Shown: positions 1 through 64,000 of the stretch, in pieces
Layout of the letters: every line of letters starts with the position of its first letter
Numbering within the stretch: the stretch's first letter is position 1
Source of the DNA: Porphyra umbilicalis
Lineage: Eukaryota > Rhodophyta > Bangiophyceae > Bangiales > Bangiaceae
Length of the DNA stretch: 64,000 bases
Direction: 5' to 3'
Assembly: GCA_002049455.2 (NCBI GenBank)
Contig: KV919112.1
Coordinates: 1-64,000 of the forward strand
Made by a program: the position numbers and the translations under genes
Notes under the pieces: model-generated
Database searches by the model: none
Seen by the model: only the letters and a program-made list of their open reading frames with translations
Told to the model about the DNA's origin: nothing

Positions 1-563
1 CCGTTCTTGTGCCGCAGTCGGATCTCGGGACGGTCGCCACGCAAGAAACTTGCGTTGGCAATATCCTCAAGCACGGCCTCGTCCCGCTGCGCATAGTACA
101 TCCCATTGAGAAGACCTTCCAGGAATTGCTGGCAGTCTGGGACTTGCGGAGGTTCCGTCGCCAAATTTGCCGTGGTCGGACTTGGCCCAAAACCGGGGGC
201 AAGCGGTAGGCGTCGGTCGGGATCGACTGGACGTGTCTGCTGCGCGACTGCCGGCGCCGATGTAGTCAGGGCGGTTCGTCCGTGACCCGGCAGCAGCGTC
301 ACCGTGGTGGCAGCTCCACACTCGCCAGCCATGTGGGCGGCCACAGCGGAGGACGAACCAGTGGTGCAGCCCCCGCCGTGAACACGGTTGATCGTCCGAA
401 TTTGAGCGGATCCCACCCCTGATGATACACGCATGGGTGCAGAAGCATCCGAGTAGGGTCTGGCTGCCTCGGTGAAGGGAGCGTGCCCGGGGGTGGCAAG
501 GAGGATAGCCGGGAGGGGAAGCCCAGGCGCGGCGAGTTGGTTCTCAAAGCCAGCCTGCCGGAA
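1..563 (-). CDS. Partial coding exon, unknown protein, runs off the left edge
   Basis: On the minus strand one frame stays open from about 563 to base 1. Its last 50 residues have coding-like composition: PPQVPDCQQFLEGLLNG, then an acidic stretch (RDEAVLEDIANASFLRGD) up to the window edge. The earlier part is rich in Ala, Pro and Gly. The upstream limit is set by a possible 3' splice site: a pyrimidine tract followed by CAG near 588-564 on the minus strand. If that is right, the gene is spliced, its 5' exons lie to the right and the rest lies outside the window. I do not recognise a domain. It could be a host gene or part of a further mobile element. The exon limits are inferred, not proven. 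Confidence 0.35.
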
Positions 564-1640
564 GGGGAGAGAGATAGGGGTCAGGGGAGAAGCGGGGGGG
601 GCCGCCGCTCTCTCGTTACGCCGCTCTCGTTTGAGCCGGTCGTAACACGGGTCGCCGAGACCCGTCGGAGTCGTGGCGACGCCCGCGGCACTGGCCTGGA
701 CCGCCTGTCGACACTGAACCGCGGGCAGACAGGCCGCGGCAGAAAGGGGAGAAGCCAGGAGCTGGGCTCTTGCCCACTCCTGCCAGGTCCCCATCCCTGC
801 CGTTGGTTCAAGAAAGAACCGGATGTTCTCGACACACTGGTAGGCCCATACTTTGCCTGGGAATGCCTGAAGGATGTCTGCGGCCGTCGCTCCGATTTGA
901 GGCACATGATACCAGAAGAGAACGAAGCGGGAAGGCGCTTTGGGGGGCCGTCGCAGTGGACATGTGCGGCCGTGGCGGAGGGGGGAGGGGTGAGTACGTT
1001 TTTCTCATGATGATGTTTATCTAGGATGTCTTTTCCCACCACCCCTTTTCCGCCTGTATTGCGTCCTACTGCACTGGCAACACACCCAGGCCTAACTGAC
1101 GTCTGGCCGTCATCAGATGCCGCCATATTGTGTCCCCCCACAGAAAGACAGCAACCGCACGGTGATAACAAAGGCGTCATGCAAGTGCCTGCAGGCAACA
1201 GGATCGACGAAGCACGAGCAAGATGTGATCCGCCCCGGATCACGTTTTTGACCGCTGCTGATCCATTCGGATCAAAAGGCCCTCTCACAGAGGCTGCACA
1301 GGCCTCTGAAAATTGGGTCGCGACCCGTCGCTTGCACGGCTCACGTCTTCGGAGAGCTGCTGTTCCACTGGCGTCGGAAGGTGCTCTCGCAGAGGCTACG
1401 AAGGCCTCCGAAATTTGGGTCGCGACCCAATTTTCTACGGACCACTGGATTTCTAACACGTCGCTCTGGAGCTTTCGAAACGACCGTGCAACGCTCAGAC
1501 CCAGAAGAGCAGACTGAACTTGGCGTGACCCGCCGCCGTTTGAGCGCGCCAGGTTGGACACTCTAGGCATCCTCCCCGGCAACCAGCCGTCGCCAAAGTT
1601 TCGCGCTCAAGGGTTGCGTGTTGTAATATATCAACTCGTC
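564..1640. other. No gene supported, apart from the 102-bp repeats
   Basis: Long open frames cross this stretch on both strands. They overlap one another, have no domain I recognise, and look like a by-product of high GC content. If the exon at the left edge is real, part of this may be its intron. Confidence 0.4.
1234..1437. repeat. Two 102-bp direct repeats
   Basis: Two diverged copies lie head to tail with a spacing of 102 bp; the shared core runs CAGAGGCT...AGGCCTC..GAAA.TTGGGTCGCGACCC. The second copy contains a perfect 16-bp palindrome TTGGGTCGCGACCCAA (1415-1430). The unit is a multiple of three, so it gives a 34-residue repeat in a minus-strand reading frame. That frame has no other sign of being coding. 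Confidence 0.6.
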
Positions 1641-1675
1641 AGCACGCGCCGGCACCCGAATCTGTCGAAAGGTAG

Positions 1676-3045
1676 TTGAGCAGCGCGACGACGGCTGCAG
1701 CTGTCCCGGAAGTTGCGAGCCAGCCCGCGGCCTCCATTGCTTCGCAGCTCTCCAGGAGCAGAAGCGTCTTCTTGACGAAAGCTGATGAAGCTAGAAAGAC
1801 CACAATACTCAAGGAGGTTGTTCCACAACTTCGGGTATTGGACCGCAGGATGGGCGTGTTGCCCTCTGCGGGCATGGCCGCGTCGTTGGAAGAAGGTGTG
1901 ACGCTGCACTCTTGAGCCCGCTTGCGCCCCGCTCTACAGCCACACTGGCGGGTGGTACAAGTGCAACCAAATTGATGAGCCTGTTGCGCCCAAGCGATCG
2001 GGCGAGATTGGCGTCTGCCTTTTCCCTCGTCCTCAACTAGATTTCCATGCTGATCGCGGCGTTGCTGGACGGCAATTACGGCATCCGGCGAACGCTGCGA
2101 CGCCAGCCCAACGCACCTTTTCGTGGGTTAGTCGTGCTCTTCTGCGGTGACTTGATACAGCTTCCTTCAGTGTCCGGCCAAGGCAAGTTCTCGGGCACCT
2201 ACGCATTCTGCGCTTAGGTCTGGCGTGCCTTGTTTGCGTACTGGGGTGTGCTCTTACGAGTCAATGTTCGACAAGGAGCCGACTCCCGCTTCTTAGGCCT
2301 TTTGCATCGGATGCGAAGGGCGAAGCAATTACGAGGCGATGTTCAAATGCTGAACGTAAGGGTCCGTCGATCCATTGCTGACGTTGTGACGCTCTCTTCT
2401 CAGAACGCGTAAGCGCGCAAGCACAACGCAAGGCGCCTTGACCAGCTCACGACGGCTGTGGTCAAGTATTACGCTACTGACAACTACAAGCAGCTCGAAG
2501 ACGAGCAGGGCGTCGCGCTTTTCGCCGCCGTGACGGCGGCACAACATGTGGTGACGCTAAGTGTCGGAGCAGTCGCCTTCCTTGTTTTCAACCAGTATTT
2601 CCATATGCACGGGCTGTGCGGAAGCTCCCGTGATGTCGTCTGTAGCTTGCCTTTTACATGCGACGCGGCATCTCGTCGCGACGAGCGTCTAACTGTTGTC
2701 GATTTAACACATAGAGGCGCAAGAAGCTCGATACGCGTCAACATTCTTCGTCAAAATTTCGAAGCAAGTTCTGTCCAAGGAAAAGGCGTTATGGCTGCTG
2801 CCGTACGGCGACAAGTTCCCCTGCTGCTCGGGTGCGGCTTTTACATTCGCAAGGCTGAAGGCCTGACTCAAGACCGCGTCGCGTTCTCTTTGTGCTCGGG
2901 CGTCACTTTCTCTATGGTATATGTTGCGATCTCAGGCATTCGGCATATTGACGATTTCTCTTCGTTGCCATTTGAGGCTTCACTTGTGCTTGCTTGTACG
3001 GAAGCTCTGGCATTTCATGACTTGCTGCGTCCGCTGATCTTGTAG
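1676..3045 (+). pseudogene. PIF1-like DNA helicase, decayed
   Basis: PIF1 family 5'-3' superfamily 1B helicases unwind DNA; they occur as host genes and as the helicase part of Helitrons. The order of motifs is preserved. It starts with a degenerate Walker A region (VFLTKADEARKTTILKEVV, where GKAGTGKT is expected). GMAASLEEGVTLHS follows (motif Ia, usually TGvAA..l.G.TlHs), then ISMLIAALLD (the DEISM region). Next come FRGLVVLFCGDLIQLPSV (motif III) and the typical RQGADSRFLGLLHRMR. The end is IRKAEGLTQDRVAFSL and YVAISGIRHID (motifs V-VI, usually IHKAQGlT and YVALSRvR). At least three in-frame stops and the lost Walker A Gly residues show that it is dead. No RepHel nuclease motif is visible nearby, so Helitron origin is not shown. 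Confidence 0.75.
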
Positions 3046-4110
3046 CAAATGTGGAATGATCAAAAAGCGTGTGTTCAGTCTCCTATCTATTCGCGTAGGC
3101 ATCCCGCATACGCATGCGCACAGTTGCACGGAGTCCTGGACAGTACAGTTTTTCTACATTCTTGTCGCTTCTGTTCTTGTCCAGTGGGGGATAGCAACGA
3201 ACGCGGTCGACCGGCCTCTACGGTACAATACACGGCGATCGTGGCTCCCGACCAACTTCTGCCGCACGAAAAATGTGTTCTTCTTTCTGACCGTACGATT
3301 GCCATAGAGCGTACCGAGCATTCAAGAAAGACTGCTTTGTACTGTAAGCGCATATTTTTCTGTATGTCCTTCGTATCTACACGTCTTTGCTTGCAGAATC
3401 AGGCATTTTTCGGCATGCGCGGAGCGGCAGCGGCCCGGCTCTCGTTGGAAGCCTCGCCAGCAGGATTGACGGTTGCAGCGAAACAGATCATGCATGAACA
3501 GATGACGCCTCAGCACTGAATATTTACCATTTTCACAATCCCCTGCAGATACACAGACGCTAGCCAGGCCCTCTTGCAACGCTATCATGCAGGGTGACTT
3601 CCACTGTCCTTGAATACAGGGCGGCTCCATTTCTGAGAGTGCTGAATGTAGGAACCTGTCTGAAGGGGGCGAAAACGACCATGAGTTTTTCCGCAGCAGA
3701 AAACCTCGCGGGAGATCTCCGCTTGCGAGGTTTGACGAATTTTTTGTCACCAAGTCTGCAGTTGGCCGTTATCCGGCTTTTTATTCTTTCTATGCACCTC
3801 AGAGCCTATATTGGCAACGCCTTGTCGCTTGTGCATGCTCGTGCATCAGGCGATGTTCTGCACAGTCCTGCTCTTCGTCGCATTCCTCTTTGTCCACCTG
3901 TACTACAGTGGTGCTGCAGACTTTACGCCCACCGTCCTTCTCAAGTATCAAGTCGATTTCGCCGGCAGCCGTGCTGGGTGCATCCGTGAATGTGCCGCCT
4001 GCCGCTTCTTCCCGGAGCCTGTGCGGAGGTGCTCTCTGAGCCGGTGCATCGACCGTTAACGGTACGGGCAGGAGCTCCTTGGTCAAGACCGCCCCTGTCG
4101 TGGGACGCAC
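3046..4110. other. No gene supported
   Basis: Short overlapping ORFs only, lower GC than the retroelements to the right. Nothing recognisable; possibly more decayed sequence belonging to the helicase relic. Confidence 0.4.
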
Positions 4111-5160
4111 CGTCAAATCGATCGAGCTTGACGGAGGGAGTGAAGAAGAAGGTGACGGAGAAGAGCAACGCTAGGAAGAAGATCAAGCCGCTGCTGACAG
4201 TGCGGAGGTGAAAGCCGCTGCGCACACAAACGAGTCCATCGCGGAATCAAAGGAACGTATCGAGAAGAAGCTGGAGTGGAGGAGCCCTGAGATGAAGGAT
4301 GTCGTTTCAGAGATCCCATTTTGCCGCAAAGACCCTCATGCTGGCGCCGAGACCATCCGGAAAGGTGGAAAGAAGTGTGAGTGGACGCACTTGCACCGTG
4401 TTGACAGCAACTATGCTAATATCTTGGGGAGTGCCGTCATCCTCCTGGCGGCGCAGGTAGCGGAAAATCATGATGCGGTCTTTTACGCAGGTGTCTTCAA
4501 GCTGCTGCAATGCATGACGACGGAAACTACCCACTACAGTTGGGCGTGTCTTGACAGCCGACGGTTAGGGCATGCTGTGGCCAGTGGGAGCCGCCCAATC
4601 AAGATGTTGACGGTCCGAAACGACATGAAGCCGCTGGGGTTCTTTTTTGCGCACATCACGCTGCCCGCAGCAGAGGGCGCTGCGCTGGTCTTCTGCGACT
4701 GCCGCTCGCGCGGGAAGCCGTTTTGTACTAAGATGGGTGTGGAGACTCAGTTCGATTAGTCTGTTGAGGCTGACACGGGCACGCACGGGGAAGCCCCAAT
4801 GAAGCATCAGGTCATCAAGAACTTCAAGTGAGATGAGCAAAGAAACGCTGGGGCAGCCGAGGAGACGCGTACCACCAAGGCCCTTATGACGGTGGCCATC
4901 ATGCGTGGCCTCTATGACACCCTCATCACAAAGCACCTGCATATCGGCGAGCTCGACGACATCTCCGAGACCTCCATCACCAAATCCAAGCACGATTTCC
5001 AGGCATAATCAGCTGACGCGTTTAGCTTCATGACGCTCGCCAGACACAAGTCGACTTTGAGCTTGATGCACAAGGACATCGAACTTCCGATCGATCGTCG
5101 AGCCCGCAAGGTTGAGTTTGTAAAGGAATATGTTTTCTCTTGTGTGCTGCTCCGTGCGCC
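4110..5160 (+). pseudogene. Decayed ORF of unknown function
   Basis: One plus-strand frame can be followed for about 1 kb through a few stops (near 4757, 4829 and 5006). It is open for 183 codons at 4208-4759. The first part is charged (acidic, then Lys/Glu-rich), the middle contains HITLPAAEGAALVFCDCRSRG and the last part KSTLSLMHKDIELPIDRRARK. I do not recognise the family. Element A lies 140 bp downstream, and a tyrosine-recombinase fossil lies directly beyond A's other end. Before A inserted, the two were close neighbours and could have been one element. That is inference from position only. Confidence 0.35.
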
Positions 5161-5300
5161 TATCATATGGCATTGGGTGCGGTGCTGTCTGGGTCCTTTG
5201 GATTGTGGCCGTCAGGCACTAACCAATCAATCCTGCCTCTCGTCCTGGGCTGTCTTCTTTAATTTCTGCGTAGGTTGAATCACCCGAGCTTCATAGATGT

Positions 5301-5992
5301 TGTGACGGTCCGGCACATGGCCCCCACGCCCAGGGAACCAGATTCTACGAAAATATGTCCCACTACCGCACATTCCAAATTGTTCCGATGGCGACCCACT
5401 TGTGATGACCTCGTTGCTTACCAACCAGAACCGCGATCCCAATACTTACCCGGCATTCGTAACCCCCCCGGCGGGCCCCTACCTAAGGGCCAAGTTTTGT
5501 ATACAACAGACTTGGATTATCGACTAACGCTACGCCGCGCCCCTGACCCCGGGACGCGGCGAGGGTGTCACGTAGCACTTTTCCCCGGCCTCTACTCAAG
5601 GCGGTCTTCGAACCTTCGGCCGTCCTCCACTGAGACTGGCCCCGTAAGCCCTGGGGGAAGGGGTTTCCGAGGGTCCTTTGAGGGTGTCTGAGGAGGGTCT
5701 CCGAGCGTCCTTTGAGGGTGTCTGAGGAGGGTTTTCGGAGGGTTTGAGGAGAACGGACGGGATAAGAGAGCGAGGCGTGAGTGTTGCCTCGAGGCCTTCG
5801 ACGCGGGCAAGTAAACTTCCGGTCACACAACTCGTGTGTGTCGCTTAGGGAGTCTCCTTGCGGTCGACGCCGGGCGTGTGTGCTCTTCGAAGTTGTTTTC
5901 TGGGGCGGGTATTCCGCGACAGGAGTACCCGGCGACACGGTCTGGCTCGCCCTCCCTCCAACTGGGTGGGGTGGGCGGAGCGTGTTGTCATA
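5301..5992 (+). repeat. Element A 5' LTR
   Basis: 692 bp, starting TGTGACGG and ending GTTGTCATA. The central part has two full and one partial 35-bp tandem units of the type CCGAGGGTCCTTTGAGGG. The LTRs of B have one unit more, which accounts for most of their extra 37 bp. A primer-binding-site-like stretch with GGTGGAGCAGCAG follows directly. Confidence 0.85.
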
Positions 5993-6161
5993 TTGGGTGG
6001 AGCAGCAGAGAAGGAAGGCAACTCAACCTATCTCGGGGTCATGGCGGTGCGCAAACCCGCCTCGGGGGGAACCTAGTTTGTCCTTTTACCCTTCGTGCCT
6101 AGCGCTGCGGGCGGCGCCTGGCAACGCCATGTTTGGCTGAGAAAGGCCGAGTCCATGGCCG

Positions 6162-8420
6162 ATGGAGGGGGAATGGAGACCCCTCTGGTGTCGAGGTTCC
6201 TGGTGCCGGGGGGGATGGGACCCTCCCCCCGGAGGCGGATCGTTGGTTGAGGATCGCCATATCAGTGCAGGCACCACGAATGTGGGTGCCCGTGGGCAGC
6301 GAACGTTGCTCCAGCCCTTTCCTCAGGGCCCCGACTCGACTGGGACTCGCCCCCCGGCAGGCACCCCCTCGGGTAGTACTGACCCCGAGGCGGTCCTGGC
6401 GGGTACTGGCACTCATTTCGGCGTACAACAGCTGCCCGACGCTACCACGTGGGGAGGTGGGTATGTGTCACCACTGGCACGGGAGCCTGCGGGTGTAGGC
6501 TCTAGTCGTGCTCCCCCAGGTTCACGGAAAGCCAAGGTTGCCCCGGCGCTTGAGCAAAACGCCGGCACGCACGCTATCGGTCCCCAGGCCCTCGGGCCCT
6601 GTCGGAGATCCCCTCTCGGTGCTTGGGAAAGGGGAGCGATTCAAGAATCGGCACGGGAGCCTGCAGGTGGGAGCTCCAGTCGTGCTCCCTCAGGCTCATG
6701 GGGTGCCCGGGATGGCCAAGGTCTGGAGTGGCGAGACGCCGTGGCCGAGGTCGTTCGGTCTGAAGATACTCGATCGCTAGATACAATGTTGAGGGGCTCA
6801 ACGCCAGGGCCCGCTGACCGGCGGGGCCGAGCCCGACGCTCCTCTTGTCGGCGCCGACGCGACAACTCGTCGTCGTCGTCGACCACTGACGTCTCCCGAT
6901 CGGGGGACGATTCAGCTGTTGCGGCCCTACTTGGTGCGTTCCGCGCTACCCCAACGCCGTCAACGGTAAGGAAGAACATTCGGGGTATTGACCCGATCCC
7001 AATCGAGTCCTGACTCGGCGGAGTGTGAGAAAGGCGGGGGAGCGGCGCGAGAGTTACCCCGGGGGATTGAACTGGGGTTCGCGACGCAACGCCCCTCCGC
7101 GACCGGTTCGGAGGCAGGAGGGTGGCCGACTCAAACCACCCCGACACCTCCTACCCGGGGGGTGCCGCCCAAGATTGAGTTTAACCACCCGTACCACCGG
7201 AATATGCTCCATTGTGAGACCTTCGCGCTACACAACCAGTCGGTTGCCTACACGCAGCGCCAGGCCCGTACTTTGGGCCGGCGCAAGAAGGAGGTGGCTA
7301 GGTCTTTCGGGGTACACGACGAGTGGGACGGGTTCCCCCAGGAAGAAATCTTCCTGTTCTTGCGCAAGTTCGCCAAGGCCTGTGACGACAACGACATCAT
7401 TCAAGGCGAAGACTTCTACATCGTTCAAGACTTCACGAAGGAACCTCTTACGTGAGAGGTGATTTTGGTTATACCAACTCGGCGGGCGGGTTATTCCGAC
7501 GAGGTCACCTCCTACCTGGAGCCCATCAACTGGACGCTCCGGCGTCACGTCGACGAGGCCTCAGTGGCTACTTTAATCGAGACACTGAACGTCGCGGTCC
7601 AAAGGGATGACGAAGACGAGTTGTCCTTCGCCGAACGCCTCCGCCGCCTCAATACCGAGTGCGAGTTCATTTTTGGGGAAGGCGCCCTCAAAGGGCGCTT
7701 CGCGAAAGAAGTCCACGGCGCGGCGCGCGCCACTGTGCGCAAGCGAAACACCCCAGGCATGGATATGACGAAGCTGGCTCTCGAAGCCCAGACTCAGGAC
7801 GACAGACACCGCTGGCTGCGACTTGAGCAGCACAAGGAGCGAACGAAGGAGCGAGAAACGCTCGCGGAGGAGGCCTGGCACCGGCGGGAAGCTCGTGTGG
7901 CTGCCCTTCGCGAGGTCACCGGGGGAACGTGGGGTTTTTAACCGCAGGATGCCCCCGTCCGGAGCATTGGGGCCGTGGGTTTCCCCACTCCGGGCCCCCG
8001 GTACGATGGGTCCCGACCCAAGGCTCCAGGCGGCTCGACTCCCGGGGGCGGCGACAACCCGCCCTACCGCCCCAGACCGAGAGATGAGCCTTTCCGACCC
8101 GAACTTCGGGCGGGAGAGTACCCCTGCTGGCAGTGTGGCAAGCTGGGTCATTGGGCCGAGGTGTGCCCCGATTTGATCGCACGCCTACGCGACCGATTGG
8201 CCATAGCCACTCGGTAATCTCCTCTCGGGACGCCCTCGGGCTGCCGCGATACCCCGCGAGCGGACCGGCGAGTAGCCGTTGCCACTCCTGACGAGGAATC
8301 CAGCTCAAGCGGCGAAGATTCGACGCCGCTTGAGAAGCGGGAACCGCAGTCCGAGCCCGAGGGCAGACCCACCACCTCCTTTGAGGCCGAGGCGGGAAAC
8401 AAGTAACTACCGGGGTTTGG
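6162..8420 (+). pseudogene. Element A gag, fossil
   Basis: Similar along its length to the 777-aa gag of element B. It has the same Ser/Arg/Gly-rich N-terminal repeats, the central capsid-like helical part (LFLRKFAKACDD, FAERLRRLNTECEF) and the zinc knuckle CWQCGKLGHWAEVC. It is broken in a few places. The capsid-like part shares the pattern of Ty3 gag proteins (LNVAVQRDDEDELSFAERL). Confidence 0.75.
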
Positions 8421-8438
8421 CCCTCCTCGCGGCAACCG

Positions 8439-8792
8439 GTGGACGCAATCCAAGGCGCGGATGTGATTCCAGTACGCATGCATTCCCGACCCAAGGGAAT
8501 TGACGCTAGGGACGCACCCCTCCCAAAGGGGGTAGGCGGACAGAATGTGGTGTCCATCCTGACGGGGTCCAACTGCCAGGTGGCGAGTCGCGTCTGGCTG
8601 GTCGCGGGGCGTGCGTTAGCCCATCCCGTCATCGTCGAGACGAGGTTGTGCGTCTCCGAAGTGCCGGAAGCGGTACTCCCCCAGGAGATGGAGGTGGCGC
8701 CCTCAGACGCAGCGACTACCCAGTTGTTTGACTTGAATGGGGAACTCTTTCCCATCACGGGCACCGTGACTCTTATGGTGCGAGTCGGCACT
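8439..8792 (+). pseudogene. Element A pol, first block (start of protease), cut by element B
   Basis: Matches the start of B's pol, from the MDPTRD-like region through the aspartic-protease strand, and stops at the left LTR of B. The rest of pol resumes at 19712 on the other side of B and again at 26496 beyond C. Confidence 0.75.
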
Positions 8793-9521
8793 TGTGACGA
8801 CACGCTCAGCCCACCCCACCCAGTTGGGGGGAGGGCGAGCCAAACCGTGTCGCCGGGTAGTCCTGTCGGGGAGTACCCGCCCCGGAAGGAAACCCCGAAG
8901 AGCACACACGCACGGCGTCGACCGGGGGACGGCGCCCCGAGCGACAAACACGAGTTGTGTGACCGGAAGTTTACTTGCCCGCGTCGAAGGCCTCGAGGCG
9001 ACACTCACGCCTCACCCTCTTATCCCATCCGTTCCCCTCGGACCCTCGGAAAACCCTCCTCAGACACCCTCAAAGGACCCTCGGAAAACCCTCCCCAGAC
9101 TCCCTCAAAGGACCCTCGGAAAACCCTCCTCAGACACTCTCAAAGGACCCACGGAAAGCCCTCTCCTCAGGGCCCACCGGGCTGATAACCCGGAGGACGG
9201 CCGAAGCTTCGAATACCGCCTTGAGTAGAGGCGGGGGGAAGGGTGCTACGTGACACCCTCGCGGCGCCCCGCAGTCATGGGCACAAAGTAACATGAGTCG
9301 ATAATCCAAGTTAGGTTTACACAAAATTAGGCCCTTAAGTAGGGGCCCGCTCGAGGGGGTCAGGAATCCCAGGGAAGTATTGGGATTGCGGTTGTGGTTG
9401 GTGAGCCACGAGATGATCACAAGTGGGTCGCCAACGGAACAATTTGAAATATGCGTTAGTGGGGCATATTTCCGGGGAATCTGGATCCCGGGGTGTGGGG
9501 GCCATGTGACGGACCGTCACA
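8793..9521 (-). repeat. Element B 3' LTR
   Basis: 729 bp. Contains three full 35-bp tandem units (GGACCCTCGGAAAACCCTCC type) plus a partial one near 9035-9170. The outer boundary abuts the GCACT target duplication. Confidence 0.93.
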
Positions 9522-9533
9522 ATTCCCCCTTCT
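9522..9533 (-). other. Element B polypurine tract
   Basis: Read on the minus strand, AGAAGGGGGAAT lies immediately before the 3' LTR, where plus-strand DNA synthesis of LTR elements is primed. Confidence 0.6.
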
Positions 9534-10129
9534 AAATTGGTCGCCGTCCCGGCGGCCCAGAGCCATGGGGGGCGGGCCCGCCCGAGTGTGGCGGGCGGGC
9601 CAGGACAGCTAGCCGCCGGGCTCCCCAGTGTGGGGCCCGGGTGCTGCCCCGGTCCTCGACAGCGATGGCGTCCCCGGATCGTGGGGGCGCCCCCCGCCGG
9701 GGCAAGGGGGTACGCGCCGTCGCCGTATGGTGGACACGGCCGCGGGAGCCAGGGGTGCTGCCGCGTGTCCGGCGCGGGCCCGCTAACCGTGCCAGGCGGG
9801 CCAACAGGTGGGCGGGTGCCCAGTAAGGCATCCGCCCGCCCCCCCACCTGGGGGGCTGTCGCGCGGCCCCCCCCCCCCGTGGGGAGTCGTCCAGGGGGAA
9901 GTGGCCCGCGGGGTGGGGGTGAGGGGGCCCGGGGTAAGGGCCCCTGTCCCCACACAGGGGCTCATAAAAAGGGGGTAGGCGGGGGATAGACGGGGACGCC
10001 GTCCACTTCCGACCGTCACAGTCCCCCCCCTCCACCGCTACTCAAGTTGAGAGTCTCCCCCCCGCGTCCCTCACCGCGCGGGGCACCCCCCTCCCCCTCG
10101 CCGCCCCCCCTTACGCGGGCGCGGCGGCT

Positions 10130-12474
10130 ATGGCCTCCTCGCTGTCGACGGCAGTGGCGCCGACCGAGGAGATGGCTTCCCCAAGTGCGGGGCGCGCCAC
10201 GCCGGCGCCGAGTGGGACGCCGGCGTCGGCCACGGCCAAGTCGGGCAGCCCTGCGGCGGGGTCCCCGCGGGTGGGCGGGGCGCCGGGGAGTATGGGCGCC
10301 CCCAAGGCCAAGGCGTCGACGGCGGCCACCCCGCGGGTTGGCGTGTGGCGGCGTCGGCAACTGCCACGCCGGCCGGCGCCACCAAGTCAAGTGGCGCGGC
10401 CGTGGCGGCGTCCCGGGGCAAGGCAGCCCGCCGGGTGCGCCAGGCCAACGCCGCGCCCCCGAGCCGGGAGTCGTCGGCGGCGGGGAGTCAAGCAACTCAA
10501 CCGCCGCCTCCCCCCCGCCGTTTCAAGTCGTCGGCGGGGTCGGCGTCGGCCTCCCGCGCGTCAAGTGCGCCGACGCGGTCGGCCGGGGAGGACGCGGTCG
10601 GGTCCCGCGCGGTGGCGGCGCGCGTGCCGCTGCCGCCCAGCCGGCCGGCCACTCCCCAGGCGGCGGCAGCGGAGCCGGGCCAGGCGGGGGACGATCCCAT
10701 GGAGCAGGAGTCTCCCCCGCCGGTGCCGCGCCGGGAGCGCCTACCGGCAGTGGGGGAGGCGGGGCTTGCGGAGCCGGGGGCGTTGGTTCAGTGGACGCCC
10801 CCGGCTGCCTCCAGTCAGATGGGGGAGTGCCGCTTTCGGGCGCTTTACTCGGCGATCCCGCTGCCCAAGCAGGGCCCGGCTTGGCAGCGCTGGCTGGCGC
10901 GCCACCCCGTGCAGTACGAACTGCCTGCCGGGGTGGCCACGGACCTCCCCGCCCTACAGGAGGCGCGGGACGCGCCGTGGGTGGAGCGCGTGGCCGCGCG
11001 CCTGTCCAATGTTATGGACGGGGCCACCGCCGACGACGTGCCGCCCGTCGTGGCGTGGGACTGGGCGTGTTACTCCCCCCCGTACTTGGGGGAGACGGAC
11101 CCCCACCTCCACCACCAGGACGCCCGCACCGAACGCCGGGTGCGGGACGCGTCGGGCATCCTGGTGCGGGCCTCTCAAGTGGAGAGTTCCCAGGTCCACA
11201 CCTCGACGCGGCGGGCATACTTCGTCCCGACGCCGTCCTGGTGGTCGGCCATGGAGGGGCCCTTCGAGTTCCCGGCCGGGATGCCGCGCATAGTGGCCTA
11301 CTTTGGCACTGCGCTCCGCCGGGGGGAGTCTACCCCGGCGGCGGCCATCCTCGCTACCCAGTGGGTGCTGGAGGTAGTGGGGGTGTGGTATGCCTCCGCC
11401 CGGACTAAGGGGTACCTCTGGCACCTGCCAGCCGCCATAGTGGGGCGTCTGGTGGGGCTCCGCCTCGCCAACGTGGCGGAGGGGGCCGGCCCGGACGCGC
11501 ACGCCTACCTCAGCGAAGTGCTGGACCTTCACCAGTCCTTGGACTGGGAGGCGGTCGGGCCGTTCCTGGCCCGCCGAGTTGGCGGGGAGGAGGGCGAGGC
11601 GCCTCGGGCGTTTGTCCATTGTGACACACGCCTGGTGGCCGGGCGCATAGGCCTCCGTGAGGGCCTGGGTGACTTGGCCTACCCCTACTCGGCGGGGGTA
11701 ACGGCGACGTCGCCCCCGCCCAACTCGGGTTGGGGTGCGCCGGGGGCCAGTGCCCCCCAGCAGCGCAAGCGTACCCGAGGTACTGCCGAGCGCCCCCCTG
11801 CTCGTGGGGGCGCTGTCCGGCGGACCACCCGGGCGGGGGCATCCCCCACTGGGCGGTCGGGCCGTCCGACGTTTGCCCCGCCGGGGGTGCCGTACTACCC
11901 GCCCCTTGGGGCGGGGCAGAACCTCAGCCGGGGGTACGTCACCCCGCGGTGCGCCCACGCCTTGGCGACCACCTACCCAAGTGCGGCGGGGGCGCTGAGG
12001 GTGGCCCATGGGGAGGCGATAGTTGCCTCCCTGGTGGACACCCTGGCGTGGGTCACCCGGGCGGCGGGGTCCGTACTGCGGGACTCCTCGTCCCCCCGGT
12101 CTGCCGCAGCCGCGCAGTTCCTGGTGACCACCACCCCAGAGGCCATCGGGTACCAGGTGGCCTCCCGCTTGGAGTGGCATGGCCAGCGGGTGGCGGCTGG
12201 GCCCGCCGGGACTTCGGCGGGCGGGGGCCCCAGTCGGGTCCCATACGCCGGGGAGCCTGCGGGCTCAGCCGCGCCCGACCATGGGGGCGGCTACCCCTCC
12301 ACTGGTGGGGGGTACTCCGCGGCGGGGGCGGCACCGAGTAGGGTGCCGCGCTCGTCGTCGGGGCCGGGCCCCTTGGACCGGGGGTCGGCCCAGGAGTACC
12401 CGGACCATTCGGGTTACGACCAGTTTGGGGGGTACGTCCGCGACGACCGCCCGCACTCGCCGGGTAGGGAGTAG
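10130..12474 (+). CDS. Antisense reading frame of element B between pol and 3' LTR, unknown function
   Basis: The long open part (10345-12474, 709 codons) is on the strand opposite gag-pol and shares no sequence with them. N-terminal third: Ala/Pro/Ser/Arg-rich and probably disordered. Middle: a globular-looking region rich in Trp and Tyr, with RWLARHPVQYELPAG, VVAWDWACYSPPYLG and LATQWVLEVVGVWYASART. C-terminal third: Gly/Pro/Tyr-rich with GYPSTGGGYSAAGAAPSR, ending HSPGRE. The region upstream from 10130 also resembles the start of A's copy. Some plant Ty3/gypsy families carry extra frames, sense or antisense, in this position; no family could be assigned here. Kept codon structure in two insertions suggests it is real. 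Confidence 0.6.
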
Positions 12475-12611
12475 GTACCCAGGTTTGAGTGGGGCGCCGG
12501 GGCGCTCAGTGAGGCGCGACCCGGCCCCCGGTGGGCTTGTCCCTAGTTGGGTTGGGTCTATTGTCGGGGGTGTGTGCGAGGGGTACCCCGTACTGGGGGT
12601 TGTTAGTAGTT

Positions 12612-15600
12612 TTATACCCTTCCTCTCATTGTGAGCCGGTGCCGCACACAGTGCTGGCGGTCCTTCTCAGCCGGGAGGTCCTCCACATAGTGCCAGCAGT
12701 CCTCCCGGGGTCCATACCCGAACCATCTGACCTTGAGCATGAGTCGCTCTTGGTCATCGTACCCCTGTCCGACAAAGCGGTCGAAGACAGCCTCAATCGG
12801 TTTACTGGCCGATGAGGGGAGGGACGGGACCCGCCACGCGGCCAGTGCCCGCGCCCACGCCGGGTCCCCCTCGGGTGGTTCCGGGGACCGGGTGACGTGG
12901 TTCCCGTTGATGGTCCGGATACCATCGTCACTTTCGATGGTAAGCCGACGCCCGTCTGTCTTCAAGATCTGGTAGGGTCCCAGAGTCTTGAAGACGAGCT
13001 TACCCCCCTGGTTCTCGTGGGAGTTCACGAATACCCAGTCTCCGACTTGGAGCGCTTCGCGGCGCGTCTGCACGCGCTTGTCGAATGCTCGTTCGTACCG
13101 GGCCTGTGCCTTCTCCATGGTCTCCCGTACTAGGGGGATAAGGGAGTCAAGGCGCTGGAGAAAATTCTCCTTGGCTCGCCCGGGGGTTACTATCTTCCCG
13201 GTGTCGGTACCCGCTGTAAGTCGCTCGAGGGCCACGGGAGTAAGCCGGCGGGGGCTTACGAACGCAAAGGGGATCTGCCCGGTGCTACTATGCACTTGCG
13301 AATTGTAAGCCGTTACTACCAGGCTTAAGTACCGGGACCACGTAACTACGTGGTCACTTACGTAGTGGCGTAGTTGCTTAACTAAGGTCTTATTAAACCG
13401 TTCGACCTGCCCATTAGTTTGGGGGTGGTAAGGGGTGGCATAGTTAGTGTCAATTTTCAGGGTCTTGAGCACCCCTTGCCAGAGTACGGCAGCAAATTGG
13501 GGTCCGTTATCCGATAGAACTGAATCGGGGATCCCATAGCTAGCAACCCACGTGTCGAGGAATGCGCTGAGAACATCCAGAGCCGTGATGTCTCGAAGCG
13601 GGACCGCCCGAGTAACCTTCGTAAATCAGTCACAAATAACTAGGATATACTCATATCCTTCGGGGATCTTGGGCAGGGGGCCAAGTAAGTCAATGGCCAG
13701 CGCTGCGAAGGGTTCCGTCGCGGGCAGCAACTTCATGAACGCTTTACTCTGCGTACCCATGAGCCGGTTCTTAGCACAGGTGGGGCAAGCTGCCACCCAC
13801 CCAAACACATCCATCGCCAGCGAGGGCCAGTAGTATTGGTCCCGCAGGGTCTGGTACATGCGCGTCCCACCTGCATGCGCAGCCAAGGGGGAGGAGTGCT
13901 CCGCCCGTACTACGTCCTTGACTTGGGACTGGGGGACCAGTACCTGCTGGGTCCCCTCGCGGTGTCCGCGACGGCACAACAACCCGTCTGCGTTCTCGTA
14001 GAAGCGCGTGGGGGTGGGGGTGTCAAGTAACTTCTTGACCCCCTGACAGAACTCGTCTGTCGCCTGCTTCTGGACTAGTTCGCCCAGGGGTATGCGGGCG
14101 GTCTCCCTGTTCTCGGGGAGTCGGGGGTCGAGTACCGCCCCAAATCGAGTGGTCACCCCGACTGTGGGGATCTCCTGGGAGATGGGTCCCGTGTCCAGCC
14201 CCTCAGTCGGGATGCGGGACAGAGCGTCGGCCACCGCGTGTTGGGGGCCGGGCTTGTACTTCAAATCATAGTCGAACTCCGAGAGGAGGATGCGCCAACG
14301 ATTGAGTCGATTGTTGGTGCAGGCCGTCGTGGTTAGTATCCACTTCAGTGCCTTGTGGTCACACCGGATGAGGAACTTGGTGCCTTCGATGTACGGTCGT
14401 AGTAAACCGACCGCCCACACCACACCTAGTCCCTCAATCTCGGTGACGGTGTAGTTATTCTCCGCCGGTAGTAGGCCCTCACTGAAGTAGCCTACGGGCA
14501 GGTTCTTGCCATCGGGTTCCTGCTGTAGCAGGCAGCACCCTAGCTGGTCGTAGCTAGCGTCCACATCGATGATGTACTTCCCCTCCTTGCGCGGTATCGC
14601 AAGGATGGGCGGGTGGCATAAATGCTCGCGTAGTTTGTCGAACGCGTTCTGTTCCTCCGGAGTAGGGGGACTCAACCGCTTCGGAAGCTTTACGCTGTTC
14701 AAGTTGTTCAGCGGCTTCGCGGTCTTAGCGAAGTCTACCGTGAACCGACGGTAGACGTTGCACATCCCCAGGAAACTCCTAAGTTGGGTTTGGGTCTGGG
14801 GGAAGCTGGCCTTCTTGATGGCCTTGAGGTTCTTCTCGTTCACACTCAAGCATCCTGGCCGTACCACATGGCCAAGGTACTCCACCTCATTAGTAAAGAG
14901 GTGGCACTTCTGTGCCTTGAGTGTGACCCCGTGCTTCCCGAGTAAAGTGAGCACCGTGTCCAAGTGGGACAGGTGCGACTCGGCATCGGCGGAGAAGATG
15001 ATGAGGTCGTCTAAGTAGACGAGCACATTCTGCCACTTGACTCCGGATGGGATCATGTAAATAGCCCGCTGGAAAGTGGCAGGGGCATTGCACAGGCCAA
15101 ACGGAAGACGCGTACACTGGTACGTCCCACAGTGGCAAGTGAATGCCGTCTTCGGCTTATCCTCCTCGGCTAGGGTGATATGCCAGTACCCCGCGTTGCA
15201 GTCCAACGTGGAGAAGAACTGTGCATCCCCTAAGGAGTCGAGGCAGTCGTCCATCCGGGGTAGTGGATACGAGTCGCGTTCTGTGCGCTCGTTCAACTGC
15301 CGACAGTCGATGCTGAACCGGGGACTCCCGTCGGGCTTCGGGATGAGTACCACCGGGCTAGCCCATTCACTCTGGCTGGGCTCTATAACTTCGAGCTTGA
15401 GCATTCGGTCGACTTGGGCCTTGATGAGTTCCCGAGTTCGGGGACCCATCCGGTAGGGGTTGAGCCGGACGGGCTTGAAGCCCGGCTTCAACTCGATCCG
15501 GTGCTCCGTGGCCTTGATGGAGCCCAAGTGCCCACTCCAGAGGGCTCGGTGCTTCTCCAGTAGGGCGAGGACTTGAGGCCGCAGCCCCTCGGGCACGTTC

Positions 15601-16532
15601 GAAGTATGAACGTGGGGCTCCTCCACGGGGTCCGTTGTGTCGGGCGCGGTGGTCGGACTGGGGCTGAGTGCAGCCCAGTCCTCTCGGGATATGGCGGCTA
15701 CCGTACCGGAGTAGGCCGACATATGCCCCATGACCATGCCCTTGGGGAGTCGCTTACTCGTGTTCCCCGTTTGGGTTACCTCCACCCACCACGTCTGGTT
15801 GGCGGTGCAGTCCATGGTGCCAGTTGCAACATGCACGCGGTGGCGCTCATACACCCGATGGCGCTGGGTGATGACCCCATTCCCTTGGAACGACGTCTGT
15901 ACTGGGACGTATCCTCGGGACCTCCGGGGTATAACCACCTCGCGTGCTAGGTGCACCTTGGTGTCTGCCTCACTAGCGGTCCCGGACTGGGGTTGGTCCG
16001 CCCGGGCATACGACACCGTCTTACCCCGACGGAGGATGGAGACCCTACATCCGTTTAGTAACCGGATGTACCCCTTGGGCCCACAAATGTTGGGGACATG
16101 GACGTCCGTGTAGTCGGTCCCTAGGAGTAGGGGGACCGACATGCCCGGCACTACCCCGCACGTGACTGGGGTGGAGTAAGTGCCGACTCGCACCTTAAGA
16201 GTCACGGTGCCCGTGACGGGGACGAGTCCCCCATTCACGTCAAACAACTGGGCGGTCGCCGCGTCTAAGGGGGCCACCTCCATCTCCGGGGGGAGTAGCG
16301 CTTCCCGTACTAGGGAGACACGCGACCCCGTGTCGACTATGACGCGGAGAGCTAGCTCACGCCCCGCGTCCAGCCAGACGCGACTGGCCACCTGGTAGTT
16401 GGACCCCGGCAGGATGGCCACCACATTCTGGCCGCTTACCCCCTTCGGGAGGGGTGCGTCCCGGGGGCGGATCCCCTTGGGTCGGGATAGGATGCGTACT
16501 GGCATCTTATCCACGTCCCGGGTTGGGTCCAC
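12612..16532 (-). pseudogene. Element B pol (protease, RT, RNase H, integrase), about one break
   Basis: Domains in order: aspartic protease with VIVDTGSRVSLV near residue 67; reverse transcriptase with the YLDDLIIFS active site; RNase H with IDVDASYDQLG; an integrase zinc-binding part (AGGTRMYQTLRDQYYW...CPTCAK) and integrase core with YHPQTNGQVERFN; and a C-terminal tail ending at 12612. RNase H before integrase is the Ty3/gypsy order. Nearly whole; about one break is visible, so I mark it as a fossil. Confidence 0.88.
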
Positions 16533-16564
16533 CGGTTGCCGCGGGGAGGGCCCAACACCGGTGG

Positions 16565-18898
16565 TTACTCGTTTTCCTCCTCGGACTCAGAGGAGGTGGT
16601 GGGTCCGCACTCGGGCTCGGTCCGCGGTTCCCCCTTCTCAAGCGGCGTTGACTCCTCGCCGCTTGATCTGGAGTCCTCGTGGGGAGTGGCAACGGCTACT
16701 CGCCGGCCCGCTCGCGGGGTATCGCGGCAGCTTGAGGACGTCCCGAGAGGGGACCACCGCCTGGCTATGGCCAATCGGTCGCGTAGGCGTGCGTCCAAGT
16801 CGGGGCACACCTCGGCCCAATGGCCCACCTTGCCGCACTGCCAGCAAGGGTACTCTTCCGACCGGGATTTGGGTCGGGAAGGCCCATCCCTCGGTCGGGA
16901 GCGGTAGCGCGAGTTGTCGTTGCCCCCGGGAGTCGAGCCGCCCGGAGTCTTGGGTCGGGGTCCATCGTACCGGGGGCCCGGAGTGGGGGCACCCACGGAA
17001 CCGACGGTCCGGACAGGGGCATCCCGTGGTTGATAACCCCGCGTCCCCCCAGTGATCCGGGGAAGGGCGGCCGCACGAGCTTGCCGCCGGAGACGGGCCT
17101 CCTCCGCGAGCGCTTCTCGCTCCTTGGTCCGCTCCTTGTGCTGCTCAAGTCGTAGCCAGCGGTGTTCGTCGCCCTCAGTCTGGGCGACGCGAGCCAGCTC
17201 CGCCATAGTCATGCCGGGGGTGTTGCGCTCGCGCACAGTGGCACGCGCCGCGCGGTGGACACCTTCCACAAAGCGCCCCTTGAGGGCGCCCTCGCCGTAC
17301 ATGAACCCGCACTCGGTGTTGAGGCGGCGGAGGCGCTCGGCGAAGGACAACTCGTCCTCGTCGTCCCGTTGGACCGCGACGTTCAGGGTCTCGACTAGAG
17401 CAGCCACCGAGGCCTCGTCGACGTGACGCCGAATCATCCAGTTGATGAGATCCAAGTATGACGTGACCTCGCCGGGGTTACCCGCCCGGCGAGTTGGCAT
17501 AACCATCATCACCTCTGACTTGAGAGGCTCCTTCGTAAAGTCTTGAAGGATGTAGAAGGCTTCGCCTTCGGAGAGGTTGTTGTCGTCACAAGCCTTGGCA
17601 AACTTGCGCAAGAACTGGAAGACCTTGGCCGGGGGGAAACCATCCCACTCGTCGTTCACCCCGAAGTACTGAGCCACCTCCTTCTTGCGCCGGGCCAGAG
17701 TACGGGCCTGGCGCCGCGTGTACGCAACCGACTTGTTGTCTAGCGCGTAAGTCTCACAATCGAACATCACCCGGTAGTACGGGTGGTTCACCACAATCTT
17801 GGGCGGCACCACCCGAGTTGGGGGTGTCGGGGTGGTTTGAGTAGGCCACTTTCCAGCCTCTGGACCAGTCGCGGAGGAGAATTGCGTCGGGAACCCCGGG
17901 TCAATACCCCGGGGTAACTCTCGCGCCGCTCCCCCGCCTTGCACACCCTCCGCCGAGTCAGGAGTCGGTTTGGTCCTCGAGTCAATACCCCGAGTGCCCT
18001 CCCTCACCGTCGACGGCGGGGGGGGAGCACGGAACGCACCAAGTAGGGCCGCAACAGCTGACTCGTCCCCCGAGCGGGAGACGTCAGTGGTCGACGACGA
18101 CGACGAGTTGTCGCGTCGGCGCCGACGAGCAGAGCGTCGGGCTCGGCCCCGCCGCACAGCGGGCATGGGCGTAGAGCCCCTCAACATCGTAACTAGCGAT
18201 CGGGTAACTTCGGACCGAACGACCTTGGCCACGGCGTCTCGCCACTCGAGACCCGGGTCATCCCTGGCACCCCGTGAGCCTGGGGGAGCACGACTAGAGC
18301 TCCCGCCTGCAGGCTCCCGTGCCGATCCTGGCATCGCCCCCCCCTCCCAAGCACCGAGTGGGGATCTCCCACCGGGCCCGAGGGCCGGGGGACCGATACC
18401 GTGGGTCCCGGCGCCGTGCTCAAGCGCCGGGGCACCCTTGGCACTCCGTGAACCTGGGGGAGCACGACTAGAGCTCCCACCCACAGGTTCCCGTGCCGGT
18501 GGTGGCACAGACCCACCGCCCCACGTAGTAACGTCGGGCAGCTGTCCTACGCCGAAATGAGTGCCAGCACCCGACAGGACCGCCTCGGGGCAAGTACTAC
18601 CCGAGGGGGCGCCTGCCGGGGGGCGGGTCCCAGTCGGATCGAGGCCCGGGGGCGAGGGTTGGAACAGAGTCCGCGCCCCGCGGGCACCCGCATCCGTGGT
18701 GCCGGCACAGGTGTGGCGATCGTCAACCGTCGATCCGCCTCCGGGGGGGGTAGTCTCATCCGCCCCGGCACCAGGCACCTCGACACCAGGGGGGTCTCCA
18801 TTCCCCCCCCCATCGGCCATCGACCCGGACGGACTCAGCCAAACCTGGCGTTGCGGGGCACCGCCCGCAGCGCTAGGCACCAAGGGGAGGAGGACCAA
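16565..18898 (-). CDS. Element B gag polyprotein
   Basis: 777-aa open frame. The first 300 residues are Gly/Ser/Pro/Arg-rich and hold diverged repeats around GGSSSRAPPGSR, then an Arg-rich block and a Ser run. The middle (about 390-590) is helical and charged, like Ty3 capsid domains. A zinc knuckle CWQCGKVGHWAEVC (CX2CX4HX4C) near residue 695 marks the nucleocapsid, followed by an acidic Ser/Glu tail. The usual role is to form the particle that packages element RNA. Pol starts just downstream in a different frame, as is common in Ty3/gypsy elements. The start is the first Met of the open frame; a Met 26 residues further in is also possible. Confidence 0.85.
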   Translation of the reverse strand: MVLLPLVPSAAGGAPQRQVWLSPSGSMADGGGNGDPPGVEVPGAGADETTPPGGGSTVDDRHTCAGTTDAGARGARTLFQPSPPGLDPTGTRPPAGAPSGSTCPEAVLSGAGTHFGVGQLPDVTTWGGGSVPPPAREPVGGSSSRAPPGSRSAKGAPALEHGAGTHGIGPPALGPGGRSPLGAWEGGAMPGSAREPAGGSSSRAPPGSRGARDDPGLEWRDAVAKVVRSEVTRSLVTMLRGSTPMPAVRRGRARRSARRRRRDNSSSSSTTDVSRSGDESAVAALLGAFRAPPPPSTVREGTRGIDSRTKPTPDSAEGVQGGGAARELPRGIDPGFPTQFSSATGPEAGKWPTQTTPTPPTRVVPPKIVVNHPYYRVMFDCETYALDNKSVAYTRRQARTLARRKKEVAQYFGVNDEWDGFPPAKVFQFLRKFAKACDDNNLSEGEAFYILQDFTKEPLKSEVMMVMPTRRAGNPGEVTSYLDLINWMIRRHVDEASVAALVETLNVAVQRDDEDELSFAERLRRLNTECGFMYGEGALKGRFVEGVHRAARATVRERNTPGMTMAELARVAQTEGDEHRWLRLEQHKERTKEREALAEEARLRRQARAAALPRITGGTRGYQPRDAPVRTVGSVGAPTPGPRYDGPRPKTPGGSTPGGNDNSRYRSRPRDGPSRPKSRSEEYPCWQCGKVGHWAEVCPDLDARLRDRLAIARRWSPLGTSSSCRDTPRAGRRVAVATPHEDSRSSGEESTPLEKGEPRTEPECGPTTSSESEEENE

Positions 18899-18964
18899 CT
18901 AGGTTCCCCCCGAGGCGGGTTGGCGCACCGCCACCACCCCGAGGAAGGTTGAGTTGCCTTCCTA

Positions 18965-18982
18965 CCCTGCTGCTCCACCAAA
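18965..18982 (-). other. Element B primer-binding-site-like sequence
   Basis: Directly inside the 5' LTR the minus strand reads TTTGGTGGAGCAGCAGGG. TGG at the start pairs with the CCA end of a tRNA, as in LTR elements. I cannot name the tRNA. Element A has a similar sequence at the same place. Confidence 0.5.
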
Positions 18983-19711
18983 TGTGACAACACGCTCAGC
19001 CCACCCCACCCAGTTGGGGGGAGGGCGAGCCAAACCGTGTCGCCGGGTAGTCCTGTCGGGGAGTACCCGCCCCGGAAGGAAACCCCGAAGAGCACACACG
19101 CACGGCGTCGACCGGGGGAAGGCGCCCCGAGCGACAAACACGAGTTGTGTGACCGGAAGTTTACTTGCCCGCGTCGAAGGCCTCGAGGCGACACTCACGC
19201 CTCACCCTCTTATCCCATCCGTTCCCCTCGGACCCTCGGAAAACCCTCCTCAGACACCCTCAAAGGACCCTCGGAAAACCCTCCCCAGACTCCCTCAAAG
19301 GACCCTCGGAAAACCCTCCTCAGACACTCTCAAAGGACCCACGGAAAGCCCTCTCCTCAGGGCCCACCGGGCTGATAACCCGGAGGACGGCCGAAGCTTC
19401 GAATACCGCCTTGAGTAGAGGCGGGGGGAAGGGTGCTACGTGACACCCTCGCGGCGCCCCGGAGTCATGGGCACAAAGTAACATAAGTCGATAATCCAAG
19501 TTGGGTTTACACAAAATTGGGCCCTTAAGTAGGGGCCCGGTCGAGGGGGCTGGGAATCCCAGGGAAGCATTGGGATTGCGGTTGTGGTTGGTGAGCCACG
19601 AGATGATCACAAGTGGGTCGCCAACGGAACAATTTGAAATATGCGTTAGTGGGGCATATTTCCGGGGAATCTGGATCCCGGGGTGTGAAGGCCATGTGAC
19701 GGACCGTCACA
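18983..19711 (-). repeat. Element B 5' LTR
   Basis: 729 bp, TGTGAC at one edge and GTCACA at the other, as in the other copy. The differences from the 3' LTR cluster near 19452-19690. Confidence 0.93.
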
Positions 19712-21539
19712 GCACTTACTCCACCCCTGTCACGTGTGGAGTTGTGCGCGGCATGTCGGTCACTCGAACTCTGGGAACCGACTACACTGACGTTCATGTC
19801 CCCAACATTTGCGGGCCCAAGGGGTACATCCGGTTACGAAACGGATGTAGGGTCCCTATCCTCCGTCGGGGTAAGACGGTGTCGTATGCCAAGTCGGACG
19901 AACCCAAGGCTGGCGCCGCGAGTGTGGCGGACACCAAGGTTCGCCCGGCACACAAGGTTGTCTTCCCCCCGCGGTCACGGGGATCCGTCCCAGTACAGAC
20001 GTCGTTCCAAGGTAATGGGGTCATCACCCAGCGCCATCGAGTGTATGAGCGCCACCGCGTGCATGTTGCAACTGGAACAATGGACTGCACCGCAAACCAG
20101 ACGTGGTGGGTGGAACTAACCCATACGGGGACCACGAGTATGCGATTCGAGGTGACCCACACGGGGAACACGAGTAAGCGACTCCCCAAGGGCATGGTCA
20201 TGGGGCATCTGTCGGCCTACTCCGGGACGGTAGCCGTCATATCCCGAGAGGACTGGGCTGCACTCAGCCCTAGTCCGACCACCGCGCCCGACGCGACAGA
20301 CTTCGCGGATGAGCCCGACGTTCATACGTTGACCGTGCCCGAGGAGTTCCGGCCTCAAATGCTCGCCCAACTGGAGAAGCACGGAGCCCTCTGGAGTGGG
20401 CACTTGTGCTCCATTAAGGCCACGAAGCACCGGATCGAGTTGAAGCCGGGCTTGAAGCCCGTCCGGCTCAACCCCTACCGGATGGGTCCTCAAACAAGGA
20501 AACTTGTCAAGGACCAAGTCGACCGAATGCCCAAGCTGGAAGTTATAGAGCCCAGCCAGAGTGGATGGGCCAGCCCTGTGGTACTCATCCGGAAACCCGA
20601 CAAGAGTCTCCAGTTCTTGCGTCGACTAATGGCAGTTGAACGAGCGTACAGCACGCCACTTGTATCCATTACCCCGGACGGACGACTGCCTCGACTCCTG
20701 CGGGGATGCCAAGTACTCCTCCACGTTTTACTGCAACGCGGGGTGCTGGCAGATCCCCCTAGCCAAGGAGAACAAGCCTACGAAGGCATTTACTTGCCAC
20801 TGTGGGACGTACCAGTGTACGCGGCTGCCGTTTGGCATGTTCAATGCCACCTGCCACTTTCCAGCGGGCTATTGACATGATCCTATCCGGAGTCAAGTGG
20901 CAGAATGTGCTCGTCTACTTGGAAGACTTTATGATCTTCTCCGCCGATGCAGAGTCGCACCTTTCTCACTTGACCACGGTGCTCACCCTACTCGGGAAGC
21001 ACTTGAACACCCTCAAGGCGTACGAGTGCCACCAGTTTACCTACGAGGTGGAGTACCTTGGCCGTGTTGTGCGGCCAGGACGCTTGAGTGTGAACGAGAA
21101 GAACCTCAACGCCATCAAGAAGGCCAGCTTCCCCCAGATCCAACCCCAACCAAGGACTCTTCTGGGTATGTGCAATGTCTACCGTCGGTTCACGGTTGAC
21201 GTCGCTGAGACAGCAAAGCCGCTGAACAACTTGAACAGCGTGAAGCTTCCGAAGCGGCTGAGGCGCCTAACTCCGAAAGAACAGGCCGCGTTCGACAAAC
21301 TACGCGAGCATCTATGCCACCCGCCCATCCTTGCGATACCGCGCAAGGAGGGGAAGTACATCATCGATGTGGACGCTAGCTACGACCAGCTAGGGTGCTG
21401 CCTGCTACAGCAGCAACCCGATGGCAAGTCCCTGCCCGAAGGCTACTTCAGTGAGCGCCTACTGCCGGCGAAGAAGAACAACACCGTCACCGAGAATGAG
21501 GAACTATGTGTGGTGTGGGCCCTCGGTTGACTGCAACCG
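19712..21539 (+). pseudogene. Element A pol, second block (protease to RNase H), fossil
   Basis: Resumes A's protease exactly at the right flank of B, with LGTDYTDVHVPNICGPKG shared with B. It runs on through reverse transcriptase and the start of RNase H (IDVDASYDQLG), and is cut by element C. Broken in several places. Confidence 0.8.
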
Positions 21540-21955
21540 TGTGGGACCTGAGTGCTCGGCTCCGACTTTACCAGCCGTTCGTGGATGGATGATGGTCGGT
21601 GACCCTTACGGTACCCCGCATGGTACATTTGCAAGACGTGGTCAAGTTGCACATATTCGTGTTGGGTGATCTTGGGGTTTACTTCTGGCATGCTTTGGAT
21701 TTGATCTTCGCTTTGCTCTAGTGGTTTTGATTTGGTGAGTGATTCGACTGGGTGCGAGTGCGTGGGCGTCGGGGTGGGCGCGAGAGGGGGGAGCACTTGG
21801 GCCGGTGGGGACTATTTGAGAGGTGCTCTCGGTTGGCAGAGACGGGCTATCCTTGGGACAACCAACAAAGCACTTTCGCACACACACACACAAGCTCAAG
21901 CCACTCAACCACTTCACCGTGTTCCCCCAACCCCTATCCCCACTACAATTCAACA
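21540..21955 (+). repeat. Element C 5' LTR
   Basis: 416 bp, starting TGTGGGACC and ending TTCAACA. Contains a short CA microsatellite (CACACACACACACAA) near its 3' end. The same LTR occurs at 26080 and at 38361. Confidence 0.85.
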
Positions 21956-22138
21956 GGTTATGCGCCCAGAGCCGGGGCTGTGACAAAAGAACAGTGTGCC
22001 AGTTTGGTTTTGCGGTGATCGCGGCAAGTGCGAAGAAGACGATGTCAAGGTGGTTCGTGGACGTGACGGTCAAGGCGCGCGGCTCGGCAAGGTCGGGCGC
22101 GACGACAAGAAGACATCATAGACGGAGGCGCTGCCGGC

Positions 22139-23077
22139 ATGGGCGGCATAAAGATCGACAAGTTGACGGAGACGAACTTCCACGAGTGGCGTCAGCGCAT
22201 GAAGATGGTGCTCGCGTTGCGCGACCTGGAAGATATGCTTGACGAAGACGGCAAGCCAACGGACGCGGATGCCCGCGAGTTGGCGGTGTGGAAGCGTCGA
22301 GACACGAAGGCGAGCGCCATCATCGGGCTCACCCTTGGATCTGAGCAGCTCGAGCACGTGGCGGGCTGCAAGACGACGGCGGAAATGTGGTCGACGCTGC
22401 AAGGTGTCTTCCAGCGCAAGAGTTTGATGAACAAGATCAAGGCGCGACGCGAGTTCTACACCGTCGCGATGAACGTCGGCGAGGGCATCCTGCGCTACAT
22501 CAACCGCGTGCGCAACCTCGGCGAGAATCTCAAGGCCATGGGCGGCGAGGTGACGGACATGGATGTTGCCATGAGCGTCCTCAACGGACTGACATCCGAG
22601 TACGACAACCTGCAGGTGGCGCTCGACGCCAAAGGCGAGGACAAGCTGAGCCTCGACTTTGTCAAGAGCCGCTTGCTTCAGCAGGAGCGGCGGCAGGCGG
22701 ACAAGTCACCGTCGACCAAGCGCGTTGGCGACATGGCACTCGTCGGCGCCAACTATCGAGGTCAAGGCCGCCGTGGTGACCTCCCCAAGATCGAGTGCTA
22801 CTACAGCCATAAATTTGGGCATATCCCTCACGATTCCCCAGAGCTTAAGGCCAAGAAGCAGAGACAGTACAAGGTGGCCGCGATTCCGGCTGACGATGGT
22901 AGCGACAGCGACGACGCGTTCTGTCTGGTGGGCAGTGTAGCTGACAGCGATGACGTTTCCAAGTCGTGTCTTGTCGACTATGCGGCGTCTGCACTCGTGT
23001 GCTGGATGCGCGGGTCTTCGACAACTACCATACGACCACAGGACGGAGCATCACGAAGGGGGACAAGGGGTCTGTAG
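22139..23077 (+). pseudogene. Element C copia gag
   Basis: About 310 codons. It begins IDKLTETNFHEWRQRM and continues with AEMWSTLQGVFQ and YINRVRNLGENLKAMGGEV...VLNGLTSEYDNL, the pattern of copia (UBN2-type) gag proteins. A zinc-knuckle-like region follows near residue 220. The frame leads towards the protease, where the copia-type strand CLVDYAASALVC is visible. Fossil. Confidence 0.75.
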
Positions 23078-23099
23078 CCCCGGCGGGTGACGGATCCGT

Positions 23100-26043
23100 A
23101 GTTTTCAATGTCATCGTTAATGGCAAGACGCGCAAGATTAAGTTGAAGGAGGTACTCATTGTTCCTACTATGGGCTCCAGTCTATGTCGGTCGGCATTAT
23201 GGAGGAGCGTGGTGCGGAAATATGTTTCAAGGGCGGTAAGGCGATCATCAAGATGAGCGACATCAGCGCTGCGTGCGGCACGCGGAAGAGCGGGCCCTAC
23301 CACCTGGACATAGCTCCACTATCGGATATTGCTGCGTTGGCCTCTCTTCAACTCTGGAATGAGCGTCTTGGGCACGTCAACGTGCCTGGCGTAAAGCAGA
23401 TGATCAAGAACAAGGACATCGATGGACTCAAGTGCTCTTCCATGGCGGTCAAGGACGTCTTCGAGCCGTGAGTGTATGAGAAGGCGGCTATGACGCCTAT
23501 GCCCAGTGCAGGCGGTGGTGTAGTGACAAAGAACCTGCAGATCGTGCACTCGGACCTGGGCGGGCCAATGTTAGAGCCGACGCGTGGCGGTGCGCCCTAC
23601 TTCGGTACCTTCACTGACGACCTTTCCCGCTGGACAGACGTGGTCTTCTTGGACAAAAATAGCATCTGCTCTCTGAGTGAAAAAAACTCTCTGACGAGGG
23701 CCCAGCTGCACACGGGCACCAAGATCGAGATCCTGCGCTCCAAAAATGGCGGCGAGTATGTGTCGAACGCATTCAAGGCTGTTCACGATGAGAACGGCAC
23801 GGCGCACCAGACCACGGTGCCCGACACGCCGCAGCAGAACGAGGTTGCTGAGCGGCTTAACCGAGTTCTTGTGGAGATGGCTCGCACCCTGGTGCGTTAC
23901 AAAAAATTCGATCCGAGTCTTTGGGCGGATGCCATCAAGACGGCGGTATACATCAAGAACCGCTTCAGCAGCCGGGCGCTTCCCGTCAGCAAGATGCCTT
24001 TTGAGCTGTGGACCTGAAATAAGCCCAACGTCAGCCACATGCGGGTGTTTTGGTCGACATGCTGGGTGGTACTGCACAAGAGTCACATCGGCGGCAAGTT
24101 TGGCGACAAGGCGGCGAGGGGCGTCTTGTTAGGCTGACCCGACGGCAGCGAGGCGTACAAGGTCATCCTCAACGACGGCAAGGTCGTCCAGGCACGAAGC
24201 GTTGTGGTCGCCGAGAAGAACGTAAGCGAGGTTGCAGAAGTTGCGGAGGAGCTTCTTGAAGACGAAGTTGTCGAAGTCGAGACTGGTTTGCGCTGTGTAA
24301 GCGACGGCGAAGACGAAGATGCTGACAATGATGACAAGGATGACCAGCAGGACGATGGAATCTGACAAGTTCGCGGACGACAATCAAGTTTTTGGCGGCT
24401 CTCAAGACACGCTGCATCGGAGCGGCAATGCGCGGCGACCACGTGTCGAGTACTGTCGCCCGGTGAGCCTGGTTGCTCACGAGGCGCCCACGACGTACTT
24501 GCAAGCCGTTCGAGGGCAAGAATCTGCTAAGCGGCGGACTGCCGTTGACGGGGAGATGGACTCCATCCGCAAGAACAAGACTTGGCGCTTGACGGATCGC
24601 CCGGCCAGTCGACGCGTGCTGAAAGGAAAGTGCGTGTACAAGGTCAAGAACGAGATTGACAAGATCGGGAACAACGTGACGCGGCACAAGGGGCGCGTGT
24701 GCTTCATGAGGAACCAGCAGATCAAGGGTCTCGACTTCAACGTGACGTTCTCGCCCGGTGGCCAAGTTCATTACCATCCGATGCATCCTGGCAATCACGG
24801 CGGCGCACGGGTGATAGCTACACCAGATGGACGTCAAGACGGCATTTCGCACTGGCGACCTTGACGACGAAGTCTTCATGGAGGAGCCAGACGGCGTTGG
24901 CGATCCGACTTATCCTGAGCAGGCTTTTCGTCTCCTCCAAGCTCTGTATGGGCTGAAGCAAGCCCGTAAAATGTGATACTCCAAGGTCAACGACTTCCTC
25001 ATGTCGCAGGGGTTCGATAGCATTGACCCGAATGCATGCCTCTACCTCCTTATGGATGACGGCGAAATCATCATCGTCCTGGTGTACGTCGACGATCTCC
25101 TGTTGGTGGCATCAAGCCTCTCGGCGATCTACAAGATTAAGGACGCTCCGCACAAGCGTTTTGAGATGAAGGACCTGGGCGAGGCCAAGGTCATCCTCGG
25201 GCTAGAGATTAGACTTGACAAGGCGTTGGTCACCCTCAAGATGTCGCAGGGCTAGTATGCGGGGCAAGTGCTTGAGAAGTTCGGAAAGCCGGAAAGCAAC
25301 CCGATCGGAACGCCGCTGGAGGTGGACCTGCAGCCGGTCAAGGCCGACAAGAGCGATGACGCGCTGCCCTACCGCGAATTCGTCGGCAGTCTGATGTTAG
25401 TGATGGTCGGGACACGTCCTGACCTCGCCTTCGCTATGGGGAAGCTGAGTCGTTTTGTTTCGTGCTACGGCAAGGAGCATTGGGCGGCGATCAAGCGCGG
25501 TCTACTGTACGTCAAGGGTTCGATCGACAAGGGGCTGGTCTTGGACAAGAACTCTTTCTGTGTTCTACAAAGCTTTAGTGATGCCGACTGGGCGGATGAC
25601 CACGAGATGCGACGTTCTACGACGGGCTTCACCTTCATCTTGGGCGGAGCAGCCGTCAGCTGGGGTCCTAAGTTGCAGAAGACTGTGGCGCTGTCGACGA
25701 TGGAAGCCGAGTACATGGCTCTATGTGAGGCCAGCAAGGAAGCTGTTTGGCTCAACAAACTCGTGCAAAGCGTGGCATCTCAAGTGCTGTAGACAGCGCT
25801 TTTGGGCGGGCCAATCAGCATCAAGGTTGACAACAGCGGGTGCATTGACTTCTCCAAGAACCCCATCGATCACAAGCGCACCAAGCCCATCAATATTCGC
25901 TACCACTTTGTGCGCGAGGCCATTACGACGGACAAGGTGACACTGAAGCACTGTGCAACGGACGACATGGTGGCAGACACGATGACGAATGGGCTCGACA
26001 ACACCAAGCACGACAAGCATGTCGAGGCCATGGGGCTTTGCTG
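23100..26043 (+). pseudogene. Element C copia pol (protease end, integrase, RT, RNase H)
   Basis: In order: a GAG-pre-integrase zinc region (LQLWNERLGHVNVPGVKQM); an integrase core with ...LQIVHSDLGGPM and TPQQNEVAERLNRVL; RVT_2 reverse transcriptase with LVYVDDLLLVASS; and copia RNase H with SDADWADDHEMRRSTTGF and STMEAEYMAL. The order and motifs are typical of Ty1/copia. It is broken in several places. Confidence 0.82.
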
Positions 26044-26079
26044 AAAACAAGAACCGCCGCGGCAACAAGCAAGGAATAG

Positions 26080-26495
26080 TGTTGGACTGTGATGCTCATC
26101 GCCGACTCCAATGGCGGTTCGCGGATGGATGATGGTCGGAGACCGTGCTGGTACCCCACATGGTACATTTGCAAGACATGGTCAAGTTGCACATTTTCGT
26201 GTTGGATGATCCTGGGGTTCACTTCTGGCATGTTTTGGGTTTGATCTTCGCTTTGCTGTAGTGGTTTTGATTTGGTGAGTGATTCGACTGGGTGCGAGTG
26301 CGTGGGCGTCGGGGTGGGCGCGAGAGGGGGGAGCACTTGGGCCGGTGGGGACTATTTGAGAGATGCTCTCGGTTGGGAGAGGCGGGCGAACCTTAGGACA
26401 ACCAACAAAGCACGTTCGCACACACACACACAAGCTCAAGCCACTCAACCACTCCACCGTGGTCCCCTAATTCCTATCTCCGCTGCATCTCAAAA
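26080..26495 (+). repeat. Element C 3' LTR
   Basis: 416 bp, starting TGTTGGACTGTG. Preceded by a purine-rich AAGCAAGGAA stretch that fits a polypurine tract. A's RNase H resumes directly after it. Confidence 0.85.
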
Positions 26496-28369
26496 GGCCG
26501 TACATCGAAGGCGCCAAGTTTCTCAGCTGGTGTGACCACAAGGCCCTGAAGAGGATACTACTCACGAAGGCCTGCACGAACAACAATCGACTCAATCGTT
26601 ACCGCATTCTCCTTTCGGAGTACGACTATGATGAGGAGTACAAGCCCCGCCCCCAACATGCGGTGGCCGGCGCACTGTCCCTCATCACGACTGAGGGGCT
26701 GAACACGGCACCCGGCTTCGAGGAGATCCCTTCAGTCGGGATGACCACGCGGTCGGGGGCGGTGCTCGATCCCCGACTCCCTGAGAACAGGGGGGTTGTT
26801 CGCATACCCCTGGGCGAACTAGCCCGGAAGCAGGCGACAGACGAGTTCTGACACGGGGTCAGGGGGTTACTTGACACCTCTACCCCCACGCGTTTCTTTG
26901 ACTCCGCGGACGGGCTGATATGCCGTCGCGGACACCAAGAGGGGACCCAGCAAGTGCTGGTACCCCAGGACCTAGTCAAGGACGTATTACGGGCGGAGCA
27001 CTCCTCCCCCTTAGCTGTGCATCCAGGTGGGACGCGCATGTACCAGATCCTGCGGGACCAATACTACTGGCCCTCGCTGGCGATGAACGTGTTCGGGTTG
27101 GTGGCAGCTTGCCCCACCTGTGCCAAGAACCCGCTCATGGGTATGCACAGTAAAGCGCTCATGAGGTTGTTTCCCGCGACGGAACCCTTCGCAGCGCTGG
27201 CCATTGACTTACTTGGCCCCCTTTCCATGTTGAATTGGATTGAGTAACTTCCCAGGACCAGTCACACCGGTCATGTGGCGTTGTTTGTTTTTCAACCTGA
27301 ACAGCCCCGGACCCCCGAGGGATATGAGTACATCCTTGTTGTTTGTGAACGGTTTACTGAGGTCACTCGGGCTGTCCCGCTTCGAGACATGACGGCTCTG
27401 GATGTTCTCAGCGCCTTTCTCGGCACGTGGGTTGCTCGCTATGGGATCCCGGATTCAGTTCTATCGGATAACGGACCCCAATTTGCTGCCGTGCTCTGGC
27501 AAGGGGTCCTCAAGACCCTGGGTATGGACACTAACTATGCCACCCCTCACCGCCGCCAAACTAATGCGCAGGTCGAACGGTTCAATGAGATCCTAGCTAA
27601 GCAACAACGACAGTACGTAAGTGACCACGTAGTTACTACATGGTCCCGATACTTCAGCCTGATAGTAACGACTTACAATTCGCACGTGCATAGTAGCGCC
27701 GGGCTAATCCCGTTAGCGTTCGTAAGTCCCCGACGGCTTTCTACCGCGGCAATCGAGCGACTTATTGCGGGCCCCGATGCCGGGGAGATAGTAACACCCG
27801 GGCGAGCCAAGGAGAATTTCCTCCAGCGCCTCGACTCCCTGATCCCTCTACTTTGGAATACCATGAAAAAGGCACAGGCCCGGTACAAACGAGCCTTCGA
27901 CAAGCGCGTGCAGACTCGCAGCGAGGCCCTCCTAGTTGAAGACTGGGTATTCGTGAGGTCCCACCAGAACCAGGGGGGTAAACTCGTCTTCAAGACACTG
28001 AGACCCTACCAGATCTTAAAGACCGACTGGCGTCAGCTTACTATCGAAAGTGACGACGGGTTCCGTACCATCAATGAGAATGACGTCACTCGGGCCCCTG
28101 AACCACCCGAGGGGGACCCGGCGTGGGCACGGGCACACGCCGCGTGGCGGGTCCCCTTTCTCTTCTTATCGGCACGTCAACCGATTGAGGCTAACTTCGA
28201 CCGCTTTGTCGGGCAGGGGTACAACGACCAGAAGCGACTCATGCCCAAGGTCAGATGGTTCGGGTATGGACCCCAGGAGGACTTCTGGCATTATGTGGAG
28301 TACCTTCCGCCTGGAAAGATCCGCCAGCACTGTGCGCGGCACCGGCTCACGATGAGAAGAAGGGTGTAA
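26496..28369 (+). pseudogene. Element A pol, third block (RNase H end and integrase), fossil
   Basis: Begins with RNase H (RPYIEGAKF region) directly after C's 3' LTR. It continues through the integrase zinc region (PGGTRMYQILRDQYYW, CPTCAK) and the integrase core to a C-terminus like that of B. Broken in a few places. Confidence 0.8.
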
Positions 28370-28490
28370 TACAACTGAAAGCCCTCACACACACCCCCGA
28401 CAATATATCCAACCCAATTAGGGAAAAGCTTGGTAGGGGGCTGGGCTGACCATAACTAAACGCCCCGGTACCCTACCCGGACAAGGGTGA

Positions 28491-29897
28491 CTACTCCCTA
28501 CCCGGCGAGTGCGAGCGGTCGTCGCGGGCGTACCCACCGTAGTGATCGTATGCCGGGGGATCCACTGGATAGTCCTTGGCCGACGCCCGGTCCGAGGGGC
28601 CCGGCCCCAACGACAAGCGCGGCGCCCTACTCGGCGCCGCCCCGGCAGCAGCATACCCCTCAGCGGATGTGAGGTAGCCGCCCCCATGGTAGGGCGCGGC
28701 CCAGTGAGCCGGCTTCTTGGCGTTCGGGGCTCGACAGGAGCCCCCACCTGCCGAAGGCACTGCGGGCCCACGCGCCTCCCGCTCGCCGTGCCTCTCCAGG
28801 CAGGAGGCCATCTGGTACCCGATTTCGTCTGGAGTGGTGTGCACCAGGAACTGCACGGCCAAGGCAGTACGGAGGGCCAAGGAGTCCCGCAGTACGGCCC
28901 CCGTCTCCCAGGTAACACAAGCCAGTGTGTCTACTCGGGGAGGCCGCTACCGCCTCCCAATGGGCCGCCCTAAGCGCCCCCACGGCACATGGGTAGGCGG
29001 ACGCCAGGGCGTGTGCGCACCGCGGGGTGACGTACCCCCAGCGGAGGCTCTGCCCCGCCCCCAGGGCTGGGTGGTACGGAAAGTCCGTGGGGGCAAACGT
29101 CGGACGGCCCGACCACCCCGCGAGTGACGCCCCCGCCTCGGTGGTCCGCCGGACAGCAGCCCCGGGTCCGCGGGCCCAACGTCCTCGACTACCGGGAGGC
29201 GCCCCCGGCGCGGCACCGGCGGAGGACACTTCTGCTGCATGGGAGCATCCCCTTCATCGCTCGGCGCCGCCGCGGCCCCCACCGCCGTCTCCGAGGGAAT
29301 TCCCGGCCTGCTGGGAGGCAGCCGCACGCGGGCCGTCACCGTGCAGGGCACAGCCGCGTCCTCGTCAGCCGATCGCGTCGCTGCCCTCGACGCGCGGGAG
29401 GCCGACGCCGACTTCGCCGTTGACTTGCACCGGCGGGGGTGCGGCGACGGTTGAGTCGCTTCACTCCACGCTGCCGAGGAGTCCCAGCTCGGAAGCGTGA
29501 CGTTGGCAAGGCCCCGCGCCGCCGCCGAGGACGCACCACTTGACTTGGTGGCGCCTGCCGGCGTAGCAGGCGCAGACGTCGCCGCCCCGCCGGCCCGCGG
29601 GGCTGCCGCCGTCGAGCCCTTGGCCTTAGAGGCGCCCGTCCCGCCTGGCGCCCCGCCCACCCGCGGGGTCCCCGCCGCAAGGCTGCCCGACTTGGCCGTG
29701 GCCGACGCCGGCGTCCGACTCGACGCCGGCGCGACGCGCCCCGCACTTGGGGAAGCCATCTCCTCAGTGTGCTTCCTTGCTGTTGACCGCGAGAAAGCCA
29801 TAGCCGCCGCGCTCAAATAGGGGAGCGGCGAGGAGGATGGCGAGGAGGAGGGAAAGGCAGTCGCCATGAGCACATAAGGATGAGGGGGGGCTCTCAT
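28491..29897 (-). pseudogene. Element A antisense frame, fossil copy of the B antisense protein
   Basis: On the strand opposite A's gag-pol, between pol and 3' LTR, a frame starts near 29897. It matches the N-terminal part of the B protein (EEMASPSAGR.APAS, TPASATAKSGS, TPAGATKSSGA). Its C-terminal part also matches (YVTPRCAHALA, DDRSHSPGRE). It is shorter than B's and broken. Its presence in an insertion with about 9 percent LTR divergence shows the frame belongs to the family and was not picked up by B. Confidence 0.65.
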
Positions 29898-30408
29898 CTC
29901 GAGTAGCGATGGGGGGAGCGGGGGTGGCCGGTTGTTGACGGCCGCCCTGTCCGTCGCCAGCCTATCCCCTTATTATGAGCCCCTGGGGGCGGGTAGGGGC
30001 CCCCAACGGGCCCCCGCAGCCCCGCCCCGCGGGCCACCATCCCTGGACGACTTTCCACAGGGGAGAGCTGCAAGACAGCCCCCCTGGGGGGGGGGCGGGG
30101 GCGCCATACTGGGCGCCCTTCCTGGTGGCCCACCAGGCACGGTTAGCGGGCCCGCTCCGGACACGCCGCCGCACCCCTGGCTTCCCGCCGCCGTGTCCAC
30201 CGCACGGCGACGGCGCGTACCCCGTTACCCCCGGCAGGAGCGCCCTCACGATCCGGGGCGGCCCCTCGCTGGCGATGACCGGGGCAGCACCCGGGCATCA
30301 CACTGGGGAGCCCGCCGGCTAGCCGTCTTGGCCCGCCCGCCACACTCGTGCGCGCCCGTCCCCCTTGCTATGGGCCGCCGGGACGGCGGCCCCGTCAGAA
30401 AAGGTGGT

Positions 30409-31103
30409 TGTGACGGTCCGGCACATGGCCCTCACACTCGGGGATTCAGATTCCCTGGAAATATGTCCCACTACCGCATATTTCAAATTGTTCCGTTGGC
30501 GACTCACTTGTGATCACCTCGTTGCTCACCGACCAGAACCGCGATCTCAATACTTACCCGGCATTCGTAACCCCCCCGGCGGGCCCCTAATTCAGGGCCA
30601 AGTTTTGTATACAACAGACTTGGATTATCGACTAATGCTACGCCGCGCCCCTGACCCCGGGACGCGGCGAGGGTGTCACGTAGCACTTTTCCCCGGCCTC
30701 TACTCAAGGCGGTCTTCGAACCTTCGGCCGTCCTCCACTGAGACTGGCCCCGTGGGCCCTGAGGGGCGGGGTTTCCGAGGGTCCTTTGAGGGCGTCTGAG
30801 GAGGGTTTCCGAGGGTCCTTTGAGGGTGTCTGAGGAGGGTTTTCGGAGGGTTCGAGGAGAACGGACGGGATAAAAGAGCGAGGCGTGAGTGTTGCCTCGA
30901 GGCCTTCGACGCGGGCAAGTAGACTTCCGGTCACACAACTCGTGTGTGTCGCTCGGGGTGTCTCTCCCCGGTCAACGCCGTGCGTGTGTGCTCTTCGAAA
31001 TTTTCTTCTTCTGGAACGGGTATTCCGCCACAGAACTACCCGGCGACACGGTTTGGCTCACCCTCCACCTAACTGGGCGGGGTGGTCTGAGCGTGTTGTC
31101 ACA
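30409..31103 (+). repeat. Element A 3' LTR
   Basis: 695 bp, TGTGACGGTCCGG to GTTGTCACA. About 60 differences from the 5' LTR by eye. It ends the nested retrotransposon block. Confidence 0.85.
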
Positions 31104-31139
31104 GAAGAGACCTGCAGAAGTGTCAAGAGTGGACACGCA

Positions 31140-31705
31140 TCTGACGACGTTATGTCTGTACGATTCTTCAGCTTCTACGACGCAGGCATAGACAAAGATG
31201 AGGCTCTGGTCGGAGGCGAAACTTGCATTCGTTGTCCTTTCGAGTGGTGCAACCTGCCGAAGCTTTTCGGTGGGCTTCTTGCCATTTTCAAGCAAGACTT
31301 TGTTCGTGACGGGTTCGCGGGCAACGTTCGAGACTTACGCGTCTTTGTCCAGCTGTCCAAGGGTACCAACGGAAAAGCGACGGCCGCTTCTCGTCCCTGG
31401 CGAACTAAGCCCTGGCAACACGGCCGGCGATCGATTGCCTTGACGTCGGCCTTGACCTCAATCAAAGAGCCATCCTCAATGGACCCTATGATTTTCGGCG
31501 CGGTGGCACGCAAATTTTGATGATTGAGACAGGCAAGGCCGACCTCATCATGCGTCTCGGTGGGTGGACACGTCGCTCCGACGGCTTTCTGTTGAACGTC
31601 ACCAATGCGAGTATTCGCGGCATGCTCTTCACCACTTTACGGTCGTATGGACCAGATGCGTTGACGCGAGCAGCGCACGCGGCCATCAAAGCGCAACGTG
31701 ACTAG
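31140..31705 (+). pseudogene. Tyrosine-recombinase fossil (Crypton/DIRS-like)
   Basis: Just outside A's right end, a plus-strand frame reads YDFRRGGTQILM, ETGKADLIMRLGGWTRRSD and TNASIRGMLFTTL. This follows the C-terminal box of tyrosine recombinases (H..RRGG......G....IM..GGW.S). A neighbouring frame upstream contains DLRVFVQLSKG, which resembles the beta-hairpin Lys region of the same fold. Cryptons (DNA transposons) and DIRS-type elements both use such enzymes; nothing else here decides between them. It is decayed. Confidence 0.5.
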
Positions 31706-34700
31706 GTGACGCGCTTAGTGCACGAGATTGTCGGCGTGGTCGAATCGAACGATGACATTGAGGCGGTTCGCCCGTGCTTGGAGTCCAAGGTCGTGAAGTT
31801 CCTGCTTCAGTCGCTCTTGGACATCGTGGGGCGACTGCTTCAGGGCCCGACTTGATAGATTATTGATGGAATTCATCAGCAGCAGTAATCCAGTGCCTTT
31901 TTTACCATTCAGGCGGATTTCGCATGAATTTCGCCTATGGCAGCAGTACACGGCGTCATGAACGGGCGAATGACCGTTTCTTCTGGCCACCTGTCACACA
32001 AGCACAATATCCGTGCCACCAGATGAGCTTCATTACGCAAGTATATGTACTGTGTCAACACATGCGTGCTGTCGAAAAAACATCTGCAGAATTTTATCAT
32101 TTCTGTTCCCTGATACTGTCAGACAATCGACGACACTTGAAGGCGCTTTCAGCAGACGCGGTGCTTGCAGTTCAACTACCCGTGGCTGATTCTCGAAGAG
32201 CAGAATGGGCGCTGCACGGCGTGGCCTGTCGGTCTTTTCTGCTACCCTGCCGAAGACTTGTGTTCGTCCGGTTCGTCCTCGTACGGGACCGTCGTCGCTT
32301 TGCTCTTCTGACGATCAACCCATGCGGCTCCTACGTTCTGGCAGCATCTACGTTCTTCATAGCTGGCCCTCCATTGCAACCGCCTTGTCCGACGTCGTCC
32401 GCGGCCCGGTGACGTCGCCGGCAGCAGCAAGAACTTGAACAGGAGGAGTACTGGAGCCGCAACGCAACACTATCGGCTCGGGTTGTCCTCGGACGCAGTT
32501 CGCCCGTTCTTTCTTTTGAGCGAGGCAAGGGAGGTTCTTCCTCTTCATCACCGCGACGAGCGACGAACGACTCTTTACCGTCACCAGGGGCGGCCTCTCA
32601 ACATGTAGCTGTCTCTATTCCCTCGGGGTCTTCCCCTACCTCTCCACCTGCGGCTTCGACGGCAGTTACTCGTTTTCCTGGTGGAACGTACCCCTTCGTC
32701 CTTCTGCCCTTGCTTAAAAGGTCAGCCAGGACCCGTGATGACCTAATGCGGACGTGTCGTGCTCGAGTGCTGTCCTCCCATGCGGCGGATAACAAAACTC
32801 GTCTCATGCAGATCCTCATCGTCGTTAAAGTGCTTCAACGGCCGCCTTTAAGTTCTTAACCACCTGCATCCACGTGGAGGTGGCTTGATCCGCAGATATG
32901 GAAGGAGTAGGAGCTCTGTTCGCTGGGGCGTCGGATGTCACCAGTTGACACACTGGGACCTGAACGAAGTGATCCGACTTGGCAAAGGCCCCGCGCGGCA
33001 ACGTCGAAGATCACAACCGTGATGCCCCTGGCACCACGCCCACACGTCGATGGCTAACACCCCGCGCGCCAGACGACCGTATCAAAACCGTCACAATGCC
33101 ACGAGGCAGCGGAAAAGGTTCTGGGGAACACCGCACCCCGAGGCACGATGAATGCGAGGGTATCTCCTGCTGATCCACCATATGCTGTATTCATAACGTT
33201 GGTTCAATTACTGGTGCATTGGGACCGACCGTATGCAAGCAATTAAGCGAGTTCTATTGCCGTCACGGCGGGGACGCAAGACCTTTTGTTGAAGAGTATC
33301 CGGTAGGGAGCCGGGTTATGCCCACGACGGTGACCCCGGACCCATGGTGATTCAGTACAAAGGAGGGCACTGGCCGATCGACCGACCAATCACGAGCGAT
33401 CGAAATAAATGACGGCAGACAGATGAGACAGGCAAGAAAACAAACAATAAAAAACCAACCGTGCGGAAGAAACCCCCCGAAGGGCATGCCACAGTCCAGT
33501 TCGCACAAGACGTAGGATTTGGCCAGGCAAGAGGGCTACCAGTGGCAATTTGCCAATTGCGGGCGAAAGTATGCGACATACTCGTCCATGTTGGCTCCAC
33601 CACAGTCACTGTTCCTACGATGAAGCACGCAGCCGTACCTCCGTGGATCAAACGAGCTCGCCAGAACCTGCCGCCAAATGAAGCACGTTCCTCGACGTCT
33701 TTAATGAGTTGTCATGAGAGCCTAACAGTCCCCTGTTTTTTGTTTGCAGGATCCGTTTATTTGCGGATCTAAGTGTTTGCAGGAAATCTGTTCTTTTCGG
33801 TGCGTGCCTTGTCTCCATCTCAGTCATTCTCACCATTGCGAGGTGAATGTCTCATGCATCTACAAACATGTGAAGAGCAGCGTAACGCGCCTGTCGCTGT
33901 AGCGGCCCTAAGGTGACGAACACAGGCGACCTGCGCTGTCGCCGATACGGCTGTCCGACTTCGGCAGCCCGAAGTCTGACGACGCTCAAAACTGAACTTC
34001 TGATTGGCTCATCGATATGGTTTGAATCGAGGTGGACGTCATTGGCCGGGGCCTCCGAGCAGCCGACAGATTCCGGCCGTGGCCGTCTTACCCTAGCCCT
34101 CCGTCTCTACCACTGACGACGCTGGCTCCGACGCTGTTTCTCGGCCGCCCTGGCCACGAACGATGTGCAATTGGCGGCCTTGCTGCCGCCGCCAACTCCA
34201 TCGTCTACCCAGAAAAGAGAGCGGCTGCGACTGTTGGCAATGCGCGCGACGCTGCAGCCGGTGTAAACTTTCGCCATTGATTTGCGGCTTTTTTGTGGGG
34301 GAGCGCCGTGCCCGACTGATGCGGCCCGCTGACGGAGGTAGTCGAGGTCAAATAGAGCTAGACAGCGGGTTTTTGACGCGGATCCGCACTTGGCGGCGCA
34401 TGTGTCGCCGCCGTCGGAGGCACTAGCGGCCACGGAGACGTCGCATTGGGCGGCGGCAGCGGCGGCGGCAGCGGTGGCGGAGTCGGCGGCGCCGGCGAAG
34501 GCCGCGGCGGCGGCTGCGCCAGCAGCGGATGTAACGGAACTTGCGGGAGCTGCCGCACATGCGCGGTCTTCTTACGCACCGATTGTGGGGTGCCACGCGC
34601 TGTCGCCGGCAACGGCCTCATGCACGTCAGCCAAAGCCTCGCACCGGTCGGCACGCGTCGCGTCATCTCCGCCTCCCGCGTGTCGGTAGCACAGCCTGAG

Positions 34701-35630
34701 GCTCTCGCTTGTCACCGATGCCGCCAACGCCAAAGGCTGGCGGTCAGCGGATGAGCCGTGGCGCGGCGTTCCTCACCGTCGCGCGGTGCCACGGTAGCGA
34801 AGCGCTAGCAGGCCGCACGATTGTTGCCGTCGCGGGGTCTGCCGACGGATCTGCCACGGCGCCCACCCCCGCTCCGTAGTGCGTGCTGCGTTGCCGGGAC
34901 GGGTGGAGCCCCGCCGCCGCCCCTCGTCACCACCGGCGGGCACGTGTACGCGTTTCGCCGCCCGGCGTCGCGCAGGAGCAGGTGAAGCGTTTGTGGGGGC
35001 GGCTGACCCGATTTGCTCGCGACCACGGCGACGCCAACGGGTGCCGCGACCGCGGCGCCAGCTCCCCGTGTGTTGGCGGGCGCGGCGAGCCAAGCGACGT
35101 CTCGGCGGTCCCCCTCTCTGCCCTCCCGCCGCCCTCCTTCCACTCACACACTTGCTGTGCCCTTCTGTTTTTTAACTCAAACGTTCGACGCACCCCCCCC
35201 TGCCTTCTCGTCTATGGCGACATGACCCTCGCCGCCGTTGTGCCAAAAGTGACGGCTACCACTTTGGTGTTCGCCGCCCGAGGTGCAAGCTGCCGACGCC
35301 AGCGCCTCTGAACGGCGCGATACACAAATTCTCAGACTGCAGATGATCCGCGGAGCTCACGCGCCCACCGAGTAGCGACGTGGCAGTTTCTTCTGCATAT
35401 CGTTCTTTGCTGCACATTATGCGATTTCGAATACAATGAGCTGTGGGTCAAGAACCTCTGTGCAGCTCTCACGGGATTTTTCCGTGCTGACCACGCATGT
35501 GTACGCGTGTGCTGCTCATCAGACCGTGCCGACACGGAGGCAAAATGAAGAAGGAACCTGGAACCAGGAGCTCAACTTGAAAAGGCGAACGCACATAGTG
35601 TGTACAATGCGGCGCATTGCGCCACTGACG
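31706..35630. other. Long stretch without a supportable gene
   Basis: Only short, overlapping frames. 31.7-32.1 kb may be the decayed 3' part of the recombinase element. 32.1-33.9 kb has moderate GC and no recognisable motif. 34.4-35.1 kb is rich in GGC/GCG triplets and gives artificial Ala, Gly and Arg-rich frames on both strands. I saw no tRNA or rRNA gene. Confidence 0.4.
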
Positions 35631-35639
35631 GCGGCGCCC

Positions 35640-38360
35640 TCGATAGCACAAGTCATATGCGACACGAAATCAGCGTGAAGACTGCCATGAACGACAAAGG
35701 GACAATCGGCAAGCGGGAGCAGCGTCAGGACACGGTGGTCAACCCCCGCTCAAGGGGCTCCTGTCGCCGGAACGGTTCTGGCTTGCACAGCGAGGGGGCC
35801 GCCTACACCTCCCGGGAGGCAATCCCAACCGCGGCATCCGCGCGGACGTCAAGGCCTTGATGCACACCTCGCGGCAGTTTGCGGGCGACACCCCGTTGGG
35901 GTTGGTGGCGTTTCTTGGAATCTTCCAGACGGCATGCGACGGCAGCGGGCTGAACGAGGGTACGCCCGTGACACTGCTGCAGTACTTCGTTACGAGCGAG
36001 GTGCTCGGCGTGCTTCAGCGCGCCAAGGACACCCACGCCTCGCGGCAGCTCACGTACAAACGCGCGGTCCACGTCCTGCTCAACGAGTACCTCGACGGGG
36101 AGGACCTGGTGGACCACCTCCAGTCCCTCATGCAAGCATCACAAGAGAAGTGCGAAGACGAGCACGAGTTTGCGAACCGCATCCTCGATGCTAACGGTGC
36201 CTTAGGCTCGGTCCTATAAGAGGCCGAGCTGAAGATTATCCTACTAAAGGGCGTTCGACGGAAAGTCCGGGCCCTGGGGCGGAACTATAACACCCAGGGC
36301 CGGACCTTCGCCAAGCTGCGCAAGTTCCTTGCCAAGACGGGAGCAGCCACCCGGGAGGCCCGGGGGGTTAAGCTCCAGGCCAAGCTCAAGGAAAGCACCT
36401 CCCGGTCGGTCGGCGCCAAAGAACGAAAGCCCCGTCGAACCCGGCCGGCGGCATTCGACGCCCTCCCGGTGGGAGCCGCCTCGGCCGCGGCTGCTCTGTG
36501 CGCCACGGACTACGGTTCCGAGGCGGACCGGGCCGAGTGGGCCACGGTGTTGGCCGCGTCGGGAACGCCCGTTGAGTACGGGTCCCCGGGCGACGTCCCG
36601 GTATTACCGGTGAACAGTCTGCCTCACGCGTCGGGCTGGCAACAGCCGCCCGCAAGGGGCGGGCGCCCGAAGTTGTACCCCGTTCACACGGGGGCGGGGA
36701 GCGGGCGCGGTACCCTGGCGCCGGGCACCCCGGTGCCTTCACGGGCGGGAACCGTCTTCCCGCACTCGCATCGTCCCCGGCGGTTTTCCCGCGGCGGGGC
36801 GCCTCCGCCGCGTGGCGGCAGATGGAGCGGGGCACCCGAGGCAAGGCCCCCGCCCCGTCGGCGGGGGGCCTGCTCGTTCTGTGCCCACCTGAGGCACTGG
36901 GTGTGGGAGTGCCCCGCCACGTCTCCTGAGGTGAGGGCCCACGGGCGCGCGCTGCGCGAGGCAGTCGCGGCACACCGCAACGGGCGGGGACCAGCGTTGC
37001 CGGCACCTGTGCCCCTGGGCGCGGGACCGGCGGTTCCACCGGTACCGCCGACCGGCGCCAACCATGGGACTGTCGCGCCGAAGACTGCTGCTTGCGTCCA
37101 CGCCGTGGAAACGGATGACCGGGCGTAGCCAGATGCAGCAGGCGAAAAGGGGGAGAGTTCCTCCGAGGAGTGGATCGCGGGCGCCGACAGCGCGGGTAAC
37201 GGGGACGGCCGCGCCTGCCACGCCCAGGGAAACGAGTAAGGGGCAGCCCCCTTAGTGGGCTGCCCACGGACGTCGTCCGCCTTTAGGCACACCGGCACTG
37301 CTACATCACGGCGACCCACCTGCGCCAGGTCCGCAAGCGGCGGGCCTCAGCGGGATTCCCGCCAGCGCCCGCCTACTACCCGCGCATCCTCGCGCGGCCC
37401 GGGGGGGTCAGCTACGCGACGGCGGACATGCCGGACCACCGCCCCGTCCGAGCGACGCCGGTGGCCACCGAGGCCGTCCCTGCGTCTCCGCCGGTCGCCG
37501 CGTCAGTCCTGGCCCTGGGCCACTCCGACCCCCGGCCGTGGAGTGGCGGGGATGGCATCCCGGCGGACTTACCCGCCAACGGGGCGCGCACCGGGCAGGG
37601 GCTCCGGTGGCGCCTCGGGGGACGCGCTCGGCGCGAGCGTACCCGTTTTCGCCGCCACGCGACCGCCGTCGGGGACACCACGCACGCGCCGGGCACCCCG
37701 TCCGGGGGCAGGGAAGTTCTGCTTTTCAGTCTGCTCAGCTACCGCATCGTGGCCTGGCAGGGGCTGGACAAGCTGTCCCTCCGTTCGTTCGTCGTGGTCG
37801 TCGACACGGGGGCGGGCCCCAACTTGGTCCGCCAGGACGCCCTGGCTCCTGACTGGCTACACAAGGTCGTCACCTCCAAGGAGGAGGAACAGACACGTCT
37901 ACGAGATGCCAAGAACGCGCAGCTAGGCACTAGCGGTACCGTCACGCTGTGGCTCCAGACGGGCGCACGGATCGAACCGGTTCCCTTCCACGTCGTCGAC
38001 GACCTGTCGGTCCCAGTCATCTTGGGCTGCACGTTCATCGACGACAACGCCCACGCCATCCTGCCTCAGGATGAGTCCATCCATTGAACTGACGGGTCCG
38101 TCACGGCGATCTTACGGGGGCCGTCTGACGATGGTGACCGCTCAATGGGCGTCTCCTGCGTTCTCCGCGCGACGCACAAGACGCAGCTTCCGCCATCGGC
38201 GGCCACGGTCGTCTGAGTGCGGGCCATGTGGGGCGGCCTGGGTCAGGTGTTCGGCGCCTCGCGCCACTTCACAACGCATGGGGTCACCATCGCCAACGTC
38301 GTGCACGATATTGTGCCGGGGCTATCTTTCCCGGTCATCGTGACCAACTTTGGCGCGCGC
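35640..38360 (+). mobile_element. Element D: truncated Ty3/gypsy piece (gag and protease), broken
   Basis: Gag: a capsid-like part with LTYKRAVHVLLNEYLDGEDLVDHL and EDEHEFANRIL, a basic linker, then a zinc knuckle CSFCAHLRHWVWEC near 36885. Downstream, 37430-38087, is a retropepsin with VVVVDTGAGPNLV and PVILGCTFIDDNAHAIL. The piece stops at 38360 against an LTR of the C family, and RT and integrase are absent. It is a different family from A and B. No LTR of its own was recognised. It has a few breaks and is old. Confidence 0.65.
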
Positions 38361-38778
38361 TGTTGGACTGTGATGCTCGTCGCCGACTCCACTGGCGGTT
38401 CGCGGATGGATGATGGTCGGTGACCGTGATGGTACCCCACATGGTACATTTGCAAGACGTGGTCAAGTTGCACACATTCGTGTTGGGTGATCTTGGGGCG
38501 TTACTTTTGGCATGTTTTGGATTTGCTCTTCGCTTTGTTCTAGTGGCTTTTGATTTGGTGAGTGATTCGATTTGATGCGAGGGCGTAGGCGTCGGTGTGG
38601 GCGCGAGAGGGGGGAGCACTTGGGCCGGTGGGGACTATTTGAGAGGTGCTCTCGGTTGGGAGAGGCGGGCGAACCTTAGGACAACCAACAAAGCACCTTC
38701 GCACACACACACACAAGCTCAAGCCACTCAACCACTTCACCGTGGTCCCCCAACCCCTATCCCCACTGCGTTTCAACA
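38361..38778 (+). repeat. LTR of the element C family, standing alone
   Basis: 418 bp, TGTTGGACTGTG to TTTCAACA, very close to both LTRs of C. The flanking five bases (CGCGC and CATTC) do not match, and the sequences on its two sides belong to different elements. It is therefore unlikely to be a simple solo LTR left at its insertion site; a rearrangement through the LTR fits better. Confidence 0.8.
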
Positions 38779-38784
38779 CATTCC

Positions 38785-39290
38785 GTACTCTGCTGGGAGC
38801 CCTGAAAGGACACGCACCCCAATCGTGTTGTCGTCAACTCGGTTGCCGAGCATGGCGAGCTCATCCCGGATCATCTTGGCACGCGACGCAAACTTGATGA
38901 TGTTCTTGTCGCCGCCCTTCTTCCGGCTGCTCAGCTTGTCCATAAGCCGCAGCAGCTGCGCGTTGTTTCGCGCCTCGAACATGACCTTGAGCTCGTCGCA
39001 CGCCGCTTTGGCCGCGTTCACCGACGTGACCGTGTTAAGATGCACGAGCTTGACCAACTTCTGGATGGTCGCCAGCGCCGCCTCGGTCATGGCGTCCCAC
39101 ACGTCGACCACCGGGTCGGACTTCTTTTAGTCGGACGGAGATTCTGGTCGGTCTGTCACGACCGCCGCCCAGAGCTTTTCTTTCTTGAGCTGCGCACGCT
39201 GATACGCTACCCACACCTTGGAGTCGTCGTCTAGCTGCGCAAACCGGGGGCCGCCATAGCGGCTGTGGTCTGCCATGTTGACGACCTCGG
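38785..39290 (-). pseudogene. Fragment of a second copia gag
   Basis: On the minus strand, starting near 39274: MADHSRYGGPRFAQLDDDS, then VHLNTVTSVNAAKAACDELK, KFASRAKMIRDELAMLGNRV and VRVLSGLPAEY. This is the helical pattern of copia gag proteins. The sequence differs from element C's gag, so it belongs to another family. It ends within a few bases of the LTR at 38361-38778. Confidence 0.55.
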
Positions 39291-40777
39291 CGCCGCACGG
39301 CGCCGCACTATCGACGTAGGGAGCAGAACAAGCCCGCCCAAAGCCGGACCACATTGCGACCCCAGCAACGTCGACTCGCCAGCGACCGCAGGGAAGACGA
39401 CGGTTACCACCAGTGCCAGCTGAGCCCATAACCTGTGACGTGAGCAGTAGTTGGGTGGATGCGTTGCTTTACTCGAGAGCGGAGTGACGCGTGAGGCCAG
39501 GAGGCTCTTAACCCCTCCGTGTGCCTCTCTCGCCACGTTCTGCCGGGGCACCCCCCGCCAGCGCAGTGCTCCCTCTCTGGGAGGGTACATGCTCTCACCA
39601 GCTTACAAATCGCGACGCCCCTCGAAGAGCCCACAAGAGTCCTTCCGAGCTCAGCTCCAAATTGAGCTGCCCTCGAGAACCAAGTACAAGTAATTACATC
39701 ACACACATACGGCAGCAATGCATGTCAGTGGCACAGCCAAACAAGCCGATGACCGCAAAAAGACTCCGGGAATTCGCCAGGCAGTCCGCAGTATCTCCGA
39801 ATTACCTGTGCGGTCTTGGGCGGCTGCCTCAACAGTCCCGTCTTCATCCGCACCTCACCCTCGTCCGTTCCCTTTATTCTCATTATGCGCTTGGCAGCTT
39901 CCTCTTTTCCACGTCAATTTTGCCCACCTGTGTAAGACTATTGACTTTCTTCGGGGGCGCTCCCGCGCCTATGATGTGGGAAGGGAGGTGGCGTCATTGT
40001 GTACGAGGGTGCGGGAACGGTTGCTTAGAGCATCTTGTTTTGCACGGGTAGCTTGCAGTGGACTCAAGGGGCGTGACGCAGTCCGTCATATGTGGCGCAG
40101 GGTCGTGCCGTGACTTCTTGCCTTCAACGGGACGTCGTATGACCGTTTTCCTTTTGCTCTGTTGTTCCAAGTTGCTGATTCTCTCTTCATTTCTTTTCTT
40201 TGCTTCTTGTGCTCGACTGGGCTTGTCCTCTCAGTACCGTGGGAAGGGGGGGGATTAATGAGGATGGCGCGCTTCTGTGAGGGGGGAAGGGGGGGATGTG
40301 GTGGCTCATAGTCAGTGTGGCCGGGCCAAGTGCTCGTTGGTTGGCGTCCCAGTGGTGCTGGGTAACGGGCTTGGCCCTGTCTTCGCCTTTCTGATGGTGC
40401 ATATGGGGGCGGTAGTGGCGGTGGGTGACCGTGGCGGTGGCCGTGGTCGCCTTTTTACGCCCCTGTGGCCTTTGCGTATGGTTGCAACGAACCAAACCAC
40501 GCTACTGAATGTGGTCACAGAACGGCTGTAATGATGAGAAAAATGGCGAGGCACCATGCTCCTGTCGGCTGTCCGCGAGGCCAATCGTGAGCCAACAAAA
40601 GTCTTATCGATCCTGGTTTTATCCGGGTTCTGTTCCATGTCCAGCGCAACGCTTGGAGAGTCTGGCTTAGCAGGGCTGGAAGCTCGTATCGCACGAGTGG
40701 ATATTGCGAATGTGCTTGGTGCCGGCTTCGGCGCCAGGTGACGCTGTTCTGTATTCACCGCAGGTCCACTCAGTGCG
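39291..40777. other. No gene supported
   Basis: Short frames without recognisable motifs. A G-rich stretch lies near 40245-40300. Nothing else seen. Confidence 0.4.
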
Positions 40778-40785
40778 GTCACAAC

Positions 40786-41027
40786 CAGGGGTTGTCAGAA
40801 TACGGGTTTTTGGCCGTATTCCAGCCAGAATACGGATATAATCCAGAATATATCGCAGAATATTCGTCCATGATTGTCCATTGAAGAAAAAAAGACCACC
40901 TTTAAGAAGCTCTGGACGCCACAATGTCAATATCCCGAGCTGTTCGGGCAACATGATGTCGGATGTAGTCGATTTGTTTGCAACTACAGTAGCTCCGGAT
41001 ATCGGATATCTATCCTGACAACCCCTG
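40786..41027. mobile_element. hAT-type MITE, 242 bp
   Basis: The ends are inverted repeats starting CAGGGGTTGTCAG.ATA; the left end is at 40786 and its complement ends at 41027. The 8-bp sequence GTCACAAC occurs directly on both sides (40778-40785 and 41028-41035). CAGGG ends plus 8-bp target duplications are the signature of hAT transposons. The inside is AT-rich and non-coding, so it moved with a transposase from elsewhere. The perfect target duplication suggests a fairly recent insertion. Confidence 0.85.
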
Positions 41028-41209
41028 GTCACAACCGGCTGGGAATCCGGTTCGTGGTCCGGAGTGCTGTCGCGGCCGCCGCCCTGGGAGCCACCACGAG
41101 CGAATCTCTCGGCCTGCGCCCTGTGCGAGACACAGCTCCGCGAGCTTCACGCGAGAAGGCACGCCGTGCAGGTACTTCGTTCAGCCTTTTGAGCTGATGA
41201 GCGACCGCC

Positions 41210-42113
41210 GCTCCTTCTTGGTCCTGGTCATAAAGAAGTGAACGTTTGCGAGCATGTCCAGCGCGCAGTCAACGCCCTCCTGCGCCCCCACCTTGGCATC
41301 GTGGACAGCAATGATGTCGATGTTGTCCGACTTGAGGGTCCGCACGTCGTCGACTCACAGGCCGTGCCGCCGTCGGTACTCATGGGAAACGAAATGAAGC
41401 AACTGTGTCGCTGCAGTGCAATGGGGTGCGACGAGTGGAAACCCCTGCAGGGAGTTGAAAATCGTCAAGGCAGGGCGTCGCATGCTGGTCTTTGGGCCAA
41501 GACCGTGGGCAGCCTGGAACAAGTGATGAATGTTGTGCATGTTCGAAAGCAACGACGCGTACGATTGATCCTCGCGGCACATGAAGAATAACCAAGGATG
41601 GTAGCAGAAAGCGTCAAGCTTGCGGCCGGCCGATATCGGCCCCTGAGGCCTTCTGTCCAGAATCAGCGTGAACATGTAGCTGGGGCGTACAAGCACGCCT
41701 TGCACTTTCTCGGCGTGCAGAGCAGTGCCCCTAAGATAATGGGCATATAAGTTGACGATGACATCGTTAACGTATTTCCCCAGCAGCAGCGGCAAGGCAT
41801 CCATTGCGGTCACACGGACGCCGCCTAGGTTGGCTACCAACGGGAAGATGAAAGGACTCATGTTTTCAATGCGCTCGAAGGCGGCCTCGTTGTCTGCCGC
41901 TCCGTCTCCCATGGCAAAAGCTTGACAGCCCCCAGCAGCGCAGCGACCGGCACCAGAAACCCACATCACGACGACGCCGTTGCAAAGGGAGAAGCTTTCG
42001 CAACCGCTCTGACGAGAAGCCCCTGCCGCGTGCGTTGGTGCCTCAAAGCTGCGACAAGAACACGCGCATGGAACGCAGGAATGGAGGCGTACGAAGAGAC
42101 GCCACATGCACAA
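41210..42113 (-). pseudogene. Possible Ulp1-like (C48) protease relic
   Basis: A minus-strand frame open for 252 codons from 42113. It contains LPLLLGKYVNDVIVNLYAHYL, which resembles the WLND..I..Y start of Ulp1 domains, and FHYHPWLFFM-type aromatic segments. Beyond a stop in the same frame comes KVGAQEGVDCALDMLANV, which resembles the Q...DCG.F box around the catalytic Cys. The His-Trp box of C48 proteases is not seen. It lies 0.6 kb outside the left inverted arm described below. The match is weak, and an unrelated protein is possible. Confidence 0.3.
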
Positions 42114-42249
42114 GCGCTAGGCACGACGCTCCATGGCAGCATCACGGAACTCGTGGCCAGCGGTCCGGCTCGGAGCACCAGATGCGAATCAGCCGCAGTA
42201 CGGCAATCGGCACGGAGAATGGTGAGCACGAGCTGCGCGACATGTCCTG

Positions 42250-42680
42250 ACACAAAGGCAGGTGCGGTCCGCCGTGGCCAGAAACGGACGCAAGAAGATG
42301 CGCAGGCCGCCGGGGCCAGGAACAGACGCAAAAGGAGGCACGGCCCGCCGCGGCCAGGAACGGATGCCAAGGTAGACGCGGCCCACCGTCGCCAGGAACG
42401 GACGCGAAGGGAGGCGCGGCCCGCCGTGGCCAGGAACAGAAGCAAGAAGAGTCGTGGGCTGCCGGCGCCCGAAACGAACACAAAGGCAGGCACGGCCTGC
42501 CGTGGCCCAGAATGGACGCAGAAAGAGGCGCAGCCCGACGTGGCCAGGAACAGACCCAAAAACAGGCGCGGGCCTCCGTGGCCATAAATGGATGCAAAGG
42601 GAGGCGCGTCCCGCCCTTGCCCAGAACGAACGCAAAGGGAGGCACGGCCCGTCGTAGCCACAAACGGACGCAAAAGAAGG
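42250..42680. repeat. 38-bp minisatellite, about 11 units
   Basis: Tandem units of 38 bp of the form AACGGACGCAAAGGGAGGC followed by GCGGCCCGCCGTGGCCAGG, diverged at several positions. The array ends within about 6 bp of the left inverted arm and is absent at the matching right end, so it is not part of the arm. 38 is not a multiple of three, so all frames give similar Arg/Ala-rich peptides; none is taken as a gene. Confidence 0.85.
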
Positions 42681-42685
42681 GGCAG

Positions 42686-45600
42686 CCACAGAGGAGCCTA
42701 TCCAATTCACTGGCACGCCCGGTGCACCGGCCTCTAAGCGCTGCATCGACGGCCTCTACGCCCTGGGATCGCACTTTGGCACGGCCCATTCGGTGCCAGT
42801 GTGATCATGCCAGAACGACGGCCAATCAGCCGCCAGAAATACGCTTCATTGCGGCTTATCTGGGGGGGGTGTTATCGGCCGCCCTGGGTCACATTTCATA
42901 CAGAAATAGTCACCTTCTGGCGTCCCACACCCCACAATTTCAGGGGCGTCTTTTTGTGGCCCGCGCAGGTCGCTCGGCCCGCGCATATTGGACCACTTGT
43001 TGCGAACTTTGCAAGTCCGGCAGCCCATAGAGCACCGCACGTTCGGTAACCCCACTCTTGTCCTCAAATCGCGTGTGGCACCGGCACGCCTTCCTGTCCA
43101 CCCGCTCGGGCGCCAACGCTTAAATCAGTGCAAGGATCTGCTTTACATGGATCTTCATTCAGGCTGCCAATCCGCCACATCGGCGGCGCCAGCGAGATTG
43201 CCCATCGCTGTCACGCTGCTCGCTGCCCTCCACGGAGCACACGCCAGCACACAGCGGCGTCCCACAATCGCGCGCGCGCGGGCACGCTCGTCCCCGGTCG
43301 CGCCGCCGCCGTCCCCGGCCGCGCCGCCCCCACCCCCGGCCGCGTGCCCCCACCCCCGGCCGCGGGCCCCGACCCCTGGCCGCGTCACCCCCACCCCCGG
43401 CCGCGTCGCCCCTATCCCTGGCGGTGCACCCCCATGCCCGGCCGGGCCGCCCCCATCCCTGGCCTCGCCCCCGCCCTGGCCGCCTCTGGCGCCCCCGCCG
43501 CCCCCGCCCCCGCCGCCCCCACCCCCACCCTCACCCCCACCCCCCACCACCACCCCCCGCCGACGCCCCTTGCCGGCCGCGGACGCGGTCGCCCGCCGCA
43601 GCCGCCGCGGCCGCCCCTCGAGGCCGCCGCGGCCGCCTGCCGCTGCCGCCGCGGCCGCCGCCGCTGCCACCGCCTCCACTCCCGCCGCCGCCCCCGGTCC
43701 GCTGCCCCCGGTCCCCGCTTCCGCCCCCTGCTCCAGCCGTCTTCGCCGCCGCCGCCGCCTTCGTGATTGCCGCGGCCGTGGCGTGGCCGCCGCTGGCCGC
43801 GGCTCCTTCCCGTGGCGAGCCTATGCCGCGACTGCCGCGCCCGTACCTCCACTGCTGTGGGTGACTCCATGGCGACGCCCAACCACGATGGGCAGCGTAG
43901 GAGTGGTTTGCGCTGTTCCTTCATCGAGGACGCTCCCGACTACTTTGAACGCGCGGAGGATGCCTACGAGCCGATGGGCGGGTCGCTCTCGGGCATTTTT
44001 GAGACGGCGCGGGACGCGTGGGTGACTGCGGTGGAGGGGGGGGAGATGACAAGGCAAGATTGGGACGGCGACTCGGATGCGGCGGAGAACGATGCGCACG
44101 GCTACGACACGGCCGACATGCAGGAGGCGATGAACGGCGACACAAGCACAAGATCCAGAACCCGCCCGCCAGCCCACCTATCGGCCGTGCCGGATCGCGT
44201 CCGCGCCTTCGCCGGCGGAGGGTTAATCTCTCCAAGTACTCCAGCGAGAGCACCAGTGCGGACAACCACCCGCGCCGGCAGCCAGCTGTGAGCGCGACGC
44301 CGCTGACCGTCGAGGAGCTGCACGCCGACTTTGCGGCCGAGCTTCGCGTTGCGTTCATGATCACGACGCGCATGGCCAACGTCAACGATCGACCAAGCGT
44401 CGAACCCCAGTGCGTAAGCGGCGCTCGTGTGCTCGTCTTCGTGGAGCTTTTTGACCCTGTGTGCGTGTGGTCTGCGTCGGTGCGTGGCTTACTGGTCACG
44501 TACTGCTCGTGTGGCGGTGTCCTAGGCAGTGGGCGGCGATCCTTTACTGGTGAAAAGATCGAGCACGTCAACGTGCAGGTGGCGCGAAGAAAGTCGTCAA
44601 CCTGTCGTCACGCCAGTGCGCTGCAGATGGCCTACAGCGGGATAGCGGCGGAGCACGAGATAGAGAGCCTCGATGAGCTGATCGAGGCCTTCCCAGCCCT
44701 GGCGGGCGACGGAGAGGACCTGCAGGCAGACGTCCACGCGGAAACGGCGGTGCACTTGGCCCTCCTTGCGGGGAAGAAGGCCAATGTCCCCATCCTCGCC
44801 GTGTCTTACGAAGGCATCTGGAGCCCCGCAATCGTGAGGCGCCAAGGCAACAAGCACAAGCTGGTCACCTGCTTCCTTCTCTCGTGCGCGAGCCAACCTT
44901 GGGGCTGCATCCACGCACAAGCGGTGAACGAGTACAACCGATTGGAGGCGGCGGCATCGTCGGCCGCCGCCGCCGAGTTGCAAGAAGCGCTCGAGTTTGG
45001 TCCGTCCGACTACCTCGACGACGGCGACGAGGAGCAAAACGACGAGGGCGACGACCAGGCGGGGGGCGAGCCGGGCGGTCCCGCTCGACCTGTCAACGTA
45101 GCCCCGCCGGCGCCGCTGCCGCTTCCAGTGCGGCGCTCGCGGAACATGTTTCCCTGCCCTGTCGAGGTGCAGAGCTGCAATCAGAACTCCGACTTCATCG
45201 ACTCCTGCGTGCAGGCGGGCGAGCCCAAGACGATGCACGACACCCACGCCGAGCCCATTTGCCTGCGGTGCAACATGGTGCGCGACGAGTCGACGAGGGT
45301 GGAGCCAGAGGAGACAATGCTGTACACAGTTCGTGGTTGGGCCAAGATCCACATTGGCACGTGGTACTGCAGCACGTGTAAGCTCTCGGTGGTGTATGAC
45401 GGGGCGCTCAATGGGCTCTTCGTGGAAACACGCGACACCGTGTATGCGCGCTTTTTTCTCGACGCAATGTTGGAGCTGTGTGTCATCGCCCGCAGCACGA
45501 TGGCGGCTGCGAGCGAGTACTTGGCGAGCTTTCTGGGCAACACCGCTACGTACGGAAAGTGTGAGCCCGTCCATGCAAGACAGCTGCTCTCCAACGCATG

Positions 45601-46486
45601 CGGGGAGTTCTCGCACACGCTCATCATCCCTGACGCCGCCTTCCGGTGCCACTACTGCGGTGCCGAGGAGCGAACGGGAGGGCGCTTTCGTTGTGTGATC
45701 TGCGATGGGCAAGTCCTTTCAGTTCTACAACAGCACGTGGTGAGCATGCTGCGGCCAGGAATGATTTCCCCGCGGGTGGACTTCTCCCTGATCTTTGCAT
45801 GTGCGCTTCGCAGCGCAAAGATGCTGCGGCTTGTGCGCAACCACGTGCGCACACCAATCACGGACGACACGGCGCTCACGATGGCAAGGGCGTCGGCCTG
45901 GAGCGTCTTTGCAGCCGCGCGGCTGGCTGTTCCCCCCACAGGGGGGCGTGACGTCATCGCGGCCCGCACGCCGACCGAGAAGACAGCGGCGCTGCTGTGG
46001 TCGCTTTCCATCCTGTTCAGCAGTTTTTATGAGGTGGTTGGCAGCGGGGAGTGGGAGCAGGCGCCGGTGGTACCAAAAGAGCCGGCGGGGGGCGCAGATG
46101 ATGACGTGTTCGCCGCAAATGAGCACGCCAGTGACGGTGATGACCTTGCTGGCGATGCCACGAGCTCCGCAGAGTCCAGGTTGACCTCGTGGCAGCTAGC
46201 GGCTCGCCGGACGGGAGGACTGCAGCGGTGAACGGCCCCGCTGCGCAGATGACGGACGACATTGAACGCCTGTCGCTCGCGAGATCTACCGACGCCGAGG
46301 AGGCTGCCGATGCCGAGGAGGCCGCCGACCCCGAGGCTTCCATCGACGACGCGGAGTCCACCGACCCCGAGGCGTCCACTGACGACGAGGAGGCCACCGA
46401 CGCCAAGGAGTCCACCGACGCCAAGGAGTCCACCGACGCCAAGGCGTCCACCGACGATGAGGAGGCTACCGATTATGAGGAGCCTG
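42686..46486 (+). repeat. Left inverted arm
   Basis: About 3.8 kb. The outer 1.1 kb includes a GC-rich, Pro/Ala-coding-like low-complexity stretch (43260-43760) without a convincing gene. Then comes the SWIM/CxC gene and the first part of the acidic-linker gene. Similarity to the right arm ends inside the acidic repeat, just after the TDYEEP codons. Confidence 0.9.
44018..46231 (+). CDS. SWIM and CxC zinc-binding protein, probably the N-terminal part of a KDZ transposase system
   Basis: 737-codon open frame. A SWIM-like zinc motif CxC...CxH lies at residues 163-198 (TYCSCGG ... STCRHASAL), with a second Cys/His cluster at 285-299 (CFLLSCASQPWGCIH). After an acidic linker come two clusters resembling KDZ-associated CxC5 and CxC6: CLRC (415-418) with WYCSTCKLSVVYDG (449-462), and FRCHYCGAEE (542-550) with RCVICDGQVLS. 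Such clusters bind zinc next to KDZ catalytic domains. The true start may be upstream, at 43869 in another frame (MATPNHDGQRR, acidic, conserved in both arms), joined by splicing; a GGTTAAT donor-like site lies near 44220. The C-terminus overlaps the next gene by 43 bp. Confidence 0.55.
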   Translation: MGDCGGGGGDDKARLGRRLGCGGERCARLRHGRHAGGDERRHKHKIQNPPASPPIGRAGSRPRLRRRRVNLSKYSSESTSADNHPRRQPAVSATPLTVEELHADFAAELRVAFMITTRMANVNDRPSVEPQCVSGARVLVFVELFDPVCVWSASVRGLLVTYCSCGGVLGSGRRSFTGEKIEHVNVQVARRKSSTCRHASALQMAYSGIAAEHEIESLDELIEAFPALAGDGEDLQADVHAETAVHLALLAGKKANVPILAVSYEGIWSPAIVRRQGNKHKLVTCFLLSCASQPWGCIHAQAVNEYNRLEAAASSAAAAELQEALEFGPSDYLDDGDEEQNDEGDDQAGGEPGGPARPVNVAPPAPLPLPVRRSRNMFPCPVEVQSCNQNSDFIDSCVQAGEPKTMHDTHAEPICLRCNMVRDESTRVEPEETMLYTVRGWAKIHIGTWYCSTCKLSVVYDGALNGLFVETRDTVYARFFLDAMLELCVIARSTMAAASEYLASFLGNTATYGKCEPVHARQLLSNACGEFSHTLIIPDAAFRCHYCGAEERTGGRFRCVICDGQVLSVLQQHVVSMLRPGMISPRVDFSLIFACALRSAKMLRLVRNHVRTPITDDTALTMARASAWSVFAAARLAVPPTGGRDVIAARTPTEKTAALLWSLSILFSSFYEVVGSGEWEQAPVVPKEPAGGADDDVFAANEHASDGDDLAGDATSSAESRLTSWQLAARRTGGLQR

Positions 46487-47178
46487 CAGAAGCCGAGAAT
46501 CAACCCCTGCTTCCCAACCTTCCGAAGGTTCCGGTCGCTCCGGCCGACTCGTCCGCAGCAACGACGTCGACAAGGCGGAGCACGCGGAGGGGACGAAGCG
46601 TGTCGTGTTTCCGGCACTCCACAACTGGCGAGCCCGTCAAGGAGGAGATTGAGGCGTCGCCGGCCTCCGCATCGCCGTCTGCGGATGACGCCTCTCCTGC
46701 TCGTACGAGGAAGCGGGCCCAGTCGCACCGACGCGAGGCAGCCGTCGAAGCACGTGCGCCCTCCGTCGCGGCAGACGCGTCTGCCGTTATGGTCGACACG
46801 CCGCCTGCTTTCCAGCGACCGCGCCGCTCCAGTGCGAGTTTGGTGCGGCGCGCCAACGATGAGGCCGTCGCAGTGGTCGAGGAGCCACAGTCGGCGGTCG
46901 CGGCGCTGCCCGATAATGCCTCATGTCAGCTGCTCGGGCCGAGCGGCAAGATGGTTGCCATGGCAAGGCTCGTCAAGAGCGCCACCCGCTTCCACGGCGT
47001 ACCAGTGGATCCTGATTGTGTCGTTGTTTGCGTGAGTACCGTGAAGGACATGCTTCTTCGATATCCTTCGCAGAGTCGCTATCGTTTGCCCGGTCACCGA
47101 CGCAAAGTGTGGCACATGGGGGACCTTGCTGGTGTGGAAGTTGTTTGGTCCCTTTTCTCTTTGAAGGCTAGCTTGTAG
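46189..47178 (+). CDS. Acidic-repeat protein with DUF8039-like C-terminal domain
   Basis: 329 codons. Residues 1-95 repeat those of the Ulp1 gene in the other arm: MTDDIERLSLARS, then 5-residue units of the STDAK type, very acidic. Beyond the arm boundary the sequence is new: a Ser/Ala/Arg-rich linker, then about 80 residues with CQLLGPSGKMVAMARLV, HGVPVDPDCVVVCVSTV and WHMGDLAGVEVVWSL. This pattern resembles the DUF8039 domain of plant transposon proteins that also carry Ulp1 domains; I compare from memory, so the match is tentative. No protease motif is present. The overlap with the preceding gene suggests splicing or translational coupling. Confidence 0.45.
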   Translation: MAASGSPDGRTAAVNGPAAQMTDDIERLSLARSTDAEEAADAEEAADPEASIDDAESTDPEASTDDEEATDAKESTDAKESTDAKASTDDEEATDYEEPAEAENQPLLPNLPKVPVAPADSSAATTSTRRSTRRGRSVSCFRHSTTGEPVKEEIEASPASASPSADDASPARTRKRAQSHRREAAVEARAPSVAADASAVMVDTPPAFQRPRRSSASLVRRANDEAVAVVEEPQSAVAALPDNASCQLLGPSGKMVAMARLVKSATRFHGVPVDPDCVVVCVSTVKDMLLRYPSQSRYRLPGHRRKVWHMGDLAGVEVVWSLFSLKASL

Positions 47179-47869
47179 AAGTGTCGCGCACAAACATGGT
47201 TCCTTTTCTTTGGATAAAGTAGCGCGGATACACAGGATTTGTGTTTTCGTTCATGCGGGATCGTCAGTGCGTGAGGCGCTTGCACGTGGAGCTTCTTTTC
47301 TTCTTGCTCTTTGACTTTGCCGTTCTGGACAGGCGCTCGACCCCGCTTCAAATCTGCGGAGATTTCTTCTCATCACAGACGAGACGCCCAGATTTGGTCG
47401 TACTGTAAACTAGCAAAGTTTTAGAAGGCTTGGAATGGCTGCAACATACACAAGTACCGGATTCTCATTTGAAGTTGTGCGTAGACAAAGTGCAGGACTA
47501 TATTGATATTTTAGGTTGCCGAAGTGCTCGCGCGATCTCGTATCTGTCACAGCTGTCGGCAGGCGGGCGCAGCGCCCCCCCATCCAGAAGCAGCTGGGCA
47601 TGGTGGCGGACAGGCGCTGGATTCTGTCGCGAAGCAGAGCCTGCCTATTTTGTTTGATGCGTGTGGCAGAGGGCCCCGGCCTCCTCCCGCGTCCGTCATC
47701 GCTGATGACGCCACCGGACGCTCCCCGCCTCTCTGGCGCCACAATTGGGCCTGACGGACGCCCCAGTCACTGTCGCGCCGCCGCCACAGGGGTGGCAGCA
47801 CCCGCCGCCGCAGCTGACGCCATGCCCGCATCATTTGAGGGTCTACCCGCGCGTCTGTAAGAGGGTTCG
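47179..47869. other. No gene supported
   Basis: Lower-GC spacer after the DUF8039-like gene, likely its 3' untranslated region. Nothing recognised. Confidence 0.35.
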
Positions 47870-48409
47870 TTGCAGGGGGCGCCCTCTTTCGCGTCGGATC
47901 CGGGGGCGGCCACGAGCGCGGCGACGGCGGAGGCGGCCGCGAGGGCATCTACGGAGGGTGCGGCAACAATCGCGTCGACGGCGGGGGCAGCCAAAATCGC
48001 GTCGACGGCGGGGGCTGCCGCAAGCGCGTCGACGGCTAGGCCGGCCACCAGCCCGTCGACGGCGGGGGAGACCACCAGTTCGTCGGCTGAGATGGGATCC
48101 GCGGATACCTATGTGGCTGGGGGGATCGAAGGTTCGACGGAGCTGAGCACCGGTAGCGTTGACTACAATCAGCGGTACGACGCTATTTGCAACGCGTCGC
48201 AGGACTTCGGCGATGTGTGTTCGCGTCCCCCAGTGCCGGCTTGGCGGCGGTATTACCGATGGGCGGAGCAGGGCGAGTGGTTAACGGCGGTTGTGGGTTC
48301 GACGGAGGACTGGGCGACGCCCGCGTCGCCCGTGACGACTGTTAGCGGCCAGGCGACTGTGACGACGGGCGGGATGAGCGTGTCCGCTATCGCGGTGCGT
48401 GAGTCCTGA
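47870..48409 (+). CDS. Hypothetical Ala/Ser/Thr-repeat protein
   Basis: 179 codons. Residues 15-75 are imperfect repeats of about 9 residues, ASTAGAA(K/A)I, encoded by GCGTCGACGGCGGGGGC units of 27-30 bp. The second half is not repetitive and has YRWAEQGEWLTAVVG and a Thr/Val-rich end. No family recognised. It could be a cargo gene of the large element, or an open frame that survives only because the repeat is a multiple of three. Confidence 0.3.
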   Translation: MQGAPSFASDPGAATSAATAEAAARASTEGAATIASTAGAAKIASTAGAAASASTARPATSPSTAGETTSSSAEMGSADTYVAGGIEGSTELSTGSVDYNQRYDAICNASQDFGDVCSRPPVPAWRRYYRWAEQGEWLTAVVGSTEDWATPASPVTTVSGQATVTTGGMSVSAIAVRES

Positions 48410-51094
48410 TCACGGCAGAGGGTGACTGGGATGACGCCGCCGGTGTGGTCGTTCGACGGTGGGTCGGTACGCGGGCGGGCGCGGCGCCTTGGGTGTGGGA
48501 GGAGGCGTCGCTGAGGGCAGTTGCGGTCGCCACGCTCGTGTGTGACTGTGTGATTTATTTCCGGGGGTACGGGGGGGGTAGAATGGTGGTCGGGAGGCGA
48601 CGTGCTGCTTAATCGCCCCGTAGGTCTGTCACTGCAGTGACTGGACGCGGGGCGCCGCTGATGCCAACAGTATACTCTTCGTTGCGACAACAAGCTTCTG
48701 GGCCTGGCAGAGGTCAGAAATCGGATGCGCCCAGCGCACTTTCTCTGGAGCTTTGTCGACCTTGTCGCAAAGGGGACAGCAGGGTGCTTCGTAAAGTGTT
48801 TTTACAATGAAGATAGAGCGCCTTGGTCCGCTCAAGAAAAGAACAATGCCCTCACCACGCGTCTGGAAGAATGTACTTTGATAAAAGCACCAGCAGCGTC
48901 TCTGTCCCAGGTGACCACCAGCCCCACTATTCCCGCCTCTACCGCACTCGGCCGCGCGGCTCCCGCCACCCGAGGCGAAGCCGCCACTACTCGCCGACCC
49001 ATTGCGGCCGCCCCGTCCGCCCCGCTCTTGTCGCGGACGCCGCCGTCCGCCGTGCGCTTGTGTTCGCCGCCGCCGCCCACCCCGCGCTTGCCCGAGCGGC
49101 TGTCGCCACCCGAGGCCGAGCCGGCACAACCCGCCGACCCACCGCGGCCGCCGTCGCCCATTTCACGGTGCCCCCCCTCCTCGACAAGGCTGGTACTCGG
49201 GGGCCAACGACCCTTTTTGAGAGTACATATCCGTTCGATTGCCTGCTGGCGGCTCGCCGCAGAATGGAAGACCCACAGAGGTCCGTCGAAAACAATGGTG
49301 CCGCTCGCCTAGCCGCTGGCACCCGGTGAACCTCGAGACGGCCTCTCGCTGCCGCGAAGAGCGGTGCGACCGCCTATGTCTGCGGATGGACGAAGATGAG
49401 GTCCCCAGGGATTCGGCGGAATTTCCGAACACCGGGATCGGACCCCGGGACGTGCTCGTGCTGCATCATCCGGAGTGGCGCCCCCTCAGTTGTCCACCCA
49501 AAGAGTACTCCGCCGACTGGCGGCGCCACGTCGCCCAGTCGGTTAGAGGGGCACGCGCGCGACCGCTTCGACGCCGGGAAAGGACACCAGAGCGGTCGGG
49601 GTCATTTGAGGCGAGGCTGGGGGCACCATGTGGGGATTCCGCCATTGCTGATGGCCGGGGTGGAGGGGGGGGGAACGATTTCCGTGCTGAGGGGACACAA
49701 GGAAAGATAGCGAGGCGGACGCGTCCGTCAAAAGTCACAACACGCATCATGCTGGGTCGTTCGCGAGCCCCGCTCGGATGGAAACAGGGGTCCTGCAGTT
49801 ACGAAGGGGGCAGGCGGCATGGCTCCGAGGGCTCCTGAAAGCAGCTCCTGAAAAATTCCTCTGACCCGCGATGATTGGTGATCTTGAGACGCCTCTTGTC
49901 CGGCTCGTATCCAAACAGAACCAACCACGATGCCTGACCGCATCGCTGTGTGGCAGCCAAGCAACTGACCTGACAGGGTGTCTCGCGAAGCTGGGCCAGT
50001 GGAGGGGTTGACAGTGCCTCGAAAACCGAAGCCATTGGCGCTGTGGGCGCCAGCCATTCACGGAAGCTGCCCTTCGGGGCCCCCCCCCACACTGTGCACG
50101 ATGAACCTCCTGGCCCATTGACCCTTCCTTGACTCCCTCTCGACAGACTAAGGCGTTGTCGCTGTGGCCGGCACTGCTGCCTGTGATTCGCCGTTCGGGA
50201 GGCCTCGGGCAATCTGCCCGATCGAGCTCTTGTCAGCACATCGACCCCTCGCTGTCAGCGCTGCTGGGAGCCTGCAGTAGCCTGCAAGATCTCTCTCCTG
50301 GGGGTCGCCGTGGCACTCGACAGTTTCATCCTGCGCCATGCCCCAGTGTTCTCTGGCGGCAGTGCAGCACAGACTTTGTCCCGCTGCCGCCGTCACCGCC
50401 ACCGTCACCGAGCAGGCCACCGCAGCCCATTGTCGCAAGGATATTACAGTCTCAGTCGTGTGGAGATGAGTCTCCGCGACCAACCTTCGTCGAGGTCGCT
50501 CCATGGGCAACATAGTGCACACAGACGTGCTGGAAATGTTTCTAAGAATGTGCCCATGACGCTGCGGTCGAGATGTTGAGTACGGAGATGAGACACGAAC
50601 AACCTGCAGAGACACCGCGCACGGGTCTTGAACTCGACAGTCGTCGAGAAGAAATAGAACATGTGTTGTCGTCGCCTACCCGGGGCTAGTCCCCGGGAGG
50701 CTCGCATACGTACCCCTCTGGTGGCGTCCGGCCTCCGTCCGCTGCCGCACCCCCGCCCGGCCAACTTGCACACGCAGCACGCAGTCGCCCGTTCCCAGGA
50801 TGAAGGGTGAGCCTCAAGACTGGCCCAGTCGCCCGCCGTAGCTGCACCCCGTAAGTGGCTGCTCGCCCGCCGCCATCTCGACAGGAACGCACTTATGCTG
50901 GCCGGCAGGATGCCCACGGCTTGCGTACCGTCCCGCGCTGTCCAGGTCGGTGTGACCCCCATGGGTCTGGGATGAAGCCACCACTTGCCCCCCGCCAGTC
51001 CGTGCCGGCAACTGCCCGTCCCAGTGGGTGCCGCCGCCGCACAGCTCGGCCAGCCTCGTCAGCTGTAGAACGGGTGCGACTGCAGGAGCATGTC
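48410..51094. other. Inside the large element, no gene supported
   Basis: Short frames only. Around 48960-49160 a GC-rich sequence is repeated once with a spacing of about 143 bp (CGCCACCCGAGGC.GAGCC core). At 49320-49560 a plus-strand stretch (DSAEFPNTGIGPRDVLVLHH) looks somewhat protein-like but leads nowhere. Confidence 0.3.
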
Positions 51095-51450
51095 TCAGCC
51101 GTCGGTGCCATTGCCGTGCTCCCAGCAGAACCGCACCTTGACGATGCGAGCTTCATTCCGCGTGCTCTCCACCAGACGCGCAGAGCCCTCCCTGGACTTG
51201 CACAGAATGGATTCTGCCGGCTCGCCGACAGGCACCATGCCGTGCAGAAACGCGCGCACCAGCGAGCGACGCGTCCAGCAACCATCACCAACACGATCAA
51301 AGTACTCAAACAACATGCAGCGCCAATGCGCCAGCCGAGGCCACTTGTAAAGCGCCTCCGCCAACTTGACAAGGGCGAGGGTGGTCGCACGTGAAATGTA
51401 GATGGACGGCTCAAACGTCTGCCAACCCCCGGGAACGACCGCAGTTGACG
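51095..51450 (-). CDS. Protein-coding-like segment, unknown
   Basis: One minus-strand frame is open from above 51450 to 51095. From about 51420 on it has a natural composition: ATTLALVKLAEALYKWPRL, HWRCMLFEYFDRVGDG, WTRRSLVRAFLHGMVPVG and ILCKSREGSARLVESTRNEA, ending FCWEHGNGTDG. A different frame just upstream (ESYVRTRIFSLVAAAVN) also looks coding, so an exon junction or a frameshift may lie near 51430. I do not recognise the family. It is on the same strand as the transposase-like gene and downstream of it. Confidence 0.35.
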
Positions 51451-52699
51451 GCGGCTGCGACGAGGGAGAAGATGCGCGTCCGCACGTAGGACTCTATGTT
51501 GCCGGGGGTGTGGATGACTTTTGGGAGTCTAACGCCGCAACGCAGGCAGCCGCAGGAAATTGTCCCTGCATGCCAGTGGCCGGGGGTGCTCCCAATGTGG
51601 GGGGTGGTGGCAGATCCGCTGCGTCCGTGGCCTCCAGCCTTCTGGAAAAGAAGGACCGGGCGGAGTTAAAGACAGCCGCCGCGGCGGCCTGGACAGAGTG
51701 GAGGTGGTCCATGCCCGGTGCGGGAAAGACAGCCGAGAAGACGTGGTGGGCCAGCCCGGATTGAAGGGAAGCGCAGGAAGAGCAGCGGGGGGTGGCCGTC
51801 TTGATGATTGAGGGTGGCCGCCAGTGAGACGGGGAAAGGACGACAGGGATCCGGACTGGAGGCCCGGAAGCAATAGCGGATCGTGGCGACCTGGTAGAGC
51901 GGGGAGCAGAGATGGTGGTCGAAGGGTGACGGCCAGGCCAGTGGGGGGAAGGGACGGTTGGCAGCAACGACACGGTGGTCGAGACGAGTGTGGAGTGTAA
52001 AGCGGCGTATGGAGTGACGGTCAACTCACGTGACGCTTCTCCTGCACAGACGGGGGGCGGCAGAGCAAAGCGTCACATGTACGCACCCTCCACGGTCTGG
52101 CGGGAGCGTCAGCGCCGCTTTAGGCAAGGAGAGAAAGTGTAGGGCAACGAAGCATGCTCTTCTCGTCCAGCATCCTTGTAGCCTGCCCGTGCGCAAGATG
52201 GAGAGAGCCCAAGATGAATGGGACCTTGATTACTGACGCTAACTTAGGGCGTGGGGCTGCAACTTTTGTAGGTCCTTGTTGCGTCACATCACCTAGCCTC
52301 CTCGCATTCTCTCATAAGAACTGTGTGGTGAGTCTATCCGGCGCCTGCCTGGTGCGGGAGCTTGGACACATGTTGATGGCTGTCTGCACCCTTCTGCAGG
52401 CGCGTCTCACAGCTGTTTGAGGATGACAGTCAGACCTCTGTGGCCGATGGGCGGCCGTTCCCGGAATGGAACAAAGGGCGCGAGAGGTGGCGCGCAGGCA
52501 GTCTCAAAGCTTCGCTGGCTGGTGTTGGTAGCCCTAATGGAGTATGTGACGCTCTCGAAGGCGTTGGAGTACAGTTGTCCGTCGAGATCAGCCTGGCCAG
52601 AGAGAACGCAATGACGGGACCCAACGTTGTTGTGCTGAATACTGGCCTATGGGAGTTGGTAACCTTCGTGGCCTGTGCATCCGGTAAGATAACTTGTCG

Positions 52700-53325
52700 G
52701 TGCACAGGCTTCCCATAGTTCAAGTGCGTATCCAAAATGATACCACTTCCATGCAGAGGCTGCCCGCACTTCAATCACACCAGCTTTTCAACGCTGACAG
52801 GTGAAGGCTAAAACGGCCAAACGGATGACAAAAGAGCTGCGAATAGCAACAGCAGATCGCTGTGTGTCCGCCAAGATGGGCGTCGGCGGATACATACGGG
52901 GACAGTGTCCGCACTTCGCTCCATGGAGTATCAACCCAGTGGACGATCGACGCGGCACCGGAGGCAATGCTACCAATGTAGATGGCGTGTGTATCCAATG
53001 TGACACCCTGTCCATGCAGAGGCTTCCCATAGTTCAAGCGTATATCCAAGATGATACCATGTCCACGCAGAGGCTGCCATCACTTCAATCATACCAGCGT
53101 GTCCACAGGGCCACCATAAGGCTACAACTGCCAAAGGGATGACAAAATCGTTAGAAACGGCGACAGCAGATCACTGTGTGTCCGCCACGATGGGCGGTGG
53201 CGGATACGTAGGGGGAGTGTGGCCGGTCTTCGCCTCATTGAGTACCAGCCCAGTGGACGATGGACTCCTCCGTACCGGAGGCAGTGCCACCGATGTAGGC
53301 AGTCTCCAGATAAGAATTATGGACG
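52700..53325. repeat. Tandem duplication with a 314-bp period, two units
   Basis: GGCTTCCCATAGTTCAAG occurs at 52707 and 53021, and AGCAGATC.CTGTGTGTCCGCC at 52851 and 53165, both 314 bp apart. The two units are about 80 percent alike by eye. Smaller repeats of about 45 bp (ATGCAGAGGCT cores) occur within them. No coding function seen. Confidence 0.7.
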
Positions 53326-53446
53326 AGACGTCGTTTCCAGGGATGACTTTCAAATGAGATCTCGATCGAGATAGCAACTTCCTCATCAGAAGCACCCGTT
53401 CCCATGTGCACTGTCACCCCTCGTTCAAATTGCAGGATCTGCGTGG

Positions 53447-53863
53447 TCACCCTCTTTTTCGCCTGAGCTGTCCTCGCTCCAGCCCGCCGAAACACGACAC
53501 CCACGCGATTGACCGGATGTCCTGCCGCTCGTTGCGCTGTGCACGAGTGCCCAGAGGCATCAATGGCAAAGCCCGCATTCGGTGCGCGACCTCCGACAGC
53601 GGGGATGGGTAAGCCGCGACCGGCCCCATTTGCATGAGACGTGCAGCAAGGCCTCCTGTCGGGACACCGAGGTGGAAGGCCGCCATGTCGGGGGTTCGGC
53701 CGGGGGGCAGGCGGATGATGGAGTGCTCTTGCAAGAAGGAGATGACACGCTCCTTTGTGACTGTCTTGACAGGGGGAGGGTCCGCCGTGCTTGCGGTCGC
53801 TGTTGATATCTGGCCCTCGGGAGGAGACAGGGGGCTGGGAGCGTCTTTTGCGTCGCGCCACAT
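53447..53863 (-). other. Coding-like segment, unknown
   Basis: A minus-strand frame of 138 codons. It has a plausible helical middle (TKERVISFLQEHSIIRLPP, MAAFHLGVPTGGLAARLMQ) between low-complexity ends. It lies downstream of the transposase-like domain on the same strand and might be a 3' exon. No family recognised. Confidence 0.25.
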
Positions 53864-54395
53864 GAGCTCGGGGGCCTTAAGGGCGTGGGAATGGCATCCT
53901 CAGCGCGCTGCATGGGGCCAATGGCTTCTTTCTTCTCAACCGGGTGGTTGGAAAGGGGGTTGCTCATCCCGACGACCTGCTAGGCAGCGGCGAAGGGCCC
54001 GCTCGTCCGCGGCCGCGGCGTTTGGGGCGGTTGAGAGGGGTTGAACTTGTTCGGCGAGGGGGATGTCCGACCTGGTGCGTCGGGCGGCCGCGAGAGCGTG
54101 TCGTTATCAATGGCACGCACTGTCCCGGCAGTGATGCTGCGGAGAACCAATGCGGCGGGGTTGGTGGCCTCCGCAGTTGCAGCGGCGGACGGTTTCTGTA
54201 CCGCCGAGCCCCGAGATGACCCTTTTGCCAAAGCTCCTTTGGTGCACGTGCTCTTCGTGTTGGCTCAAAGCCGCTCGAGGCTCACCGGCCTCAGCTTCTT
54301 TTGCAAACTCTTTGAAGAAGGAAAGAATAAAGAAGCGCTTGTCCCTTCTCTGTTATATATTAAGCAAGCGCGCAGCTCCACCCAACTCCTCCACG

Positions 54396-55166
54396 TCACA
54401 CCTTCTGCATCAACCCAGGCGCCGGCCCAAGTGGCAGTGACTCTCGGCAGGTACACCCGGGCACCTCGCAGTGGGTAACGATGGTCTTGTTGTAGTAGGC
54501 CTCCACCGGGAAGTGCAGGATCTCCTTCGACTTCTTCTTGATTCCTGCCGCCAGCACCTGCCCGCCGCTGAGCACAGCGTCCCGGCGCTGTGACACCCGC
54601 ACGTTGTTATGCGCCGCAATGTAACGGGAGCGCACGATGAAGCGCTTGTGGGTCATGCATGAAAGGGAGTTCTTCGACTTCTTCTTTATGCTGTGTTGCC
54701 GCTTTGCACCAGATGTGTCATCCCCCCGCGACAGCTCTGGGTATTCGTCCGCGTCGAGGGTGCGAGAGCACTTGTGGCTGCAGCGATGGAAGCGGTCGAT
54801 GAACCAGGCCGTGACCACCTCGTGGAGAAGCCAGGGCACGCGGCGGATGGCATTGCGCTGCGCCTGACACGCGGTTTCAAAGTAGACAACCTTGAGGGAG
54901 ACCTTGAACTGCTGCGCCAACGCCGCAACGACGTGATCCGGGCTCTCCGTCTCCCGCAGGAGCTCAAAACCAATGATGTAGCCGCAGGGGCCCATGAAGG
55001 TCATGACGCCGGGTGCTCGCAAAACGTCGGGCGGGTAGAAGTGGCGACAATCATCCTTCTCCCTTGACGGCTTGGGCTTTTTCTTCTTGTCTTTGGTCTT
55101 CCGCCGCTTGATTGCCGCCTTCTTGCGGTCTTGCTCGCTCGTCTTGTCGTCCATGTAGGAACGCAC
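54396..55166 (-). CDS. KDZ-like transposase, C-terminal catalytic region
   Basis: 256 codons. After a Lys-rich start come DDCRHFYPP and MTFMGPCGYIIGFELLRETES (start of the RNase H-like core after its first strand). VSLKVVYFETACQAQRN follows (the conserved YD.AC strand), then WFIDRFHRCSHKCSR (D.FH...HKC box) and SGAKRQHSIKKKSKNSLSCM...AAHNN (the NT..E..N helix region). This order is that of KDZ transposases. Residues usually acidic in the second and last boxes are not in their standard form (FETAC and GAKRQ), so activity is doubtful. The frame is continuous with the 341-aa ORF upstream except for one stop. Confidence 0.5.
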   Translation of the reverse strand: MRSYMDDKTSEQDRKKAAIKRRKTKDKKKKPKPSREKDDCRHFYPPDVLRAPGVMTFMGPCGYIIGFELLRETESPDHVVAALAQQFKVSLKVVYFETACQAQRNAIRRVPWLLHEVVTAWFIDRFHRCSHKCSRTLDADEYPELSRGDDTSGAKRQHSIKKKSKNSLSCMTHKRFIVRSRYIAAHNNVRVSQRRDAVLSGGQVLAAGIKKKSKEILHFPVEAYYNKTIVTHCEVPGCTCRESLPLGPAPGLMQKV

Positions 55167-55172
55167 CGCCGC

Positions 55173-56198
55173 TCACCCCGGCCACACCTGTCCCGTCCGC
55201 TCTTCGTCCAGCTGCGTCACCATCCGGCCGACCGACTTGTCAACCAACGCCATGTCGGGCAGCGGCGGCGAAACCCCTCGGGCCATCAGCCAGTCCTGGT
55301 ACTTCTCGGGGGATGTCTCTTGCCATTGGTCGCGGTACGCCTTGGCGTCGTCCCCGGCCGCCGCCTCCCACTTGGACAGGGCCACCTCTATTGAGTTGAT
55401 GGAGAACAGGAGCAGCTCACGGATGGCTCGCGACAAGTCCCGCGACCGGTCCATGGTGAACCGCATCAGCATCAGGAACTCCCAAATAAACACCACCTGC
55501 TGGATGCAGTCGATATTGTAGATCCACGTTGAGCTCGGTGCGCCTTTGATGAGGTTGTGCGCCAACTCCGCAACGCAGACCAGGGCGCACCCAGCAAAAA
55601 TGTTGAAAGCTGGCTTTGCCAGCAAGGCCGACAACAATAGACGCACCTTGCGCCACCGATCCTTATCCACGCGCTCGTTCGCCCTCGGGGGAAACGCGTC
55701 CACGATGGCGACGCACACCAGCGCCGCGCGAATGGAAGCAGCGGCAGCTGTGTCGCCGTCAGCCTCAGAGTCGGAAGAAGAAGAGCTCTCCTCGTCGCTC
55801 GAGGGGTTGGCCGGCTGCGGGGCGTCCGCTGCCGGGGGGGCGGGTGCCCCGGAAAGAGGGACCGCTCGGAGCGGGTTGGCGTCCGTGTCAACCTCACCAG
55901 CTGGCGGCGGTGTACCAGCGGTAGGAGGAAGGGAGGTAGGCTCGGGAGGCGGCGTGCCAGAAGACAAATGGAGGCGGGCTCTGGTGCTTGCAACAGCAGG
56001 GGAACGGGTAGAGAGCAGCAAGGGAGGTTTCCTCGCAAGTGGCGCCTGCGGAGACAAGGAGGAGAGCGACGCGACTTCTCCTGGCAGAAGAGCGGGCACG
56101 GTCGCACCTACCGCAGAAGGAACGGCGAGCGGCGACAGTCGTCCGGGGGGCACTTCATCCTCAGCGGTAGGCGCCGCCTCTGACAAATGGCTCACCAT
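55173..56198 (-). CDS. Hypothetical 341-aa protein upstream of the transposase-like domain
   Basis: N-terminal 150 residues: Pro/Ser/Ala-rich, ending in a Ser/Glu-rich acidic patch (SSDEESSSSSDSEADGD). C-terminal half: globular and helical with a hydrophobic stretch (AFNIFAGCALVCVAELAHNL) and FIWEFLMLMRFTMDRSRD. The ORF ends seven bases before the transposase-like frame, in the same frame. The stop sits in CAGGTGTGG...TGAGC, where GTGTGG could be a splice donor. It may thus be the 5' part of the same gene. No family recognised. Confidence 0.4.
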   Translation of the reverse strand: MVSHLSEAAPTAEDEVPPGRLSPLAVPSAVGATVPALLPGEVASLSSLSPQAPLARKPPLLLSTRSPAVASTRARLHLSSGTPPPEPTSLPPTAGTPPPAGEVDTDANPLRAVPLSGAPAPPAADAPQPANPSSDEESSSSSDSEADGDTAAAASIRAALVCVAIVDAFPPRANERVDKDRWRKVRLLLSALLAKPAFNIFAGCALVCVAELAHNLIKGAPSSTWIYNIDCIQQVVFIWEFLMLMRFTMDRSRDLSRAIRELLLFSINSIEVALSKWEAAAGDDAKAYRDQWQETSPEKYQDWLMARGVSPPLPDMALVDKSVGRMVTQLDEERTGQVWPG

Positions 56199-57451
56199 GA
56201 GGGGACAAGCGGGGGATCGCTACAGGCAAGGGGGCGGGGATATTGGGCCGTTGGAAGGAAGGACGTTAGTACGTGCTGGTTTCCAGCGGCTTGAGGTGCA
56301 GGCGCGAGGTAGCAGCGCGTTGAAGCCGCAGCTGCAGTGACGGCCGCGGGTAGCCCGTTGTGAGAGCTGCACAAGGCCGCCATGGGGGTCGTCCGGGCAA
56401 AAGACGGCAGGTGGCTGGTAGCAGGAGGGGTGGTCGGATGGCCGGTCGCCTGGCGGATACCGCGGCTGTAGGGGGTGCGGGGGCATGCTTCGAAGCGCCC
56501 TGAAGCGGCAGCTGCAATGGCAGCCGCGGGCGTCCAGATGAGAGAGCTTTAAGCGGCCGCCATGTAGGCCGCCGGGGCGCAAGACGGCCGGTGTCCAGGC
56601 AGCAGGAAGGGTGGTCGGAGGACCAGGCAGCAGGAGGGGTGGTCGGATGGCCGGTCGCACGACGGACATCGAGGCTGTCTGCATCCCACAGCACGGGTGG
56701 ACGGTGACCGGAAGCATCAGAGGCGACTGGCAGTCGGTCGCACGGTAGATTGGCCGGCGGCCGCAGGTGCCATCGGCTGTTGGGCAGTCAGTGTCCTCCA
56801 CAGAGGGTTGGGGAACGGGGGCTCATTGGAAGGGGGGAATGCGACAGATACGGGGTCGCCAGTTCAACCACCCGTTAGCACCGCAAAGCCCATGCAGGAC
56901 CGCCCAGATGCACACATAGGAGGATTGCGCGCGCGGACAAACCGCCGGGCAACATGGCGCAACCGCCACCGACGTCGGGCTGACAGATGAGGACGTCTGT
57001 GGCGCTCTTCCGGCCGGGGTCTGCCAGGGGTGAAGCGAGGTAGACGTGATGGGAAGAGGGGATTTATCAGCTCTGCAAATGCGATGGACGCTGATGACGA
57101 GAGGAGTTGTAGTGTGAGATTGTCGAGAAGGGACCTTTTCAATTGATAGCAGTATGAGACTGTTGTAGTTGATGGAGGAAATCTCTCCCAAACATAGGCA
57201 CAGCCAGTGTGATGAAACAATCACAGCGCCTTCATCCAAGTGTTGTTGCAGCGATAAGACAGGTGACAGCACCCGCCTACCTCATTCGGTGAATACACTA
57301 GTGTGGCAAGCGAGACCGGAGACGAGCAGGCCAGCATCGGTGGCGCAAGGGATGATGCTGTGAGGCGACCAGCATAGATTCAATAACATGGCAAGGGCAC
57401 GGGTGGGAACAGAGCGCAAGAGAGCCGAAAAATAAAAAAATCGGTTTTACA
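56199..57451. repeat. Spacer with a diverged tandem repeat of about 180 bp
   Basis: GAAGC.GCAGCTGCA.TG.CGCCGCGGG-type sequence near 56323 recurs near 56502, followed in both by CAGCAGGA.GGGTGGTCGGA blocks; the last block is repeated once more. The rest (56700-57450) holds nothing recognised and may include the 3' region of the Ulp1 gene. Confidence 0.5.
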
Positions 57452-58855
57452 TCACAAGAGAGTGTTTGCCAGGAGCTCGGCTGCCATGCGGCGCCTATAG
57501 TAGTCCATGCTGCCCGTCATGCTGGCTTGTGGGAGGCCCCTGGACAAATAGTCCATGGTCCTGACCGTAAACACCCCGCAGTCCGTACCGCCCTCTTGCA
57601 ACCGACACGGCACCCGCGACCAGGCCCACTTGCCGCGCTTGTGGCCGTGTACCGTCGAGTCATCCTTGCCCCACCGCACCAGGCACGTAGAGATCCAAGT
57701 GGGCACCAAGCCCAGAGAGTCATACGTGTCGACGTGACGCCGCTGTGGGTAGTTGACCCCCAATACCCAGTGGATCTTGCCCAGGTTGACGGGTACAAAC
57801 ACAGAGTCATAGGACTTGAAGTCCAAGTGCCGCGACCAGCGGTGCACCGCCTCATAGCTGTACGCCAACTCATTGTTCCGGATCATCGTGGAGTTTATTA
57901 ACGTGGTGAAGAAGTGGAAGCGCGTCGGCCGCTTCTCTGCCGCCGCCCAAGTCTGCTCCCGTTGCGAAAGCAAATGGACGTACGAGTTGATGGCCTTGTC
58001 GCGAAGCAGCACCGCCGGCGCCGTCCGACGTAGTTTCCACAGCCGAAGTTGAATGTTGCTGGTGGTAACTAGCGGCACCTCATGCCGCGGAGCGCGCTCG
58101 GCGGACCCGCGGTACGGCTTTATCGGCGCCGTGGCCAAAATAGCTCTTGGCGTCAGCGACGAGCACGGGTCGGCGGGGTCGCACACCATGGCCTTTTCGG
58201 CCCCTTCTGCCGACTCAACCGCCAGGTAGCAGAGCGGCGTCTTCGAAAAGTCGTTCGAGCGCGGCCCGGCGGTGGCTCTCGTTTCATGCTCGCCGTATGC
58301 AGCATGGATGATGGGAGCTGGTGCGACCCTGGCGACGGTGGGCCCATACAGCGGCATTTGCTCGACGCCGAGAGCTCCAGCCGGGAGGATCATGGTACAA
58401 CTCTTCACCTTGAGACGCCCGGTGGCGTGGCCACGTAGGGCGGCGTGGGCAAGTTGGGCGGCGTCGCCACGACGGGCGGCGTCGGTAGCTTCGTCGGCGT
58501 CTGCAGGCTCCCCATAATCGGTAGCCTCCTCATCGTCGGTGGACGCCTTGGCGTCGGTGGACTCCTTGGCGTCGGTGGACTCTTTGGCGTCGGTGGACTC
58601 GTTGGCGTCGGTGGACTCCCCGTCGTAGGTGCCCTCCTTGGCATCGGTGGACTCCTCGTCGTCAGTGGACGCCTCGGGGTCGGTGGACTCCGCGTCGTCG
58701 ATGGAAGCCTCGAGGTCGGCGGCCTCCTCGGCATCGGCAGCCTCCTCGGCGTCGGTAGATCTCGCGAGCGACAGGCGTTCAATGTCGTCCGTCATCTGCG
58801 CAGCGGGGCCGTTCACCGCTGCAGTCCTCCCGTCCGACGAGCTGCTAGCTGCCAC
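57452..58855 (-). CDS. Acidic-repeat protein with Ulp1-type (C48) cysteine protease domain
   Basis: 467 codons. Residues 1-125 are shared with the left-arm protein: DDIERLSLARS, then STDAK/STDDE units, more of them than on the left. After a linker the C48 domain fills about 270-467. FVPVNLGKIHWVLGVN gives the catalytic His362, TYDSLG the Asp379, and RLQEGGTDCGVFTVRTM the oxyanion Gln420 and nucleophile Cys426. All catalytic residues are present, so it looks functional. C48 enzymes cut SUMO-like tails or polyproteins; transposon-borne ones occur in several DNA transposon groups. The start overlaps the preceding gene's end by 43 bp. Confidence 0.75.
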   Translation of the reverse strand: MAASSSSDGRTAAVNGPAAQMTDDIERLSLARSTDAEEAADAEEAADLEASIDDAESTDPEASTDDEESTDAKEGTYDGESTDANESTDAKESTDAKESTDAKASTDDEEATDYGEPADADEATDAARRGDAAQLAHAALRGHATGRLKVKSCTMILPAGALGVEQMPLYGPTVARVAPAPIIHAAYGEHETRATAGPRSNDFSKTPLCYLAVESAEGAEKAMVCDPADPCSSLTPRAILATAPIKPYRGSAERAPRHEVPLVTTSNIQLRLWKLRRTAPAVLLRDKAINSYVHLLSQREQTWAAAEKRPTRFHFFTTLINSTMIRNNELAYSYEAVHRWSRHLDFKSYDSVFVPVNLGKIHWVLGVNYPQRRHVDTYDSLGLVPTWISTCLVRWGKDDSTVHGHKRGKWAWSRVPCRLQEGGTDCGVFTVRTMDYLSRGLPQASMTGSMDYYRRRMAAELLANTLL

Positions 58856-61800
58856 GAGGTCAACCTGGACAATACGGAGCTTGTGGCATTGCTATCAAGG
58901 TCATCACCGTCACTGGCGTGCTCAGCTGCGGCGAACAAGTCAACAACTGCGCCCCTCGCCGGCTTCCTCGGTACCACCGGCGCCTGCTCCCACTCCCCGC
59001 TGCCAACCACCTCATTAAAACTGCTGAACAGGATGGAAGGCGACCACAGCAGCGCCGCTGTCTTCTCGGTCGGCGTGCGGGCCGCGATGACGGCACGCCC
59101 CCCTGTGGGGGGAACAGCCAGCCGCGCGGCTGCAAAGACGCTCCAGGCCGACGCCCTTGCCGTCGTGAGCGCCGTGTCGTCCGTGATTGGTGCGCGCACG
59201 TGGTTGCGCACAAGCCGCCGCATCGTTGCGCTGCGAAGCGCACATGCAAAGATCAGGGAGAAGTCCACCCGCGGGGAAATCATTCCTGGCCGCAGCATGC
59301 TCACCACGTGCTGTTGCAGAACTGAAAGGACTTGCCCATCGCTGATCACACAACGAAAGCGCCCTCCCGTTCGCTCCTCGGCACCGCAGTAGTGGCACCG
59401 GAAGGCGGCGTCAGGGATGATGAGCGTGTGCGAGAACTCCCCGCATGCGTTGGAGAGCAGCTGTCTTGCATGGACGGGCTCACACTTTCCGTACGTAGCG
59501 GTGTTGCCCAGAAAGCTCGCCAAGTACTCGCTCGCAGCCGCCATCGTGCTGCGGGCGATGACACACAGCTCCAACATTGCGTCGAGGAAGGAGCGCGCAT
59601 ACACGATGTCGCGTGTTGCCACAAAGAGCCCATTGAGCGCCCCGTCATACTCCACCGAGAGCTTACACATGCAGCAGTACCACGTGCCGATGTGAATCTT
59701 GGCCCGACCACGAATTGTGTACAGCATTGTCTCCTCTGGCTCCACCCTCGTCGACTCGTCGCGCACCATGCTGCACCGCAGGCAAATGGGCTCGGCGTGG
59801 GTGTCGTGCATCGTCTTGGGCTCGCCCGCCTGCACGCAGGAGTCGATGAAGTCGGAGTTCTGATTGCAGCGCTGCACCTCGCCAGGGCAGGGAAACATGT
59901 TCCGCGAGCGGCGCACTGGAAGCGGCAGCGGCGTCGGCGGGGTACCTCGACAGGTCGAGCGGGACCGCCCGGCTCGCCCCCCGCCTGGTCGTCGCCCTCG
60001 TCGTTTTGCTCCTTGTCGCCGTCGTCGAGGTAGTCGGACGGACCAAACTCGAGCGCTTCTTGCAACTCGGCGGCGGCGGCCGACGATGCCGCCGCCCCCA
60101 ATCGGTTGTACTCGTTCACCGCTTGTGCGTGGATGCAGCCCCAAGGTTGGTTCGCGCACGAGAGAAGGAAGCAGGTGACCAGCTTGTGCTTGTTGCCTTG
60201 GCGCCTCACGATTGCGGGGCTCCAGATGCCTTCGTAAGACACGGCGAGGATGGGGACATTGGCCTTCTTCCCCGCAAGGAGGGCCAAGTGCACCGCCGTT
60301 TCCGCGTGGACGTCTGCCTGCAGGTCCTCTCCGTCGCCCGCCAGGGCTGGGAAGGCCTCGATCAGCTCATCGAGGCTCTCTATCTCGTGCTCCGCCGCTA
60401 TCCCGCTGTAGGCCATCTGCAGCGCACTGGCGTGACGACAGGTTGACGACTTTCTTCGCGCCACCTGCACGTTGACGTGCTCGATCTTTTCACCAGTAAA
60501 GGATCGCCGCCCACTGCCTAGGACACCGCCACACGAGCAGTACGTGACCAGTAAGCCACGCACCGACGCAGACCACACGCACACAGGGTCAAAAAGCTCC
60601 ACGAAGACGAGCACACGAGCGCCGCTTACGCACTGGGGTTCGACGCTTGGTCGATCGTTGACGTTGGCCATGCGCGTCGTGATCATGAACGCAACGCGAA
60701 GCTCGGCCGCAAAGTCGGCGTGCAGCTCCTCGACGGTCAGCGGCGTCGCGCTCACAGCTGGCTGCCGGCGCGGGTGGTTGTCCGCACTGGTGCTCTCGCT
60801 GGAGTACTTGGAGAGATTAACCCTCCGCCGGCGAAGGCGCGGACGCGATCCGGCACGGCCGATAGGTGGGCTGGCGGGCGGGTTCTGGATCTTGTGCTTG
60901 TGTCGCCGTTCATCGCCTCCTGCATGTCGGCCGTGTCGTAGCCGTGCGCATCGTTCTCCGCCGCATCCGAGTCGCCGTCCCAATCTTGCCTTGTCATCTC
61001 CCCCCCCTCCACCGCAGTCACCCACGCGTCCCGCGCCGTCTCAAAAATGCCCGAGAGCGACCCGCCCATCGGCTCGTAGGCATCCTCCGCGCGTTCAAAG
61101 TAGTCGGGAGCGTCCTCGATGAAGGAACAGCGCAAACCACTCCTACGCTGCCCATCGTGGTTGGGCGTCGCCATGGAGTCACCCACAGCAGTGGAGGTAC
61201 GGGCGCGGCAGTCGCGGCATAGGCTCGCCACGGGAAGGAGCCACGGCCAGCGGCGGCCACGCCACGGCCGCGGCAATCACGAAGGCGGCGGCGGCGGCGA
61301 AGACGGCTGGAGCAGGGGGCGGAAGCGGGGACCGGGGGCAGCGGACCGGGGGCGGCGGCGGGAGTGGAGGCGGTGGCAGCGGCGGCGGCCGCGGCGGCCG
61401 CGGCAGGCGGCCGCGGCGGCCTCGAGGGGCGGCCGCGGCGGCTGCGGCGGGCGACCGCGTCCGCGGCCGGCAAGGGGCGTCGGCGGGGGGTGGTGGTGGG
61501 GGGTGAGGGTGAGGGTGGGGGTGGGGGCGGCGGGGGCGGGGGCGGCGGGGGCGCCAGAGGCGGCCAGGGCGGGGGCGAGGCCAGGGATGGGGGCGGCCCG
61601 GCCGGGCATGGGGGTGCACCGCCAGGGATAGGGGCGACGCGGCCGGGGGTGGGGGTGACGCGGCCAGGGGTCGGGGCCCGCGGCCGGGGGTGGGGGCACG
61701 CGGCCGGGGGTGGGGGCGGCGCGGCCGGGGACGGCGGCGGCGCGACCGGGGACGAGCGTGCCCGCGCGCGCGCGATTGTGGGACGCTGCTGTGTGCTGGC

Positions 61801-62356
61801 GTGTGCTCCGTGGAGGGCAGCGAGCAGCGTGACAGCGATGGGCAATCTCGCTGGCGCCGCCGATGTGGCGGATTGGCAGCCTGAATGAAGATCCATGTAA
61901 AGCAGATCCTTGCACTGATTTAAGCGTTGGCGCCCGAGCGGGTGGACAGGAAGGCGTGCCGGTGCCGCACGCGATTTGAGGACAAGAGTGGGGTTACCGA
62001 ACGTGCGGTGCTCGATGGGCTGCCGGACTTGCAAAGTTCGCAACAAGTGGTCCAATCAGCGCGGGCCGAGCGACCTGCGCGGGCCACAAAAAGACGCCCC
62101 TGAAATTGTGGGGTGTGGGACGCCAGAAGGTGACTATTTCTGTATGAAATGTGACCCAGGGCGGCCGATAACACCCCCCCAGATAAGCCGCAATGAAGCG
62201 TATTTCTGGCGGCTGATTGGCCGTCGTTCTGGCATGGTCACACTGGCACCGAATGGGCCGTGCCAAAGTGCGATCCCAGGGCGTAGAGGCCGTCGATGCA
62301 GCGCTTAGAGGCCGGTGCACCGGGCGTGCCAGTGAATTGGATAGGTTCCTTTGTGG
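58505..62356 (-). repeat. Right inverted arm
   Basis: About 3.85 kb, the reverse complement of 42686-46486. Most of it is almost identical to the left arm. Changes are concentrated at about 58.9-59.1 and 59.64-59.96 kb and in the number of acidic-repeat units. That patchiness suggests partial gene conversion. Confidence 0.9.
58813..61025 (-). pseudogene. Right-arm copy of the SWIM/CxC gene, frameshifted
   Basis: Same protein as at 44018-46231. The N-terminal half (SWIM-like clusters) is open from 61025. Near 59945 one base fewer than in the left copy puts the C-terminal half (CxC5/CxC6-like clusters, NMFPCPGEVQ to the end) in another frame, open from 60159 to 58813. Several substitutions around the second Cys pair (CCMCKLSVEYDG instead of CSTCKLSVVYDG) keep all four cysteines. 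The left copy is intact but lacks the Ulp1 domain; the right one has the Ulp1 gene next to it. The same upstream frame as on the left (MATPNHDGQ, starting near 61174) is kept. Confidence 0.6.
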
Positions 62357-62566
62357 GGGTGGGGAGGGGTTTATTGACAGCGGGGACGCCGTCCTCGTCG
62401 CCGTTTGATAAAACCAACTGTGCTTTGGACTACGATTCCCCCCTGGGCTTTGCCGTGATCCTCTTCTCCCGTTGGGGGAAGGCTGGGCTGTGGGTCGATT
62501 TCCAGGGTAGTTCTTTCGACGGACCGAGCTGATCAAGAGGTCACTTCGGCGTGACGACGAACCAAC

Positions 62567-63487
62567 GTGGTGATGCTTAGAACAGCTACAGACCCTCTCT
62601 CCCTCGACGACTTTGTCCAGGCTTACAGAGGCAGGCCGGTATCGGGTTTCGTCCTTCTCTCTCTACGCGCCGTCTCTGACGCAGCGGTCAAGGCGTCCGC
62701 CGTGCCGCTACCGTCACCGGCCTCCGTCGCTGGCCACGCCGCCGTTGCACCCGCCACAGCCGCAGCACCTTCGAGCGGTGGCGCGGTGACACCCTCTTCT
62801 GTGTCCGCACCAGCTGATGGGCGTCCCACCGCTGGCGCAGCAGCTCAACCATCATCTGGTGATGCTTCTGGGTGCGGCGATTCCGCCACCCATTCCTTCT
62901 CGTCATCGGAGGGCGAGGACGAGGAGTCGACGGTCGACGAGAATGAGAGCCCCGTCGTTAGTGTCACTTGCAAGACCTGGGAGAGGCCGTTCGCCGCTGC
63001 GCTCGTCTTTACGGAAAGCCACAACCCCAACAACAGCAAGTGCGCACAAGCGGTGGATGACACCGTGCGTCTATGTAATCTCCATCTTGCACCGAGGTAC
63101 ATGGCGTTTGGAACCCGGACGTGGGCAAACCTGATTGGCCTGTGGCGAGAGAAGAACAAGACTTCCAGTAAGATTGTCAGAGGCTGGTACTGGCACAAGG
63201 GCAGAAAGAAGGGGAAGGAAGACCAGGCGCCGGAGGAGGTGGTTGAATGCACGTACGACCTCCTCATCGCGGCTGCGCCGGAAGTGGCAAGGCCAGCCTC
63301 TACGGGTCCGCACGAGTGGTTGCAAGATATCGTGCGGAGGATGGCCGCTGACAAGAAGTACGTTCGCCGCCGGGTTGGCAACGAGCTGACGCCCGCTTCT
63401 TGGCAGAAGGCAGTTCTTCATTGGGCCAGGAAGAATCCCAAGCAAGGGATTGCTTCTGATGATTCTCTCTCCGCTCCGTCGTCTTGA
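62567..63487 (+). CDS. Hypothetical 306-aa protein next to the right arm
   Basis: Open frame from ATG at 62567 to TGA. Residues 1-100: Ala/Ser/Pro-rich. 105-130: acidic Ser-rich patch (SSSEGEDEESTVDENES). 130-300: globular, with TWERPFAAALVFTESHN, AQAVDDTVRLCNLHL, FGTRTWANLIGLWREKNKTSS and GWYWHKGRKKGK, and a basic, Trp-containing end (ASWQKAVLHWARKNPKQG). Codon use in the second half looks natural and there is no break. I do not recognise a family. It may be a host gene or a further mobile-element gene; it lies 0.2 kb outside the inverted arm. Confidence 0.5.
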   Translation: MVMLRTATDPLSLDDFVQAYRGRPVSGFVLLSLRAVSDAAVKASAVPLPSPASVAGHAAVAPATAAAPSSGGAVTPSSVSAPADGRPTAGAAAQPSSGDASGCGDSATHSFSSSEGEDEESTVDENESPVVSVTCKTWERPFAAALVFTESHNPNNSKCAQAVDDTVRLCNLHLAPRYMAFGTRTWANLIGLWREKNKTSSKIVRGWYWHKGRKKGKEDQAPEEVVECTYDLLIAAAPEVARPASTGPHEWLQDIVRRMAADKKYVRRRVGNELTPASWQKAVLHWARKNPKQGIASDDSLSAPSS

Positions 63488-64000
63488 TGCTTCAGAGATA
63501 GTATGTTTGATTGGGACCATGCTTGATGATACGTAAAGCATGCCAGTACACTTGGGGGGGTGAGACCATAGACTCCGCCTCAGCCTTGAACGAAAAAAGG
63601 CCTTGAAGCAATATTTCCCAATATGCAGCAATGTTGTGTTTTTGCTGGAGAAAATAACCAGCGTGGAGTAGACGCATGCTTTCCATTTTCCCTGTTGTGC
63701 GTAGCCACCTCCCCTCGTCATAGCCTTCCTCTCAGCTTCTCCGACCACTCTTCCCGTGGAGCGGGCCGCCATGCCGACGAGCGCGGGGGCATGGCTTGCG
63801 GCGCCGGCGCCGGCGCCGCGTCCGCCGCGAGCACCGCCTCTCCGCCGGAACCGCTGCCGCCCCTGAGCCGTTGGCGAGACGCGCCGATGGCGCCGTTAAC
63901 ACCGCGCTCAGTAGCGCGGCCAAGTGCACCCCTAATGCTGGCAAAGACTACTCACTCACGCGCAGGCCGGCCTTCGCAGACGCGCCGGCGGTGATTGCGG
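63488..64000. other. No gene supported
   Basis: 3' flank of the 306-aa gene, then a GC-rich stretch (63760-63900) that gives Ala-rich frames. Nothing recognised. Confidence 0.4.

Follow-up and report, generated by a model that had tools for sequence, protein, structure and literature searches.

Giant transposons of the KDZ (Kyakuja-Dileera-Zisupton) type are known from algae, with Ectocarpus elements of up to 30.3 kb and, as stated in the same source, an active 31.7-kb element in Chlamydomonas reinhardtii (PMC12477816). The Kyakuja elements of Laccaria are described as having a 7-bp target site duplication (TSD), 5'-CA..TG-3' termini and no terminal inverted repeats (TIRs) (PMC12730594). Rearranged transposon copies are documented in other groups. 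Galileo of Drosophila, a member of the P superfamily whose longest TIRs are about 1.26 kb, includes '2 recombinant TIR' and chimeric copies, for which recombination and conversion between copies have been proposed (PMC3573991). In maize, composite Ac/fAc insertions arise by alternative transposition, carry 8-bp TSDs and have known progenitors (PMC4270019). A literature search of limited depth found no report of KDZ elements in red algae.

We analysed a stretch of 64,000 nucleotides (the window) from the red alga Porphyra umbilicalis. We read the block at 42686..62356 as one copy, rearranged and non-autonomous, from a family of giant KDZ DNA transposons, an interpretation to which we assign a probability of roughly 0.8. 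Most likely it is a foldback-like derivative that arose by aberrant transposition or break repair.

The block carries two nearly identical arms of about 3.8 kb in opposite orientation, as a preliminary description made from the sequence had claimed. The left arm (42686..46497, plus strand) duplicates the right end of the element in inverted orientation and starts at the terminus CCACAGAGGA. The right arm (about 58494..62356, minus strand) is the family's normal right end, and both outer ends of the block are complete right termini. In a single alignment the arms are 98.0% identical over 3,771 aligned bases, with 73 mismatches. The inverted matches between them comprise I1 (2,242 nt, 99%), I2 (1,396 nt, 95%) and I3 (183 nt, 98%). 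The inner boundary of the right arm is blurred because a coding repeat differs by 54 bp in length. Differences between the arms amount to 11 in 2,199 sites (about 0.5%) in the outer part and 57 in about 1,612 sites in the inner part. Either arm diverges from the copy C32 by 5.6–12.4% depending on the stretch.

The body of the element (46510..62356, plus strand) is colinear with the copies C56 (190678-212369) and with C32 (328857-337500), in which an internal stretch is deleted. A novel junction of 12 bp (46498..46509), with no clear homology to the arm, links the left arm to a site inside the element. The left end of the window copy is missing, including the normal left part, which spans 3.7 kb in C56, and a second right end is attached in inverted orientation at position 46510. 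An open reading frame (ORF) of 329 amino acids at 46189..47178 (plus strand) is chimeric: the SWIM-CxC4-Ulp1 linker runs in frame into the C-terminus encoded by the left gene of the element. We considered position 46510 as the left end of the element and rejected it, because both C32 and C56 continue past it into different left-hand sequence.

At about 25.4 kb, C56 is the best full copy; it contains a nested Copia element. A normal copy consists of a left-end frame (in C56 a 1,240-aa stop-to-stop frame with no assigned function), the KDZ transposase and, near the right end, a SWIM-CxC4-Ulp1 gene, and it is bounded by short, imperfect TIRs. In C56 the TIRs are approximately 125 bp long with CA..TG-like ends, and their alignment scores 69, whereas none of 500 shuffles exceeded 32. 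The span of the right terminal repeat in the window (62229..62356, minus strand) is set by analogy with them. The true left end with its TIR was located in two copies only, C56 and C10, and the flanking stretches searched in C158, C257, C565 and C152 yielded none. A left end at C32:325407 was also rejected; another high-copy repeat abuts there, and C56:186968-186970 is preferred. C56, the only copy in which both ends were located, is surrounded by a direct repeat of 7–9 bp, GCGTTTCGG, which is 9 bp if the left end is CACAGG and 7 bp if it is GGCACAGG (the GG is also present in C10). No direct repeat was seen at the ends of five other copies tested, in which the left ends are truncated or not located. 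The outer end TTTGTG(G) is common, with minor differences, to the right ends of all eight loci found. The seven other than the window are counted as loci with this right terminus, leaving out short, diverged matches on other contigs, and each has one arm.

The transposase exon of the window copy (54396..56198, minus strand) is broken. It has a premature stop (TGA at 55173-55175) and altered conserved residues, D being changed to E in YFETACQ (54864-54884) and E to K in GAKRQHS (54690-54710). The Pfam KDZ model (PF18758) gives no hit in the window protein or that of C158. Among 33 family members it finds four at E values up to 1, the best (E 1.1e-5, 25.7 bits) lying just under the cut-off of 26.6 bits, and one of 50 relatives carries a precomputed KDZ label. 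However, profiles of the 54–56 kb protein family score 101–111 bits on the three best of the genome's 34 Pfam-KDZ loci, compared with at most 3.9 bits in 900 shuffles. This comparison supports assignment of the family's transposase to the KDZ type and bears out the KDZ-like domain proposed earlier, although the window protein itself lacks the Pfam hit. Three acidic residues are conserved in the family: the D of YFDTAC (32/33), the D of DRFH (33/33) and the E of GAERQ (31/33). Conservation and the alignment with KDZ proteins suggest that this D, D, E set is catalytic. The family retains the set but the window copy does not, because E and K replace the first and third residues. An AlphaFold2 model of the transposase, for which an RNase H-like fold would be expected, is of low confidence, with a mean pLDDT of 55 and values below 50 over residues 209–367.

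The SWIM/CxC and Ulp1 genes of the window do face inward, as first described, but they look like a single gene. The body copy of this putative SWIM-CxC4-Ulp1 gene (57452..61025, minus strand) has its C48 domain in the ORF at 57452-58855 and is frameshifted within the arm. The left arm ends before the protease, and its open 737-aa ORF (44018..46231, plus strand) holds only the N-terminal SWIM/CxC4 part. In a related protein (P0054, 1,217 aa), CxC4 and Peptidase_C48 occur together, and in C56 the CxC4 match lies inside an open frame of 1,286 aa. The Pfam CxC4 matches in the window are weak (E 4.7e-5 and 0.0019, under the cut-off of 26.9 bits), and that in C158 is also below it. C56 exceeds the cut-off at 27.8 bits, and C338 just reaches it (26.6 bits, or 26.9 with its neighbours). 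The CxC cysteine cluster associated with KDZ is thus present in the family by this profile. The SWIM-like motif was recognised by eye, and Pfam reports no SWIM domain at E values up to 1.

The KDZ block interrupts a repeat, X, that is unrelated to KDZ. The left flank (41200..42584) is part of X, with main matches in C84, C182, C467, C141, C95 and C336 at 74–84% identity, and ends in a minisatellite with a 38-bp period identified by TRF (42260-42677). At the right end, an LTR-like high-copy repeat of 229 bp (62362..62590), found in eight cases as same-strand pairs 7.3–9.0 kb apart, abuts the element. Repeat X then resumes (62591..63356) with matches in the same six contigs, so that the block is bracketed by the two sides of one X copy. 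About 885 bp of X is missing at this site relative to C467. Target duplications of KDZ elements are 7 bp (Kyakuja) or 8 bp (Zisupton, Dileera). Four choices of ends gave no abutting direct repeat of at least 3 bp at 42685/62356, in keeping with the earlier observation of no clean duplication, and the best partial agreement over 7–9 bp is five positions (5/7 or 5/8).

The mirror-image arms with their genes seem to be an accident of this single copy rather than the build of the family, because here the left end has been replaced by a flipped duplicate of the right end. By the likeliest route, during or after transposase cleavage a terminus would have been cut exactly while the interior was broken. 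End joining may then have attached to the broken element a right-end fragment of a sister copy or a close relative, with loss of nearby repeat-X DNA. The near identity of the outer 2.2 kb was probably maintained by subsequent gene conversion between the arms.

Within the rearranged-derivative reading, the same product could also be reached by another route: two KDZ copies inserted in opposite orientation into the same copy of X, and a deletion with one breakpoint in each of them fused the two. We consider this possible but unlikely. The unmatched flanks, the missing repeat-X DNA and the single internal junction would all fit, and in some inner stretches the left arm is no farther from C32 than from the right arm: at 46136-46285 it differs from each at 9 of 150 positions, and at 46436-46497 from C32 at 1 of 62 and from the right arm at 3. 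Such stretches speak for the two-copy route or for conversion from other copies. However, a family with only eight loci found would have had to insert twice in a span of about 1 kb in a single repeat copy, and the outer arms differ by about 0.5% while each differs by 7–10% from C32 there. Where the inner parts of the arms differ (57 sites), C32 and C56 both side with the left arm 27 times and with the right arm 25 times, a split that does not decide between the routes.

A false join between family copies during assembly is improbable. The assembly is repeat-rich, with 665 contigs; however, the arms differ at 73 sites, and therefore neither is simply a copied read, and the flanks represent opposite sides of one repeat X, though X itself is repetitive. 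A KDZ subfamily transposing as a unit with long gene-bearing TIRs is very unlikely: each outer end is a complete right terminus and the block lies within one X copy, but none of the seven other loci found has two arms, the ends lack an abutting repeat and agree at five positions at best, target DNA is missing, and the left arm truncates the gene. Of the preliminary proposal of one element whose terminal inverted arms carry genes, the arms of this copy and its unity as one block in one repeat X stand, and the family plan is rejected because the other loci have single arms. We give similarly little credence to mobility of the two-right-ended form, with transposase from intact relatives acting on its two right ends. 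If this did occur, KDZ elements could evolve into foldback elements with long TIRs carrying a SWIM-CxC4 gene.

The rearranged-copy reading brings a clearly delimited family of giant KDZ elements from a red alga, with its termini, TIRs, candidate 7–9-bp target duplication and SWIM-CxC4-Ulp1 companion gene. It also resolves base by base the end product of one copy's change into a foldback-like form. Such forms invite recombination, and they can mislead annotation.

The Porphyra family resembles the giant KDZ elements of algae described in PMC12477816 in its KDZ transposase, large size, extra genes and nested insertions, and in that the transposase is often pseudogenised. It differs in being red-algal and in having its own divergent transposase and the SWIM-CxC4-Ulp1 gene, and the window copy in having two right ends. 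With Kyakuja of Laccaria, as described in PMC12730594, it shares CA..TG-like termini, and C56 alone has a direct repeat, of 7–9 bp; unlike Kyakuja it has imperfect TIRs of about 125 bp, and its TSD length is not fixed. As in Galileo (PMC3573991), internal sequence has been recruited into longer inverted ends, and chimeric copies there also have non-matching flanks. However, Galileo recruits spacer sequence, whereas the window arms, of KDZ type and a single case, are 3.8 kb long and hold most of a coding gene. As in the maize Ac/fAc insertions (PMC4270019), transposon ends and duplicated segments are joined, there partly by end joining, in aberrant transposition; in contrast to these, the window block has no TSD.

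The inverted arms reported in the preliminary description are real. Pairwise alignment of the left arm (42686–46497) with the right arm (about 58494–62356) gives 98.0% identity, with 73 mismatches in 3,771 bases. The outer parts differ at 11 of 2,199 sites, and at none across 43886–44885, whereas the inner parts differ more, at 57 of about 1,612 sites in a patchy distribution. The copy on C32, a contig of the same assembly (83.8 Mb in 665 contigs), differs from either arm by 5.6–12.4% depending on the stretch. Across two short inner stretches, the left arm resembles C32 at least as closely as it resembles the right arm.

Such a pair of arms is not found in the other copies compared. A genome search with 44600–47500, in which all 33 candidates were scored, gave arm-gene matches of at least 585 bases on nine contigs (C352, C32, C56, C158, C106, C338, C257, C565 and C35), a count that leaves out shorter diverged matches (457 bases or fewer) on other contigs. 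Among these nine, only C352, whose positions 1–64000 of 76,298 bp form the window, carries two matches in opposite orientation; on C106 the match is split, with its pieces on one strand. A second inverted match is absent from the other eight. Of the loci retrieved, eight have the right terminus: the window (on both arms), C32, C56, C158, C106, C338, C257 and C565, the last a short contig with the terminus 2.2 kb from its end. None was seen on C35. A search with the outer kilobase of the arm scored 40 of 740 candidates, because a G+C-rich repeat within it is common. Judged by eye from translations, the copies on C257 (41253 onward) and C565 (2214 onward) belong to a diverged subfamily and are very much alike; they may reflect a recent duplication or one assembly piece present twice.

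The normal element is best seen in C56, which is colinear with the window across 46510–62356; C32 is colinear over the same range, but with an internal deletion. Left of 46510 these two copies have common sequence that is missing from the window, and the left side of C32 runs into another high-copy repeat at 325407. The left end lies at 186968 in C56 and 274943 in C10, both starting with GGCACAGGAACTTCT, and forms with the right end an imperfect terminal inverted repeat (TIR) some 125 bp long (alignment score 69, versus a maximum of 32 in 500 shuffles). The direct repeat flanking C56 is GCGTTTCGG (9 bp) if CACAGG is taken as the element start, or GCGTTTC (7 bp) if GGCACAGG is taken. For C158, C338, C257, C565 and C32, the stretches examined contain no left-side copy of the right flank's first 7 (or more) bases. 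The C56 element measures about 25.4 kb, of which about 5.8 kb is an insertion coding for Copia gag-pol. Nested in this best full copy (C56:197950–203738) is a Copia LTR retrotransposon whose gag-pol frame stays open for 1,492 aa. A 283-nt tandem duplication (78% identical) within the element, at 52669–53265, is also seen in C56 and C229.

The transposase exon lies at 54396–56198 on the minus strand, and its protein has a relative in P. umbilicalis BU14_0190s0006, probably on C106. The Pfam KDZ model does not match the window or C158 proteins; at E up to 1 it matches 4 of 33 relatives (best E 1.1e-5, 25.7 bits; cut-off 26.6). Genome-wide, the same model (PF18758) identifies 34 other loci, 19 at or above cut-off (two only with their neighbours). 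None overlaps loci of the window's family, and there seem to be several KDZ lineages in this red alga. Direct profile comparison is a stronger test than Pfam matches. In a test set of 903 sequences, our family profiles gave 101–111 bits (E 5e-33 to 3e-30) for the top three among those 34 loci, all of them above the Pfam cut-off, versus at most 3.9 bits on 900 shuffled sequences. Profile alignment with hhalign gave a probability of 99.4% across 143 columns. These scores uphold the proposed KDZ-type assignment, although the window's own protein lacks a Pfam match, and by profile the family is classified as a KDZ member with features of its own. The predicted transposase structure was too poor for use. 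In the window the frame is interrupted by a TGA at 55173–55175, E replaces the D of YFDTAC (D in 32 of 33 sequences), and K replaces the E of GAERQ (E in 31 of 33).

Near the right end, a SWIM-like motif (recognised by eye), CxC4 and a Ulp1 protease look like a single gene, since in one relative, P0054, Pfam places CxC4 (E 2e-5) on the same protein as Peptidase_C48 (E 2.1e-27). The C48 label is carried by 12 further relatives among 27 matches. CxC4 is above the Pfam cut-off in C56, reaches it in C338 and falls below it in the window and C158. The left arm holds a 737-aa open ORF ending short of the protease, and the right-arm copy is frameshifted. The family also has a left gene (C56:187620–191342), a proline/alanine-rich 1,240-aa stop-to-stop frame with no Pfam match at E up to 0.01. 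A 329-aa ORF in the window joins the linker of the SWIM-CxC4-Ulp1 gene to the C-terminus of this left gene. Taken together, these changes leave the window with a broken, chimeric copy.

The left flank (41200–42584) and the right flank (62591–63356) have their matches on an identical set of six contigs (C84, C141, C182, C336, C467 and C95), and therefore the whole block lies inside one copy of an unrelated repeat, X. About 885 bp between the minisatellite of X and the point matching 62591 are absent from the window; this sequence was read in C467, and match coordinates give a similar gap in C84, C141, C182 and C336. At the right edge of the block is a 229-bp LTR-like high-copy repeat (62362–62590) with copies mostly 95–96% identical, eight same-strand pairs of which, 7.3–9.0 kb apart, resemble LTRs; obvious TG..CA ends are absent. 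With each of four choices of end position, the outer block ends lack an abutting direct repeat of 3 bp or longer, which bears out the earlier remark that no clean target duplication is visible.

The window copy lacks the normal left end and carries instead an inverted second right end that begins at the terminus, with an internal junction and loss of target DNA without duplication. The main rival explanation is that two insertions were fused through a deletion. We favor a single rearranged element, in which transposase would have cut a sister or close copy at its terminus, and the resulting right-end fragment, broken inside, would have joined a broken element; later conversion probably kept the outer arms alike.

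Giant KDZ elements have been reported from brown and green algae, and giant EnSpm elements from red algae (PMC12477816). Kyakuja has CA..TG ends and 7-bp target site duplications (TSDs), and Zisupton and one Dileera element have 8-bp TSDs (PMC12730594). The nearest precedents for the rearrangement in the window are composite insertions in maize (PMC4270019) and Galileo copies whose TIRs are extended or chimeric and whose flanks do not match (PMC3573991).
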